This document shows, one piece after another, positions 1 through 64,000 of a stretch of 64,000 nt of DNA. The DNA comes from Halichondria panicea (Eukaryota; Porifera; Demospongiae; Suberitida; Halichondriidae): the NCBI RefSeq assembly GCF_963675165.1, contig NC_087389.1, positions 3,718,830-3,782,829 on the forward strand, written 5' to 3'. The translations under genes were made by a program, and so were the position numbers. Numbering within the stretch: position 1 is the stretch's first letter; the number at the start of each line of letters is the position of its first letter. The notes under the pieces were generated by a model that was not told the DNA's origin, ran no database searches, and worked only from the letters and a program-made list of their open reading frames with translations.

Positions 1-1633
1 GATTGTGCAACACAGTTTTTGTTTTTGTTTATATAACTAACTTTAATGTGAAGCCCTCTTTCATTGCTTTCAACCACACAAGGTGCCCTTAGATCTTAGA
101 CTAGACAAGCCTAGGGTGTGATTTGTGGTTAATACATGTACAATATACATGTACAGGTATACGTACAGTACATGTATGTGTACTTGTGTGGCCTTGTACA
201 GCAGTTCACCCTATTTAACATTTCCAAACATAGCAATAGTAGTCTCAGTCTGTTTTTAAGTGCCAGAGTGTTCACTCCTTGTCCCTACACGTGTTGCCTT
301 GGTAGCAATGTTGTTTCACTCTAACCGTGGTTTTGTCTACGGCCATATTTGTCTATGTCTAGAAAGAGTGTATATTGTTGTTGTTTGTTGACTTGAATGG
401 TTGCCAAAGAGACCTTCGTTGGGTATAGACCAAAGATTGCAGTCATTGTCTGTCTAAAGACAACGGCCAACTGTAATTTAAAGGCCAGGTCTCAAATGAA
501 TGGTTTGAGTATAAGAAACTTCTTGACAAACTGCCACAAAGTCTTCCACATACATGTATCCATAACTTCTCAGCAAGCTATACGTCACACTGAAACTGTA
601 TGGGTTATTATATACTTGCTCCTGGCGGCTGTTGGTTCCTTAAAACAGCTGGCCTGTATCTTTAGCGTTTCACGAGGTCAGAAAGTACATGTTACATGTA
701 GATGTGCCCAGCTGTGCCCTGTAATGTATACTAGGGCATACGTATACATATACCCAGGCGCCTCGCGGGAAGCTCTGATTTTGTTTTATGTTTAATAATA
801 ATAGCTAAATGAAAAGTGAAGAAAATAACTGTAGGATCAGACATGCAGACGACTTGTCCTGTTGGAAGTGTGATGTGTAGTGTTAGGTCAGACCCCGTCT
901 AGTATCAGATCCACGTTTTATTGTGAGCTTATAAAACATTACATTGTACTTTTACTTTCTCTCTGTATAGTAGGAACTAGATTCTACACTAAAATAAAAA
1001 CGTCATGTCAGGCATGACACTGCCAGTTCAGTATAGATCTACTTTGTGATTACAGATACCTCTAATATAATGACCTGTGCAGATCTGCCTGCTGTCGCCT
1101 AGCTGGCTCTTCTGTCTCTCCCTTGTGTTTGATGCACAGACATCAGCTATATAGAGACAGCTATAGCCTATGTGATCTGAGCAGAGACAGTTGCACTGGC
1201 TCAGTTTCAGAGTAGTAATTGTAGTACGAGGTGGCCACGCCCATCTAGGCAAGTGCATCGTTTGCTTCTTTATTGCCTTATAGTGCCCCCGGGAGGAGCC
1301 CAACCCACATCCGTGACAGACATATATATATATATATATATATAATTATATCTACGTGGGCCAGAATCAGGTAGCAAGATTATTCGCCTCGCTTCCCGCT
1401 CGGCAATGAATGATGGATCTCTTGCATCCAAGTTAAAGGTGTTGTAACTTACTGTGTAGAAGATGCCCCTGGACCCATTGCCCCACTCACTGACACCACC
1501 ACCCTTTTTGTGGCCAGATACATGTACATGGCTTTGTTTTTCGTTGATAGATGTATATGCAACCATTAAATCTGATTTCCCCCTTGATAGCATATTTTCT
1601 CAATACCCATACACACATTCCCATTCCCCATGC
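1..1633. other. No gene recognised; region 5' of the FGD-type gene
   Basis: I see no convincing exon here. Earlier exons of the RhoGEF gene are expected upstream, because its DH domain is already under way at 1634, but none could be identified by similarity. An uninterrupted TA repeat lies at about 1322-1346. The open frames present have no recognisable domain and low-complexity composition. Confidence 0.5.
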
Positions 1634-2038
1634 AGCTATGTGGAGCGCATTAGGTGTATAGCGATGGATTTCCACGGGACAGTGACAGAGTTTAATGTGA
1701 AGAACAAGCAGGCCATACCCCAGTCCGCAGTGCAGCTCATCTTTCTCAACATACAACAGATCTATCAGCTCAACGAGAACATTCTGACTGCGCTTCAGGA
1801 GAGGATGGACAGCTGGTACGCCCCTGGGGCATTGTATGCGTATAACACTGCATATATGTACTGTGTTTCATGTAATGCACACTGTAACTATACCCCACTG
1901 TGCATGTGCTGCCATAGCTGTGATGTGCATGTACATGTACGTAGCATTTAGAGGTGTGGTTTTTAGTTGAAAGTTAGTCGCTGGTCACACCTTAAACTTA
2001 GCTCACAAATGTATTTCATGATGTAGATGCCCCCCCCT

Positions 2039-2092
<54 letters not shown>

Positions 2093-5000
2093 TATATTAG
2101 GGAGACCCACGAAGGCCTCGGTGATGTCATAGCTCGGCTGGCACCGTTCCTGAAACTATATGCCACGTACACATCAGGGTTTGAGGACGCCATGAAAACG
2201 CTGACAGATTGGACTAAGAGAGACAAGAAGTTTGATGCCCTCATCAGAGACTTTGAGGTAAGAATATCAGTGATCCCAGTTATTTAGTGTAGTTTGTGCT
2301 GTACATATAATAGCTTTAGTGCACACTTATACTGGTACTATATACATCATTATGTAACAGCATAATGGCTTGAAACATTAGTTCTGACCCCTGCTCCCCC
2401 CTCTAGCAAAACACGTTGTCGACTGGCCTGGGTGTGGCCCATTACATGTTGGAGCCTGTGCAGAGGATACCTCGTTACCGCCTGCTACTGGCCGACTATC
2501 TCAAGTACCTCCCTCCAGACTCCCCAGACAGGCTGGACACCACAAGTGAGTGTACTGAGCTAGCCATACTGTAGGTGTACATGTATCTGCCACGCCTTGT
2601 GTAGGGGGAGTGTAGTATTTTGTAATTGTTATGTTTATTAATTAATTATCAGAACTTGCTATGTTTGGATTGTTTGCATTTTAATTTGTACATGTACATG
2701 TATACATTTCTTATTTGTTACTGTGTGTATTAGAGGCCTTGTTTGAAAAGTACGAGGTGTGAGTGTTTACAAATAGTGATGACTGGGTGTTTTGTTCTTG
2801 CAGAGGCTCTTGCAATCATTTCTGATGCTGCTTATCGCACCAATGACAGAATCAAGGAACTAGTGAGTACAAGTATCATACAGATTGTGGTTAGACATGC
2901 CCATTTCCGCTCCTGTGCTGTCTATACACCTAATCTTGATGATCATTACCTAATTTACTGCTGTCTGCAGGAAAACTCAAACGAGATTCTTGCAATCCAA
3001 CGCTCACTGACGGACTTTGAGGGAAATCTGGTGACCCCATCTCGGGTGTTCCTCAAGAAGGGAGAGCTGCAGAAGTCCTCCAGGAAGACAGAGACACCAA
3101 GAATGTTCTTTCTGGTGTGTTACAATTGGAATAGTAGCTATTAATTCTTCTAGGTCAAAATCTACAGTGTTTTTCAGTAGCTATAATTATAGCTGCCTAT
3201 ACACAGTATACATGTATGTATTTCACTTGACTGCATTGTTGTACATTGCCTTGAAAAACGCCTCAATGGCATATTATAGTGATGTCCAACAAGCCCCATC
3301 TCTTACCGTATAGCGGGTAATTTTCGTGGGGTAAAAAATTCGTTTAACTCGAAAAACGGTGGTTTTCGTGAGTGAAAATTTCATTTAGTCTTGTGGCTGC
3401 ACTGCATTCCTACGTTCCGGTAAGCCACGTCTACGTTAAAATTTCGTGGGGGGCAGCTTGCCCACGAAAATAACAAATATTTACCCGACGAAAATTACCC
3501 GCTATACGGTACTGTAGCAATCTGTACTGTAGCAATTTTGTCTGCGACTAATTTCCAGTATATACTGACTATGAAATCACTAACTGATCATTTCTCCTCC
3601 TACAGTTCTCTGATATACTGCTGCACACAAAACCATCTGGTACTGGCACTTATGAGTTCAAGGATGAGATGCCAATATTTGGAATGAGGGTAAGTTAACT
3701 TGGTGCATGTATTCAAAAATTACTTTTGCCACATTCCATTTAATTAGGTTGAAGTCCCGAAAGTGTCACTGGTTCCCAGCTTCAATGTGCACAGCACCAG
3801 CAGAGCACTCATCTTAGTAGCCAGGTAGGTGTACCAGTCTTGTGGGTAGAGATCAGATCGTCACGTTCGTATGTGTACAATCGTGTAGGCTATTGATATG
3901 CTTGCTCCAAGATCTTAACCGTTTTTGAGAAATTGATAAATATATGTATGTGTGTAGCTCCCTGTTGTAAGGGATGCTGTCTGTGTGTGGCGTGTCAGGG
4001 TAGTCGGTGTGGGGGATTACACACACTTCTTTTCTTGTGTAGTTCTGAAGAAGAGAGAGTAGAGTGGATGACTGTGAGTTAACTTAAAACTGCAAACAAA
4101 AACTAGCGTGTACATTGCAATACTGGACCATTTATAATGGTGTCCCTTGGGCAAATCAGCAATAGCTATAGTGACTATATTGTTAAGCTGGCCCTACATA
4201 TATTACGTGCATGCACTCTTGTATGACCATGACCATGCACATGCACAAACAGATTCCATTGTGCATGCCCTTGTTCGTTCTAATCTTTCTCAGGCCCTAA
4301 AGAAGGTGATTTCTGATGATATGAAGAAGAGGAGCTCCTTAAGGAGGGATATTCTGGTGAGTAATAGTGAACGTTAGCGACATGTCCCCATCAAAAAAAG
4401 GAACTGATTATGTTCATGCTACTTTCATGATGAGGTTGTTCATTTAAAGTGCTTAATGGCTTTAACCAAGACGTATAGCGAGTAATTTTCCTGGGGTAAA
4501 AAATTTGTTGAACTTGAACAGCGGTGATTTTCGTGTAAAAATTTCGTTCGCTTCAGTACGTGCACTGCATTGCATGCATTCCAGTAAACCACGCCTGAGG
4601 TGTGTGGGTAAAATTTTGTCGAGGTCAGCTTGCCCACAAAAATAACAAATTTTTACCCCACGAAAATACCCGCTATATACGGTATAAGATCTACTCTTGC
4701 TTCAACTTCATCTACAGTAGTAAACCTGAATTAAGATACTGTAACAGCAATGGCATTGCTTTGCACAATAGGACGTTACTGCTTTCTTTAAGAGTCTTAC
4801 TGAAACTGGATAATGCTATTCTATTGTCAGTCATTTTATAAATCTCTCCCTCTCCTATGCGCAGCCATCTCAGACGAGCATTGACTCTGCCGGGGGTGAG
4901 TTTGGCACTTTACCCCCCATCATGGTACCAGACAAGAATGTCACCATGTGTCAGACCTGTAGCGCTGCCTTCACATTCACGTTTAGGAGACATCACTGCA

Positions 5001-6781
5001 GAGCGTGCGGCAAGGTGAGGAACATCGAGTCTGTCTTGGGTACAATGTAATGTCAAATAGAAGTTGTTGGATGCTAAGAGAGTGGGTAGAGGTACATGTA
5101 ATGAGGTTTAAAACACCATATTGCCTTGATGGATAAGTGTTCACTAAATTTGCTGCTCCCGCAAGTGTTTGAATGGCTTTGACTGTCTTAGCGTGTAGTT
5201 GTGTTACATGGCATACAAAGCAGCCTATTTGCCCAACATTTATTGCTGCATTATAGTGGAGGGTGCAATAATTTGACTGTCTAATGAGGTATTTTCCTGC
5301 AGGTGGTATGTGGGAACTGTTCTCAAAATAAAACATACCTCTCCTATATGGACAAGGTAGAGAGAGTGTGCGAGCAGTGCTCCCTCAAGGCCAAGGGACT
5401 CACAGGTACTGTAGGACTAGCTGTGGTATTAACATGCATGTACCTGTGTATTTGTTCCCTCTGATCTACTGTAGCTGTACATGTACTCCATGTACAGGCT
5501 TAATTAGTGTCAGTGCTTATTATGCTCTCTGTCTCATGATGCATTGAACATAATTATATCTCTCCACAGAAGAAATTAATGGCCAGAATTCTCCTATTGT
5601 ACAAAAGAAAATGAAAATAGAACCTCTTCCATCTGGAGTTCTTAATGTAAGTACATGTCACTCGACGTATAACTATATCGCTTTTAGTTTCGAACTATAA
5701 GCTTCAAATATTGGCCTACAACACACCTTTCCGCCCCACACACACTCACATCTTCACCCTTACCTGCACCACCACCCACACCCTTACATGTACCTCCACC
5801 ATGCACCTCCCCCCCACACACACTCCAGTTAAAAGCTCTGGAGGATGATGCTGTGATTGCTGCGTACGTTCTATTTCAAGATGGCCGCAACTGGAGGAAA
5901 CTCTGGTATCAGGTCAAGAAAGATTTTGTCCTCTACAAGTTCAAAGCGCATGAGGTTTGTATATGCAAATAGAATTCCCATTTATTATCCCGGAGAAATT
6001 TATAGATCCTTATAAAATTTTTGATTTGCTGCAGGATATAAAGGCAATTCATTCCATGCCATTACCTGGCTATGTAGTCACACCGGTAAGTGCGTAGTTT
6101 GCTGTGAGCATACATGTAGGTATAGGTTGACTTGAGTGCAATCCATTGCAGGATCGTGAGAACTCGTTAATTAATCTCACCCACCCGTCCTCAAAGAAAC
6201 AACTTTGTGAGTGTTTTAAGGTGGAAGACCCTGTGGCTTTTGAGAGGTTAGTCAATATTGAATTACTTGCTTCACACGGATATATTAACTGATTGTAGCC
6301 CAGTCTACATAATTATCTATTTGGAACTTTAACGTTGCCGTTGAATTTCCTCTCGAATTTGTTGCATACATGCATGTATAGCTGATAAAATAATGAGTGA
6401 CGTTGTGACTGACATGCGTATACAGCCCTCCCCTGCTCACTTGTTGCCATGCTTTTGCAGTGCTTTACCTAACCCCCATCCTACATGTAGAAACTTGAAC
6501 ATTGCAAATAATTATGTTTGTAGTCTATTATTATGGTAGTTAATAAAATCAACTTATAAATTTATTTCCTTTCGCTCCCTCCCACTTTTAGCTGGATTGC
6601 CGTCCTGGGCAAAGTAGTGAGTATGCAGCTACCCCAGTCATCAATCATCAGCCCCACGTCAAACAGGAGTTCCCTCATTGACAGTTTTGACTTCCCCTCC
6701 GGACCCAACAGTGTTCTCAATAGTGGGGAGGACTGTAATAGCACCATAGGCTCTAGAACTGGTAGCTTTACTGATTGCTGA
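1634..6781 (+). CDS. FGD-type RhoGEF (DH-PH-FYVE-PH), 5' end missing
   Basis: Guanine nucleotide exchange factor of the FGD family, which activates Cdc42-type GTPases at phosphoinositide membranes. Sixteen exons join in frame: 1634-1815, 2101-2257, 2407-2545, 2804-2862, 2971-3114, 3606-3689, 3748-3824, 4043-4073, 4294-4356, 4865-5014, 5303-5405, 5570-5646, 5829-5954, 6035-6085, 6152-6246, 6592-6781. The DH domain enters at [12 protein letters not shown] and carries the conserved [15 protein letters not shown] helix. The first PH domain covers the exons at 2971-4356. The FYVE zinc finger has the RRHHCRACG signature and paired cysteines (exons 4865-5405). The second PH domain ends with WIAVLGKV, followed by a Ser/Asn-rich tail and TGA. 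This order is the FGD1-4 order. The DH start and all N-terminal exons are absent, so the first listed exon is internal. Which vertebrate FGD it matches best cannot be said. Confidence 0.9.
2040..2091. repeat. (CA)n microsatellite in an FGD intron
   Basis: About 25 uninterrupted CA units sit immediately before the acceptor of the exon starting at 2101, taking the place of its polypyrimidine tract. Confidence 0.95.
3304..3511. mobile_element. MITE, TACCGTATAGCGGG family (copy a)
   Basis: Terminal inverted repeats begin TACCGTATAGCGGGTAATTT and end with the reverse complement. A second inner pair (GTAAAAAATTCG and its complement) extends the arms. It lies in an FGD intron and has no coding capacity. 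Other copies in this window are at 4470, 40465, 58727, 62193 and, more diverged, 20983 and 41940. Confidence 0.85.
4470..4684. mobile_element. MITE, TACCGTATAGCGGG family (copy b)
   Basis: Same arrangement as the element at 3304, with more mismatches. The left end is degraded (ACGTATAGCGAGTAATTTTC) while the right end keeps CCCGCTATA followed by CGGTA with an extra TA. It lies in an FGD intron. Confidence 0.75.
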
Positions 6782-7956
6782 CCGTTTGTTCTTCAGTGTT
6801 TGAAATGTATCTTGCTGGTGAGGTATGTATTTTTGTTATTTGTTTGGAATCGTTGAAATTTAAATTCAGCGACTAATGAATGTATGAAGTGTATACAGTC
6901 ATATATAGGTTTAAGGCACTCCTCTGTATAGTAATCATAAACTTCATACATGCACTGTAGTTAATTTGATGGCTCTGGCTTCACTGGTGTTGCTAGAGCT
7001 GTTTATTGAATTCCCAGCCCTTTCTCAAGCATCGCCAAACGAACAGGTTTCAATAATTATGGTTATGCATACATGTGTTGAGGTCATGTTCAACCCTATC
7101 TTGAACATACCTAAAAGGTGACATCCATGCATTATTTTCACAGGAAGATTTGTCTAGCCTCCTTCGCAGGCCCTCCTTTTAGAAAGAAAAGGCTTTCTTC
7201 TTTGTTCTCTCATATTTTATTAGAAAAAGGAGGCCAAGATTATTTGTCTACGATTTCACTGTTAAGCTGGTATTAAATTCTGAATTTAGCGTTTGTAATT
7301 ACTCGCATGCATGTGATATTCATTACAATTATTCGCATGCATGTGATATTCATTGCAATTATCCGTGAGTACACGTTTTTGCTATAGGATACTCTCGGGT
7401 CGAGTATCCTATAGGAAATCCAAATCCATGTACAAAATTCAGCTCCGAGTATAATACATTATAATGAGATCATCGTACGTTCTTGCTTACCGTTTTGGCT
7501 GCTAGAAGTGCTACAACACCCACCTGTTTAGTGTAGGAGAAAAACAAGCTAACATGTGCTGTAACGTGCATGACATCCACTTGTAGTGCAGTGTTAGCCT
7601 GCTTCTGGAGTGGTCTGCTTCTAATTACACTCCGCTATAATAATAATTATTGGTGGGAATTAGCACTTGTTGGTATAATATGTATAATTATATAATTATG
7701 TGGCTACATACACTGACAGTTGCAAATTAGGAGTTAACCTCAACAATTATAGTAACAAGAGTAAATTAGTACTGTAAATTAATAGACACAACAATTAAAC
7801 TTAAATTACAAAGTCTTTAGAGAGAGGAACCAGCTAGTATAACATAATTATAATTATAAAACTACACATATAATAATAAGACTAGATGTGTTGTGTAAGA
7901 GAGAAGTGTTTGACGTTGAATTGTTGTTGCTTGACGAAGTTGAAACAACAATTATT
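6782..7956. other. Intergenic, convergent 3' flanks
   Basis: The 3' flank of the FGD-type gene and that of the Death-domain gene meet here. The sequence is AT-rich with repeated ATGTGATATTCATT strings at about 7311-7353. Apart from the hairpin at 7382 I see no gene. Confidence 0.6.
7382..7414. repeat. Short perfect hairpin
   Basis: Thirteen-base arms CTATAGGATACTC and GAGTATCCTATAG flank a 7-base loop. It may be the collapsed remnant of an inverted-repeat element. There is no adjacent T-run or gene end that would make it a processing signal. Confidence 0.7.
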
Positions 7957-8862
7957 TTATTTTCTACATAATTTTTCAATTTCACTGGCTACATCGCTAC
8001 GTTTTACAGTAGGAAACCTTAGGCATTCGCATATGTAAGGCCATGTGACCGGATTTTCTTGATCAACAATTTCAAGACGCTTGCCTACCACCTCCATTAG
8101 GCGACGATTATTCTCATGGTATTGTTCTCCAATGTTTTTCAAATTGACAAACGTAATTCCAAAAGACAATCCTAAATTAAACCAATCTTTGCTTGCACTA
8201 TCCAGTCTTTCACGAATTGTTGGAATATCTGCTCCAGTCAAAACAGATGGCTTGCTCGTAATTTCTACGTTTTTGCTTGGATAATCCTCTGACGCTGATC
8301 CTATAGTTAAATGTATACAGAATTTGTGATTATGACAGGCTGCATTTAAATGTTATTCTTGAAAGAAAATTAAGGTGAGAGTAGCAACCCTGCATGACAA
8401 TGAGATAAATTATGTCCGCGCGCTTATGAAAAAAAGTCTAATTTAGAGTATTATGCTAAGCAAGCTAGCCCGTTTTTCATGACTCTAAACTTTCCATTCA
8501 ACTTTAAAACTCATACTTTTATATCTTTTGCTAATGAATTTGCTGCAAATCCTCCGGCAAAATTAGTATTAAAATTATCTGTCTCTAATATTAATAAGCA
8601 GTAAAGTGCAAACCCTCGGCTAGCTGGTAAAGAAAGCAGAAGAGTGATACAATGCAGTGTATGTAGTGATATGATTATGACTGAGCTGTCCCCCCCCATG
8701 CATGCACTAATAATTATAAGTAGCAATTGTGTTTGGGAGGAGAAATTTATTAGCCTAGGCCTAACTACCACCTTCTGTTATCAGTAAGGGTCCTAAAGAT
8801 CTTGCAGCATTACTTTTCTGAACAGAACTAAGGAGAGGTTCTATCCTTCTCTTCTCGGCCAT
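7957..8862 (-). CDS. Small Death-domain protein
   Basis: Two exons, 8862-8769 and 8300-7957, give a protein of about 145 residues. The start is the ATG of MAEKRRIEPLL. The first exon ends with one base of a codon and the second supplies two, so the frame closes exactly. The C-terminal 85 residues form a six-helix Death-domain pattern: DWFNLGLSFGITFVNLKNI, then LMEVVGKRL, then TWPYICECLRFPTV, and EIEKLC at the end. The W-x-x-L-G-x-x-x-G-x start and the W of the fourth helix are typical. No kinase, NACHT or caspase domain is attached, so it would act as an adaptor that pairs with other Death domains. I cannot name an orthologue. Confidence 0.75.
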
Positions 8863-9218
8863 GTTTAGGTCGCTCAACTGGATACCTTTTAATTATGTGA
8901 CACTTTTAAATCTGTTATCTATACAATTATAGTAATCATGTAAAACAACTGCTTATGTTTTACATACACTTTAGTTTACTGATTTCCTCTTCTTGCAAAT
9001 TCCAAGTTTTTCTGAGGTGCTCTTCAAAGAGATCCGTTCAAAACAGGAAGTCTATAATTATTACTAGCTAGCTACCATATATCACCAATCCCTTTCTCTT
9101 CTATCTATGATTAAACTGCTATAGTTCTAGATTCTATCCTTCAGGCTTGTCATCAAGGTCAGGGGGGTGCTCAAACCCCAAATCCCCCCACTGGATCTGC
9201 CACTGTCTGATCAATACC
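8863..9218. other. Upstream flank of the Death-domain gene
   Basis: No gene recognised. AT-rich sequence that presumably contains the promoter of the minus-strand gene ending its first exon at 8862. Confidence 0.5.
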
Positions 9219-9310
9219 TAGCCTCGGTCCCAGGCCGATTTTTCTTTAATAGAACGAAGTTGGGCGACCTAGCGTTCAATTGGAGAGGGATCGGCCTGGG
9301 GTCGAGGCTA
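9219..9310. mobile_element. Palindromic MITE with 9-bp target duplication
   Basis: A 92-bp element begins TAGCCTCGGTCCCAGGCCGA and ends with the near complement TCGGCCTGGGGTCGAGGCTA. It is flanked on both sides by ATCAATACC (9210-9218 and 9311-9319). The same termini are seen at 62544-62633, and a single end at 44131. The nine-base duplication and TAG...CTA ends would fit a Mutator-like origin. Confidence 0.85.
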
Positions 9311-9719
9311 ATCAATACCATGCATGCACATATCAGGCATTTGGTAATGACAGGTTCACACATACTACCCTGATAATTATGCTCAAACTAATTTTAATAT
9401 ATACGTGTCTAAAGTCGATTTTTGGAAACGATTGCATAGGAAATCTCCATGTCCGTTTACATGTAGCTAATGTACGTTTATTGCCGCGTTCCAATTATAA
9501 GGAGAGCACTAACTTTTACTGCCATGCAGTTTTGCTGTTGTTATATATATCTAGCTGATGTTACAAACATCTAAATGTGTGCCTCAAAATTTATCTCCTC
9601 CTGATCTAACAGCACCAATTAAGAGATGATCTCTCTAGTGTGATCAATGTAATCAGAGTCTGCTAGACGAATTGTTCATGAAAACGTTGATTTCATTAAT
9701 TCAATATTAATATTTTTAT

Positions 9720-9928
9720 TACCTTAAGGTGACATATTTTCGCGTGTATTAATTTCTGCTATTTCTGCGAATGAGAGTAAAATCGCAAAAATTAGTACTC
9801 GCAAATAATGGCCGCCCTCTTGTTTAATGTATCCAGATCGACAATTTCGCAAAAAATTATACCGCAAAATGTACAAAACTGTAAAAACGCAAACAAATCT
9901 ACCTGTGAAAATATGTCACCTTAAGGTA
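9720..9928. mobile_element. MITE with CTTAAGGTGACATATTTTC termini
   Basis: Inverted ends TACCTTAAGGTGACATATTT and the matching complement at 9908-9928 flank about 160 bp of noncoding sequence. It abuts the 3' tail of the LINE fragment that follows. Confidence 0.8.
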
Positions 9929-9929
9929 G

Positions 9930-11170
9930 ATAATAATAATAATAATAATAATTATGGTTTCTCAGCATACATACAGGTGATTACAAAAAAAAACAGGACA
10001 ATATAGTGAGTGAACAGCTGAAGGCTAATCTGAAACTAGTCAGATTGCCCAGTGTGAGATAGATTATAGAGAACAAGCGATTCACAAACAAACACTAATG
10101 ACCATTGTGAGCTTGACGATACAGCATTTACAGGTGGTTTATTGCTGCCATTATCAGAGCATTTACTGCAGGGACAGAGAAAATGAAAGGAACATATGTT
10201 GTAGGGGTCAAAATGAGTTACAAAGTGGGACCATAGAAATCGCTTGATCAGTGTCTTTATGCATTGAGATGATAGAGACATATCAATGGCCGGTAGGCAG
10301 TTCCACAGTCTGGGCAGACGGTTAAAATAGAAATGACGGTGTTGATTGTGGCTTGATCTGGTGTGACGGAGGGTGAGCTTGTCAGATGACCTTGTGTTAG
10401 AACAGGATATTGAGACGAAATCTGTAATGCAGAAGCGATTTGTTTTGTTTTTAAATGAGTTAACAAAGAACATTATGTCTGCCAGCTCAAAGGAGTACAT
10501 CAGAGGAAGTAACTTTAACTTCACTAGTCTTTCCTTGTAGTCACCATCAGAGTTGCCTAAGATAAACTTTGTTGCTCTCTTTTGAATACGCTCCAGAGCT
10601 TCAGTATCTTTGACTAGCATTGGTCTCCAAAGTTGTGAGCAATACAACAGCTGTGAGCGAATCAGTGACAGGTATAGCTTTTTCTTGGTATATACTGAGT
10701 TGGATGATGAGAAAGTACGGCAGAGTAAACCTATAGTTGTCTGTATGCCTTAGCAGAAATGCTGTCATAATGCTTGTGCCAGCCCAGATCCTGTTGCAGT
10801 ATTATCCCCAGGTCTCTGTGACTCTCCTTTGGTGAGATCTGCCTCCCCGAAAGGAAGTAAGAGGAGTTCATAAAGAGTGAGGGGTTTTTAGAGAATTTCA
10901 ACAACACACATTTTTGAGAATTAAAAGAGAGGTTCCATTTTTTGCTCCAATCATTCAGCATATCAAGGTCCGATGTAGTTCAATTGTATCTGCATGAGGT
11001 TGATTTCATCTGATGAGAGCATTTGGTATCATCTGCAAAGATATAAATATTAGAGAAGTTAATGCTAAGAGGAAGATCATTGATATAAATCAGGAAAAGC
11101 ATAGGCCCAAGGATGCTTCCTTGCGGAACTCCAGAAGACACCGGTAGGAGAGTTGAGTGGTGAGATCTAG
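9930..11170 (-). mobile_element. Truncated, frameshifted LINE (non-LTR reverse transcriptase)
   Basis: Read on the minus strand, 11160-11020 encodes [20 protein letters not shown] and, a little further, IYIFADDT, which are the reverse-transcriptase core boxes with the FADD catalytic motif. The frame then breaks near 10970. 10961-10731 continues the thumb (LNDWSKKWNLSFNSQKC), and after another break 10647-10036 gives the C-terminal part with SQLWRPMLVKDTEALERIQK and RATKFI. A TAA-type microsatellite at 9930-9951 marks the 3' tail. The upstream endonuclease and first half are missing, so this is a dead 5'-truncated copy. The exact LINE clade is not determined; the C-terminus looks Jockey/CR1-like. 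Confidence 0.85.
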
Positions 11171-11404
11171 CTGATCAGCTGGATCAAGCTGGTTCTGCAA
11201 AAACGATAACTCACCTAGCACTTATCCATGTGTATATAATAAGGCCCACACTCCAGAAAAACAATCAAAAAGAGAAGTGGAACTCATTCACTTCTTTGCA
11301 GTCAACTCACAATGCAACATGCCATGCAAGATGATTTTTGTAAGACTGGAAACCACTCCCAACAGACTCAAGCTTGGGAGTGGTTTCAAGACTTTGGGTT
11401 CAGA

Positions 11405-12742
11405 ATGTCAGCTCAAGTTTCAGATCATAGTAGTGTTTCAGAAGTGGAAATTTGCAACTATGCCTACGAAGGAAGGCTCCAGCTGCTGATAGCAGTTTTG
11501 GACAAAAACCCTGCACTCCTGGGTAAGAGGGACTCTAATGAAAGAACTGCTCTTCACTGGGCATGCTCATCTGGGCATGCTGAGATTGTTTCTTACCTAC
11601 TGGACAAAGGTGCAAAGGTGAGTGCTGATTCGCTACTCGACTCTGACATGACACTGTATTAGAGAACCAGGGATTATGTTTGAGCTAGACAAATTGTCTG
11701 TATGTGTGCGTGTGCGTCTGAAACTACCTCAGGCGCGCGGATCTAGGATTCTTGTCAGGGGGTTCCAGTGGCAAGGCAGGGCTCAAGTGGGACAGAGGAC
11801 TCTGCTTTTTACCTAAAAAAAGGGTCATCACTTCTATAAAACAGTCAGTACGCGCATTAGAGCATTACATTTTGCCTAAAAAAAGGTTGACACTCCTTAG
11901 GCTTAGAGATAGTCAGCATGTGCTGGAGGTTTAGAGCCTTTTAGTAAATAGAACTGCACAAACAGAGCGCAGGACTTAGGGAGAACTAAAAGTAAGTGAG
12001 AAGTGAATATGAAAGCTTGTAATAAAAGAAAAACTTGCTGGCTAGCTGCTTAAGCCTACCACTCAATTATGTCTATTTGGATCAACTACTGTAAGGTCAG
12101 GGGTGCTTGAGCACCCTTTGCTACCTGCTAGATCCGCCCCTTCATCATTGGATTGCGACAACTGCATGGTATCCATAATTACTTATAGGACGGTAGATCT
12201 ATAGCTTATAACTTCCTATATTCCATATCCTTCTTAAACTCATCCACAGGCGAAAAATACAATTTGTGACAGCGTAAAAATTAATTCTTTCATTGCAGGT
12301 TAATGTCGAAGATGATTCCAAGCGGACCCCACTTCTCATAGCCTCGTCGGCCGGACACCTGGGGTGTGTAAAAAAACTGCTTGGGGCTAAGGCTGATGTG
12401 AGTGCCACTACAGACACAGGACAATCGGCCCTTCATTACGCAGCCTCAAAGAACCGACCAGAAATCGCTGAATTACTCATTGACAGCAATATTTCTGTGG
12501 GTCACCAAGATAAGTATGGCTGGACAGCACTGCATCGTGCCGTTGCAAAAGGAAACTTGAAGATTGTGAAGCTCCTGCTTGCTGCTAAAGCAAATCCTAA
12601 TTCCCAGGATGCTGAAGGGAACACCTGTTTACATGTTGCCGCTGAGGAAGGTCATCTGGAGATTTTTGGGCTTCTGAAGGAAAGTGGTGGCCATCCTGAT
12701 GTTGTTAACAAAAAAGGAAAGACTTGCGCTGATGTTGCCTGA
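11405..12742 (+). CDS. PSMD10: Gankyrin, 26S proteasome assembly chaperone
   Basis: Ankyrin-repeat chaperone that binds the Rpt3 ATPase during assembly of the proteasome 19S base. Two exons, 11405-11617 and 12299-12742, join in frame to give 218 residues (human 226). The start MSAQVSDHS places ICNYAYEGRL over the human N-terminal repeat. Conserved repeat cores are RTALHWACSSGHAEIV, ALHYAASKNRPEIAELL, ALHRAVAKGNLKIVKLLL and EGNTCLHVAAEEGHLEI. Six to seven ankyrin repeats cover the whole protein, with no other domain. It ends 181 bp from the stop of the convergent deubiquitinase. The first exon region just upstream contains an inverted repeat (AACCACTCCC at 11350 and GGGAGTGGTT at 11379), probably in the 5' untranslated region. 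Confidence 0.93.
11731..12140. mobile_element. Possible non-autonomous element in the gankyrin intron
   Basis: GCGGATCTAG near 11737 and its complement CTAGATCCGC near 12128 bracket about 400 bp containing two copies of a TGCCTAAAAAAAGG-like or TACCTAAAAAAAGGGT string. A related sequence (GGTCAGGGGGGTGCTCAA) occurs at 9159. I could not define a target duplication. Confidence 0.4.
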
Positions 12743-12923
12743 GCATGATAAACATTATAATTAATCAACTATTATATGTACAATGTACTGAACAATCTCT
12801 GAGCTTATGATTACTATTACGCGTACGGTGTTCAGTCTACTTCAATCAGATGACAATTAAATTATGGTAAAATTATACAATTCATGAATTATGACAAGCC
12901 AAACTTGTTATCAATAATTTATT

Positions 12924-14630
12924 TTAAAAGCATGAATAAAACAGAAGGTATGCATTTTGTAGAATAAAATAGTCTTTGAGGGCTTCTTCAATATCACTAA
13001 CTTTTGACACCGTATCATCATTGAAGTAGCACCACCCAGTTGATGTGAGACAATACGCCACATAATGTCCATATGAAGTGTTGTCAGCTCCACTGTGCAC
13101 ACATACTCCTACTAGCTTGTATACCACTGGCGTAGGTGATTTGCTGGGGACCCCTAGCTGAGACTCAATCGAAATTGGGACTTGAAATGTTGTATTGAAT
13201 CGTACGCAAGCCTTATTTTTTACAGTCGCTTGTAAGCTTATATCGTATGTGTAACGAGATAGTTGCATAATGAGAGTACGTGGCGCTCTACCGAGCAAAG
13301 CAATTCTCGTTCCTGGTGTGAGGGACTGTTCGTTAGGAACAATACACGAGCATGTTATCATATTAGAGCCTGTCAGTTCTTCGACATGACTGAATGAATT
13401 GAAACAGTCGTCCAGAAAAATCACATCATGAGCTCCTGTTGACTTTGGAAGGGGAAGAGGAAGTACCATAAAGTAATCGATATTTAGTGACACCTTGTGG
13501 CACAGTTGACATTCTCTTGCCTCTAGTATCTGGCCAAGGCACTGCTCATAAATAGGCGACTTCGCTTGCAATGTGTACAAATACCAGTCCAGTTCCGAGT
13601 ATTCCAAAACTTTTGTGCCAAAATTATGGCCATTTGATTTCATAATACTTAGTTCGGCTAAGCGGGTCTGTTTGTCTTCTTTCAGTGCAATGAAGTCATT
13701 CGATACAACTGTAAAATTCTTAACGGCTTCAGTATGGATATGATTCAGTAACCATAATAAAAATTCAGCGCTGTCTTGTTGAGATTGAAACGAGAGTCCA
13801 CTTCTATTGGTAATGAGATGAGGAGCCAAGGTGGACATCAAAAACAAAAAATCAGATGGGCTTATGGTTGAATCGTGTTGATCTGTTTGGTGTGTAATTC
13901 GAAACATCAACTGTAGCAATGTTGTTACAAACACATTCGACTCTGTAACAATAGATGCAAGGCCCTCAGCAAATCCTGGAGTCCATGTCAAACATTGTAA
14001 AGTTGAATTAATAAAACAAGTGTTCCCTGAATTGATAAGACCGGGCGGACGAGGATCAGGGGAATGCTTGAAATCAAACATCGATTGAATATAGTTTAGC
14101 GGAGGGAATTTTGATAAAGATGATTTTTGTAAATTTCGTATTTGAGGAAGTAGTTTGCTCTGAATCCCACCCTGAGGATTGCTCAAAGGCCTCCTCTGCA
14201 GATACCTATTTTCCTGGGTGCCCCGTATACTGTAACCAGTCGGATGGAAATAATTATTAGGTAGTGACGACCTTGGTCGGAAATTTCCCATCTGTGGCAG
14301 AGGCATGCGACTTTGAGGTGTTTTCGGATCAGTTCTTGATGACGATTTCATTGCATTTGGTAGTGGCTTACTGATGTATTGATTACGAGAGGTTTGCAAG
14401 CTCGCGTAAATCATACGAACCATCACGCCAACAATAGTCAACAGCAGTAGATATGGTACATGATCCACCAGAATAAAAACAACAAACGTCACAAGGAAAC
14501 CCAGCTGTGACGATAGCAAAACAAGCCTGGAACATCTTTTTCTAGAGAAGACATGTCTCGTGAATATTTCAACCAAACCGAACACTATCAGCTCGAATAG
14601 ACAGTTCATACACAGCTCCCAGACCTCCAT
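12924..14630 (-). CDS. USP-family deubiquitinase with N-terminal membrane segments
   Basis: Cysteine protease of family C19 that removes ubiquitin. It is a single exon of 568 residues from the ATG at 14630 (MEVWELCMNCLF); the open frame extends three codons further only through a GTG. The Cys box is GLINSGNTCFINSTLQCL (Cys about 205), the QQD box is SQQDSAEFLLWLL, the zinc-binding pairs include CQLCHK and ITCSC, and the His box is SYGHYVAYC followed by WCYFNDDTVSKVS. The C-terminus AYLLFYSCF is the usual USP end. Residues about 37-78 contain two hydrophobic stretches, so the enzyme is probably membrane-tethered with the catalytic domain cytosolic. USP30 has a comparable N-terminal anchor and the same AYLLFY ending, but orthology is not established. 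Residues 85-190 are a basic, Ser/Pro-rich linker. Confidence 0.9.
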   Translation of the reverse strand: MEVWELCMNCLFELIVFGLVEIFTRHVFSRKRCSRLVLLSSQLGFLVTFVVFILVDHVPYLLLLTIVGVMVRMIYASLQTSRNQYISKPLPNAMKSSSRTDPKTPQSRMPLPQMGNFRPRSSLPNNYFHPTGYSIRGTQENRYLQRRPLSNPQGGIQSKLLPQIRNLQKSSLSKFPPLNYIQSMFDFKHSPDPRPPGLINSGNTCFINSTLQCLTWTPGFAEGLASIVTESNVFVTTLLQLMFRITHQTDQHDSTISPSDFLFLMSTLAPHLITNRSGLSFQSQQDSAEFLLWLLNHIHTEAVKNFTVVSNDFIALKEDKQTRLAELSIMKSNGHNFGTKVLEYSELDWYLYTLQAKSPIYEQCLGQILEARECQLCHKVSLNIDYFMVLPLPLPKSTGAHDVIFLDDCFNSFSHVEELTGSNMITCSCIVPNEQSLTPGTRIALLGRAPRTLIMQLSRYTYDISLQATVKNKACVRFNTTFQVPISIESQLGVPSKSPTPVVYKLVGVCVHSGADNTSYGHYVAYCLTSTGWCYFNDDTVSKVSDIEEALKDYFILQNAYLLFYSCF

Positions 14631-14777
14631 TTTATTCACTTAGACAAGTCGGGCCACACCCCCCATAAATTTCAAGCTCTGGAGATTGTGCAAAGAGGGG
14701 TGGGGCTGCATGGTCTAGCTGGTTACCATGGAAGATCTCTATGAATATCTAACTGAATCTCTACAACTAAAGGAAAA
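14631..14777. promoter_or_regulatory. Shared divergent promoter region
   Basis: Only 147 bp separate the start codons of the minus-strand deubiquitinase and the plus-strand cyclase-like gene. The interval holds two G/C-rich boxes in inverted orientation (GGGCCACACCCCCC at about 14651 and GGGGTGGGGCTG at about 14698), unlike the AT-rich flanks. I infer a bidirectional promoter. Confidence 0.6.
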
Positions 14778-16410
14778 ATGGGAGCAGGAGGCAGTGTTAG
14801 AAGATCACCAGCCCAAATGCAGGCTGAACTAGAAAGGCTTAGGTCTAAAGAAATGGACCTCCTTGTAAGTGCCCTAGCTAGCAAGATCTATAGCAATGTC
14901 AATCCTATCAGGAGTACATGCATAAAGTACATCTTTATGTACTCATGATCTATCGATCCTATGTACAACCAACCTACTGGTTGTACTAATTTAATTATTC
15001 ATATTGATAATGTTTCGTTCGTCCTATAATTTTATTCAGAATAATTATACCAACACCAGTCTAGTTGTAACGCTTTAAAATTAAACGCCAATACAGGAGG
15101 AACATGACAAACAACTCAGATCAGAAGAGCAGAAACATGAAGCCACAGTCACTAAACTGGAAGCTGAGAAATTTGAGATTGCTGAAAGTCTGCGTGAAAC
15201 TACAGCAAAGCTGAATGTACAGACTGAGAGATGGAATAAAGAACAATCCAGGGCACTCTCACTAATGTTCAGTATGTTATATATATCATAGCCCAATAAT
15301 TATCTATTATCTATATAATTATATGCATGGATATAACTGCGTAAAGATCGCGACAATCATGACAAATTTGTATGATTTGAATTGCATTGAATGTGTGTGT
15401 AAACAAACCCTCTATATACTCTATATAATACTACACTGCAGGCGACCTTCCCCTACACTTGCTTCAAGTAGAGAGCCTCAAATCTGTGAATAAATTTGAG
15501 TTCAAATCGACAATGACAAGAACGTTCCCAATGGTGACAGTGGCCCAGTGGTGAGTATAGTTAATCTTTACCTCAAAGCAGTGCTAGTGCGTATCTCGTT
15601 ACCTATATATGTAAATCTAGTCCCTTATAATTATATTTGTTGTGCCCACGTGCATGCATGCATCCATGCAGTGATGTGGTCGGATTCTCTTCCATATCCG
15701 CGAGGCTACAACCAGAGCAAGTCATTCTCGTGATCGATCAGCTACACACTTTAATTGAAGAGGCATTCACCAACTCAGAAATCTTCATTATGGAGTGTAC
15801 ATCAGATGGCTGTATTGCAATCAGTGGCTTGTTTGACTTTAAAAATGAAACGTGGAAAGTTGCAACTCCTTCATCAATTACCGACAGCTCTTATTGCTCT
15901 GAAATCAACATGGACGAAAATTTAAACGACCAAAAACCAAGTGTAGCCATGGAGCAAAGCCCAGCACACTATGCTGAGATTCTGGCAACTGCAGCATTGA
16001 GTTTGTTAAGTTACTCCAACAAAGTGTTGGTACCACTTCCTGAGAATCGAACACTCCAGTTAAGGATAGCGCTTCACTCAGGACCATGTTCTGCAGGAGT
16101 GATCGGCTTGCAAACAACAGCCAGTGCTTCGCGTGTGCCTCGCTACAAACTGTTTGGCCCCACGATGCGACATCTACAAACACTGTGCTCATCTAGCTTA
16201 GCACTTCAGGTTCGAGTGAGCAAGCAATGCCGAGACTTCTTGGTAATGGCTGGAGGGTATTCGTTTGAGCGCTGCCCAGACTATACTGTCGTTTCAAACA
16301 GGAAACCTCTTGAGTCGTACTGGTTAGTGGCCAAAGACCAGCTGCCTCTCATACTGCCATCTTTAAGTGATGCAATATCCTTACAAGACTATGATATCAT
16401 AGAATGCTAA
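14778..16410 (+). CDS. Coiled-coil protein with degenerate class III nucleotidyl-cyclase domain
   Basis: Four exons, 14778-14864, 15097-15271, 15442-15550 and 15672-16410, join in frame (about 369 residues). The start is MGAGGSVRRSP; an earlier ATG at 14730 runs into a stop. Residues 10-90 are a charged coiled coil (EEHDKQLRSEEQKHEATV). The rest is a cyclase domain: CDVVGFSSISARLQPEQV keeps the first metal Asp, and ECTSDGCIAISGL keeps the second. LRIALHSGPCSAGVIGL and RYKLFGPTM follow. In active cyclases the last motif continues as DTVN with a later Arg; here the Asp is Pro, the Asn is Arg and the Arg position reads Thr. The residues that orient the ribose and stabilise the transition state are therefore missing, and catalysis is doubtful. 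No membrane or kinase-like domain precedes it, unlike receptor guanylyl cyclases. An AATAAA lies near 16485. Confidence 0.8.
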
Positions 16411-16890
16411 CTCATGAGATGTGCACTTGTATACTACGTATCACATTATAACTATCATTGTTTACATGACATTGTAGGAAACTCAATAAACACATTGTGT
16501 AATGTTTACTTCCTGTCTATACAGTATTAAATTTCATCATCAAAGCATTTCGTACAGACGTCACTACTAGTGTTATAATTATATAGACATTTAATCTGAT
16601 TTCTGACACCTCCAGCTCTAAGCGTAATGAAGTTAGCATTATTTTTGTCACTTAATTCCCAACAAATACCATGCAGATCTAGTTAGTAAAGGTTATAGTG
16701 TAAGAAGAGTCCCAATTAAACTTTTGATCCATTATATACAATTAAGGAATCTTGGGAAATTTATTTAAGTATGAAGCAACACAGCGAGGAGCATGTTCAA
16801 TTATATAAGCGAGAGCACTAGATAGTGAAGTTCAAAAGTTTATCTTCTCTCATAACAATTATTAGTCTTGAAGTTGAAGGAATAATTATC
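16411..16890. other. Intergenic
   Basis: 3' flank of the cyclase-like gene and promoter side of the next plus-strand gene. AT-rich; no further gene recognised. Confidence 0.5.
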
Positions 16891-17707
16891 ATGGCTCCAC
16901 TGATCATGATCGCTCTGCTTATAATCCCCATTTTCAGTCCAGTAATACAAGCATCTCCGACCACAAATCCAGATGTCTTGACCTCCGTGGAGAAAGAAAT
17001 CATCCTCGTTCATCAACACATTATACCAGGACTAACAGCAGCAGCAAAGGACTTGGTGAGTCCTCAATAATTAGTCTTCAAGTGAAAAATTTCCTATTAT
17101 ATACATAGATCTATACATGTAGTTAACTTTATGCTTAATATAATTATGAGCAGAAGGATCAACTTCCATTGTCATCCAAGCATTCTTTGGATAGGCTAAA
17201 TCGGATGATCAACCCTCTCCTTAAAATGTTCGACTTCACAGATACGCTCAACAAAACAAGCATTACCTTCAGGATTGTTGAAGCTGTCATTGAAGATACA
17301 TGTAAATGGGTAAGCAACTTGTGTAAACATTTCAAGAAGTAATTATGTGAAGCACTGCATGTTGCAATTCTACCTCTCCTTAATAAACAACAGCTCTATA
17401 AGATGTGTATAGGCACATGCATGTACATCTGCGGCTAAAACCATTGGTATTATTATGTATCAACGTCTAATGTATATAAAACTCGACTTATTTCATATTA
17501 CAGCTTGGACTGGAAAATTGCCAAAAAGAAGCTCTCCAACAAATCAAACAGAAACTTGAATTACAAATCGCCTTTGAAATTGAGGTGTTTAACCTACAGA
17601 ACACATATCTCCCATCACTTTGCAAACAGAAACAATCACTATCAGGGGATTACTGTTATGGCTACAGGGGTACAACAGAGTGGAAGCAAGAAAACATGAT
17701 TCTATGA
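16891..17707 (+). CDS. Small secreted protein, unknown function
   Basis: Three exons, 16891-17055, 17154-17309 and 17504-17707, all phase 0, give 174 residues. The N-terminus MAPLIMIALLIIPIFSPVIQ followed by A-S-P-T is a clear signal peptide. A longer start at 16825 in the same frame would bury it, so the ATG at 16891 is preferred. The mature part is helical and charged (KDQLPLSSKHSLDRLNRMI; LQQIKQKLELQIAFEIEVF), with four cysteines in DTCKW, ENCQK, SLCKQ and DYCYGY and one N-glycosylation-type site (NKTS). I recognise no family. It converges on the XPO5 3' end with 191 bp between the stops. Confidence 0.65.
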
Positions 17708-17898
17708 CACAAGAAATTTATTTGTAGGAAAGCTTGTCTATCGTGCATGCATGCAAGTATCAGAATTTATCAAACACTAGGTAGTACATTCAACTATTGT
17801 AGTACAATGTATGTATACCATTCTCATGTTTCTTTTCATAATTATTATTGCAATACCATGTATACATGATGCAAAAAAAAAAGAATAACCAATACTAA

Positions 17899-20800
17899 TT
17901 AGTTTTCGTCACCAAACAAAGCAGCTAAATTAGGTATGTCAATCTCTGACCTTGGCTGTTTTGATTGTTTCTTAAACTGCATTTCCGGAAGATCGAAAGT
18001 TACTGGTCGTTTAAACACTTCTCCAATGTGTTTCTGCAAGATAAACATAATTATACAAAAAAGGGCCTCATCATTGCGGAATACATAATTATTATTGAAC
18101 TTACACCAACAGCGCCTGAAATCAGCTCTCTGAAGGCTTCTTTCCTCACTTTAAACAATGCGGGAGGATCTTTACTGAGCATAGCGTTGAAGGACTGTAT
18201 ATATGGATGCCACAATTACATTGACACGCACAAGAGCAACAGTTTATCAGTATCATATCACGTTGTCAAGTAACAAGCGTGTAACAGTAGCCTTGTTCTT
18301 CCGATTTTTATTCTAACCTAATTATAAACCTATTTTTGAGCTAGCGTTACAATAGACCCCCTATAGGAACAAGGCTAATTACACAACAGAGCGGCCACTT
18401 CTTAACTTCCTTATACATGACAATTACAGTGCAGCCATGATGCTGCTGCTTTCCCTTTAATTACATACCTGCAGTTTTTCATTTTTAACGTTGGGAATTT
18501 GAGTGATGATGTCTTGCAGATTGGGGCACAATTTGACCTAACAGTATAATTGCATGAAATTACTCATAATGATTGTAAGTAGTATAGAAGTGTATATACA
18601 TGTACATGCAATGCTTCAGAAAACATAACAAAGCAAGACGCATACAGAATACACAATCGCGTACATGACAAACAACACAAAACATGTACTCACAGTGGCC
18701 TCGTAGATCATCATAGCCAGCAAAGAGAGCTGCACTTTAGTGTGAGCTTGAGTACCATGCATATTGAGCGCCTGAGGGCAAATAAACGGTTTCACAACTA
18801 ATTAATTGCTTAGCAAGCACAAAAGTGCATAGCTATACACACGTTTCAACACACAACAGAAGCCACGTGCGATTGAACCAGTGATTATGCATATCATGGG
18901 GAAAATTTTCAAGGAAGTGACAAGGCTAGATTTTTTCAATAACAACTGAACCTCCTTATTTTGTTTACTCACCCACAAAACTTGAGTGAAAAACTGCTCG
19001 TACACATTACTGGGAAAAGCACTTCCTGGAGCCTAAAACAAACATCATACAAACATCATAAAAGTAGACAATATAATAATACCACATAGACCCACCTCAT
19101 GAAAGAGAACTCCTGCAATGCTGACACACTTGTTGGCACTCTGAGAGTCACTCCAGGTCAGTCCACAGAACGATGAGACAAACAAGAGTTCACACATTTC
19201 CTACAGTATAAAACACACATATGCATATAGTTATAATGTATAGGGGTTGAGTATCTTCAATTAACTCTAGCATACACGAACCTTTATTGTAGCTGCTATA
19301 TACATGTAATTCATCTTTCCACACATAAATCATTAATCAAAATCTCTGTAATAGCTTACAGGGATCTGGATCAGCTGTTTTCCCAGGGGGTTTAGACTCT
19401 CCACTGACGACCATTGCTCAGAACCCCCTTCGTTTTGTGCTGGTGCCATCTCTGTCATTTCTTCACCCATTGCCACATGCTCATCATTCTGTTTGCCCTT
19501 TGACTTGCTAGGAGCATATGTGCGCTTAACGCAGATCATGTCTGTGAGGAGAGTACGTAAGAGGTACTCACTAACAGGGCTATTAATTTTTTTATTATCA
19601 GTATAAGATGCATGGCTCCAGCCCTATAGGGGAGAGACTGAGAGTTGATTTTACTTCATGGGAATTTCCCATTTCTTTATGGGCGCTAGCTGATAGGACG
19701 ATAATATCCAACCAATTTATGTGTGCCAATTAATGTATGTGTGCTAAGGTTTCAACATTCCCAGGAGATTGCAATAATTAATGTACACTATAATTATACA
19801 TCGTGGACTGACCTAGGAGGTGGAAATACTCTCTAGAGAGAAGCACAGTGACTTGCTCATCAAGAATCTCTGCTGTCTCAACAGTAGAGGAACTGTGATG
19901 GTTCACGTCAGATGACAGGTGATGCACACACAGATATAAAAGTTTATGATGTCATACCCTGTTGCTTCGGTGGCTGTATCAGTGGCTTTTCGATGCATTA
20001 TCACCTCCCAGCAGGTCTTAAGCTTCTATAAATTGAGTGCATTAAGAATATAGTGCGTACAGCAAACAGTCTGTATATAGCCGTTATATTGAATGGCAAC
20101 AATCATCATGCTCAATGGTTGAAGAAACACACAATTAAGACTTGTGACTGTCATGATGAAACATTAATCGTTAGGTTTCAATCTCAGACACTTTCAAGCA
20201 CCATTACATTTGTGGTATTAATAAGGAAAAAGAAAGGTATATAGGGAACACCATTGTGGTAACTGCAGGGTATATGATTAGTAAGGAGGAAACAGCCATA
20301 TACTTGCAGCAGCCCTGAGAAAAATATTGTGGTAGAGAGAAGCCTACTGTAGATCACATAGTGATACATTGGACTGGAAACTGACTGCTATTTAAGCAGC
20401 CCTCACTATAAGCTGCTATACACATTGCCAAGATAAGATGAAGCTAACCATTGCTTTTTTGCTATGTGCTCTACTGTGCAGCACTTATGCTGCTCCTGCG
20501 TTCAAAACAAAGGAAGCTAATGCACAGTTTGCTTGGCTACCTATAAGCATGGCTTTAAAAGGTATTAGTCACTTCATCCCTGACAAAGATTTGTCAGAAC
20601 AAAGAATGAAAGAGCAGAGTGTGAATACCGAGGAGAACGCTGAGGCTCAGTTTTGGTGGACTGCAGCAAGGTTGCTCGGAAAAGGTCTGGCTCATTTGAT
20701 CTCTGATGGAGAGGAATCTCAGATGAGTGAGAAGAAGGTCAAGGCTTTGCTTGAGAGGCTTGTGAAGGAAGTGAACATGAACGACGTATTGATGCAACGA

Positions 20801-23800
20801 GATGGCGAGAAATGAGACTATATATGGTGTATCCTATATACATGCAATGAACATTGATTCAATAGTTCTGTATACTAAGTAGAGTTAGACGATGTCAGTT
20901 AGTAGTCCTATACCACGCAGTTTTTGTATGACCAACGTTATTTAGTATCAAACCAGCTACTAGCTATACTAACAAAATTGATATATATCGTACAGCGGAT
21001 AATTTTTCGTATGTTCATACTCCAAAATATTTGTACAGCTCAGAATGGTGACGTAGAATCTACAGCGCTTAATTTTCAAAGTAATACTCACGAAAAATAG
21101 GACCATACGAAAATAACACGCATATACAGTAATTACTTTATGCAACAGACTCACTGTGAAGATTAAGGTCCCAATGTGTGACAATAATGGAAAGAGGACA
21201 GCTTTCCAATCCTGGTCAGACTTACTCAGAATGTTCACCAGAGGAATCATCAAAAAACGTACCACCAGCCAGTTAAAAAATTGTAACACATGTAGAGTTC
21301 ATCAAAGTGACACAAATACGGATGGAATACTTCCATTTAGGACGCGAAATTAAAAAATAATTGTCAACGCAGCTGTCGCTACTTTTAGAGGTCAGAACAT
21401 TACCTAAACTTTAGGGTGTCGCATATTTGGAGGGTCACCTTAATTAGAGGTCTTACAGCGACGTACTACAATCCATGATGTGTGTATGCCACTCACCATG
21501 GTAGCAGTAAAAACGTATGTGTTATATAAGAACTAAGTAGTATTACTTTCTAAGGGGTTGCCTATACACAATGTATGTTGCCCACTAGAGAAAAACAGCT
21601 GCTATTAAATTAAGAACGAGAGGATATGAATGAGGACTCTTAGTCTGAGCAGGTTGAGGTGCTCAATGTTGCCAGTCATAGTGTGCAGAGTGAGTTGGAC
21701 CAGACCAATATCCGATAAGTGCTTAAACCCATACACACCAAAGCAACGAGAGAGGCTGGACACACTACAGTTTGGGATTACAACACGCATAAAAGCTGAT
21801 AATTTGCATATGAGTTGGTTCTAGTATAATTGCAGTGCATATACATGTACAATATCTACATCCACATGAAATATTTAAGTGCAGTTAATAATATAGACGG
21901 GAGACATCCCAGTAAGAGCAGGGCTAAACCCTCGCAATATCTCACCATCCTTCATGAGCTGATGCCAAATTCATCCTCACATTCCCCAGCTCTCCATAGT
22001 CCTCCGTCTCTGGGCGACGAAGCATTGTCCGACCTACACCGGATTACCCAAATAAGCCATCAAATTATCTACATCACCTAGCCCTATAGTGTATACTTAC
22101 CTAGAATTGTGTCTTTTTCAAATTGGTGTAGTTCTGGTAGTGTTTTAAAGTAGGCAGAGAATAGATTGAGAGAGTCACTGGCCCACAGCTGGTACAGGGA
22201 CCTGCAGAGTGTGTGAACATGGAGCGCTGTTTGGTGCTTACAGACTATCATAAGTATAGTTTTTAGAGAGTAAAGTACGCTAGACTGCTAAAATGAGGAT
22301 CAAGGAGAAAAGCTAGTCCAATCAGTGATGCACGTTGTGAACAGACTAACAAATTAATGCCGGTTAAAGAGGTTGGATAAGCGAGAGTCTTAATTGTGCA
22401 ATTTATGATAGAAATTCCAAGCTTCGGTACATATAATTATAGCTTAGATAGCTAATTAAAACTCACCCAAGGAGAGGAAGAATGAATTTGGCTACAAAGG
22501 GCATCACATGAGAGTAAGAGGGATGGTCTGCAGCTGGGCCGGGAGTTGACCTCTTCAACACCAGCGTCACAATGTGCACTACAAAGCAGAGCTTGTAACG
22601 ATGGAGGATTTCATAGGAGGGGTCACTTGGCTCCTTGTTCAGGCATAGGTACGAGACGAGGGATTGAGGGGAAGAAGCAGCACTGGCAGTGTATACATGG
22701 GAGGAGGGGCAGTGTTTGAATAGTATATGCATGAGTGTGTGGGGGTGGGGATATATATCACCAGAGATGACTAGTGGCATGATTATGTGAGAGGAAAAGG
22801 ATGGCAGTGGTGTGTGTGTGTGTGTTTGGAATATCATACATGGTATGAGGGAGAAACGTACCTCTCCATTTCTGAGAGCAGCTGTTTTGGTTCCTGCAAT
22901 AGTTGACCGAGAAACATGGACTGCTCTTGGGGATTGTGGACACTTTGGCTACAGGGACAAGACTAAGTAAGATATCTCAAGGGCGTATCGACTGCCAAAG
23001 CCGGGAGGTCGATATACGCCCTCGATAAGATCTCATCTATGGCAATAAGTATAATAGCTCTAATGCACATACCTCAGTATATAGAAAGACTCGAGGAAGT
23101 TGCATTTTTCAGCGTACACAAGCACATCGTTCTTGAGTAGAGTCTGATAATGATCAGCAAACAGTCGCTCCACATGAGGCTACATTAGCACACACAAAAC
23201 ACACAGTCTCAATTAAACGAGCTAAATCCGAACGCACAAACTACATTTGAGACACTATTATTTACATTTTAATGGCATATTAAGACATAATTAAATTATA
23301 GATGGTTGCTAGCAATCTTGTAGGGCTCATGCCAAAACTCCAGTAAATCTGTCGTATTTTGTTATGGGGGTGTTTAATTCAAGGGTATCACTATGTGGTG
23401 AATAAAAAAACTCACTGTTCTTATAGCAGCCCTTGTTATATCTTTTAAGAGTTTGTACCCTAAGACTGTTCAATTTACCGACCTCTAGTTTACCATAAGC
23501 TACAATATGGAATACTACAAGTGATAAACACTCTTCAAATGTAACTCACTGCCAGAAGAGATGGTTGGGCTTCACAAAGTCGGACGAAGCACGAGGTGAT
23601 AATGTTGCGTGTGTTCACAATGTACCGAGAGAGGTGGTACTGTGAGAGAAGCATACGTGTATATATATCACCATGAACAGCTGCATTATTTAGTAGTAGC
23701 ACAATGACATATCAATGCATGTACACTGATACTTTAGCATTGAGAAGAACTTACTTTATCCGTACACTTGCCCAAAAATCCAACGCATGAGAATATCTGC

Positions 23801-24842
23801 AACAATACATGACATGCAGACATCAAAACACTCTTAGCTATAATATAGTACTGTACACAAGATTGAAAGAGAAGCTCTATAATGCCAATTGCCATTATTA
23901 TACTACAAACATTCTACACTTTTATCCACTTGTATATTCCCAAGAGCAGGTAAGAGTACTCTTATCTACTCCTGACATTACTTACTGTACACTTGTACCA
24001 AAGGCGTATAAAAGAAGAGAGGGCATGTAAATGCACATTAATTCGCCCACGTGGTGAATTCTGCTCGCTACGTGTACTAAATATGCATGCCCTCTCTTCT
24101 TTTATACGCCTTTGCTTGTACCATGCAGGTACACATCTCTTGTGGGTTTGTCAGCTTGTACCACACTATCGCACCACTTATTAATAGCTATTCTGAGGGA
24201 GTTAGATGCTCCTCTATAATTATATGCTCCTGCTTAATTGTACAGTGGTTAACGAGTCACCCATGCACTAAACATATTCATATGCCACCAACCCATCCCC
24301 ATGCAGCATAATCTGGATATACCTTCTGCACAAACGTCTCGAATACAGCCTGATCCTTGTCAATGACTACCAACCCGGTCTGGAGACAACGGAATTGCAG
24401 GAAGAGCAACAAGGGATGGGAAGTTTCGTAGGAGAGAAGATGACGTAGCACAGCAAGGCTACTGTCAACCTGGGTGGATGAAATAACAGCTTCTGAGTGC
24501 AGTATAGTCAAGCCACAAGTAGTGTTGTATCAACATTATGGACAAAATACCTAATAATGAGATGCACAACTCGATCAAATGCACAACTCAATAGCCAATA
24601 CTCATTTTTTCATTGTAACTATGACGTTCTCACAATCAGATCATTGTTTATTAATGTTAACAACGGCAAAATGTCTGTCAGTGAAAGCTCAATGAAGACA
24701 TGATACACTTCACATTAAGTACAACTCACCACTTCAGGAATGGTCAGGAGCTCAGCATTAGATCTCAGTGTTCCAGTCCAGCACTCGAGGAATGCGACTA
24801 GACCCTCCCACTCTATGTACAACATGGAACTCCGACTGCACT
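17899..24842 (-). CDS. XPO5: Exportin-5, 3' part (exons 13-32)
   Basis: C-terminal half of the RanGTP-dependent exporter of pre-microRNA and other double-stranded RNA; continues from 37436-44053. Exons in transcription order: 24842-24730, 24469-24323, 23796-23755, 23639-23550, 23179-23073, 22948-22862, 22682-22467, 22201-22101, 22033-21946, 21764-about 21620, about 21270-21155, 20025-19958, 19892-19813, 19541-19360, 19200-19096, 19032-18973, 18771-18694, 18537-18469, 18194-18105, 18033-17899. Recognisable against human XPO5 are YIEWEGLVAFLECWTG, SHPLLLFLQFRCLQTGLVV, SLYQLWASDSLNLFSAYF, MCELLFVSSFCGLTWSD and the C-terminal IDIPNLAALFGDEN. Phases agree at every junction except one: the exon at 21764 and the one ending 21155 both match XPO5, but no ordinary GT-AG pair joins them. 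The whole gene would encode roughly 1,170 residues (human 1,204). Confidence 0.92.
18288..18377. mobile_element. Short TAG...CTA inverted-repeat element in an XPO5 intron
   Basis: TAGCCTTGTTCTTCC at the left and GGAACAAGGCTA at the right enclose about 65 bp. Ends resemble the 9-bp-duplicating palindromes elsewhere, but no flanking duplication is visible. Confidence 0.6.
20438..20815 (+). CDS. Secreted peptide precursor with two internal repeats, nested antisense in XPO5
   Basis: Single exon of 125 residues lying within an XPO5 intron (about 21154-20026) on the opposite strand. MKLTIAFLLCALLCSTYAA is a strong signal peptide, with cleavage likely before PAFK. Two related units follow: NAQFAWLPISMALKGISHFI and, 45 residues later, EAQFWWTAARLLGKGLAHLI. 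Each has AQF[AW]W, a K-G pair and an amphipathic hydrophobic helix, followed by an acidic stretch (PDKD; SDGEES). Alternating acidic spacers and cationic-amphipathic segments resemble precursors of antimicrobial or signalling peptides. That reading is inference; no family is recognised. No cysteines occur in the mature part. A TATA-like stretch and GCTATTTAAGCAGCC lie about 50 bp upstream. Confidence 0.75.
   Translation: MKLTIAFLLCALLCSTYAAPAFKTKEANAQFAWLPISMALKGISHFIPDKDLSEQRMKEQSVNTEENAEAQFWWTAARLLGKGLAHLISDGEESQMSEKKVKALLERLVKEVNMNDVLMQRDGEK
20983..21130. mobile_element. Degenerate inverted-repeat element
   Basis: ATATCGTACAGCGGATAATT at the left and a loose complement near 21105-21129 resemble the TACCGTATAGCGGG family with many changes. 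Confidence 0.45.
22979..23022. repeat. Inverted repeat in an XPO5 intron
   Basis: AGGGCGTATCGAC and GTCGATATACGCCCT flank a 15-base loop. It lies between the exon starting at 22948 and the one ending at 23073. Confidence 0.7.
24001..24114. mobile_element. Palindromic MITE with 9-bp target duplication in an XPO5 intron
   Basis: Perfect arms of about 26 bases start AAGGCGTATAAAAGAAGAGA and mirror at 24087-24114. CTTGTACCA flanks it at 23992-24000 and 24115-24123. The 60-bp centre is noncoding. Confidence 0.8.
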
Positions 24843-25158
24843 CTGCATGCATGCGTATATATGCAATACTCACATCAATAAAATTGTGCGCATTTCAAGG
24901 TGACTAGGAAATTAATATGACTAAGTCTAGACTAGAGCTTATAAGCATTACCAGGCATTCTTGTAGCTAGGTTTTCTGGAAATCATAAGGTCAAAATCAG
25001 CAATCATTTCATCTACTACTGTACTAGAAACACATCCTTCTTGGAAATGTGAATATCATTTAGAGATGTTACACCCACACCACAAAAAAAGCCCATTGAC
25101 TTCAAAGAGAAGACAATATAATAGTCTCTAGAACAAGAGAACAAAGTATTACTGAAAG

Positions 25159-27064
25159 ATGGGAGTCAAAAAGCTAAGCACCTTTATTGAAAGTCACTAC
25201 AAGTGGGAACAAATTAATTTGTTTGGTAGAAAGCTAGTCATTGACGGTTTCGCACTCTGTTTCTCTCTCTATTTTGCCTTCTACTCCAGTACGTGGTTCT
25301 TTGGAGGAGACTACCACGAGTACTATTTCACTGTATGCAGGTTTTTTGATGACCTGAGGCGTAACAACATTGATGTTTATGTTGTCATGGATGGCATTGA
25401 TATTAATCAGACAAAAGTGGCTACAATTCGACAAAGAATCATTGCGAGAAATAGAATTATCGTCAAGTTAGAGCCAAAAAGAGAGAGTGTGGCACCATTG
25501 TTTCTAATTCACGTATTCTTGGATGCATTACGAGAAATGAGGCTCGAGTTCTACGTGGCCGACGGTGAAGCTGACAGGGATATAACGTCCCTAGCTAATC
25601 ATTTCAAGTGCCCTGTATTAAGTAAGGATTCTGACTTTTACGTCTTCAACTTGGAAGGTGGATTCATCCCATTAACGAAAGATAGTCGCAACAATTTGAC
25701 GAAAGGGATACCGGTAAATATTTTCAAATACCGAAAATTCAACAAGCAGTTTTCTCTTAAGGACGCTGATCTTACACTCTTTTTTCCTTTCTTTCTTGGG
25801 AATGATTTTCATAGGTCACCAATACCAATGGAGCGGCTTGGTTTCAACACAAAACCTGAGGTCAGTGATGTTATAACTTATATTCGACAATTTCGTTCCC
25901 TTGACAAAGTTTTAGCTGACCTACTAGAAAATCGTTTTTATTGCCTTGAAAAACGGTTTAAAATGGGTGTACAACACTACTATCGTAGGATTCAAGTTGC
26001 TTCATTTGAAGACCTCAAGAAACCAGGTAAACAGCTGAGAGAGCTGAATCACCCAATCCCGCGCTGGGTATTAATTGCCTACAAAAAAGGGGAATTTCAT
26101 TTTTCTCTAATGAGTTTTCTCGCATTGGAACCGAAACGTGGTCGAAGATATGACACAAGAGAGTGCTTGGGAATTCACACGAGACATCAGGGAAGTGATA
26201 ATGGCCATCTTAACTCCAAATGATGGTACCCAGACAGTGAACGATCGAGATGCTGGTATAGAGAAAGGTTTTGTTAGAGCAACGGTGATGACCCACTCTG
26301 ATGTCAAAGCACTGGCTATTGAAAGTTCAAACACAGTTAAAGAGGAAAGCGACTCGGAATCATATTCCGAGAATGAACTGGAGGATAGTTCAATCTCAGA
26401 GGATGACGACATGGCAGAGGATTCTGATATTGAGGCTAATAATGATGATGTAGTGGCAAATTTGGACACTGAAACAGATAAAAATTGTGGAACTCGCATA
26501 GCGGAAGTTGTACGAGCTCCTGGTAAATATACGATTGACCGGCAAGATATCTATTTCAAGCGAGGACCAATTCATAACATGATTGACTACACTCTCGTAT
26601 GGAAAAAACCCGACAGGAGAAGAACAGCTCTACTAATGATTGTGGATTGCTACGAGATCAAGGATCAACTCGAGTTTGTGCCTGAAGAGCTCCACTTAGT
26701 TGTGATAGCTACTCATTATTGGATCAAGAAAAAGCAAGAGTACATCATGTATCTAGAGCCTTTGATTTACTGTGTCTTTAAGTGCAAAGGTCATTTAGGA
26801 AGAAATAAATTGAATTCTAGAGCTACTCGGAATCTTCGACCATTGGCTCACATTTTTGCTCACTGGCAATGCTCTCTTCATCACATGATAGCACTGAATC
26901 AAGTGCTCAACCAGCCTTATCAGTACACAAGTCCTGCACGCCTTTTCTCTGGTAGTATTCTTCACTACTACCTAAATCAGCTTCAAAGCCAACGAACAAT
27001 TGCACTGTCTCGAGAAGCTCAACGATTGTATGACATCTGTGTCCGTGTAATCAGAATGATATAG
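25159..27064 (+). pseudogene. Asteroid/ASTE1-like nuclease A1, one frameshift
   Basis: Single-exon member of the Asteroid family (XPG/FEN1-like fold). The first frame, 25159-26223, starts MGVKKLSTFIESHYKWEQ and keeps every acidic motif: KLVIDGFALCF, VYVVMDGID, ADGEADRDITSLANH, LSKDSDFYVFN and FLGNDFH. The reading frame then breaks near 26140: the upstream frame reads LALEPKR, and the family motif VVEDMTQESAWEFTRD resumes in the next frame (open from 26138 to 27064). Paralogues carry about five extra residues at this point, so a small deletion is the likely cause. The second part has an acidic insert (EESDSESYSENELEDSS) not found in the others and ends with HWQCSLHHMIALNQVLNQ and YTSPARLFSGS. 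It may be a recent pseudogene, or two separate polypeptides; a sequencing error is also possible. A decayed copy is at 47419. Confidence 0.8.
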
Positions 27065-28002
27065 ATCCACCCTTAACCAGTCACAAAACTTAACTTCAAT
27101 TGTTCATGTATAATTTTAGAAATTTCTTCTACGTTTCCATTGAGCTATAACCGTACATTCAAATTACAAATTTACAGATGTACCGTACGTATATGTTCTA
27201 ATTTATCGGACAGCCAAATATGGAAATTGTCCGGGTATAATTGGAACAGATTTTGAGCATGCAAAGTGTCCGGAATAATTAGCAGCTGCATTAGAGCTAG
27301 CTAAGTTAATAGAACAGTGTGCACTGAATAGTTGCAATATCTAAAACTAGCTACTCAAAGCTATCTAACTGCACTCTTGCCGTCTATGAATGTAACTAAG
27401 GTATTGTCTGGATATTTAGAACAAATGTAATATTAAAGCACTGGAGTATCCGTTGTATTAGAACAACAAAAATTGCTCAAAAGAGAGAAGTATCATAAAT
27501 TACGGTATATAGAATGCCAATACCAGTCATGCAATGCTATACTTAACTTCTTTCAATGCTGCTTTATTGTTATGAAGTGCCAAAATTTGGACCATGAGCT
27601 ATATAATCCGTGGTAAGGCAATAAAAAATACTTACTTTGACGATACCATTTGAAAGGTAGGAAATGAAAAACATTTACTTTTGAAATACCCTCGAGGCAG
27701 GGCAGAGTGAAATTTAGTGAGAGACACAAATAGCCTGATTATATGCAACTTAAGTGTTAAGAAAACTTGCTTCATGAAATGCGTTTGCTTAGGAAAAATC
27801 ACATTTTAATACTTTCTGTGTATCAAATGTGCCACAACAGTAAAATACAGTAAAATATATGAATTCATTATAGCTGATGATAGCTAATACATACACATGC
27901 AAGCAGTCATACATGAAGTCATGTACACATTTTTATTAATCATGCACAACAGTCTCTTCTTGCTAGGTAGTCTTGGGAGCAGCAGAGGCTCAACAAACAG
28001 GT
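27065..28002. other. Spacer between A1 and A2
   Basis: AT-rich, no gene recognised. A sequence with two CGGACA/TGTCCGG strings at about 27208-27275 may be a worn inverted-repeat element. Homologous, shortened sequence occurs at 47553-48800 in the second copy. Confidence 0.5.
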
Positions 28003-29667
28003 TCAACTTGTGGGGAGAAGTTTTTTCGTTATCGCTTCGTACATACAAGCACCTTCAAAGTCCAACCTTGTATGAACGCCTGGACCGCTGACAAAAAAGC
28101 TTTGAAATAGTGTTCCTGAGAACATTCGGCCCAGACTAGTGTAGGTAAATGGATAGTTCAGGATTTCATTGAATGAATTTGTGAGGTGGAGCATGCATTC
28201 CCACTGTGCTAAATAGTGGACCCGGCGAAGGCGAGCCATTGGGTGTTCTCGGTGATGTCCCGCTTCATCAATTGGTCGAGCTCCACTACACGTTTGAAAG
28301 CAGAGCACTAGTGCTGAAATAAAAGCCTCAAAATTATAATCAACATTCTGAACATCAACGAATCTCAGCCAACATCTGCTCGCGATTACCGCTAACTTCA
28401 GCTCTTTCGGAACATTATTCAATGACTTTGAAACGGATTTGCAGTGAAATGTGCGCAAAAAGATTTTCTCTCTCTCTTGTACGGACATATCATCATGGAC
28501 AGTGTGCAGGTCATGTGATCCGAGTATATTTAAATGCTTTGGCGAGAGCGAGAGGTTGATTTCATCCACAAGTGCACAAAAGCAGTCCTGCCGAATTTTC
28601 ACAACAATGCTGGGGATCCTGTCCCTTTGATAGCAACTAAACAGAGCACCGATAACATACGGAAGGACGGAATCGGTCACTTTCCAAGCAGACTCTAGCT
28701 TTAAATCTTCAACCACTAATAAATACTTCCAGATTTTTTTCCCCTCCAGAAGATCACTGGCCAGAAAATACATTGCTGTGCGTGAAAATTCTCCTCTCTT
28801 GAAACGAGATACAATCCATTGAGGGACTGATACACTAAATGCTGAGTGTTGAGACAGGTCTTCAAATGAACGAGGGACAACTCCATAGAACTTGAGATCA
28901 CTAGCAAGTTTTTCTTGATAATCATCAATTTTCAAAGAGGATGTACTAAGCTTTTCAACTATTAGCTCTGCTTTAGCTTCTCGATTAATTCCTAGCTCAG
29001 GTAAAGCATGGCGACCATGAAAGTCATTTCCAAGACAGAATGGCAGGAACAAGCGGATTTGAGGGTGGCTAAAGTTGCACGTTTGATCGAATTTCCGACA
29101 GTCAAAGTACCTCACCTCTCTTTTAAGGTCTTCTAAATTGTCGGGCATGAGGATCAATCCGTGATCTATGTTAAAAATGAAAAAATCTGAGTCATAACCT
29201 AAGACGGGACAGCCAACATGATTTGCAAGTGACACCACATCTCGATCAGCTTCACCATCAGCAACAAAGAATTTAACTCCTGCTTCGCAAACAGAATCAG
29301 CAAATACTTTTTTTGCCAGAGGAGGAACAAATATCTCGTTATTTGTAAGCATTTCAATCCGAGATTCAACTCTTCTCAACTCCTCAAGATTGCGCTTAAG
29401 TCGCTTCATATTAGTTTTTGCCTTTTCATTGTTATAGTCAATGCCATCGACTACAACATATGCTTCAATTCCGATAGATTTTAGCATTCCAAAAAAATCG
29501 AAAACCTTCTTATAAAACTCAAAGTAATCTCGGCATTTAATTCCACGGAACAGTTTATAGCACAAGCAAAATCCATCGATAACGATCTTACTGGACATTT
29601 CCTTCAATATTACAGACTCAATATGCCCGTTTTCCTTCATGTAGGTAGTTAAGGTTGGAATTCCCAT
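28003..29667 (-). CDS. Asteroid/ASTE1-like nuclease A2
   Basis: Intact single exon of 554 residues. The start is the second of two adjacent ATGs, giving MGIPTLTTYMKENGHIESV; in this fold the N-terminal Met-Gly is conserved and the Gly sits near the active site. Metal ligands present: IVIDGFCLCYKLF, AYVVVDGIDYNNE, ADGEADRDVVSLANHVGCPV, YDSDFFIFNI, CLGNDFHGRHAL. The C-terminal half has the Asteroid signatures LLVVEDLKLESAWKVTDSV, LAVIASRCWLRF, LAQWECMLHLTNSFNEIL and FTYTSLGRMFSGTLF, which also appear in human ASTE1. Human ASTE1 has been reported to trim single-stranded ends in end-joining repair; whether this paralogue does so is unknown. The 230 bp at 29030-29259 is identical to a segment of A5. 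Confidence 0.9.
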   Translation of the reverse strand: MGIPTLTTYMKENGHIESVILKEMSSKIVIDGFCLCYKLFRGIKCRDYFEFYKKVFDFFGMLKSIGIEAYVVVDGIDYNNEKAKTNMKRLKRNLEELRRVESRIEMLTNNEIFVPPLAKKVFADSVCEAGVKFFVADGEADRDVVSLANHVGCPVLGYDSDFFIFNIDHGLILMPDNLEDLKREVRYFDCRKFDQTCNFSHPQIRLFLPFCLGNDFHGRHALPELGINREAKAELIVEKLSTSSLKIDDYQEKLASDLKFYGVVPRSFEDLSQHSAFSVSVPQWIVSRFKRGEFSRTAMYFLASDLLEGKKIWKYLLVVEDLKLESAWKVTDSVLPYVIGALFSCYQRDRIPSIVVKIRQDCFCALVDEINLSLSPKHLNILGSHDLHTVHDDMSVQEREKIFLRTFHCKSVSKSLNNVPKELKLAVIASRCWLRFVDVQNVDYNFEAFISALVLCFQTCSGARPIDEAGHHREHPMARLRRVHYLAQWECMLHLTNSFNEILNYPFTYTSLGRMFSGTLFQSFFVSGPGVHTRLDFEGACMYEAITKKLLPTS

Positions 29668-31000
29668 CATCAACAACTTCTTCTTGAGTAAGCACTTCAA
29701 CTTAAGAGTTCCTGATAATAATTATTGGCCGTTGTACACCACTTTCTACTCAAGTTTCGGTATGCTAGTAATAACTGCAATTGCCAAGAGATACAGACTA
29801 TAATGATTATAGCTAGCTATAACAACAAGAATGAAATTTTGGAAACTTCCATATAAGTACATAGTGCCTAATAGTCCCTAATTGTCCGCTACACAACAAT
29901 TAATCATGGCTTTTGCATAGTTTGCAGTCCAAACAATGTTTAATACAATTATAATATATTCATAAGTGCATGTCATGTCATGCACGCTACATCTCAAAGC
30001 ATTCATCAAGAACAACTACTTTGACAACAGCGCTGAGTTAAGTGCTCTATATCAGCCTATATAGGGGCCAGGATGTATAATTATACATTGCACATACATA
30101 TATTGTCTGGTTGCCTGAATCCTTATAAGAAATCAAAGCAGCTTCAGAAATCTTATTACATGTATGGTACTAGCTGCCAGTGTGGCTCACGTCGGCACTG
30201 TGGTTGACATGCATGCAGTTACATATATAACTGTGGTCAAGCTCATGCATGCACGGTTTACGTATACCAATTACCATTATATCACTACAATTTCCATGCT
30301 TTTACCATCACACAAGCACTACTTTAATTACCAGACAACACTACAAGTGCAAAAAGTGAAAAAATGGGGAAGAGTAGGGTTGGAAGAGCATGATGCGGGC
30401 ACTGAAGTAACAAAAAGATCGAAAACAAGATTGTCTGGTATATAGTCTTTGCATGCTCAACTAGTTAGGGGTGGGGCACAATCTTTGCGACCTTTACCAA
30501 TTGACTATACTTCTCATTATATATACGTCTTTCTTTATGCGAGGCGCTCGATCTGCCCCCTATTTGATTTGACCATCAATTTGTGTGTGTTAATTTTATC
30601 AGTCGATTGTTTTTAAGGTATACACACCACTCAGTAGACAATCAAAAGAAGATTCCATGAATAATACCTTCATGGAATGCATTTCTAACATGTTTACCCT
30701 CTTTCTATGTAACTATGACTATTCTAAGTGCTATGAATTTACTCGTAACAACAAACGACACCAACAATCAACATTACTAAATTGTAAGTGCTATCTAATT
30801 GGCTTGGTCGGAGATCAGTGCACATCACTACAACAACTCTGCAAATCTTAATCACATGATATCACAACCATAAATGATCTATACACTCAGTGACAATGAA
30901 ATAGTCTAAGGGTCTAAGGGTCTATGTGAAATAAGTGCACAATGTATTGCAAAATAAACTAACAGTCTAGATGTATGGAAGCACCTTTGCCGCATGTATG
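29668..31000. other. Spacer between A2 and A3
   Basis: No gene recognised. The sequence is AT-rich with scattered GCATGC strings. Largely absent from the second copy of the duplication. Confidence 0.5.
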
Positions 31001-32584
31001 TCACTGTTTAGTTATTACACTAATCATAACGGAGGGTAGTTCTTGCAAAGGCTGAGGTGGTGGATTAACGCAAAAGTGTTCTACTACATCGCAAGAAAAC
31101 AATCGTGCTGGGCTTATGTATCGAAATGCATTCCCTAGCAGTTGATTGAGTGCGATCCCATGATGAAGCACACATTGCCATTGAGCAAATGAATGAAGCC
31201 GTTCCATGTCAACGTGGTCACTTGGTTTAATATCTTCAGGCATAGGGTACTTACCAGAGCAGGCAAGAATACAGAATACAAGAGGAAGTAGAAATGACGC
31301 AAATGCCTGGTCATTACTTTTCAACCACACGCGGCAAGTGATGACAGCCAATTTCAAATCAATCGGAATCTTATCGAGGGAAACCTGAATATGTTTACAA
31401 TCAAAACATTTCACAAGAATTCTCTGCCGTTCGGTAATATCAATCGAAAGAATATCTTTTAGTGGTACGGGCAATACCTGATTGTGCTTTTCTTTCAACT
31501 GAACTCTTGAGAGAGTCAGGTTGCAAGGAACACCAGTGCGCTCAGTATCTTTAATGTGGTCTTTATAGCGCAACAGCTGTGAGAGAACACCGATAATGTA
31601 CCTTCTGGGTTTAAAGGTCACACTCCAGGCACTTCTCTGTCTTGTATCTTCTATAACATTAGAGTATCTCCAAGTGCTTTCACGGACTAGCAATTGCATC
31701 ATAGACTGATTAAACATCCCAAGTTTGTATTCACTCAATATCCAACATGGAATTTTGGAATTGAGACGATCCAAGGTTGTAGTCCGTGCCCAGAAAGATC
31801 TTGGGACAACTCGGTAATAAGGATGTGTCTTATCATTGATCAATCGGTACCTTGCTAGGTCTAGTGGCTCATCTTTTATGTTATCCAAAAGGTCTTCAAT
31901 GTCATCGCATACACCTTTTCGCCTAGTCATAAGAGACTTACGGGACTCAAGAACAAGTGCAAGTTGTAGCCGATGTGCAGAAGAACATCCCATTTGCGAA
32001 TCAAACGCCTTGTAGTTGTAGCACTTCACTGTACCCTCAAAGTCAATGAGGGAGCCTTCGGAATCATACAGCGGTATATAACCCTCATCGATATTGAACA
32101 CGAAGAAGTCAGTGTCTTCCCCCAATATAGGGCAATGGTTATGGTTAGCAACCGCCACACAATCTGGATCACCATCACCGTCAGCAATGAAAAAGCTTAT
32201 ACGACAATCTCTCATAGCATCCACAAAGACGGTTTTTGCAAAAAGAGGCAACACACTCTTGCGTACAGAATTCATATGGCTAGTACGGATATCTGTAACA
32301 TATTGCAACCTTTGACTACATCTTTCCTTGTACACAACCGCGCTAGTATCAGCACCATTCATAACAACATATGCACGAGTTTTTTGTGCTTCCAACATCC
32401 GAAAAAACTCAACTAAATAGCTATAAAACTCGTAATAGTTCCCTCCATTCTGCCATCGATAGTTATTGAAATACAAATGATAGCAGAGAGAGTCACCTTT
32501 AATCACAACTGTACTTTGTCTCAAATTCACAGACCTCCATTGATATTTCTCCTTTATAAAATAGCCCAGTTTTGACAAACTCAT
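31001..32584 (-). CDS. Asteroid/ASTE1-like protein A3, probable pseudo-nuclease
   Basis: Intact single exon of 527 residues starting MSLSKLGYFIKEKYQWRSV; the frame upstream has no other ATG. The fold is clearly Asteroid: FFRMLEAQKTRAYVVM, LPLFAKTVFVDAMRDCRISF, SFAQWQCVLHHGIALNQLL and FRYISPARLFS. The active site is altered. The usual VIDG reads VIKG (Lys29), the usual VVDG reads VMNG (Asn76), EADRD reads DGDPD, and the GND motif after strand 7 is replaced by LVLESRKS. Met-Gly at the N-terminus is Met-Ser. Only the ADGD and EDTDFFVFN parts are retained. An open frame of this length with several selective losses suggests a non-catalytic role rather than simple decay. There is no counterpart in copy 2 except perhaps the fragment at 50157. 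Confidence 0.88.
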   Translation of the reverse strand: MSLSKLGYFIKEKYQWRSVNLRQSTVVIKGDSLCYHLYFNNYRWQNGGNYYEFYSYLVEFFRMLEAQKTRAYVVMNGADTSAVVYKERCSQRLQYVTDIRTSHMNSVRKSVLPLFAKTVFVDAMRDCRISFFIADGDGDPDCVAVANHNHCPILGEDTDFFVFNIDEGYIPLYDSEGSLIDFEGTVKCYNYKAFDSQMGCSSAHRLQLALVLESRKSLMTRRKGVCDDIEDLLDNIKDEPLDLARYRLINDKTHPYYRVVPRSFWARTTTLDRLNSKIPCWILSEYKLGMFNQSMMQLLVRESTWRYSNVIEDTRQRSAWSVTFKPRRYIIGVLSQLLRYKDHIKDTERTGVPCNLTLSRVQLKEKHNQVLPVPLKDILSIDITERQRILVKCFDCKHIQVSLDKIPIDLKLAVITCRVWLKSNDQAFASFLLPLVFCILACSGKYPMPEDIKPSDHVDMERLHSFAQWQCVLHHGIALNQLLGNAFRYISPARLFSCDVVEHFCVNPPPQPLQELPSVMISVITKQ

Positions 32585-33122
32585 GTTGGCTTTTTGTTGG
32601 CAACTGTATTTTTGAACACACAGTATTAAATTGCAAAGGGAATAGTCATATGAAAGCTGCTTCCGCAATGAAATTATTCATAAGCATGCTTGTTAATTCC
32701 CACGCCAATTTTCTCTCTAAAATAACGCTAGGTCGCTATTCATAAGCATGCTCGTTAATTCCCACGCCGATTTGTCTCTAAAACGAGGCTAAAATGTCTA
32801 GACAATATACCATTGAGGAACCAGTTGGAGATTAGAGCTACATGGACTTCCGCGTTATATAGGTACCCCATTGCTACACATCCTAAACAATGGAATTGAC
32901 ATTTTAAACTCCAAGATATACCGCATACAGTTATAGTATGCTTTATTATAATTATTATAAGACCATAAACATACAAATAAAATAAAATTCATTAGTATCA
33001 GGTGACTGACTATGTTAGACCACATGACAAAAATCCACCCCCTTTCGACATTTGTAAGTTATCAGTATCAAAAGGCCGGTTTTAACAAGTATCACATCTA
33101 GAACTATGCAGTTCCTCGCAAA
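32585..33122. promoter_or_regulatory. Divergent upstream region of A3 and A4
   Basis: A3 and A4 are transcribed away from each other across 538 bp, which must hold both promoters. It includes a 62-bp tandem duplication (32676 onward). In copy 2 most of this interval is lost, yet the A6 ORF remains intact, so the essential A4/A6 promoter is probably close to the ATG. Confidence 0.5.
32676..32788. repeat. 62-bp tandem duplication
   Basis: ATTCATAAGCATGCTTGTTA at 32676 recurs at 32738 with one change, and each is followed by ATTCCCACGCC[AG]ATTT and a TCTCTAAAA string. Confidence 0.85.
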
Positions 33123-34907
33123 ATGGGAGTACCCAAGTTGAAGAAGTTTGTGTCCAGTAGCAAAGGATGGGACACAATACAAGTGTCAGGCAAAGTAGTC
33201 ATCGATGGCAACTCACTCTGCTATAATCTGAACAAACAGCATGAGTGGAAGTTTGGAGGTGATTACAAAGACTTCTATGAAACGGTTACAGTGTACATTC
33301 GAGAGCTCAAGGCATTAGGAATAGAGCCGTACATTGTGGTGGATGGTATGGATCACGATGACAGCAAGTATCAGACGTACATAGCGAGAAACGAGGATAG
33401 AATCAACCGAATCGCTATCAGTCAATCCAGGGGCACTACACCACATAACGTCGTTCGTCCGTTGTTCACACAGACTGTGTTTGTTGATGCAGTGAGAGAT
33501 TCAAAGACAAAATTCTTTGTAGCAGACGGAGAGGCAGATCGAGATATCGCATTACTCGCCAATAGTTTATCTTGTCCTGTTATCAGCGAAGATTCAGACT
33601 TCTTCATTTTCAACATTGAAGCTGGCTACATACCATTGAATGGTGATGACCAACAAACACGGATCGATTTACAAAAGCCAGTCAAGCGATATCAGTATAA
33701 GGAATTCGATGAAAGCTTCAGCCTAAACCAAGAACAGAGGCTGTTTTTTCCTTTTATTCTAGGCAATGATTTCCACAATGGTGCCAAACAGTCCTCACTG
33801 CAATTAACCTCACGCACACCTCTTCACGCAATCGCAAGAAAGTTATCAACGCTCGATTTCAGCGACGCAACTTTGACACAATTCGTTTGTCCGAACCCCA
33901 TAAGCCAGATGGAAAAGATCAAATTGTACTACAGAGGGACAGCTCAATCATTTGATGACCTTACATCTACCAGTTCACTTCTGGAGTTGTATCCACACAC
34001 CCCGGAGTGGATCATGCAAGAGTACAAGAATGGTAGGTTCATGGCTCCAATAATGAGTCTTGCAACTTGCCCTACTACAAAGCGGTGGCGACACACAATA
34101 GTAGTCGAAGATTTCAGTCAACAAAGTGCGTGGAAGATTACGGAAATCGCGAAGAAGTTTATCATTGGGGCTTTACTCGGTGACGAAGCAAATAAGCATC
34201 ACATAATGGCAACTGCAGTTAAAACCTCTGACAAACCATCATCACATCACAGACATCGTATCCAATCGTATCCATCAGTGACTAGAGTAGACTCAAAACT
34301 TTTATTGATGGACACCGAGGTCATCTTAGCTCCAAAGCATACCACAATTCTATCTGTGCCACTAAAAGATGTTCCGCAAGTGCCAGTCACTGCTCGCAAG
34401 GAGATAATGTATCGTGTGTTTCACTATACCGAGCCTGCTGAGTCGGACATTCCTGAGGGGCTACAGTTAGCCATGATTGCAGGGCGCTGCTGGGTACGTA
34501 AAGTAGCTTGCGACAATACACACCTGATTCAGTCACTCGTATGCTGTATTCTAACCTGCTATGGCCATTTTCAAATGATTGATCGAAAATACGGATGTAA
34601 GTTAGCTCAACATGAGATTCTGTTTTTTCTACACTCCTATGCTCAGTGGCAGTGTCTACTACATCACGTTATCGCATTTAACCAAGTTCTAAGCCACCCC
34701 TTTCCATACACAAGCCCTGCTAGGCTATTCTCTTCAAGTTTACTTCTACACTTCTACCAGCAGACCTCACAGGTCCTACAAGAAAAGATGGACACATTGG
34801 CAACGAGTATGCTACAAATAATTACAGAGAGCAAGTATTCTACTGAAAGTTTGAAAGATATTGAACTAGAGCCTTCGCAGACAAAGAAACGTCGCACTAC
34901 ATACTGA
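33123..34907 (+). CDS. Asteroid/ASTE1-like nuclease A4
   Basis: Intact single exon, 594 residues, starting MGVPKLKKFVSSSKGWDTIQ. Predicted metal ligands: Asp28 (VVIDGNSLCYNL), Asp74 (YIVVDGMDHDD), Glu137 and Asp139 (ADGEADRDIALL), Asp157 and Asp159 (SEDSDFFIFNI) and Asp216 (ILGNDFH). This is the full set of an XPG/FEN1-type site. The central region has VVEDFSQQSAWKITE; a His/Ser-rich loop (about residues 362-385) is variable within the family. The C-terminal signatures are MIAGRCWVRK, YAQWQCLLHHVIAFNQVLSH and FPYTSPARLFSSSL. The tail ends in basic KKRRTTY, which could serve nuclear import. It is an opposite-strand gene within the XPO5 intron and is nearly identical to A6. Confidence 0.92.
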   Translation: MGVPKLKKFVSSSKGWDTIQVSGKVVIDGNSLCYNLNKQHEWKFGGDYKDFYETVTVYIRELKALGIEPYIVVDGMDHDDSKYQTYIARNEDRINRIAISQSRGTTPHNVVRPLFTQTVFVDAVRDSKTKFFVADGEADRDIALLANSLSCPVISEDSDFFIFNIEAGYIPLNGDDQQTRIDLQKPVKRYQYKEFDESFSLNQEQRLFFPFILGNDFHNGAKQSSLQLTSRTPLHAIARKLSTLDFSDATLTQFVCPNPISQMEKIKLYYRGTAQSFDDLTSTSSLLELYPHTPEWIMQEYKNGRFMAPIMSLATCPTTKRWRHTIVVEDFSQQSAWKITEIAKKFIIGALLGDEANKHHIMATAVKTSDKPSSHHRHRIQSYPSVTRVDSKLLLMDTEVILAPKHTTILSVPLKDVPQVPVTARKEIMYRVFHYTEPAESDIPEGLQLAMIAGRCWVRKVACDNTHLIQSLVCCILTCYGHFQMIDRKYGCKLAQHEILFFLHSYAQWQCLLHHVIAFNQVLSHPFPYTSPARLFSSSLLLHFYQQTSQVLQEKMDTLATSMLQIITESKYSTESLKDIELEPSQTKKRRTTY

Positions 34908-35439
34908 ACTATAAGTATATACCGTAAGGTGACAGGTATAATAATAATATTAAATGCGACTTTAGAGTTTTATACTGACCATTTTTCAAATTATCCGTGA
35001 ATTCAAATTTTACAGTTTCCTCTCATTTGCTAACATCACATGCAGTAAATGTTAATAAAATTTAATACAATTATAGAGTGCACATAATATGCAATAGTGT
35101 ACATCAAAATTTTAATTGAAATACATTGAAGATCATAAATGCACTAAAAACATAGTGATTCAGTATCGTTATGCATACAAGCAACGAAGTCATGCCACAG
35201 TGAAAGCAAAATTAAGATCGATACAATCCATGCACAATGAAATGCAAAAAATCGGTCACGATTAAAGTATTTATGTGGTAATATTTCTCTTCACCACCAG
35301 CTCCAAGCCTAGAGTCAAAATGCAAGCTTCCACAATTACGTGTTAATATACAGCATTTTATTAGACATCTGTTCATCTCCTTTGGGAAAATGTGTTCCGA
35401 CTCAATGCATGGTCATATATATGAACAGAGCCATATATT

Positions 35440-36320
35440 ATGCCAACAGAAGGAACAGTTGTTGATCACAACACCACGAAAGAAAATTTACGGAACTAAC
35501 TGTTCATCTCAACAACACCGACTGAGGAAGAAATATCTACTAATCGAAAAATCAATCTCACAGCTCAAAGAAAGAATCGAAGTATTGCAGGATCTCTCAA
35601 AGCCTTCGCTGAATATCTACCGTAGACAATCAACAAAAGAATCGAAGTATTGCAGGATCTCTCGAAGCTTTCGCTGAATATCTACTGTAGACAATCAACA
35701 AATCTCGATTGTGCATGGCATGCATAGAGATTTTATCAATATGAATAATTATACTATTCATGCACTCCTGATTATAGCAACTGTTTTTAAATGTACCTGC
35801 AGGTTGTAACAGAAGAACCCGTTGTTGATCACAACACCACGAAAGAAGCTTTCAGAGCTGACACGTATCGAGCTATCTGTTCATCTCAACAACACGAAAG
35901 AATAACACATCAATCAACAAATATCGACTGGGGCACAAAGTTCAGAGTTCATAATTATAATCATATATTACTATCAACGTAAATCGTCTCTCCAATTGCA
36001 CTGTCTGTGCATGCAAAGTCATCATATCCCTGTAAAGCCAGTTGTTGATCACATGCAACAATACAATACGTTCACCGGCATAGAGTTCCTTATATCAAAT
36101 ACATAATAGATGCTCTGCACCCAAATCAACATAGCCTTAGCTTGTGATTTTAGCCCTTACGTTTGCTTGCATGAACAGAGACACGTGCATGAATACCAGC
36201 CATCACGAAAAACCAGCTGTTGATTACAACACCACGAAAGAAGATTTCACAGCTGACATGGAGCTATCAGCTCATCTCAACAACACGAAAGAAAAATTTC
36301 ACCGTTGACAATCAAATAAC
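35440..36320. repeat. Diverged three-unit array of about 0.37-0.4 kb periods, downstream of A4
   Basis: The string ACAACACCACGAAAGAA recurs near 35469, 35830 and 36226, each preceded by TTGTTGATCAC or TGTTGATTAC. A second string, TCATCTCAACAACAC, follows each about 30-45 bp later (35503, 35881, 36273). A third, ATCAACAAAT(A/C)TCGA(C/T)TG or a variant, follows that. Only short conserved cores survive between units. A 64-bp tandem duplication (GAATCGAAGTATTGCAGGAT) at 35575-35702 interrupts the first unit. I cannot assign a function. Confidence 0.7.
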
Positions 36321-36784
36321 TCGACTGTATAGCATAGAGTTCACTTATACTTTGACAGATTGCAGATTGCAGACGGACGGATCTTCACGAAATCTCTTGA
36401 TAGAACTAAATATGGTTCGACAAAATCATCAAACAGCACTCCTAAAGAAAGTTCTTCACAATAGCTAGTGTAATTAAACTATTATAGCTACATAGACACA
36501 GTGGCATGGTGGCTAATCCACTTACTTATGCTAGCAGCTACACATATACATGTCCAACAGCATGGTCACTTTATGTTGAGATGAAACCAAGCGAAGGATC
36601 ACATGAGCTAGTGTGTGGGATTTAATATCATAGAGATCTCCACGATAATTGCACCAGTTGACAAAAGGAACCCACAGCATGTCCGGCTTGAGCAACGTGC
36701 CATGCGCATGCATGCACAGTGCAAGGTACTCTCAATACTCATGGTAAGAGAATAAAGTTACCATTATATATATCATCGTTTTGG

Positions 36785-36841
36785 AGACTCTATAATTATA
36801 TACAGACTCTATAATTATATACAGACTCTATAATTATATAC
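36785..36841. repeat. 19-bp minisatellite, three units
   Basis: AGACTCTATAATTATATAC occurs three times head to tail. The second copy of the duplication has a single degraded unit and an 850-bp insertion at this place. Confidence 0.9.
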
Positions 36842-37435
36842 AAGGTATAGCTGTACATAGTGTGAGTACACTATGTAAGAGTCAAAATAAATAACTTGGG
36901 TGCATTATAATTATGCTTCAACACTGCATGCACAAGTCGAATGTTTTATGCCGACTGCACTGCATGCAATAACATTACGGGTTATATATATATTTTTTAT
37001 GACGTTATAAATATAAGCTTGTATGAAGTTAGATATAATCATGCAATTCACTATCTCAATTCCTCAAAGATGACTTGCATGCTTGTACGTGACTACAATC
37101 AACCAAAGTATGTCTGGAGACAGCTTATCAGAGGTCCTGTGTCAACTATAATATTATTACTCGATCTGCGGCATAGTCCATGAGTCACATGAAGCACAAC
37201 AATTCCAACCACATCAATTTCAACACAATTCACATACTGTACATCTTAATGCCTATATATATATAATAAGCAACTAAAAACTTGGATTAAAATCACTTAG
37301 TGGGACAATCGCTTCAAGTGCATTGGTTCACATACCAACGTTATAGCAGCACAAGCAAGGAGTAGAGAATAAGTAGTCACTACGTCCCAACTAAATTCGG
37401 ACATACAGTGCTACGTAAAGCAAATGCATATTCAC

Positions 37436-40400
37436 CTTGCCCAGGTTCAAGTTTCTTCTGGACCATCTGCTCAGTGACGGTGAGAGCTTCTACAGCAGCT
37501 GTTCTTGGAATCAGAAGAGACACTTGACTAAGTATCTTTACCATCTTACCACGAAATGCTAGAAAGTAAGTTGTTGCACTTATATGTAATGTACATTTGC
37601 AAGTTAGTGCTGCACATACAATACAGTAAGCTTCATGTACAATACAATTACCACAGTTAGGGTTTAGATAAACAGTATGCTTACTCGCAAAGAAGAGCAT
37701 AAAGTCATCCGCCCCATCAAAGTCCAGACGGGAATACTCTGAACTGACATGGTCGTACACATCAGGGTCACCCACCTACAATACATGCAGGGCAAGCACA
37801 AGAGTTATATCAGTATATATGTGAGCACTTCTATAACTTTGTGATAATCCAGTGGCATATATTGCACCAAAATGATTAGTAGGAATGGGAAAAAGGGGCT
37901 GGTGCAGTATTAAAAACTTGGGGTGTCCACATTTGGTGCCGTTACCAAATTGTATGAAATCTTTGGAAAAGCCCCCAAAATAAGTGCACTACCTCTTTCA
38001 TTGTTTCAATGACACACGTTTTAATGACAGTAGGGGTAGGGCTGACTTTGAAAGTATCTTAGCAACATGCACAATGGGATAAAACCTCTGCCAACCAAGC
38101 CCATGGCCAGCAGCACTGGCTTCCGCACATGCACAGGTGCTGATGAGGTCAACAAGATATCATACCACTGATCACTATGGTATGCAAGTAAAGGACACAA
38201 CACAGATAATATGGCGGAAACTTGGTGAGGGATACACATTATTGAGAAAATTAAGCTTTTTAAATAAAAAAATATGGCTATCAACAGTTTGCAAAATGTT
38301 CATTGTATGAATCAATGCTTGATTTTCTCGAATGTTTCTCCCTCACAAAGCTTCCCGTGCTGACCTTGAGCAGTTTCTGTCGGGCTATTGTGAGGAGGTG
38401 TGTGAGGTGGTCCTTGAACACTGGGTGGTCCTTCAGGTGATTGTGGGAGAGGAACGTGATCCACACATCAGCTGACGTCAGACTCAGCAGCTGCATGTGT
38501 GGGGATGGTTAACTTGGGCCAAAACTATATACAGCATTCTTGCTTTTAGACTAGAGTTGCAGTATGCCACTATGTTAGCGGATGCAAAATATTATACAGT
38601 GGAACCCCTTTTAAAAGGCCACCCATGAAAAAGGCCAACTGTAATACAGGCACCAGTTGTGTATACAAAACAACCCTCAACAAAGGCTACTTCCGCTCAC
38701 AACAGCAAAAAGTGTACTACAAAAGCCAATGTACACCTTAGATTCAGTGTATGAAAGTAACTAGGCATAAATATATAATGCTACATGCACAATGACAGCG
38801 CTAGCTACCTGGCTGTCGTGCTTAGTGAACTCAGCCACAACCTGGAGGTACAGTTCCAGAGCCTCCGGAGGCTTGAATGTCAGAGAGTATGTCTGCAGGG
38901 ACAAGAAACAAGGGCCTGATAACAGACACACAACCATCATTGATACCACACAGATAACATTCCAGCGTATAAAGACTGACTTTGCATCTTTTGGTGGGAT
39001 CCTGCACCACACTGAAAAAACATAACAGTAATCAGATGTCCACCTGTCCACATAATGTACATATATGGCTACAAAGGTTGATAAGGGAATATTGTAGGGT
39101 TAGGTTTGCTATTGATAAGAAAGCTGTTTTTGAGCAAGCCCAATATTAACAGTGCCCCAGTCTCACAGGAGCTGTTTGAGCTAGTGCAGCCTCACATTAC
39201 TGACAGAGTAATTAATACTAAGAGTTTAAGCCTGACTATGTGGTACAATAGTGACTTTGGCTGGAGTGGTGGTCTGTGCACTGCACATGAGGGCAGATCC
39301 CTGCACTCACCCAGAGCAGTGCCAGCTGAGAGGTGCCCAAGTGGACCAGGACTTGACACACCCTCTTCAGGAACACGTACTGCTCCTCCACCACACCTTG
39401 CGAGTTGGCCAGTCTGCAAACACAGATATGTACTAAATAATAGTTTACATGCCTTCACTATACAAAAGAGTACATTGACCTTCAAGGTCACACATGTACT
39501 TTGTCATACGACAAGACAAGCTTCGAATTCGTTAACACTAAGCTGCAATGCTAAGATAAGATTACTATTATACACATATGAATGTTTGAGGGAATGAAAG
39601 TGGCAGCAATACGCATTCTATACATAATTGTACCAGCCCAAAAAAAGTAAAAGATTACCACAATGATGTAATGTCCTTCAAACCTTACACCTTACATTGA
39701 AGCAGCCATGATTCCATTGAGAGCTTCAGTGGAGAGAAGCAATGAGAGAATCGTGGTCCTGTCTCCCTCTGTCTTGCGAACATCACCCTGAAATCAAGTT
39801 AACACTACTTAACTACCATTGTGTAGTCAAAGAACATGTGCTTGATCGACAGCAAAATAATACGTACTTTTCTGGAGAGGATAGGCAGTAGACACTCACA
39901 GGCGACAGTCTTAAGTTCCTCCATCCCTATGAGGTTGTAGAGGAGCTTAATGAGCTTGGCGTCCTCCATCAGGAGGGTGGGAAACTCCACCCACTCCACA
40001 AAGCTGACTATCGTGCTCAGGGCAGTTTGACGAAGGGGCTCCGACAGAGGAGACTGGGGGATAATAGGTAAATAGTAAGGTAAAAGAGAATGGACGAGTG
40101 CATCAGTCACGCTGCGATTTTTTTTGGCTTAGTTGAAAATAGGTAAAGATCACTTCGCATAAAAGCTAAATTCAGTACTAGATAATACCTCTAAGTTGCT
40201 AATGAGAAAAGTGAAGACTGTCTGAGACTGCTGGTTGAGGGCAGCTGCCATCTCCCTCTTACGCCCTGAGGTCATGCCAGACTCGTACCCGTGGATGTCC
40301 TCAGCCAGACGACGAAATATTAGCAACACCAGCTCCACCTGGGTGGACTGGGAGGGGAGAGGTGTGACAGCATGCAAGGACTGTACTTGAAGTGGTGGCA

Positions 40401-43400
40401 TAATAGTACGCCTAATAATTATACATATTGTATAAGTAGCGAGAAACCATTGAAGTTAGACCAATATCGTATAGCAGGTAATTTTGGTCGACAAGTTGAC
40501 TTCCTTTTCCCCACGAAAACGTAAAGTGTGATTCACCGCAAAGCAGTGCAGGCAATGCAATTTTTTACTTAAGAAAATCAGTGAAACGAATTTTTTACCC
40601 CATGAAAATTACCCGCTACACGGTACTTAAATGGAAGCTGTTAATTGGCTAAAACAAACTGTGTACATAATTTTAGTGTGCTAGTGTAACATCACATTTC
40701 TCCCCTACACCCATACACACAACAGAATCACTACAATTTCAGTGCATAAAGCAATAATTATACGAGTGTAAAGACTAAAGATTATCTTACCCCACACTTT
40801 GAGACAGTCCCCAAGTCAGTGATAAACGAATCCCATCTCTGCGGCCACATCTTTTTGGCTGTTTCCACGGTGACCCTAGCCAGAGCCTCCTTAACGAAAG
40901 TGGGCTCTTGATCATAAGGAAGGAGTTTCTGCAGCATGAAAGAGAAGGAGTTGTAGTGCAGTTGAGAAGCACTGACATGATATAATTAGAGTAAAACATC
41001 AGCTAGGACTGCATGGATACAACACACAATGTTGCAGGAGCGTAGCCATCATTTTTTGAAGGGGACAAAAAGCGGTTGTAAAGTGACTGTTTACCAGCCG
41101 CGCAGCACCAAAAATGTTGACAGGAAGCCATGCTTCTTAATATGATGTCATAATTTACTTATATACCTAGTTGGGTGTGGCCCGATGTTCTATTTGCGCA
41201 GGCTAAGAACGAGAGCTAGTCTATAGATTTCGACCAGAATAGCTCACAGTTTAGAGACTACATGTAAATTGTTTTACTTGCCACTAGCTAGCTAACTGCA
41301 GCCATACTTGGACCTGTGGATTATCCCCATACTTGCAAGTCTTACTTACCCAGACATCCAATCAGTGGTTCAGCCATACATCTGAGTATCCCTTAAATTA
41401 CCTGGGATCTTCCCCTAATGTGCATGCATGTATCCAAGTTACCTAGACCATCCGGCTTCCCGCATGGTCTGTCCATGCACCTATAGCCCTTGCGTCTGTA
41501 CCAAAAGTTATCCAAACCATCCAGGATCTTCCTGGACTATTCTACCCTGACTACAGTAAGACAAGGAAGAAAAGGGGGTGCTCAGCTAGATAAAACTAGA
41601 GCACTAAAGTGCAAACCCTCAGCTGGTGACATGATAATACAGAAACCAGAGGAGTGATAATGATGCAGTGCATGTAGCATGTATGACTAGCACAGCAACT
41701 CAAGGAGCAATAAAACTAAACTAACAACTGAGACATGCACTGTGGACTGGGATCACAGCAAAGAAGCCTGGAGTCTTAGACTTAGAGAAGTATGGCTCCT
41801 GCCAGGCTGGAGAGTAGGATCCAGAGCTAGCTAAGAATCAGTCAACAGCAGCAACAACAACCAACCCAGGCCAGTCACAATTCTACTTTGACCCTATTCA
41901 ATTGTTCCTGGTACGGATCACTTCAGCAGCAAATACATATACCGTATGGGTAGAAAATTTCGAGGGTGTAAATTTTCGTGCAATTCAATATTCTGTCTTA
42001 TTTGGAAAATTTCGCGGGTAGTAAATTTCGTGGAGTTAGGGTGTGTCACTATCTCGCATGCGTAAACAAAGCCTTTCGGGGGTTTTAATTTTCGTGTTCT
42101 GCAGCCACCCACGAAAAACGCGAAATTAAAAACACCTCGAAATTTTCTACCCGTACGGTAGTCAAGGCCACGTGTAGCTATAGCTAGCTGCCAACATGCA
42201 AGTTCAAGCTTCTTAGCTTTTGCTTGACAAAGAAGCTTTAACATCAAAATCTGCCACTATTTAAACCAAGATATTGTTGTATGAAGGCTATCCATGCTGT
42301 AAACGCAGTACTGTGGCATCCAGGTGAGTAGAAAAGCCCATCACAAACAAACAAACAAACAGACCAACGGACTACTATACCCGTGGCCGCCCACGCGCGC
42401 CTCGGGTAATAACCTGAGGTGAGTATTAGAAATCCAGAAAAAAGGGGGGGATTTCCCCCTTTGCTACGCCACTGTGTTGAATACATATAGATTTCAGCAA
42501 GCTATTCATTAGTACAACTGTTGATAAAGTATACATGTACAGTAGCCCCTCGTTAATCCGGTCGCTCTTGGGACTATGCAGTTTGGCCGCGTAAGCAAGG
42601 TGGCCAGAATTCAGAAAGTGGATAATTATATGCGTATAAAGTCCATTAAAAAATCTGGTTTATATAGGGCGATCAAAACTGACTAGTTTACGGGAATAGT
42701 GAGGTGACAACCTTTCAAGGCGAGTTTTGTGCAGTAGTGATCTAGCTAGCAATTGGTGCCAAACAAAACGGTTGGTATATTGTATCGAGGTGACCGTTTA
42801 TAGGGGCGGATTAGCGAGAATCTACTATACTCACATTTGAGAGGAACTGAAGCAGGTTCAGTTGGAACTCTCTGCCATCATCCAGACTCAAGCTCCTCCA
42901 TCGATACCTAGAGAAGAGATACGGACGTATCAGTAATTAGAATATCAAGCTTAAATTAGATGGTACGAAAAACTTCTGTATCATGTTCAACTGCTAATTA
43001 GAGTTGATGCAGTCTTTTGACAATAGAGCTGCCCGCTATTTTGTATCTTGCTTAGATAGTGGTGACAACAGTTGGACTATACGAATGTAGAAGGTCTCTC
43101 TCTACTCATTGAGCATCCATCAACTCTCACTTTGTACAATATGAACACTCACTTAACAAAATGCTCCATGAGTTGCAATCCAAAGTGCCTGATGACAGGG
43201 ACGTGCTCCTCGGACAGAATGAAGCCACACCTCAAACAGTACGGACTCTCATCTTTGAACTGCTCCACTTTCTATAAAAACAAGAAATTAAAATTGACAG
43301 CTAAATGTATTTCAGTAATTCAGCAAAAGTGATACGCAAACAGGGACTTCAAACAAACAGTAGAAATCAACAGAAATCAAGCATGAAATCCGATATCTTT

Positions 43401-44053
43401 CATGAAATCACAAAATCTCAAATGAAATCGTAACAGGACTAGGCAACCATGCCTTTTTTTAAAAGGGTGTGGTCTCCAGTGTAGGTGAAGATTACACCCT
43501 TTCTTCGAACCGCACTCATTGTCTCTATTGAGATGATTTTTGTGAAGAGATTGTCTCCTATCAGTGTGCAGTGAGCAGCTCTGAACGTTGAACGCGAACA
43601 ATTAGCTAGAATCAGATGTCATTGTTCAATTACCACATCCCTAAAATGTCATGTTAACATTTACTAGGAGATTACTAGTAAGCTTACAACACTTTCATCA
43701 TGACTTGTGCTAGTCATGTTACTTTGTGCACAATATTTGTGTAGAGCTATTGGTAGTTCGGCACTCTTCCGTTCTTATTCTTATTATTATAGATCTACTC
43801 TTTCTCCTAGTATTAAGCTAGATCATAGCCCTGGTTTCAGGCTAGATCTAGATCAGGCTAGATCTAGATCAGGGTCCATAGGCAATCTATCTAGATTAGG
43901 TCTTGGAAGCACAAAACCTACCTGACTACACTCTGCTCTCTCTGCCTGAATGGACGAGGGGTCCATGATCTTGTTGACACAGGATATGAGGTCTCGACAC
44001 AGCAGCAACAAGGCATCCTGCTTCTCATGCTCAGAGGACCATTGGACAGCCAT
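37436..44053 (-). CDS. XPO5: Exportin-5, 5' part (exons 1-12)
   Basis: N-terminal half of the importin-beta-type exporter; continues at 24842. Start MAVQWSSEHEKQDALL; upstream codons in frame begin only at a GTG. Exons: 44053-43922, 43271-43153, 42907-42835, 40928-40791, 40347-40189, 40053-39868, 39787-39696, 39413-39311, 38892-38809, 38490-38365, 37775-37685, 37558-37436. They total 1,426 nt with consistent phases (475 codons plus one base). Matches to human XPO5 include VIRHFGLQLMEHFVKYRW, WPQRWDSFITDLGTVSK, VELVLLIFRRLAEDI, LLYNLIGMEELKTVACECLL, QYVFLKRVCQVLVHLG and SSEYSRLDFDGADDFMLFFA. This portion contains the RanGTP-binding HEAT repeats. A5 lies about 230 bp upstream of the start codon on the same strand. 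Confidence 0.93.
40465..40625. mobile_element. MITE, TACCGTATAGCGGG family (copy 1 of the duplication)
   Basis: Inverted ends ATCGTATAGCAGGTAATTTT and AAAATTACCCGCTACACGGTA. It is in the XPO5 intron before exon 5, and the orthologous element in copy 2 is at 58727, so it predates the duplication. Confidence 0.8.
41588..42408. other. Sequence present in copy 1 but missing from copy 2
   Basis: Flanks on both sides match 59925 onward in copy 2, which goes straight from GTGCTCAGCTA to AATAACCTAATGTGAGTATT. The extra 0.8 kb holds the element at 41940 and no exon. Confidence 0.7.
41940..42160. mobile_element. MITE with TACCGTATGGGTAGAAAATT ends
   Basis: Left TACCGTATGGGTAGAAAATT and right AATTTTCTACCCGTACGGTA are near-perfect complements, with inner AATTTTCGTG repeats. 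Related in style to the TACCGTATAGCGGG group but a separate subfamily. Confidence 0.85.
42540..42829. mobile_element. pogo/Tigger-like MITE
   Basis: The left end CAGTAGCCCCTCGTTAATCC and the right end GGATTAGCGAGAATCTACTA are imperfect inverted repeats of the pogo type, with a second inner pair around GGTGACCGTT. A matching copy is at 60068-60440. Confidence 0.65.
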
Positions 44054-44283
44054 CTTCAACCTCGTGGTCTTGCAGCATTCAGCCCCTCCCACTTCCTAAT
44101 TTTCAAGCATTCGCACTCTGTGGCATGCACTAGCCTCGATTCCAGGCCGATACGCTATGAAGTAACAATTATAGCCATAGAAAACGGGGTTCTATGAATA
44201 TCTAATGTATCGTGATACTATTGTTACATTAATTGCTCATGATCACTATCCATAAACATGCAGTGATTTAGATGCTGTAGAAT

Positions 44284-46038
44284 TCAATCCACAAAGTTAG
44301 ACAATGATGCAAATCTGTTCTGAGTAGGGATCGAATATTGCAATTGAACAGCATGGGCTTGGCGAACAGGTTCGACTGGTGCATCCGGGAGAAGCTCTTT
44401 CGTTATTGCATTGTACATAATCCTCCCTTCTTCGTCAAGCATTGAGTAGAGAGGATTGGGTAAGTTCACGAAAAATTTTTGAAATACTGTTGCAGAGAAC
44501 ATACGACCCAGGCTTTTGTAGGTAAAAGGGCAGCCGAGGATCTGGTTGAAAGTATTGGCAAGGTGAAGCATGCATTCCCATTGAGCTAAGTAGTGGATCC
44601 GATCAAGAGCCTTCATTTGGTTACGGCAATCCTTAATTTCATCACTGCCTTTACAGAGACACTTTTGAAGGCAGAGAACTAGAGCCAAAATGAAAGCCTT
44701 GAATCGATGGTCCACACTTGAGTGAATAGCCATCAGCCAACACCGGCTTGCAACTACTGATAATTTCAGATCCTCAGAGACATTCTCCAATTCCGCTGAA
44801 ATTTGTTCGCACTGAAATACACGTAAAACGATGTCTCTTCGTTTTATTTTGGGCATATCAGGAATATTCAACAGATTGTGTGATCCAAGAATCTCTAAAT
44901 GCTTCTCATTGAGTGAGGAGGAAATTTTTCGTTCTTCTAATTTACACAGCGATTTTTGCCTGACCCCCACAATAATTTCAGGGATACTGCCACTTTCATA
45001 GCAACTAATGAGAGCACCAATAACATACAGAAGGACCGAATTGGTCACTTTCCAAGCAGACTCTCTCTTCATATCTTCAACAACTAGTAGATAATTCCAG
45101 ATTTTGCTCCCCTCCAGAATATGGCCTACCAAGAAATGCATTACATTGCGCGAAAACTCTCCTCTTTTGAAACGAGATACAATCCACTGAGGGACTGATG
45201 TACTAAATGCTGAGTGTTGAGACAGGTCTTCAAATGAACGAGGGACAACTTCATAAAACTTGTGATCACTAGCGAGTTCTGCTTGATAATCATCAATGTT
45301 TAAAGAGGAGGTACTAAGCTTTTCAACTATTAACTCTACTTTAGACTCTCGATCAATTCCTAGCTCAGGTAGTGCATGGCGACCGTGAAAGTCGTTGCCA
45401 AGACAGAATGGCAGGAACAAGCGGATTTGAGGGTGGCTAAAGTTGCACGTTTGATCGAATTTCCGACAGTCAAAGTACCTCACCTCTCTTTTAAGGTCTT
45501 CTAAATTGTCGGGCATGAGGATCAATCCGTGATCTATGTTAAAAATGAAAAAATCTGAGTCATAACCTAAGACGGGACAGCCAACATGATTTGCAAGTGA
45601 CACCACATCTCGATCAGCTTCACCATCGGCAACAAAGAACCTAGCCCCAATAGTTTTACGAACAGCATCGACAAACACAATTTTTGCCAGATTAGGAACA
45701 ATCATCTCGTTCTTTTTCAGCTGTTCAATCTGAGATTCAGCCCTACTCAACATCCTAAGCCGCTGTAAAACTCGATCGTCACTAGTCGCTGCCTTTTCAT
45801 TTTCATAATCAATACCATCGACTACCACATAGGCCTCGATTCCGATAGATTTTAGCATTGTAAAGAAATTTACAACTTTCTCATAAAACTCATAATAATC
45901 ACCCCATCCAATTCCACAAAACAATTTATAGGGCAAGCTAAATCCATCAATGACAATCCTACTGGAAACTTTTCTCAGGGCTACAGACTCGAAGTGCCCC
46001 ATCTCTTTCATGTAGGCGGTTAAGGTCCGAATTCCCAT
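44284..46038 (-). CDS. Asteroid/ASTE1-like nuclease A5
   Basis: Intact single exon, 584 residues, starting MGIRTLTAYMKEMGHFESV, the only ATG at the 5' end. Active-site motifs are complete: IVIDGFSLPYKLF, AYVVVDGIDYENE, ADGEADRDVVSLANHV, YDSDFFIFNIDHG, CLGNDFHGRHAL. The second half has VVEDMKRESAWKVTNSV, VVASRCWLMA, YLAQWECMLHLANTFNQIL and FTYKSLGRMFSATVF. The C-terminus runs about 30 residues beyond A2. The gene lies upstream of XPO5 on the same strand, so it is outside the host gene, although its terminator must sit in the short gap before the XPO5 start. Positions 45398-45627 are identical to A2 while the flanks are not. Confidence 0.92.
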   Translation of the reverse strand: MGIRTLTAYMKEMGHFESVALRKVSSRIVIDGFSLPYKLFCGIGWGDYYEFYEKVVNFFTMLKSIGIEAYVVVDGIDYENEKAATSDDRVLQRLRMLSRAESQIEQLKKNEMIVPNLAKIVFVDAVRKTIGARFFVADGEADRDVVSLANHVGCPVLGYDSDFFIFNIDHGLILMPDNLEDLKREVRYFDCRKFDQTCNFSHPQIRLFLPFCLGNDFHGRHALPELGIDRESKVELIVEKLSTSSLNIDDYQAELASDHKFYEVVPRSFEDLSQHSAFSTSVPQWIVSRFKRGEFSRNVMHFLVGHILEGSKIWNYLLVVEDMKRESAWKVTNSVLLYVIGALISCYESGSIPEIIVGVRQKSLCKLEERKISSSLNEKHLEILGSHNLLNIPDMPKIKRRDIVLRVFQCEQISAELENVSEDLKLSVVASRCWLMAIHSSVDHRFKAFILALVLCLQKCLCKGSDEIKDCRNQMKALDRIHYLAQWECMLHLANTFNQILGCPFTYKSLGRMFSATVFQKFFVNLPNPLYSMLDEEGRIMYNAITKELLPDAPVEPVRQAHAVQLQYSIPTQNRFASLSNFVD

Positions 46039-46405
46039 GATCAACAATCGATACAGCAATTAAGTTCACAAAAACTTCCTGTCAGTGAATTATCTTGGCC
46101 CACAATACACTACTTGAACACAGTCAGTTTTTGTATAGCTGTAGATCTAATGCACCATTAGCTGTGATCGCCAAAGCAGCAGTGAAATGAAACTAAATTC
46201 ACTGACCGATAATTATAATACAAAACTGGCTACTACCTATACGGGGAAAAACAATCCCTGAAATTTTGAAAACCACCATATAAGTACTTATATAATAGTA
46301 TTTGTTCGTTATATAAAAGAGCATTCTTAGAGGCCGTGACATGCAATAAAATAACACAAATGGTCATACGATCATATGACATATTAAAGCATCCACCCAC
46401 ACCGA

Positions 46406-46502
46406 TTGTAAGGTTTGTCTTGTGACAGCTGGTGTCTTATTACAACAAATACCCATTGTAAGGTTTGTCTTGTGACAGCTGGTGTCTTATTACAACAAAT
46501 AC
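46406..46502. repeat. About 50-bp tandem duplication
   Basis: ATTGTAAGGTTTGTCTTGTG and the following 30 bases, ending in CAACAAATACC, occur twice head to tail without a mismatch. Confidence 0.9.
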
Positions 46503-46635
46503 CAGAGTATCCAAATTTGAATAAATTTGTGTCAAGCTTCAGTTGAGGGGATTAGTAAAATGTGTACTTAATTTTCCACTCTCTCTTCCATAGGCAACTT
46601 ACTGTCACCTTGTTGACTGAGTATACAAGGAATAA

Positions 46636-46690
46636 AACATGGATGGCATGGATCATGATGACAGCATGTAAATATCAGAAATAGAGCTCG
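46636..46690 (+). pseudogene. Short relic of an A4-type Asteroid gene
   Basis: ATGGATGGCATGGATCATGA followed by TGACAGCATGTAAATATCAG parallels the A4 codons for VVDGMDHDDSKYQ with an inserted base and a stop. No other part of the gene is recognisable here. Confidence 0.5.
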
Positions 46691-47049
46691 AGAAAAGTCA
46701 GCCAAATATTTAAGTATACAAGAAAACTTATAAAATAGTTACTATATATAATTATAGAGTCACCAACCTTAGCATTGTCTAGATTCCCCTCTACCAAATC
46801 ATCGGACATTATGATGGGTACATTCAATGATGTGTGGATGATTCTGCTGTATACTGTCACCTAGGTGGATGAACAACAGATGCTGAGTGCATAGTAGTGT
46901 TGTATGAACATTATGGACTAGTTGGACAATACACCCAGATGTACAACTCGATCAAGTGTACTCATTTTCATTGTTTAATAGCTATAACGTTCTCAGAACA
47001 ATCAGAGGTGAAAATGCATGCTTTACACTTCACATTAAGAACAACTCAC

Positions 47050-47145
47050 CACTTGAGGAGCTCAGCATTAGTGTTCCAGTTCAACACTCGAGGAATGCGA
47101 CCAGACCCTCCCACTCTATGTACAACATGGAACTCCGACTGCACT
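47050..47145 (-). pseudogene. XPO5 exon 13 copy with premature stop
   Basis: The acceptor and YIEWEGLVAFLEC codons are conserved, but the Trp codon after LEC is TGA (47083-47081) and the exon is 17 bp shorter than the 113 bp of its parent, so the frame also shifts. The sequence breaks off at the duplication edge before exon 14 can be completed. Confidence 0.9.
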
Positions 47146-47418
47146 CTGCATGCATGCGTATATAATACAATACTCACATTAACATTGTGCACATTTCAAG
47201 ATGTCTTGACCAAAGTCTAGAGCTTATAAGCATTACCAGGTCTGAGGAGTGCATTCTTACAGCTAGGTTCTGGGAAATCATGCATGAGGTCAAAATCAGC
47301 AATAGACTACTGTAGAAACACATCATTCTTGGAAGTGTGAATACCATTTAATAGTACCCACACCACAAAAAAGCCCATTGACTTCAAAGGAGACAGCCTG
47401 ACAAAGTCTTACTGAAAA

Positions 47419-47552
47419 ATGGGAGTCAAAAAGCTGAGCACCTATAATTCTACAAGTTAATTTATTCTACTACCTTCAAAACCTCCTTCAAAACCAACGA
47501 ACTGTCTCAAGAAGCTCAACGATTGTATGATTCTGTGTCTGTGTAATATTAG
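47419..47552 (+). pseudogene. Relic of Asteroid gene A1
   Basis: The first 13 codons (ATGGGAGTCAAAAAGCTGAG onward) and the last about 25 codons (CTCAAGAAGCTCAACGATTG) of A1 survive, joined by a deletion of about 1.8 kb. The flanks on both sides match those of A1. Confidence 0.85.
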
Positions 47553-48800
47553 ATCCACCCTTAACCCGTTACAAACTTAACTTCAATTGTTCATGTAGAA
47601 ATTTCTTCTGTTCAGCTACAACCGTATATATACAACCCCTTTTCGAATTACGAATCTACAGATGTATAGAATGCTAATTGATACAGTCATGCAATGCTAC
47701 TTTGTTTCTTTCAATACTTTATTGTTATGTGTTGGCTGGACCATAATTTGCCATTTTTTGGCCTTGGACCATGGGCTATAATCCGTGGTAAGGCAAAATT
47801 GCTATCCCTCAAATAGGTGATACCATTGAAAGGTGGCAATGAAGACATTTACTTTTGAAATACACTCGAGGCAGGACAGAGTGAAATTTAGTGATAGGCA
47901 CACCAATAGCCTGAATTATATGCAACTTAGTGTCTATAGAAATTCAAGCTTCATGAAATGCGTTTGTTTAGGCAAAATCACATGTTTACCCTATTTCCGT
48001 GTATCAAATGTGTGCCGTGACAGTATCATTCGCTGATACACAAAGATTAATACACAGTCATGTACAGTGCATGCATCCAGTAGAATACCACAAATGTGTG
48101 AGTAGTTGTACTTAAATGTATCTTAACTAAGAAATTGCACTGATACCATTGTGTAGGTGAATGAATATAAAGCTTATTTAAAAATATTTCCCCAAAAGTT
48201 GTTAGTTGTTATTGTGAGAAATCAAAAACGGGGTGATCGTAAAAAAAATGTGTGTAACATTAATTATCTCTGTAACTAAAGTATTTTTGGGACAATTTTT
48301 TCTTATCAAAAGTTAGAAAATTTATTTAAGTAATAATGTTTGGACCCTAGCCGTAAGATCTTCTTCAAATCTCTCCCTAACCGAAACGGAAAACTAGCAA
48401 TTTTTCGCACTGCAAAGGATGTGTACGCAACATTGAACCTTTTACATAATTATAGCCAAACTATCTATAGATGTTGTGAAAGTTCCAAAACGTAGCCGGA
48501 AACCATTGGCCTTTTCTCTCCCTATCCGATTACCCAATAACAATTGTTTACTCAACCTTAATACATTTTTGGATACCCTGTAGCTTATCATTCACCTATA
48601 CACATGCACTGGTATCAGCACATTTTCTTAGAATGGTTAGATATTTACATTTAAGTACAACTACTCACATATTTGTGGTATATAGTTTATAGGATTGGAT
48701 GCACTGTACACAATACACATTTTTTGGTTTTACTTTCACAACAGTCTCAGTCTTCTTACTAGGTATAGTCTTGGGAGCAGCATAGGTTTAACAAACAGGT

Positions 48801-50147
48801 TCAACTTGTGAGGAGAAGTTCTTTCGTTATCGCTTCGTACATACAAGCACCTTTGAAGTCAAACCTTGTATGAACGCCTGAACCACTTGTAAAAAACCTG
48901 TGAAATACTATTCCTGAGAACATTCGGCCCAGACTAGTGTAAGTAAATGGATAGTTCAGAATTTGATTGAATGAATTTGCAAGGTGGAGCATGCACCCAC
49001 TGTGCTAAATAGTGGATCCGGCGAAGGCGAGCCATTGAGGGTTCTTGGTAATGTCCCGCTTTATCTATCTGTCAAGCTCCCCTACACGTTTGAAAGCAAA
49101 AAACTATAGTGCTGAAATGAAAGCCCCAAAATTATAATCAACATTGTAAAATTTTCAGCCAGCATCGGCTTGCAATTACCGCTAACTTCAGCTTTTCCCA
49201 AAGTCTTTGAAACCGATTTGCAGTGAAATACACGTAAAATAATTTTCTCTCTATCTAGTAGGGGCATATCAGAGATAGTTTGTAGGTCATGTGACCTGAG
49301 TATACTTAAATGCTTTAACGAGATCTAGAGGTTGATTTCATTGTCGACAGGTGAACACAAGCAGTCCTGCCGACTTTTCACAACAATGCTGGGGATCCTG
49401 TCCCTTTGATAGCAACTAAGCAGAGCACCGATAAAATACAAAAGGATGGAATCAGTCAATTTCCAAGCAGATTCTAGTTTTAAATCTTCAACCACTAATA
49501 TATACTTTCAGATTTGTTTCCCCTCTAGAAGATCCACGGCCAAGAAATGCATTGCGGTATGAGAAAATTCTCCTCTCTTGAAACGAGATACAATCCACTG
49601 AGGGACTGATGTACTAAACGCTAAGTGTTGAGACATGTATTCAAAAGAACGAGGAACAACTTCATAGAACTTACGATCACTAGCGAGTTCTGCTTGATAA
49701 TCATCAACGTTTAAAGAGGATGTTCTAAGTTTTTTATACTAGCTCTACTTTAGCATCTTGATCAATTCCTAGCTCAGGTAGTGCATGGCGACCGTGAAAG
49801 TCATTTCCAAGACAGTACAGTAAGAAGAGGCAGATTTTCGGGTGGCTAAAGGTGAACTTTTGATCAAATTTTCGACAGTCAAAATACTTTATTTAAAAAT
49901 TTTCGGGCATGACTATGATGCAATAGAAAAAATCCGAGTCCAAACCTAAGCCAAGATGATTTGCAAGTGACACCACATCTCGATCAGCTGTTTCACGGAC
50001 AGCATCAACAATTTAAACACTACTTTTGCCAGAGTAAGAACAATCACCTCGTTCTTTTTAAGCCGTTCAATCTGAGATTCGACCTTATACTCAACGCCTT
50101 AAGCCGCTGTAAAACTCGATCGTTACTAGTTGCTGCTCTGTACAAAA
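48801..50147 (-). pseudogene. Decayed Asteroid gene A7, copy of A2
   Basis: The C-terminal end (HLANSFNQILNYPFTYTSLG) is still open, but many indels break the body and the first 100 codons are absent. The 3' half follows A2 closely. The 5' half (49930-50147) is closer to A5, for example in CTGTAAAACTCGATCGT, which A2 lacks. The metal-site motifs are destroyed. Confidence 0.88.
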
Positions 50148-50156
50148 ATTAAGACA

Positions 50157-50280
50157 GTATTCATCACCTCTGAAGCAGAATCTTTAGTCACATCTTCGAT
50201 GGCTAACAATTGTAAATTAAAACTATCTGGCACAATAAATACACAATGGACGCTGAATAAGGAAAAGAGGCAAAATAACA
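50157..50280 (-). pseudogene. Fragment of another Asteroid gene
   Basis: The minus strand reads LLAIEDVTKDSASEVM, which aligns with the family motif VVED-x(4)-SAWKVT of A2, A4 and A5 and with VIEDTRQRSAWSVT of A3. It may be all that remains of the A3 copy or of an unrelated member. Confidence 0.55.
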
Positions 50281-50394
50281 AGACAATGTATGTCTATAAG
50301 GTGCTATAAACCTAAGTTTATTCATTACTACACATCAGGTGACTATTTCGGATAACATAAATTGTTAATACACATTTATTATATTAACATCGAA

Positions 50395-52128
50395 ATGGGA
50401 GTACCCAAGTTGAAGAAGTTTGTGTCCAGTAGCAAAGGATGGGACACAATACAAGTGTCAGGCGAAGTAGTCATCGATGGCAACTCACTCTGCTATAATC
50501 TGAACAAACAGCATGAGTGGAAGTTTGGAGGTGATTACAAAGAGTTCTATGAAACGGTTACAGTGTACATTCGAGAGCTCAAGGCATTAGGAATAGAGCC
50601 GTACATTGTGGTGGATGGTATGGATCACGATAACAGCAAGTATCAGACGTACATAGCGAGAAACGAAGAGCGTATCAACGGAATTGCTAACAGCCAATCC
50701 CTAGGCACAGCACCACGCAACATTGTTCGTCCACTGTTCATACATACTGTGTTTCTTGATGCACTGAGAGACTTGAAGACAAAATTCTTCATAGCAGACG
50801 GAGAGGCAGATCGAGATATTGCATCACTTGCCAATAGTTTATCTTGCCCTGTTATCAGCGAAGATTCAGACTTCTTTATTTTCAACATTGAAGCTGGCTA
50901 CATACCATTGACAGGTGGTGACCAACAAACACGAATTGATTTTCAAAAGCCAGTCAAACGATTTCAGTATAAAGAATTCGATAAAAGCTTAAAACTGAAC
51001 GAAGAACAGCGGCTGTTCTTTCCTTTTATCCTAGGCAATGACTTCCATAAGGGTGTTTCACGGTCCTCACTGCAATTAACCTCACGCACACCACTCCACG
51101 ACATCTCAAGAAAACTAGCAATGCTAGATTTCAGCAATGCAACTTTGACACGATTCGTTTGTCCGAACCCCACAAGCCAGATGGAAAATATCAAATTGTA
51201 CTACAGAGGGACAGCTCGATCATTTGATGACCTTGCATCTACCAGTTCACTTCTGGAGTTGTATCCACACACCCCAGAGTGGATCATGCAGGAGTACAAG
51301 AATGGTAGGTTCATGGCTCCAATAATGAGTCTTGCAACTTGCCCTACTACAAAGCGGTGGCGACACACAATAGTAGTCGAAGATTTCAGTCAACAAAGCG
51401 CGTGGAAGGTTACAAAAATTGGAAGAAAATTTATCATTGGGGCTTTACTTGGTGACCAAGCAAACAAGCATCAGATAGTGACAACCGAAATTAAGCCACC
51501 ACCACCTAACAACTCAAAACTTGCATTGGTGGACACCGAAGTCATCTTAGCTCCAAAGCACACCAAAATTCTACCTGTGCCACTAAAAGATGTTCCACAA
51601 ATGCCAGTCACCGTTCGCAAAGAGATAATGTATCGTGTGTTTCACTATACAGAGCCTGCTGAGTCGGACATTCCTGAGGGGCTACAGTTAGCCATGATCG
51701 CAGGGCGCTGCTGGGTACGTAAAGTAGTTTGCGACAATACACACCTGATTCAGTCGCTCGTATGCTGTATTCTAACCTGCTATGGCCATTTTCAAATGAT
51801 TGATCGAAAAGACGGATGTAAGCTAGCTCAACATGAGATGCTGTTTTTTCTACACTCCTATGCTCAGTGGCAGTGTCTACTACATCACGTTATCGCGTTT
51901 AACCAAGTTCTAAGCCACCCCTTTCCATACACAAGCCCTGCTAGGCTATTCTCTTCAAGTTTACTTCTACACTTCTACCAGCAGACCTCACAGGTCCTAC
52001 AAGAAAAGATTGACACATTGGCAACGAGTATGCTACAAATAATTACAGAGAGCAAGTATTCTACTGAAAGTTTGAAAGATATTGAACTAGAGCCTTCGCA
52101 GACAAAGAAACGTCGCACTACATACTGA
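50395..52128 (+). CDS. Asteroid/ASTE1-like nuclease A6, copy of A4
   Basis: Intact single exon, 577 residues, starting MGVPKLKKFVSSSKGWDTIQ at the only 5' ATG. All seven acidic positions of A4 are conserved (VVIDGN, VVDGMD, ADGEADRD, SEDSDFFIF, LGNDFH). It differs from A4 by scattered substitutions in the middle and by a shorter variable loop (KPPPPNNSK in place of the His/Ser-rich loop), while about the last 170 codons are nearly unchanged. That uneven divergence suggests either strong constraint on the C-terminal half or recent conversion between A4 and A6. It lies inside the copy-2 counterpart of XPO5 intron 12. Confidence 0.92.
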   Translation: MGVPKLKKFVSSSKGWDTIQVSGEVVIDGNSLCYNLNKQHEWKFGGDYKEFYETVTVYIRELKALGIEPYIVVDGMDHDNSKYQTYIARNEERINGIANSQSLGTAPRNIVRPLFIHTVFLDALRDLKTKFFIADGEADRDIASLANSLSCPVISEDSDFFIFNIEAGYIPLTGGDQQTRIDFQKPVKRFQYKEFDKSLKLNEEQRLFFPFILGNDFHKGVSRSSLQLTSRTPLHDISRKLAMLDFSNATLTRFVCPNPTSQMENIKLYYRGTARSFDDLASTSSLLELYPHTPEWIMQEYKNGRFMAPIMSLATCPTTKRWRHTIVVEDFSQQSAWKVTKIGRKFIIGALLGDQANKHQIVTTEIKPPPPNNSKLALVDTEVILAPKHTKILPVPLKDVPQMPVTVRKEIMYRVFHYTEPAESDIPEGLQLAMIAGRCWVRKVVCDNTHLIQSLVCCILTCYGHFQMIDRKDGCKLAQHEMLFFLHSYAQWQCLLHHVIAFNQVLSHPFPYTSPARLFSSSLLLHFYQQTSQVLQEKIDTLATSMLQIITESKYSTESLKDIELEPSQTKKRRTTY

Positions 52129-52639
52129 ACTATAAGTATATATATATATCGTAAGGTGACAGGTATTATTATTAAATGCGACTTTAGAGTTTTATACCGA
52201 CCATTTTTCAAATTATCCGTGAATTTAGTTTCCTCTCATTTGCTAACATCACATGCAGTAAATGTTAATAAATTTATAGAGTGCACATAATATGCAATAG
52301 TGTATATTGAAATTTTAATTGAAATACATTGAAGATCATAAATGCACTAAAAACATAGTGATTCAGTATCGTTATGCATACAAGCAACAAAGTCATGCCA
52401 CAGTGAAAGCAAAATTAAAATCAATACAATCCATGCACAATGAAATGCAAAAAATCGGTCACAACGATTAAAGTGTTTATGTGGTAATATTTCTCTTTAC
52501 AACCAGCTCCAAGCCTATAGTCAAAATACAAGCTTCCACAATTACGCTATCATGCACAAACCTGTTAATATACAGCATTTTATTAGAATCTGTTCATCTC
52601 TTTCGGGAAAATGTGTTCCGACTCAATGCATGCATGGTC

Positions 52640-53500
52640 ATGTATGAACAGAGCCATATATTATGCCAACAGAAGGAACAGTTGTTGATCACAACACCAC
52701 GAAAGAAAATTTACGGAACTAACTGTTCATCTCAACAACACCGACTGAGGAAGAAATATCTACTAATCGAAAAATCAATCTCACAGCTCAAAGAAAGAAT
52801 CGAAGTATTGCAGGATCTCTCGAAGCCTTCGCTGAATATCTACCGTAGACAATCAACAAATCTTGACTGTGCATGGCATAGAGATTGAATAATAAAATAA
52901 TATAATTATACTATTCATGCACTCCTGATTATAGCAACTGTTTTTAAATGTACCTGCAGGTGTAACAGAAGAACCCGTTGTTGATCACAACACCACGAAA
53001 GAAGATTTCAGAGCTGACACGTATCGAGCTATCTGTTCATCTCAACAACACGAAAGAAGAACACATCAATCAACAAATATCGACTGGGGCACAAAGTTCA
53101 GAGTTCATAATTATAATCATAATATATTACTATCAACGTAAATCGTCTCTCAAATTGCACTGTCTGCATGTGCATGCAAAGTCATATCATATCCCTGTAA
53201 AGCCAGTTGTTGATCACATGCAACAAGACGTTCACCGGCATAGAGTTCCTTATATCAAATACATAATAGATGCTCTGCACCCAAATCAACATAGCCTTAG
53301 CTTGTGACTTTAGTCTTTACATTACGTTTGCTTGCTTGAACAGAGCCACACGCATACCTGCCATCACGAAAAACCAGCTGTTGATTACAACACCACGAAA
53401 GAAGATTTCACATGCAGCTGACAAAGCTATCAGCTCATCTCAACAACACGAAAGAAACAAATTTCACCGTTGACAATCAAAATGCATAACTCGACTGTGG
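52640..53500. repeat. Copy-2 counterpart of the three-unit array
   Basis: The same ACAACACCACGAAAGAA cores recur near 52691, 52988 and 53388, with TCATCTCAACAACAC after each. The 64-bp internal duplication of copy 1 is absent, so it arose after the copies separated. Confidence 0.7.
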
Positions 53501-53944
53501 CATAGAGTTCATTTATACTTTGACATGATTGCAGATTGCAGACGGACAGATCTTCACGAAATTTCTTGATAGAGTTCGACAAAATCATCAAACAGTACTC
53601 ACAAAAGTTATTTCGCAATAGCTAGTGTAAATTAAACTATTATAGCTACATAGACACAGTGGCATGGTGGCTAATCCACATACAAGTTTTTTACTTATGC
53701 TAGTAGCTACACATACATGTCCAACAGCATGGTCACTTTATGAAACCAAGCGAAGGATCACGTGAGCTATAGAGTGTGGGATTTGATATCATAGAGATCT
53801 CCACGATAATTGCACCAGTTGACAAAAGGAACCCACAGCATGTCCGGCTTGAGCAACGTGCCATGCACATGCATGCACAGTGCATGGTACTCTCAATACT
53901 CATGGTAAGAGAATAAAGTTACCATTATATCATAGTTTTGGAGA

Positions 53945-54790
53945 CTCTGTTATAGACAGTACATGGGCATGAGGTATCTATGTGTTATAGTGTCCCATAT
54001 CACGAGGGCTTTGCCCGAGGGATGAGGGACACTATAACCATAGATACCGAATGCACATGTGCTAACTGATTTAGATCCCACTTTTCATTGGCTGCCTCAG
54101 GCAAGAAGTGTATCTATAAAAGCAGCAAGCCTTAGCAACAGCTTTATTTTTGAAAATGTCCTGTTTTGACAAGCTAGATGATTTCTGCTTCTCTGCTAAA
54201 TAACCTTTGCATTGGCCTTGCTCCAACATTGGAATGGAAAACTAGTGACTCCAACCTTGTGCAGGAAGCACTCTGCAACAAATGAGCCCAGCCTCCTCTT
54301 TTCTCTGCACTCAAGCCCCACCCCCAGCTCATGTTCTGATATGTACGGCTAGCTAGCAAGGAACAGCTTGCAGCAATGCTACAGTGCACTATTGTTCCCA
54401 AAAAGACACAGGAGTCTACTGTTTGAAACATGGCTGCAGGATAGAAACAGAAGTCAGGAGGACAAAGTTGACAAATGCTACAAGTTGAAGACATGCTTTC
54501 ATGCTTGTGACAATGGACCCAGAACTGTTATAATCATTGGCTCTTAGTGTTCCTCGTAGAGACAAGAAAAGATACTGGTGAACCCTACCATCAACCCAGC
54601 AAACGCTATAGAAACTGGTAGTGAAAAAACTGAACAGCCATAGCTAATTATCATGCAGCTAGCTACAGCTTTATTATCATTTCTGTGCATTCAAAAAAAT
54701 TATACTTGTACTTTATACCCTCAAGCTTATAATTCCCTGGGAAACTATGAGATTATGGCTCATAATTCCCTGCTAAACACACACAAGTGG
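53945..54790. other. About 850-bp insertion specific to copy 2
   Basis: Copy 1 passes directly from GTTTTGGAGACTCT to the 19-bp minisatellite. Copy 2 has extra sequence containing a palindrome (53973-54048: GGTATCTATG ... CATAGATACC, with AGTGTCCC/GGGACACT inside) and no recognisable gene. Confidence 0.7.
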
Positions 54791-55405
54791 GATCTAAATA
54801 ATTATATACAAGGTATAGCTGTACATAGTGTGAGTACACTATGTAAGAGTCAAAATAAATAACTTGGGTGCATTATAATTATGCTTCAACACTGCATGCA
54901 CAAGTCGAATGTTTTATGCCGACTGCACTGCATGCAATAACATTACGGGTTATATATATATTTTTTATGACGTTATAAATAATATTATAAGCTTGTATGA
55001 AGTTAGATATAATCATGCAATTCACTATCTCAATTCCTCAAAGATGACTTGCATGCTTGTACGTGACTACAATCAACCAAAGTATGTCTGGAGACAGCTT
55101 ATCAGAGGTCCTGTGTCAACTATAATATTATTACTCGATCTGCGGCATAGTCCATGAGTCACATGAAGCACAACAATTCCAACCACATCAATTTCAACAC
55201 AATTCACATACTGTACATCTTAATGCCTATATATAATAAGCAACTAAAAACTTGGATTAAAATCACTTAGTGGGACAATCGCTTCAAGTGCATTGGTTCA
55301 CATACCAACGTTATAGCAGCACAAGCAAGGAGTAGAGAATAAGTAGTCACTACGTCCCAACTAAATTCGGACATATAGTGTTACGTAAAGCAAATGCATA
55401 TTCAC

Positions 55406-58400
55406 CTTGCCCAGGTTCAAGTTTCTTCTGGACCATCTGCTCAGTGACGGTGAGAGCTTCTACAGCAGCTGTTCTTGGAACCAGAAGAGACACTTGACTA
55501 AGTATCTTTACCATCTTACCACGAAATGCTAGAAAGTAAGTTGTTGCACTTATATGTAAAACGTTATTGTACATTTGCAAGTTAGTGCTGCACATACAAT
55601 ACAGTAAGCTTCATGTACAATACAATTACCACACAGTTAGGGTTTAGATAAACAGTATGCTTACTCGCAAAGAAGAGCATAAAGTTATCCGCCCCATCAA
55701 AGTCCAGACGGGAATACTCTGAACTGACATGGTCGTACACATCAGGGTCACCCACCTACAATACATGCAGGGCAAGCACAAGAGTTATATCAGTATATAT
55801 GTGAGCACTTCTATAACTTCGTGATAATCCAGTGGCATATACGGCACCAAAATGATTAGTAGGCATGGGAAAAAGGGGCTGGTGCAGTATTAAAAACTTG
55901 GGGTGTCCATAGTCTTGAATACCAGCCGGTTATCATTGTAGCGTGGGAGGGAGAGAACCGTCTGGTTACTCTGGGCGGAAGGTTCTGTCAGTCAGGAATG
56001 TGATCATCCTGTTAATCACGTGATAATAACCCACAATTTAGTGTGCACTAAATAAAACTGTTATATTCTTGAAAGCTATGTTACATTCTTGCGGGTAAGG
56101 CTCCAATGAATATACTCTATCAACATTCCGTCCGAGGACAGAAAAGTATGCCCAGAGTAACCAGGCGGTTCTCTCCCTCCCACGCTACAATGAGAACCGG
56201 CTAGTATTCGAGACTAGGGTGTCCACATTTGGTGCCATTATTGAATTGTATGAAATCTTTGGAAAAGCCTCCAAAATAAGTGCACTACCTGCTTTCATTG
56301 TTTCAATGACACACGTTTTAATGACAGTAGGGCTGACTTTGAAAGTTGAAGATAAAATCAACTATAGTATCTTAGCAACATGCACAATGGGATAAAACCT
56401 CCGCCAACCAAGCCCATGGCCAGCAGCACTGGCTTCCGCACATGCACAGGTGCTGATGAGGTCAACAAGATATCATACCACTGATCACTATGGTATGCAG
56501 GTAAAGGACACAACAACAGATAATATGGCGGAAACTTGGTGAGGGATAAACATTATTGAGAAAATTAAGCTTTTTAAATAAAAAAATACGGCTATCAACA
56601 GTTTGCAAAATGTTCATTGTATGAATCAATGCTTGATTTTCTCGAATGTTTATCCCTCACAAAGCTTCCTGTGCTGACCTTGAGCAGTTTCTGTCTGGCT
56701 ATTGTGAGGAGGTGTGTGAGATGGTCCTTGAACACTGGGTGGTCCTTCAGGTGATTGTGGGAGAGGAACGTGATCCACACATCAGCTGATGTCAGACTCA
56801 GCAGCTGCATGTGTGGGCGGGAGGAATGGATAGTTAGTTGGGTTAAAACTCTACAGCATGCATGCTTGTTTTTAGACTAGAGTTGCAGTATGCCACTATG
56901 TTAAATATTATACAGTGGAACCCCTCTTAAAAGTGTACTAAAAAAGCCAATGTACACCTTAGATTCAGTGTATGAAAGTAACTAGGCATAATGCTACATA
57001 GCACAATGACAGCGCTATAGCTACCTGGCTGTTGTGTTTAGTGAACTCAGCCACAACCTGGAGGTACAGTTCCAGAGCCTCCGGAGGCTTGAATGTCAGA
57101 GAGTATGTCTGTAGAGAAAAGAAACAAGAAACAAGGGCCTGATAACAGACACACAACCATCATTGATACCACACAGATAACATTCCAACGTATAGATAGA
57201 GACTGCACGCACCACACTGAAAAAACATAACAGTAATCAGATGTCCCACCTGTCCACATAATGTACATATTATGGCTACAAAGGTTGATAAGGGAATATT
57301 GTAGGGTTAGGTTTGCTATTGATGAGAAAGCTGTTTTTGAGCAAGCCCAATATTAACAGTGCCCGAGTCTCACAGGAGTTGTTTGAGCTAGTGCATCCCC
57401 ACATTACTGACAGAGTAATTAATACTAAGAGTTTAAGCCTGACTATATGTGGTACAATAGTGACGTTGGGAGTGGTGGTCTGTGCACTGCACATGAGGGC
57501 AGATCCCTGCACTCACCCAGAGCAGTGCCAGCTGAGAGGTGCCCAAGTGGACCAGGACTTGACACACCCTCTTCAGGAACACGTATTGCTCCTCCACCAC
57601 ACCTTGCGAGTTGGCCAGTCTGCAAACACAGATATGTACTAAATAATAGTTTACATGCCTTCACTATACAAAAGAGTACATTGACCTTCAAGGTCACACA
57701 TGTACTTTGTCATATGACAAGACAAGCCTCGAATTTGTTAATACTAAGCTGCAATGCTAAAGATAAGATTACTATTATACACATATGAATGTTTGAGGGA
57801 ATGAAAGTGGCAGCAATATGCATTCTATAGATAATTGTACCAGCCTAAAAAATGTAAAAGATTACCACAATGATGTAATGTCCTTTAAACCTTACACCTT
57901 ACATTGAAGCAGCCATGATTCCATTGAGAGCTTCAGTGGAGAGAAGCAATGAGAGAATTGTGGTCCTGTCTCCCTCTGTCTTGCGAACATCACCCTGAAA
58001 TCAAGTTAACACTACTTAACTACCATTGTGTAGTCAGAGAACATTTGTGCTTGATCGAAAGCGGAATAATCAAAATAATACGTACTTTTCTGGAGAGGAT
58101 AGGCAGTAGACACTCACAGGCGACCGTCTTAAGTTCCTCCACCCCTATGAGGTTGTAGAGGAGCTTAATAAGCTTGGCGTCCTCCATCAGGAGGGTGGGA
58201 AACTCCACCCACTCCACAAAGCTGACTATCGTGCTCAGGGCAGTTCGACGAAGGGGCTCCGACAGAGGAGACTGGGGGATAATAGGTAAATAGTAAGGTA
58301 AAGAGAATAGACGAGTGCATTGGTGCATTGGTCACACTTTTTGGCTCCAGTACTATTTCAGGGAAATTACTTACCTCATAACGGTCTAGTTGAAAATAGG

Positions 58401-58981
58401 TAAAGATCATTTCGCATAAAAGCTAAATTCAGTACTAGGATGCAGGTAATAACCTCTAAGTTGCTAATGAGAAAAGTGAAGACTGTCTGAGACTGCTGGT
58501 TGAGGGCAGCTGCCATCTCCCTCTTACGCCCTGAGGTCATGCCAGACTCGTACCCGTGGATGTCCTCAGCCAGACGACGGAATATCAGCAACACCAGCTC
58601 CACCTGGGTGGACTGGGAGGGGAGAGGTGTGACAGCATGCAAGGACTGTGCTTGAAGTGGTGGCATAATAGTACGCCTAATAATTATACATGTATAAGTA
58701 GCGAGAAACCATTGAAGTTAGACCAATACCGTATAGCGGTAATTTTTGTCGACAAGCTGACTTCCTTTTCCCCACGAAAACGTAAAGTGTGATTCACCGC
58801 AACACAGTGCAGGCAATGAAGTCAAACGCAATTTTTTTACTCACAAAATGAATTTTTTACCCCGCGAAAATTACCCGCTATACGGTACTTAGATGGAAGC
58901 TGTTAATTGGCTCCAACAAACTGCGTACATACTTTTAGTGCTACTGTAACATCACATCTCTCCCCTCCCCTCCCCTCCACA

Positions 58982-59025
<44 letters not shown>

Positions 59026-61609
59026 CAACAGAATCATTAATAAAGACTAAAGATTATCTTACCCCGCACTTGGAGACAGTCCCCAAGTCAGTGATAAACG
59101 AGTCCCATCTCTGCGGCCACATCTTTTTGGCTGTTTCCACGGTGACCCTAGCCAGAGCCTCCTTAACGAAAGTGGGCTCTTGATCATAAGGAAGGAGTTT
59201 CTGCAGCATGAAAGAGAAGGAGTTGTAGCGCAGTTGAGAAGCACTGACATGATATAATTAGAGTAAAACATCAGCTAGGACTGCATGAATACACACACAA
59301 TGTTGCAGGAGCGTAGCCACCATTTTTTGAAGGGGACAAAAGCGGCCGTAAAGTGACTGTTTACCAGCCGCGCAGCGCCAAAAATGTTGACAGGAAGCCA
59401 TGCTTCTTAATATGATGTCATAATTTACTTATATACCTAGTTGGGTGTGGCCTGATGTTCTATTTGCGCAGGCTAAGAACGAGAGCTAGTCTATAGATTT
59501 CGACCAGAATAGCTCACAGTTTAGAGACTACATGTAAATCGTTTTACTTGCCACTAGCTAGCTAACTGCAGCCATACTTGGACCTGTGGATTATCCCCAT
59601 ACTTGCAAGGACAGTTTTACCTACCCAATCAGTGGTTCAGCCATACGTCTGAGTATCCCTTAAATTACCTGGGATCTTCCCCTAATGTGCATGCATGTAT
59701 CCAAGTTACCCAGACCATTCAGCTTCCCGCATGGTCTGTCCATGCACCTATAGCCTTTGCTTCTGAGTATCCCAAGTGTTACCAGACCATCCGGGATCCT
59801 ACCGGTTGGTCTGTCCATGCACCTATAGCCCTTGCGTCTGTACCAAAAGTTATCCAGACCATCCAGGATCTTCCTGGACTAGTCTACCCTGACTACAGTA
59901 AGACAAGGAAGAAAAGGGGGTGCTCAGCTAATACAATAACCTAATGTGAGTATTAGAGATCCAGAAAAAAAAGGGGAGGGGGGATTGCCCCCTTTGCCAC
60001 GCCACTGTGTTGAATAGATTTCAGCAAGCTATTCATTAGTACAACTATTGATAAAGTATACATGTACAGTAGACCCTCGTTAATCCGGTCACTCTTGGGA
60101 CAACGCAGTTTGGCCAGAATTCAGAAAGTGGCTGCGGCTAATTTGCGGACATGCCTCGAAACCAATGGTGGTTCTGTCTCCTCTCTATTTAAGTGTAATC
60201 GAATTTTATTTGCCAACCCACACCCTAACGTCATATCTGGCTGTACTATATGTGTCTAAAGTCCATTAAAAATCTGGTTTAGGGCGGTTAAAACTGACTA
60301 GTATACAGGAATAGTGAGGTGGCAACCTTTCAAGGCGAGTTTTGTGCAGTAGTGTTAGCAATTGGTGCCAAACAAAACAGTTGGAATATCATATCAAGGT
60401 GACCGTTATTCAGAGAGTCAAATTAGCGAGAATCTATTATACTCACATTTGAGAGGAACTGAAGCAGGTTCAGTTGGAACTCTCTGCCTTCATCAAGACT
60501 CAAGCTTCTCCATCGATACCTAGAGAAGAGATACGCATGTATCAGTGTTGTGTTTGTCAATCATCCCAGGCTGCTAATGAGATCAGTGATTAGTTGTATT
60601 TAAATCTCAAGCTTAAATTGGATGGTACGGAGAACTTCAGTATCATTTTCAACTGCTAATTAGAATTTGTACAGTCCTTTGACAATAGAGCTGCACTATT
60701 TTGTAAGCTATTTTGTAAGCTTTTGAGCATCCATCAACTCTCACTTTGTACAATATGAACACTCACTTAACAAAATGCTCCATGAGTTGCAATCCAAAGT
60801 GCTTGATGACAGGGACGTGCTCCTCAGACAGAATGAAGCCACACGTCAAACAGTACGGACTCTCATCTTTGAACTGCTCCACTTTCTATAAATAAAGAAA
60901 AACTTTAATATTGACACTTAATGTAAATCAGTAATTCAGCAAAAGTGATACGCAAACAGGGACTTACAACGAAATCAAGCATGAAATCCGATATCTTCTA
61001 TGAAATCACATGAACAGAACTAGACGCCACGCCTTTTTTTAAGGGTGTGGTCTCCAGTGTAGGTGGAGATCACACCCTTTCTTCGAACCGCACTCATTGT
61101 CTCTATTGAGATGATTTTTGTGAAGAGATTGTCTCCTATCAGTGGTGAGCAGCTCTGAACGTTGAACGCGAAAGACTAGCTAGAATCAGATGTCATTGCT
61201 CAATTACCACACCCCTAAAACGTCATGTTAACATTTACTAGGAGATTACTAGTAAGTTTACAACACTTTCATTGATCATGACTTGTGCTAGTCATGTTAC
61301 TTTGTGCACAATATTTGTGTAGAGCTATTGGTAGTTCGGCACTCTTCCGTTCTTATTATATAGATCTACTCTTTCTCCTAGTATTAAGCTAAATCATAGC
61401 CCCGGTTCCAGGCTAGATCTAGATCCAGGGCCCATAGGCAATCTATCTAGATTAGGTCTTGGAAGTACAAAACCTACCTGACTACACTCTGCTCTCTCTG
61501 CCTGAATGGACAAGGGGTCCATGATCTTGTTGACACAGGATATGAGGTCTCGACACAGCAGCAACAAGGCATCCTGCTTCTCATGCTCAGAGGACCATTG
61601 GACAGCCAT
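55406..61609 (-). CDS. Duplicated 5' part of exportin-5 (exons 1-12), 3'-truncated
   Basis: All twelve exons of the XPO5 5' block are present with splice sites and no frameshift, from MAVQWSSEHEKQDALL at 61609 to EPGQG at 55406. Exonic changes are few, whereas the introns differ by many indels and inserted elements. The next exon copy, at 47145, stops after 21 codons, and exon 14 onward is missing. If transcribed it could give a protein of about 496 residues containing the Ran-binding N-terminal HEAT repeats but not the rest of the cargo cradle. It may equally be a recent unprocessed pseudogene. Its own 5' flank, with Asteroid gene A8 upstream, is preserved. Confidence 0.8.
55910..56216. mobile_element. 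307-bp MITE with 9-bp target duplication, absent from copy 1
   Basis: Ends of about 51 bp are inverted repeats with three mismatches, starting TAGTCTTGAATACCAGCCGG. GGGTGTCCA flanks both sides (55901-55909 and 56217-56225). Copy 1 has a single, empty GGGTGTCCA at 37921, which proves insertion after the duplication. Confidence 0.93.
58727..58887. mobile_element. MITE, TACCGTATAGCGGG family (copy 2 of the duplication)
   Basis: TACCGTATAGCGGTAATTTT at the left and AAAATTACCCGCTATACGGTA trimmed at the right. Counterpart of the element at 40465. Confidence 0.8.
58979..59027. repeat. (ACGC)n microsatellite, copy 2 only
   Basis: About eleven ACGC units occupy the place of a short ACACCCATACACAC stretch in copy 1. 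Confidence 0.9.
60068..60440. mobile_element. pogo/Tigger-like MITE, copy 2
   Basis: CAGTAGACCCTCGTTAATCC at the left and AATTAGCGAGAATCTATTAT at the right. About 100 bp not present in the 42540 element lies inside it (60130-60250). Confidence 0.65.
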
Positions 61610-62668
61610 CTTCAACCTCGTGGTCTTGCAGCATTCAGCCCCTCCCACTTCCTAATTTTCAAGCATTCTCTCTGCTCTGGCACTCACTGTCTAGATTTAT
61701 ATTGATACATAAAATGTGCATACTTTAGTCCATAATAATACATGCACACTGTTAATTGATGAGCCTATTATTAACAGTGAATTGATGAGCCTATTATTAA
61801 CAGTGAATTATGTCCCTCATTCCAAACAGCACCTACCCCATCATACTTCTTCGTCCTACACTGGATTGTTCAGCCATCCTACCCTATGGTGTAAACCAAA
61901 ATGGTTCCTGAGATATCGTCCAATGATGGCTGAACAATCCAGTGTAAGACATACATGCACGTACCCCACTGTTAATTTCTTAGAAGGTGAAACACTGATT
62001 TTATATGATTGTTGCTTTATAGATTCACGATCATTCCCCATAATGTTAAGATCATTACGATAAAAAGTAAATCGCATGTCTGTTATGTCAACACACAGGG
62101 TGAATGCTCTCCGAGCATCTTGTTTCGAGAATAATCGTATGATGTACATGCAGTGTATCCAGACTATCTATATACCACAAATTGTTGATGAGTACCGTAT
62201 GTATAGCGGGTTATTTTCGTATGGTGGATTTTTTGTATTTCGTAATTAATTATTTTTCTGCAATAGGTTCAACGTCCTGCACTATCCTGACTGTACGAAT
62301 ACTTAAAATACGAATGGGTAGTTCATAAAAAAATTACCCCTATACGGTACTTGTACTTAGTGCTGCTGATCATATGATCTCCAGCCAATCAGCTTGTATA
62401 TAGTCACCTGACCATAACTTAATAATGCACGCTATGAAGTAACAATTAAAATAAATGTAGCCATAGAAAACGGGGTTCTATAAATATCTAATGTATCGTG
62501 ATACTATTGTTACATTAATTGCTTATGATCACTATCGATAAACTAGCCTCGATCCCAGGCCGAGTTTTCGCTTTTATAACGGTTAGGCAAACAACCGTTA
62601 TAAAAGCGAAAACTCGGCCTGGGATCGAGGCTATCGATAAACATGCAGTGGTTTAGATGCTGTAGAAT
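61610..62668. other. Spacer between truncated XPO5 and A8, rich in inverted repeats
   Basis: In copy 1 this gap is only about 230 bp. The extra sequence holds a 32-bp tandem duplication (GAATTGATGAGCCTATTATT region, 61755-61808) and an inverted repeat at 61857-61946 (TACACTGGATTGTTCAGCCA and complement). A worn TACCGTAT-type MITE follows at 62193-62349. No gene is recognised. Confidence 0.65.
62544..62633. mobile_element. 90-bp near-perfect palindrome with 9-bp target duplication
   Basis: TAGCCTCGATCCCAGGCCGA at the left mirrors the right end, with an 8-base centre AGGCAAAC. TCGATAAAC flanks it at 62535-62543 and 62634-62642. Copy 1 has the empty site (CCATAAAC near 44250). Same family as 9219. 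Confidence 0.9.
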
Positions 62669-64000
62669 TCAATCCACAAAGTTAGACAATGATGCAAATC
62701 TGTTCTGAGTAGGGATTGAATATTGTAATCGAACAGCATGGGCTTGGCGAACAGGTTCGACTGGTGCATCCGGGAGAAGCTCTTTTGTTATTGCATTGTA
62801 CATAATCCTCCCTTCTTCGTCAAGCATTGAGTAGAGAGGATTGGGTAAGTTCACGAAAAATTTTTGAAATACTGTTGCAGAGAACATACGACCCAGGCTT
62901 GTGTAGGTAAAAGGGCAGCCGAGGATCTGGTTGAAAGTATTGGCAAGGTGAAGCATGCATTCCCATTGAGCTAAGTAGTGGATCCGATCAAGAGCCTTCA
63001 TTTGGTTACGGCAATCCTTAATTTCATCACTGCCTTTACAGAGACACTTTTGAAGGCAGAGAACAAGAGCCAAAATGAAAGCCTTGAATCGATGGTCCAC
63101 ACTTGAGTGAATAGCCATCAGCCAACACCGGCTTGCAACTACTGCTAATTTCAGATCTTCAGAGACATTCTCCAATTCCGCTGAAATTTGTTTGCACTGA
63201 AATACACGTAAAACGATGTCTCTTCGTTTTATTTTGGGCATATCAGGAATATTCAACAAATTGTGTGATCCAAGAATCTCTAAATGCTTCTCATTGAGCA
63301 AGGAGGAAATGTTGTGTTCTTCTAATTTACACAGCGATTTTTGCCTGACCCTCACAATAATTTCAGGGATACTGCCACTTTCATAGCAACTAATGAGAGC
63401 ACCAATAGCATACAGAAGAACCGAATTGGTCACTTTCCAAGCAGACTCTCTCTTTATATCTTCAACAACTAGTATATAATTCCAGATTTTGCTCCCCTTC
63501 AGAATATGGCCTACCAAGAAATGCATTACATTGCGCGAAAACTCTCCTCTTTTGAAACGAGATACAATCCACTGAGGGACTGATGTACTAAATGCTGAGT
63601 GTTGAGACAGGTCTTCAAATGAATGAGGGACAACTTCATAAAACTTACGATCACTAGCGAGTTCTCCTTGATAATCATCAATGTTTAAAGAGGAGTTATT
63701 AAGCTTTTCAACTATTAACTCTACTTTAGCCTCCTGATCAATTCCTAGCTCAGGTAGTGCATGGCGACTGTGAAAGTCGTTGCCAAGACAGTATGGTAAG
63801 AAAAGGCGGATTTGAGGGTGGCTAAAGTTGCATGTTCGATCAAATTTCTGATAGTGAAAATACTGCACCTCTGTTTTAAGGTCTTGTAAATTGTGCGGTA
63901 TGAGAATCAGTCCGTGGTTTATGTTAAAAATGAAGAAATCCGAGTCCAAGCCTAAGACGGGACAGCCAAGATGATTTGCAAGTGACACCACATCTCGATC
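62669..64000 (-). CDS. Asteroid/ASTE1-like nuclease A8, copy of A5 (N-terminus beyond the window)
   Basis: The open frame covers residues equivalent to about 147-584 of A5 and has the same extended C-terminus. Visible metal motifs: LDSDFFIFNINHG and CLGNDFHSRHAL. The ADGEADRD motif lies at the window edge: 64000 falls in the codons preceding VVSLANHLGCPV. Apart from the stretch that A5 shares with A2, it is almost identical to A5. In that stretch (63778-63991) A8 differs strongly, for example IPHNLQDLKTEVQYFHYQKF against MPDNLEDLKREVRYFDCRKF, so A5 rather than A8 was converted. The family-specific LVVEDIKRESAWKVTNSV and FTYTSLGRMFSATVF are present. Confidence 0.9.
   Translation of the reverse strand, partial: DRDVVSLANHLGCPVLGLDSDFFIFNINHGLILIPHNLQDLKTEVQYFHYQKFDRTCNFSHPQIRLFLPYCLGNDFHSRHALPELGIDQEAKVELIVEKLNNSSLNIDDYQGELASDRKFYEVVPHSFEDLSQHSAFSTSVPQWIVSRFKRGEFSRNVMHFLVGHILKGSKIWNYILVVEDIKRESAWKVTNSVLLYAIGALISCYESGSIPEIIVRVRQKSLCKLEEHNISSLLNEKHLEILGSHNLLNIPDMPKIKRRDIVLRVFQCKQISAELENVSEDLKLAVVASRCWLMAIHSSVDHRFKAFILALVLCLQKCLCKGSDEIKDCRNQMKALDRIHYLAQWECMLHLANTFNQILGCPFTYTSLGRMFSATVFQKFFVNLPNPLYSMLDEEGRIMYNAITKELLPDAPVEPVRQAHAVRLQYSIPTQNRFASLSNFVD

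Follow-up and report, generated by a model that had tools for sequence, protein, structure and literature searches.

A review places ASTE1 in the shieldin pathway, where it is described as cutting protruding single strands of DNA (PMC8785701), and a 2025 paper puts Mkt1, ASTE1 and FAM120 in one structural class of Rad2/XPG proteins (PMC12345631). A comparable genomic arrangement is that of ELOA3 in primates, a tandem array of intronless paralogues whose copy number varies and which shows homogenisation and modest purifying selection (PMC10664989). Some sponge annotations contain many genes nested in introns: one study counts 2,432 for Aphrocallistes vastus and 3,358 for Amphimedon, numbers that vary with the annotation method and fall to 83 and 0 in two other sponges (PMC10282587).

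The locus described here begins in a 64-kb stretch of Halichondria panicea DNA (64,000 nucleotides, hereafter the window), where intronless Asteroid-like genes lie in and around the gene for Exportin-5 (XPO5). Like ELOA3, it consists of homogenised, intronless paralogues of a conserved gene in tandem, but its units also carry the 5' half of XPO5, and the available part of PMC10664989 mentions no such half of an unrelated host gene. The gene-in-intron layout is common to other nested sponge genes; here, however, a single intron houses several genes of the same family, and the family has been amplified along with part of its host. With ASTE1 and Drosophila asteroid, the array proteins have in common an N-terminal PIN-like core, an MG start, seven acidic residues and the Asteroid C-terminal half, although identity to Branchiostoma ASTE1 is only 24-27%. 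Any likeness to the Mkt1 and FAM120 group would follow from the grouping of ASTE1 in PMC12345631.

Exportin-5 and the genes in its long intron

Exon readings joined by hand from both sides of the intron aligned in order with human exportin-5 (3a6p, E 8.8e-29) as one stretch, human residues 414-549, spanning the join, with a query that included 17 residues of intron read-through at that point; human residues 106-278 also align to the sponge gene. XPO5 proteins of Lingula and other species match the sponge exons one after another along the full length (weakly for several 3' exons), and this collinearity across the whole protein identifies the gene as Exportin-5. The original prediction of a splice-phase match was borne out, since both intron sides are in phase 1, one exon ending at 37436 (CAA G/GT) and the next starting at 24842 (AG/AG TGC; slashes mark the junctions). 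The intron measures 12,593 bp, compared with 75-1,875 bp for the other XPO5 gaps (n=18), whose sizes derive from 20 exon blocks (to 22099) with edges partly set by hand. XPO5 would still be produced by splicing over this intron. When proteins were searched for an annotated XPO5 of H. panicea, seven matches came back, none labelled with that species (four carried no name), and an Rfam scan of the window gave no match at the gathering score.

Table 1. Features of the Exportin-5/Asteroid locus in the window.
Feature	Position	Strand	Remarks
Exportin-5 (XPO5), single complete copy found	17899..44053	-	3a6p match, tblastn-placed exon peptides, XPO5 alignments
XPO5 exons 1-12	44053-37436	-	unit 1
XPO5 later exons	24842 to stop codon 17901-17899	-	unit 1
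XPO5 intron with Asteroid genes	24843..37435	-	12,593 bp; GT 37435-37434, AG 24844-24843
A1, Asteroid-like, frameshifted	25159..27064 (25159-26223, then out-of-frame 26138-27064)	+	inside XPO5 intron
A2, uninterrupted Asteroid-like gene, 554 aa	28003..29667	-	inside XPO5 intron
A3, uninterrupted Asteroid-like frame, degraded active site	31001..32584	-	inside XPO5 intron
A5 of unit 1, uninterrupted Asteroid-like nuclease (predicted), 594 aa	33123..34907	+	inside XPO5 intron
A6 of unit 1, uninterrupted Asteroid-like gene	44284..46038	-	upstream of XPO5, same strand
XPO5 exon 13 relic, unit 2	47069..47146	-	7-bp and 10-bp deletions
A2-like broken copy, unit 2	48819..50086	-	several frames and stops
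A5 of unit 2, uninterrupted, 577 aa	50395..52128	+	
XPO5 5' half, second copy	55404..61609	-	86% DNA match in whole-genome search
A6 of unit 2	62669..64000	-	cut by window end; complete to 64423 beyond window

Four Asteroid genes had been proposed within this intron. Their nesting, their placement on both strands and their family all hold, but A1 is frameshifted and A3 has lost its active site. The A1 frameshift, near 26130-26150, has no homopolymer run at its site and is apparently a small deletion, with several codons absent relative to A5; the N-terminal frame retains all seven catalytic acids. At the same seven positions A3 reads K, N, D, D, D, D and a gap, so that three acids are lost and Asp replaces Glu at one more position. 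This leaves A2 and A5 as good nuclease candidates among the four. A2 is near-identical to protein P0021, whose longest contig is a different one of 23,456 bp. The predicted fifth gene just upstream of XPO5 is A6, which ends 230 bp before the XPO5 start codon, and the eight members or relics claimed for the window were all recovered: A1, A2, A3, A5, A6, the broken A2-like copy, the second A5 and the second A6.

A 133-kb tandem array

The window covers the left-hand end of a tandem array on C13 that is 133 kb long; Asteroid genes there are interleaved with six XPO5 5' halves, and a single 3' half was found. The local expansion of the original prediction is indeed unusual, but it does not stop at the window, continuing to about 157.7 kb in window-style coordinates. 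A genome-wide Pfam Exportin-5 probe was uninformative, because it gave no match here or in 14 of 14 control genomes; DNA probes, which could overlook a diverged second XPO5, were used instead. The 5' probe detected six full-length copies across the whole genome, all inside the array, and the 3' probe detected one, giving one complete XPO5 and five extra front halves in this assembly; given near-identical blocks of 10-15 kb, the copy number of the array could be misassembled. A whole-genome search with A5, limited to best candidates and not handling introns, returned 37 matches, 35 in the array and 2 from one gene on C10. With only that gene outside the array among these candidates, we rejected a dispersed element. 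A stretch that resembles the unit at 72% over 749 columns lies outside the array at 184.7-185.5 kb.

Besides relics, the array contains 13 Asteroid frames without interruption, and 12 of these keep the full set of seven catalytic acids. Open copies comprise six of the seven A5 genes, three of the six A6 genes and both A7 genes, together with A2 and A3. Decay is also under way: the A5 of unit 3, the A6 of units 3, 4 and 6, and A1 are frame-broken, and A2-like relics recur in other units. Unit contents differ, with A1 and A3 only in unit 1 and A7 between units 2 and 3, and no exon-13 relic was found at unit 6. When the frame-broken A5 and A6 copies were left out, dN/dS was 0.07-0.35 for A5 (15 pairs) and 0.40-0.44 for A6 (3 pairs), a range of 0.07-0.44 that points to retained function of the Asteroid genes.

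Identity between units is mosaic. By segment, units 1 and 2 are between 83 and 97.5% identical, and long blocks include 9.8 kb at 99.05% and 15 kb at 97.5%. The A6 genes of units 1 and 6 are 99.94% identical and those of units 3 and 4 are 100% identical, whereas the A5 of unit 1 shares 92.1-93.4% with the other six. Units 1 and 4 differ by a dS of 0.004 in XPO5 exons and 0.19 in A5. Blocks of 10-15 kb at 97-99% beside blocks at 90% point to unequal crossing-over or gene conversion.

Origin of the array and of the extra exportin halves

Taking together the layout of the locus, the number of copies in this assembly, the mosaic pattern of identity and the low dN/dS, all observed directly, we regard it as probable that a lineage-specific nuclease family was amplified by segmental duplication carrying a piece of XPO5. 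A sponge-specific Asteroid (ASTE1-like) branch would have settled, intronless, in the long XPO5 intron and around the XPO5 5' end. A unit of roughly 17-18 kb, containing the XPO5 5' half and Asteroid genes, would then have been multiplied by segmental duplication in tandem, one boundary lying in the exon-13/intron-13 region, and unequal crossing-over together with gene conversion would continually expand and homogenise the units. The Asteroid genes may be transcribed independently as nested single-exon genes, and most of their proteins may be metal-dependent, structure-specific nucleases, EXO1/FEN1-like with an ASTE1 C-terminal half; such enzymes could work on flapped or single-stranded nucleic acid, either during repair or as a defence against foreign DNA or RNA.

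The same near-identical blocks (97-99% across 10-15 kb), and an A6 of unit 6 that departs from that of unit 1 by one substitution and one base lost from AAAA, could also be produced if alternative haplotypes of one locus had been placed in tandem during assembly. We find this distinctly unlikely, as two haplotypes cannot yield six XPO5 halves and seven A5 genes, and the units differ in their A1, A3 and A7 content and, between units 1 and 2, in sequence; unit 1 and its intron genes are in any case independent of the array count. That the Asteroid genes are transposon cargo or the product of a retrogene burst seems highly improbable, although every gene has a single exon and A2 and A6 cease to resemble each other within tens of bases outside the frame: at 77% coding identity, age would also be expected to erase the flanks of A2 and A6, and the copies share flanks at the scale of the unit rather than of an element. 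A viral origin was likewise set aside, since one IMG/VR scan with two peptide patterns from the alignment gave 33 pattern matches and no relative.

The five extra XPO5 front halves could themselves be functional genes whose product, an N-terminal piece of exportin, would regulate XPO5 or act as a decoy for it. Exon and non-exon divergence was counted on nine exon pieces totalling 1,164 bases, cut back to what all six units share, which also served for XPO5 dN/dS; exons 2, 3 and 10, part of exon 12 and some exon ends were tallied as non-exon, and two intron bases fall within the last codon of exon 12. On this count, exon pieces are less diverged than the remainder in 14 of 15 unit pairs, with 1.6-2.1% against 4.1-5.3% for unit 2 versus the others. 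In a binomial test of all 15 unit pairs, rounded against our own reading, amino-acid changes fall below neutral expectation in seven of the ten extra-half pairs (P 0.023 or less), the four strongest deficits (P 8e-6 to 0.003) all including unit 2, and the exon-12 donor is retained in all six halves. However, three of the ten pairs show no deficit (P 0.14-0.42), the pairs are mutually dependent, and the unit 3 half lacks the first part of exon 12. All five exon-13 relics are damaged (17 bp deleted in four; a 10-bp deletion and a 4-bp insertion in the fifth), so no proper 3' end is seen for the extra halves. Exchange with the working unit 1 accounts for clean exons with no need of function, which makes functional front halves quite improbable in our judgement; instead, the extra halves would be mostly passengers of the segmental duplications, and exchange with unit 1 would keep their coding sequence fairly clean.

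The original prediction treated a link to RNA export as speculation, and nothing we found supports a connection with microRNA export. We also consider, as an unlikely extension, an innate repertoire of nucleases with fast turnover, in which a branch of Asteroid genes confined to sponges is kept in an array anchored on XPO5, whose repeated segments would provide homology for unequal exchange and whose truncated exportins may be translated. If true, the front-half repeats would tie one essential gene to nuclease copy number. Apparently, a core RNA-transport gene can carry several unrelated coding genes in a 12.6-kb intron and also withstand having its front half copied repeatedly in tandem. The overlap of nested genes, partial gene copies and pseudogenes also makes the locus a test case for annotation.

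The nuclease family and its relation to ASTE1

Domain matches, acidic residues and predicted structure agree with the earlier assignment to the Asteroid family, with an XPG/FEN1-type active site and nuclease fold. In the A5 of unit 1, XPG_I (5.1e-6) and XPG_I_2 (1.6e-5) scored over cut-off; both were also over cut-off in the A5 of unit 2, with XPG_N below it in both copies. XPG_I_2 was over cut-off in the first frame of A1 and only below it in A2, A3 and the A6 of unit 1, A2 also having XPG_N below cut-off; the window-cut A6 of unit 2 gave no XPG domain match. The metal-binding acids of A5 are D28, D74, E137, D139, D157, D159 and D216, seven positions whose role we take to be that of their FEN1/EXO1 counterparts. 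They are intact in 13 of the 14 frames checked (counting the broken A1), A3 being the exception. An A5 model (pLDDT 87) found human EXO1 as its top Foldseek match, with EXO1/FEN1 leading the list (best E 1.6e-7); among the best 50 rows, TMt to EXO1/FEN1/XPG was a modest 0.45-0.64 and no solved relative of the Asteroid C-terminal half appeared. A profile comparison likewise matched EXO1 (E 2.7e-11). From this one model, the A5 core is predicted to have a FEN1-like fold, placing it in the Rad2/XPG superfamily. Pfam XPG_I also matches one place each on C12, C9 and C15, outside the array; these are presumably FEN1/EXO1/XPG-type genes.

A protein search matched Branchiostoma ASTE1 (E 4.5e-33, 77% query coverage), with which the C-terminal AQWQC-like block aligns. 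In a midpoint-rooted tree (one of two, the first with 35 rows and the second with 27), array members and relatives form one clade (support 100/99), apart from Branchiostoma ASTE1 and from the sponge's own C10 gene; the latter, with P0025/P0029, falls on long branches between the array clade and bilaterian ASTE1 (95/93). The array could be co-orthologous with ASTE1. A profile search added no new members, its 25 matches all being among the 31 of the protein search. A literature search found no paper combining "asteroid homolog" and "sponge", and none of the papers listed in further searches describes the H. panicea XPO5-Asteroid locus in its title or abstract opening, which does not prove its absence from print. 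With its many open, apparently selected copies, the sponge branch offers material on poorly understood nucleases beyond DNA-break repair. Six relatives in ENA data list the same length for the longest contig, 658,764 bp, which suggests another cluster.

Exportin-5 and its nested genes

The structure of the locus is established in this assembly, whose genome comprises 131 Mb in 39 contigs. The exportin-5 gene (XPO5) contains a long intron of 12,593 bp, compared with 75-1,875 bp for the eighteen other gaps between its 20 exon blocks, and single-exon genes of the Asteroid (ASTE1-like) type lie inside it on both strands. Hand-joined exon readings, including 17 residues of intron read-through, matched human XPO5 (3a6p) with an E-value of 8.8e-29, and within this match human residues 414-549 form one aligned stretch that takes in, in order, exon readings flanking the long intron on each side. 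Exon-by-exon alignment with XPO5 proteins from Lingula and other organisms was also ordered, with several weak 3' exons.

Features of the locus (window coordinates; values above 64000 lie to the right of the window)
Feature	Position	Strand	Remarks
XPO5 coding exons	44053 to 17902	-	
XPO5 long intron	donor 37435, acceptor 24843	-	phase 1 on both sides
A1		+	inside long intron
A2		-	inside long intron
A3		-	inside long intron
A5		+	inside long intron
A6		-	upstream of XPO5, same strand
A7, left copy	68734-70485	-	third Asteroid subtype
A7, right copy	152372-154120	+	third Asteroid subtype; inverted, at right array end
Cysteine-containing frame	151505-151951	-	149 residues, of another kind; adjoins right-hand A7
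Antisense frame	20396-20815	+	139 residues, in another XPO5 intron stretch; hydrophobic, secreted-protein-like start; no family above its cut-off
Dispersed repeat	about 40460-40635		short, in XPO5 intron; 48 partial matches across many contigs; perhaps a MITE-like element
RhoGEF-domain piece	1463-1951	+	E 2.5e-6
Retroelement-like frame	10036-10647	-	203 aa; by eye, resembles the C-terminal part of a non-LTR retroelement; without a match in Pfam
Ubiquitin carboxyl-terminal hydrolase	12924-14639	-	single frame; UCH, E 3.5e-41
Adenylate/guanylate cyclase catalytic domain	15637-16410	+	open frame, E 2e-15; convergent with XPO5 3' end

A tandem array of XPO5 front halves and Asteroid genes

The array was read from the window (C13:3718830-3782829) and fifteen further stretches (C13:3782001-3929200, same contig), whose overlaps showed zero mismatches. 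Asteroid copies are present as far as about 156.7 kb, and similarity between units persists up to 157.7 kb. To the right of this, the first long open frame of a clearly different kind begins at 158.7 kb, and a weaker match to the unit lies outside the array at 184.7-185.5 kb (72% over 749 columns). The separately probed XPO5 pieces of exons 1 and 4-12 are each present six times, and the exon pieces probed past exon 13 once each. The exon-12 donor is intact in all six copies, and of the 41 residues of exon 12 only the final 19 were found in unit 3, where the alignment to unit 4 is interrupted by an 87-bp break. Exon 13 is represented by one good copy and five relics, of which those at 47.1, 90.9, 109.1 and 143.5 kb have 7-bp and 10-bp deletions in common, and that at 65.5 kb has the same 10-bp deletion and a 4-bp insertion adjoining the acceptor. 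In whole-genome DNA searches, the XPO5 5' probe (40 of 492 candidates scored) gave six full-length matches (86-100%), all within the array, and 48 further short matches to a dispersed repeat that forms part of an intron; the 3' probe gave one full-length match and one of 82 bases.

Thirteen Asteroid frames are uninterrupted: A2, A3, A5 in six of seven copies, A6 in three of six and both A7. A5 of unit 3 is broken by a 5-bp insertion, A6 of units 3 and 4 has a common 2-bp insertion, and A6 of unit 6 lacks one base of an AAAA run, a loss that could be a sequencing error. The frame of A1 changes near 26130-26150, where there is no homopolymer run and several codons are absent relative to A5.

Probable sequence exchange and constraint among units

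Similarity between units is mosaic. A6 is identical between units 3 and 4 and differs by one base and a one-base gap between units 1 and 6, while A5 of unit 1 has 92.1-93.4% identity to the other six; for units 1 and 4, dS is 0.004 in XPO5 exons and 0.19 in A5. Longer stretches reach 99.05% (44152-53948 versus 87937-97757) and 97.5% (37921-52860 versus 134282-149215). A single duplication age does not easily fit these values, whereas repeated unequal crossing-over or conversion does; it is strongly suggested as the mechanism of amplification, by which the units would have exchanged sequence.

The counted XPO5 exon pieces are less diverged than the remainder in 14 of 15 unit pairs (1.6-2.1% versus 4.1-5.3% when unit 2 is compared with the five others), the one exception being the pair of units 3 and 4 (0.52% versus 0.41%, few changes). 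Amino-acid changes fall below neutral proportions in seven of ten pairs of extra halves (P 0.023 or less), the four strongest deficits all involving unit 2, and show no such deficit in the other three (P 0.14-0.42); because the test assumes independent sites, takes no account of transition bias and uses pairs that share units, it is indicative only. The deficit fits either selection on the extra XPO5 halves or exchange with the working copy, which the test cannot separate. For the Asteroid genes, dN/dS is 0.07-0.35 in A5 (15 pairs) and 0.40-0.44 in A6 (three pairs).

Some sponge annotations commonly include nested genes (PMC10282587), and primates have a known case of intronless paralogues that are arrayed in tandem and evolve in concert (PMC10664989). 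It is the combination that makes this locus unusual: a single nuclease family within XPO5, amplified jointly with the front half of XPO5.

Nuclease features and relatives

Seven acidic positions of the FEN1/EXO1-type active site are kept in 13 of the 14 array frames checked; in A3, three acids are lost and a fourth is changed from Glu to Asp. A5 scored above the cut-offs of both Pfam domains, XPG_I and XPG_I_2, and A2, A3 and A6 gave below-cut-off matches to XPG_I_2. An alignment profile found EXO1 (E 2.7e-11), and Foldseek with the predicted A5 model (pLDDT 87, pTM 0.88) placed EXO1 and FEN1 on top (best E 1.6e-7), with TM-scores by target of 0.45-0.64 among the 50 matches listed. We infer both expression and biochemical function for the Asteroid genes. 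Protruding single-stranded DNA is described as the cleavage substrate of ASTE1 (PMC8785701), and RNA-related roles are described as well in the class of ASTE1, Mkt1 and FAM120 (PMC12345631).

One protein cluster from the similarity search (P0002) bears the NCBI name "protein asteroid homolog 1-like [Halichondria panicea]". Searching the whole genome with A5 yielded at least 37 matches, 35 in the array and two representing one gene on another contig (C10; 607 aa, single frame), counts that are lower bounds because the search ignores introns and intron-split relatives could escape. One scan of IMG/VR found no relative. A tree of 27 rows unites the 20 rows of array-type proteins in one clade (100/99). 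Outside it, the C10 gene groups with clusters P0025 and P0029, a placement made unsure by long branches and the midpoint root, and Branchiostoma, Aplysia and P0031 lie further out. Six relatives from a single ENA source (P0006, P0008, P0010, P0011, P0013 and P0015), all with a longest contig of 658,764 bp, split into two subclades, a pattern that points to a cluster in a further species, which is probably a sponge.
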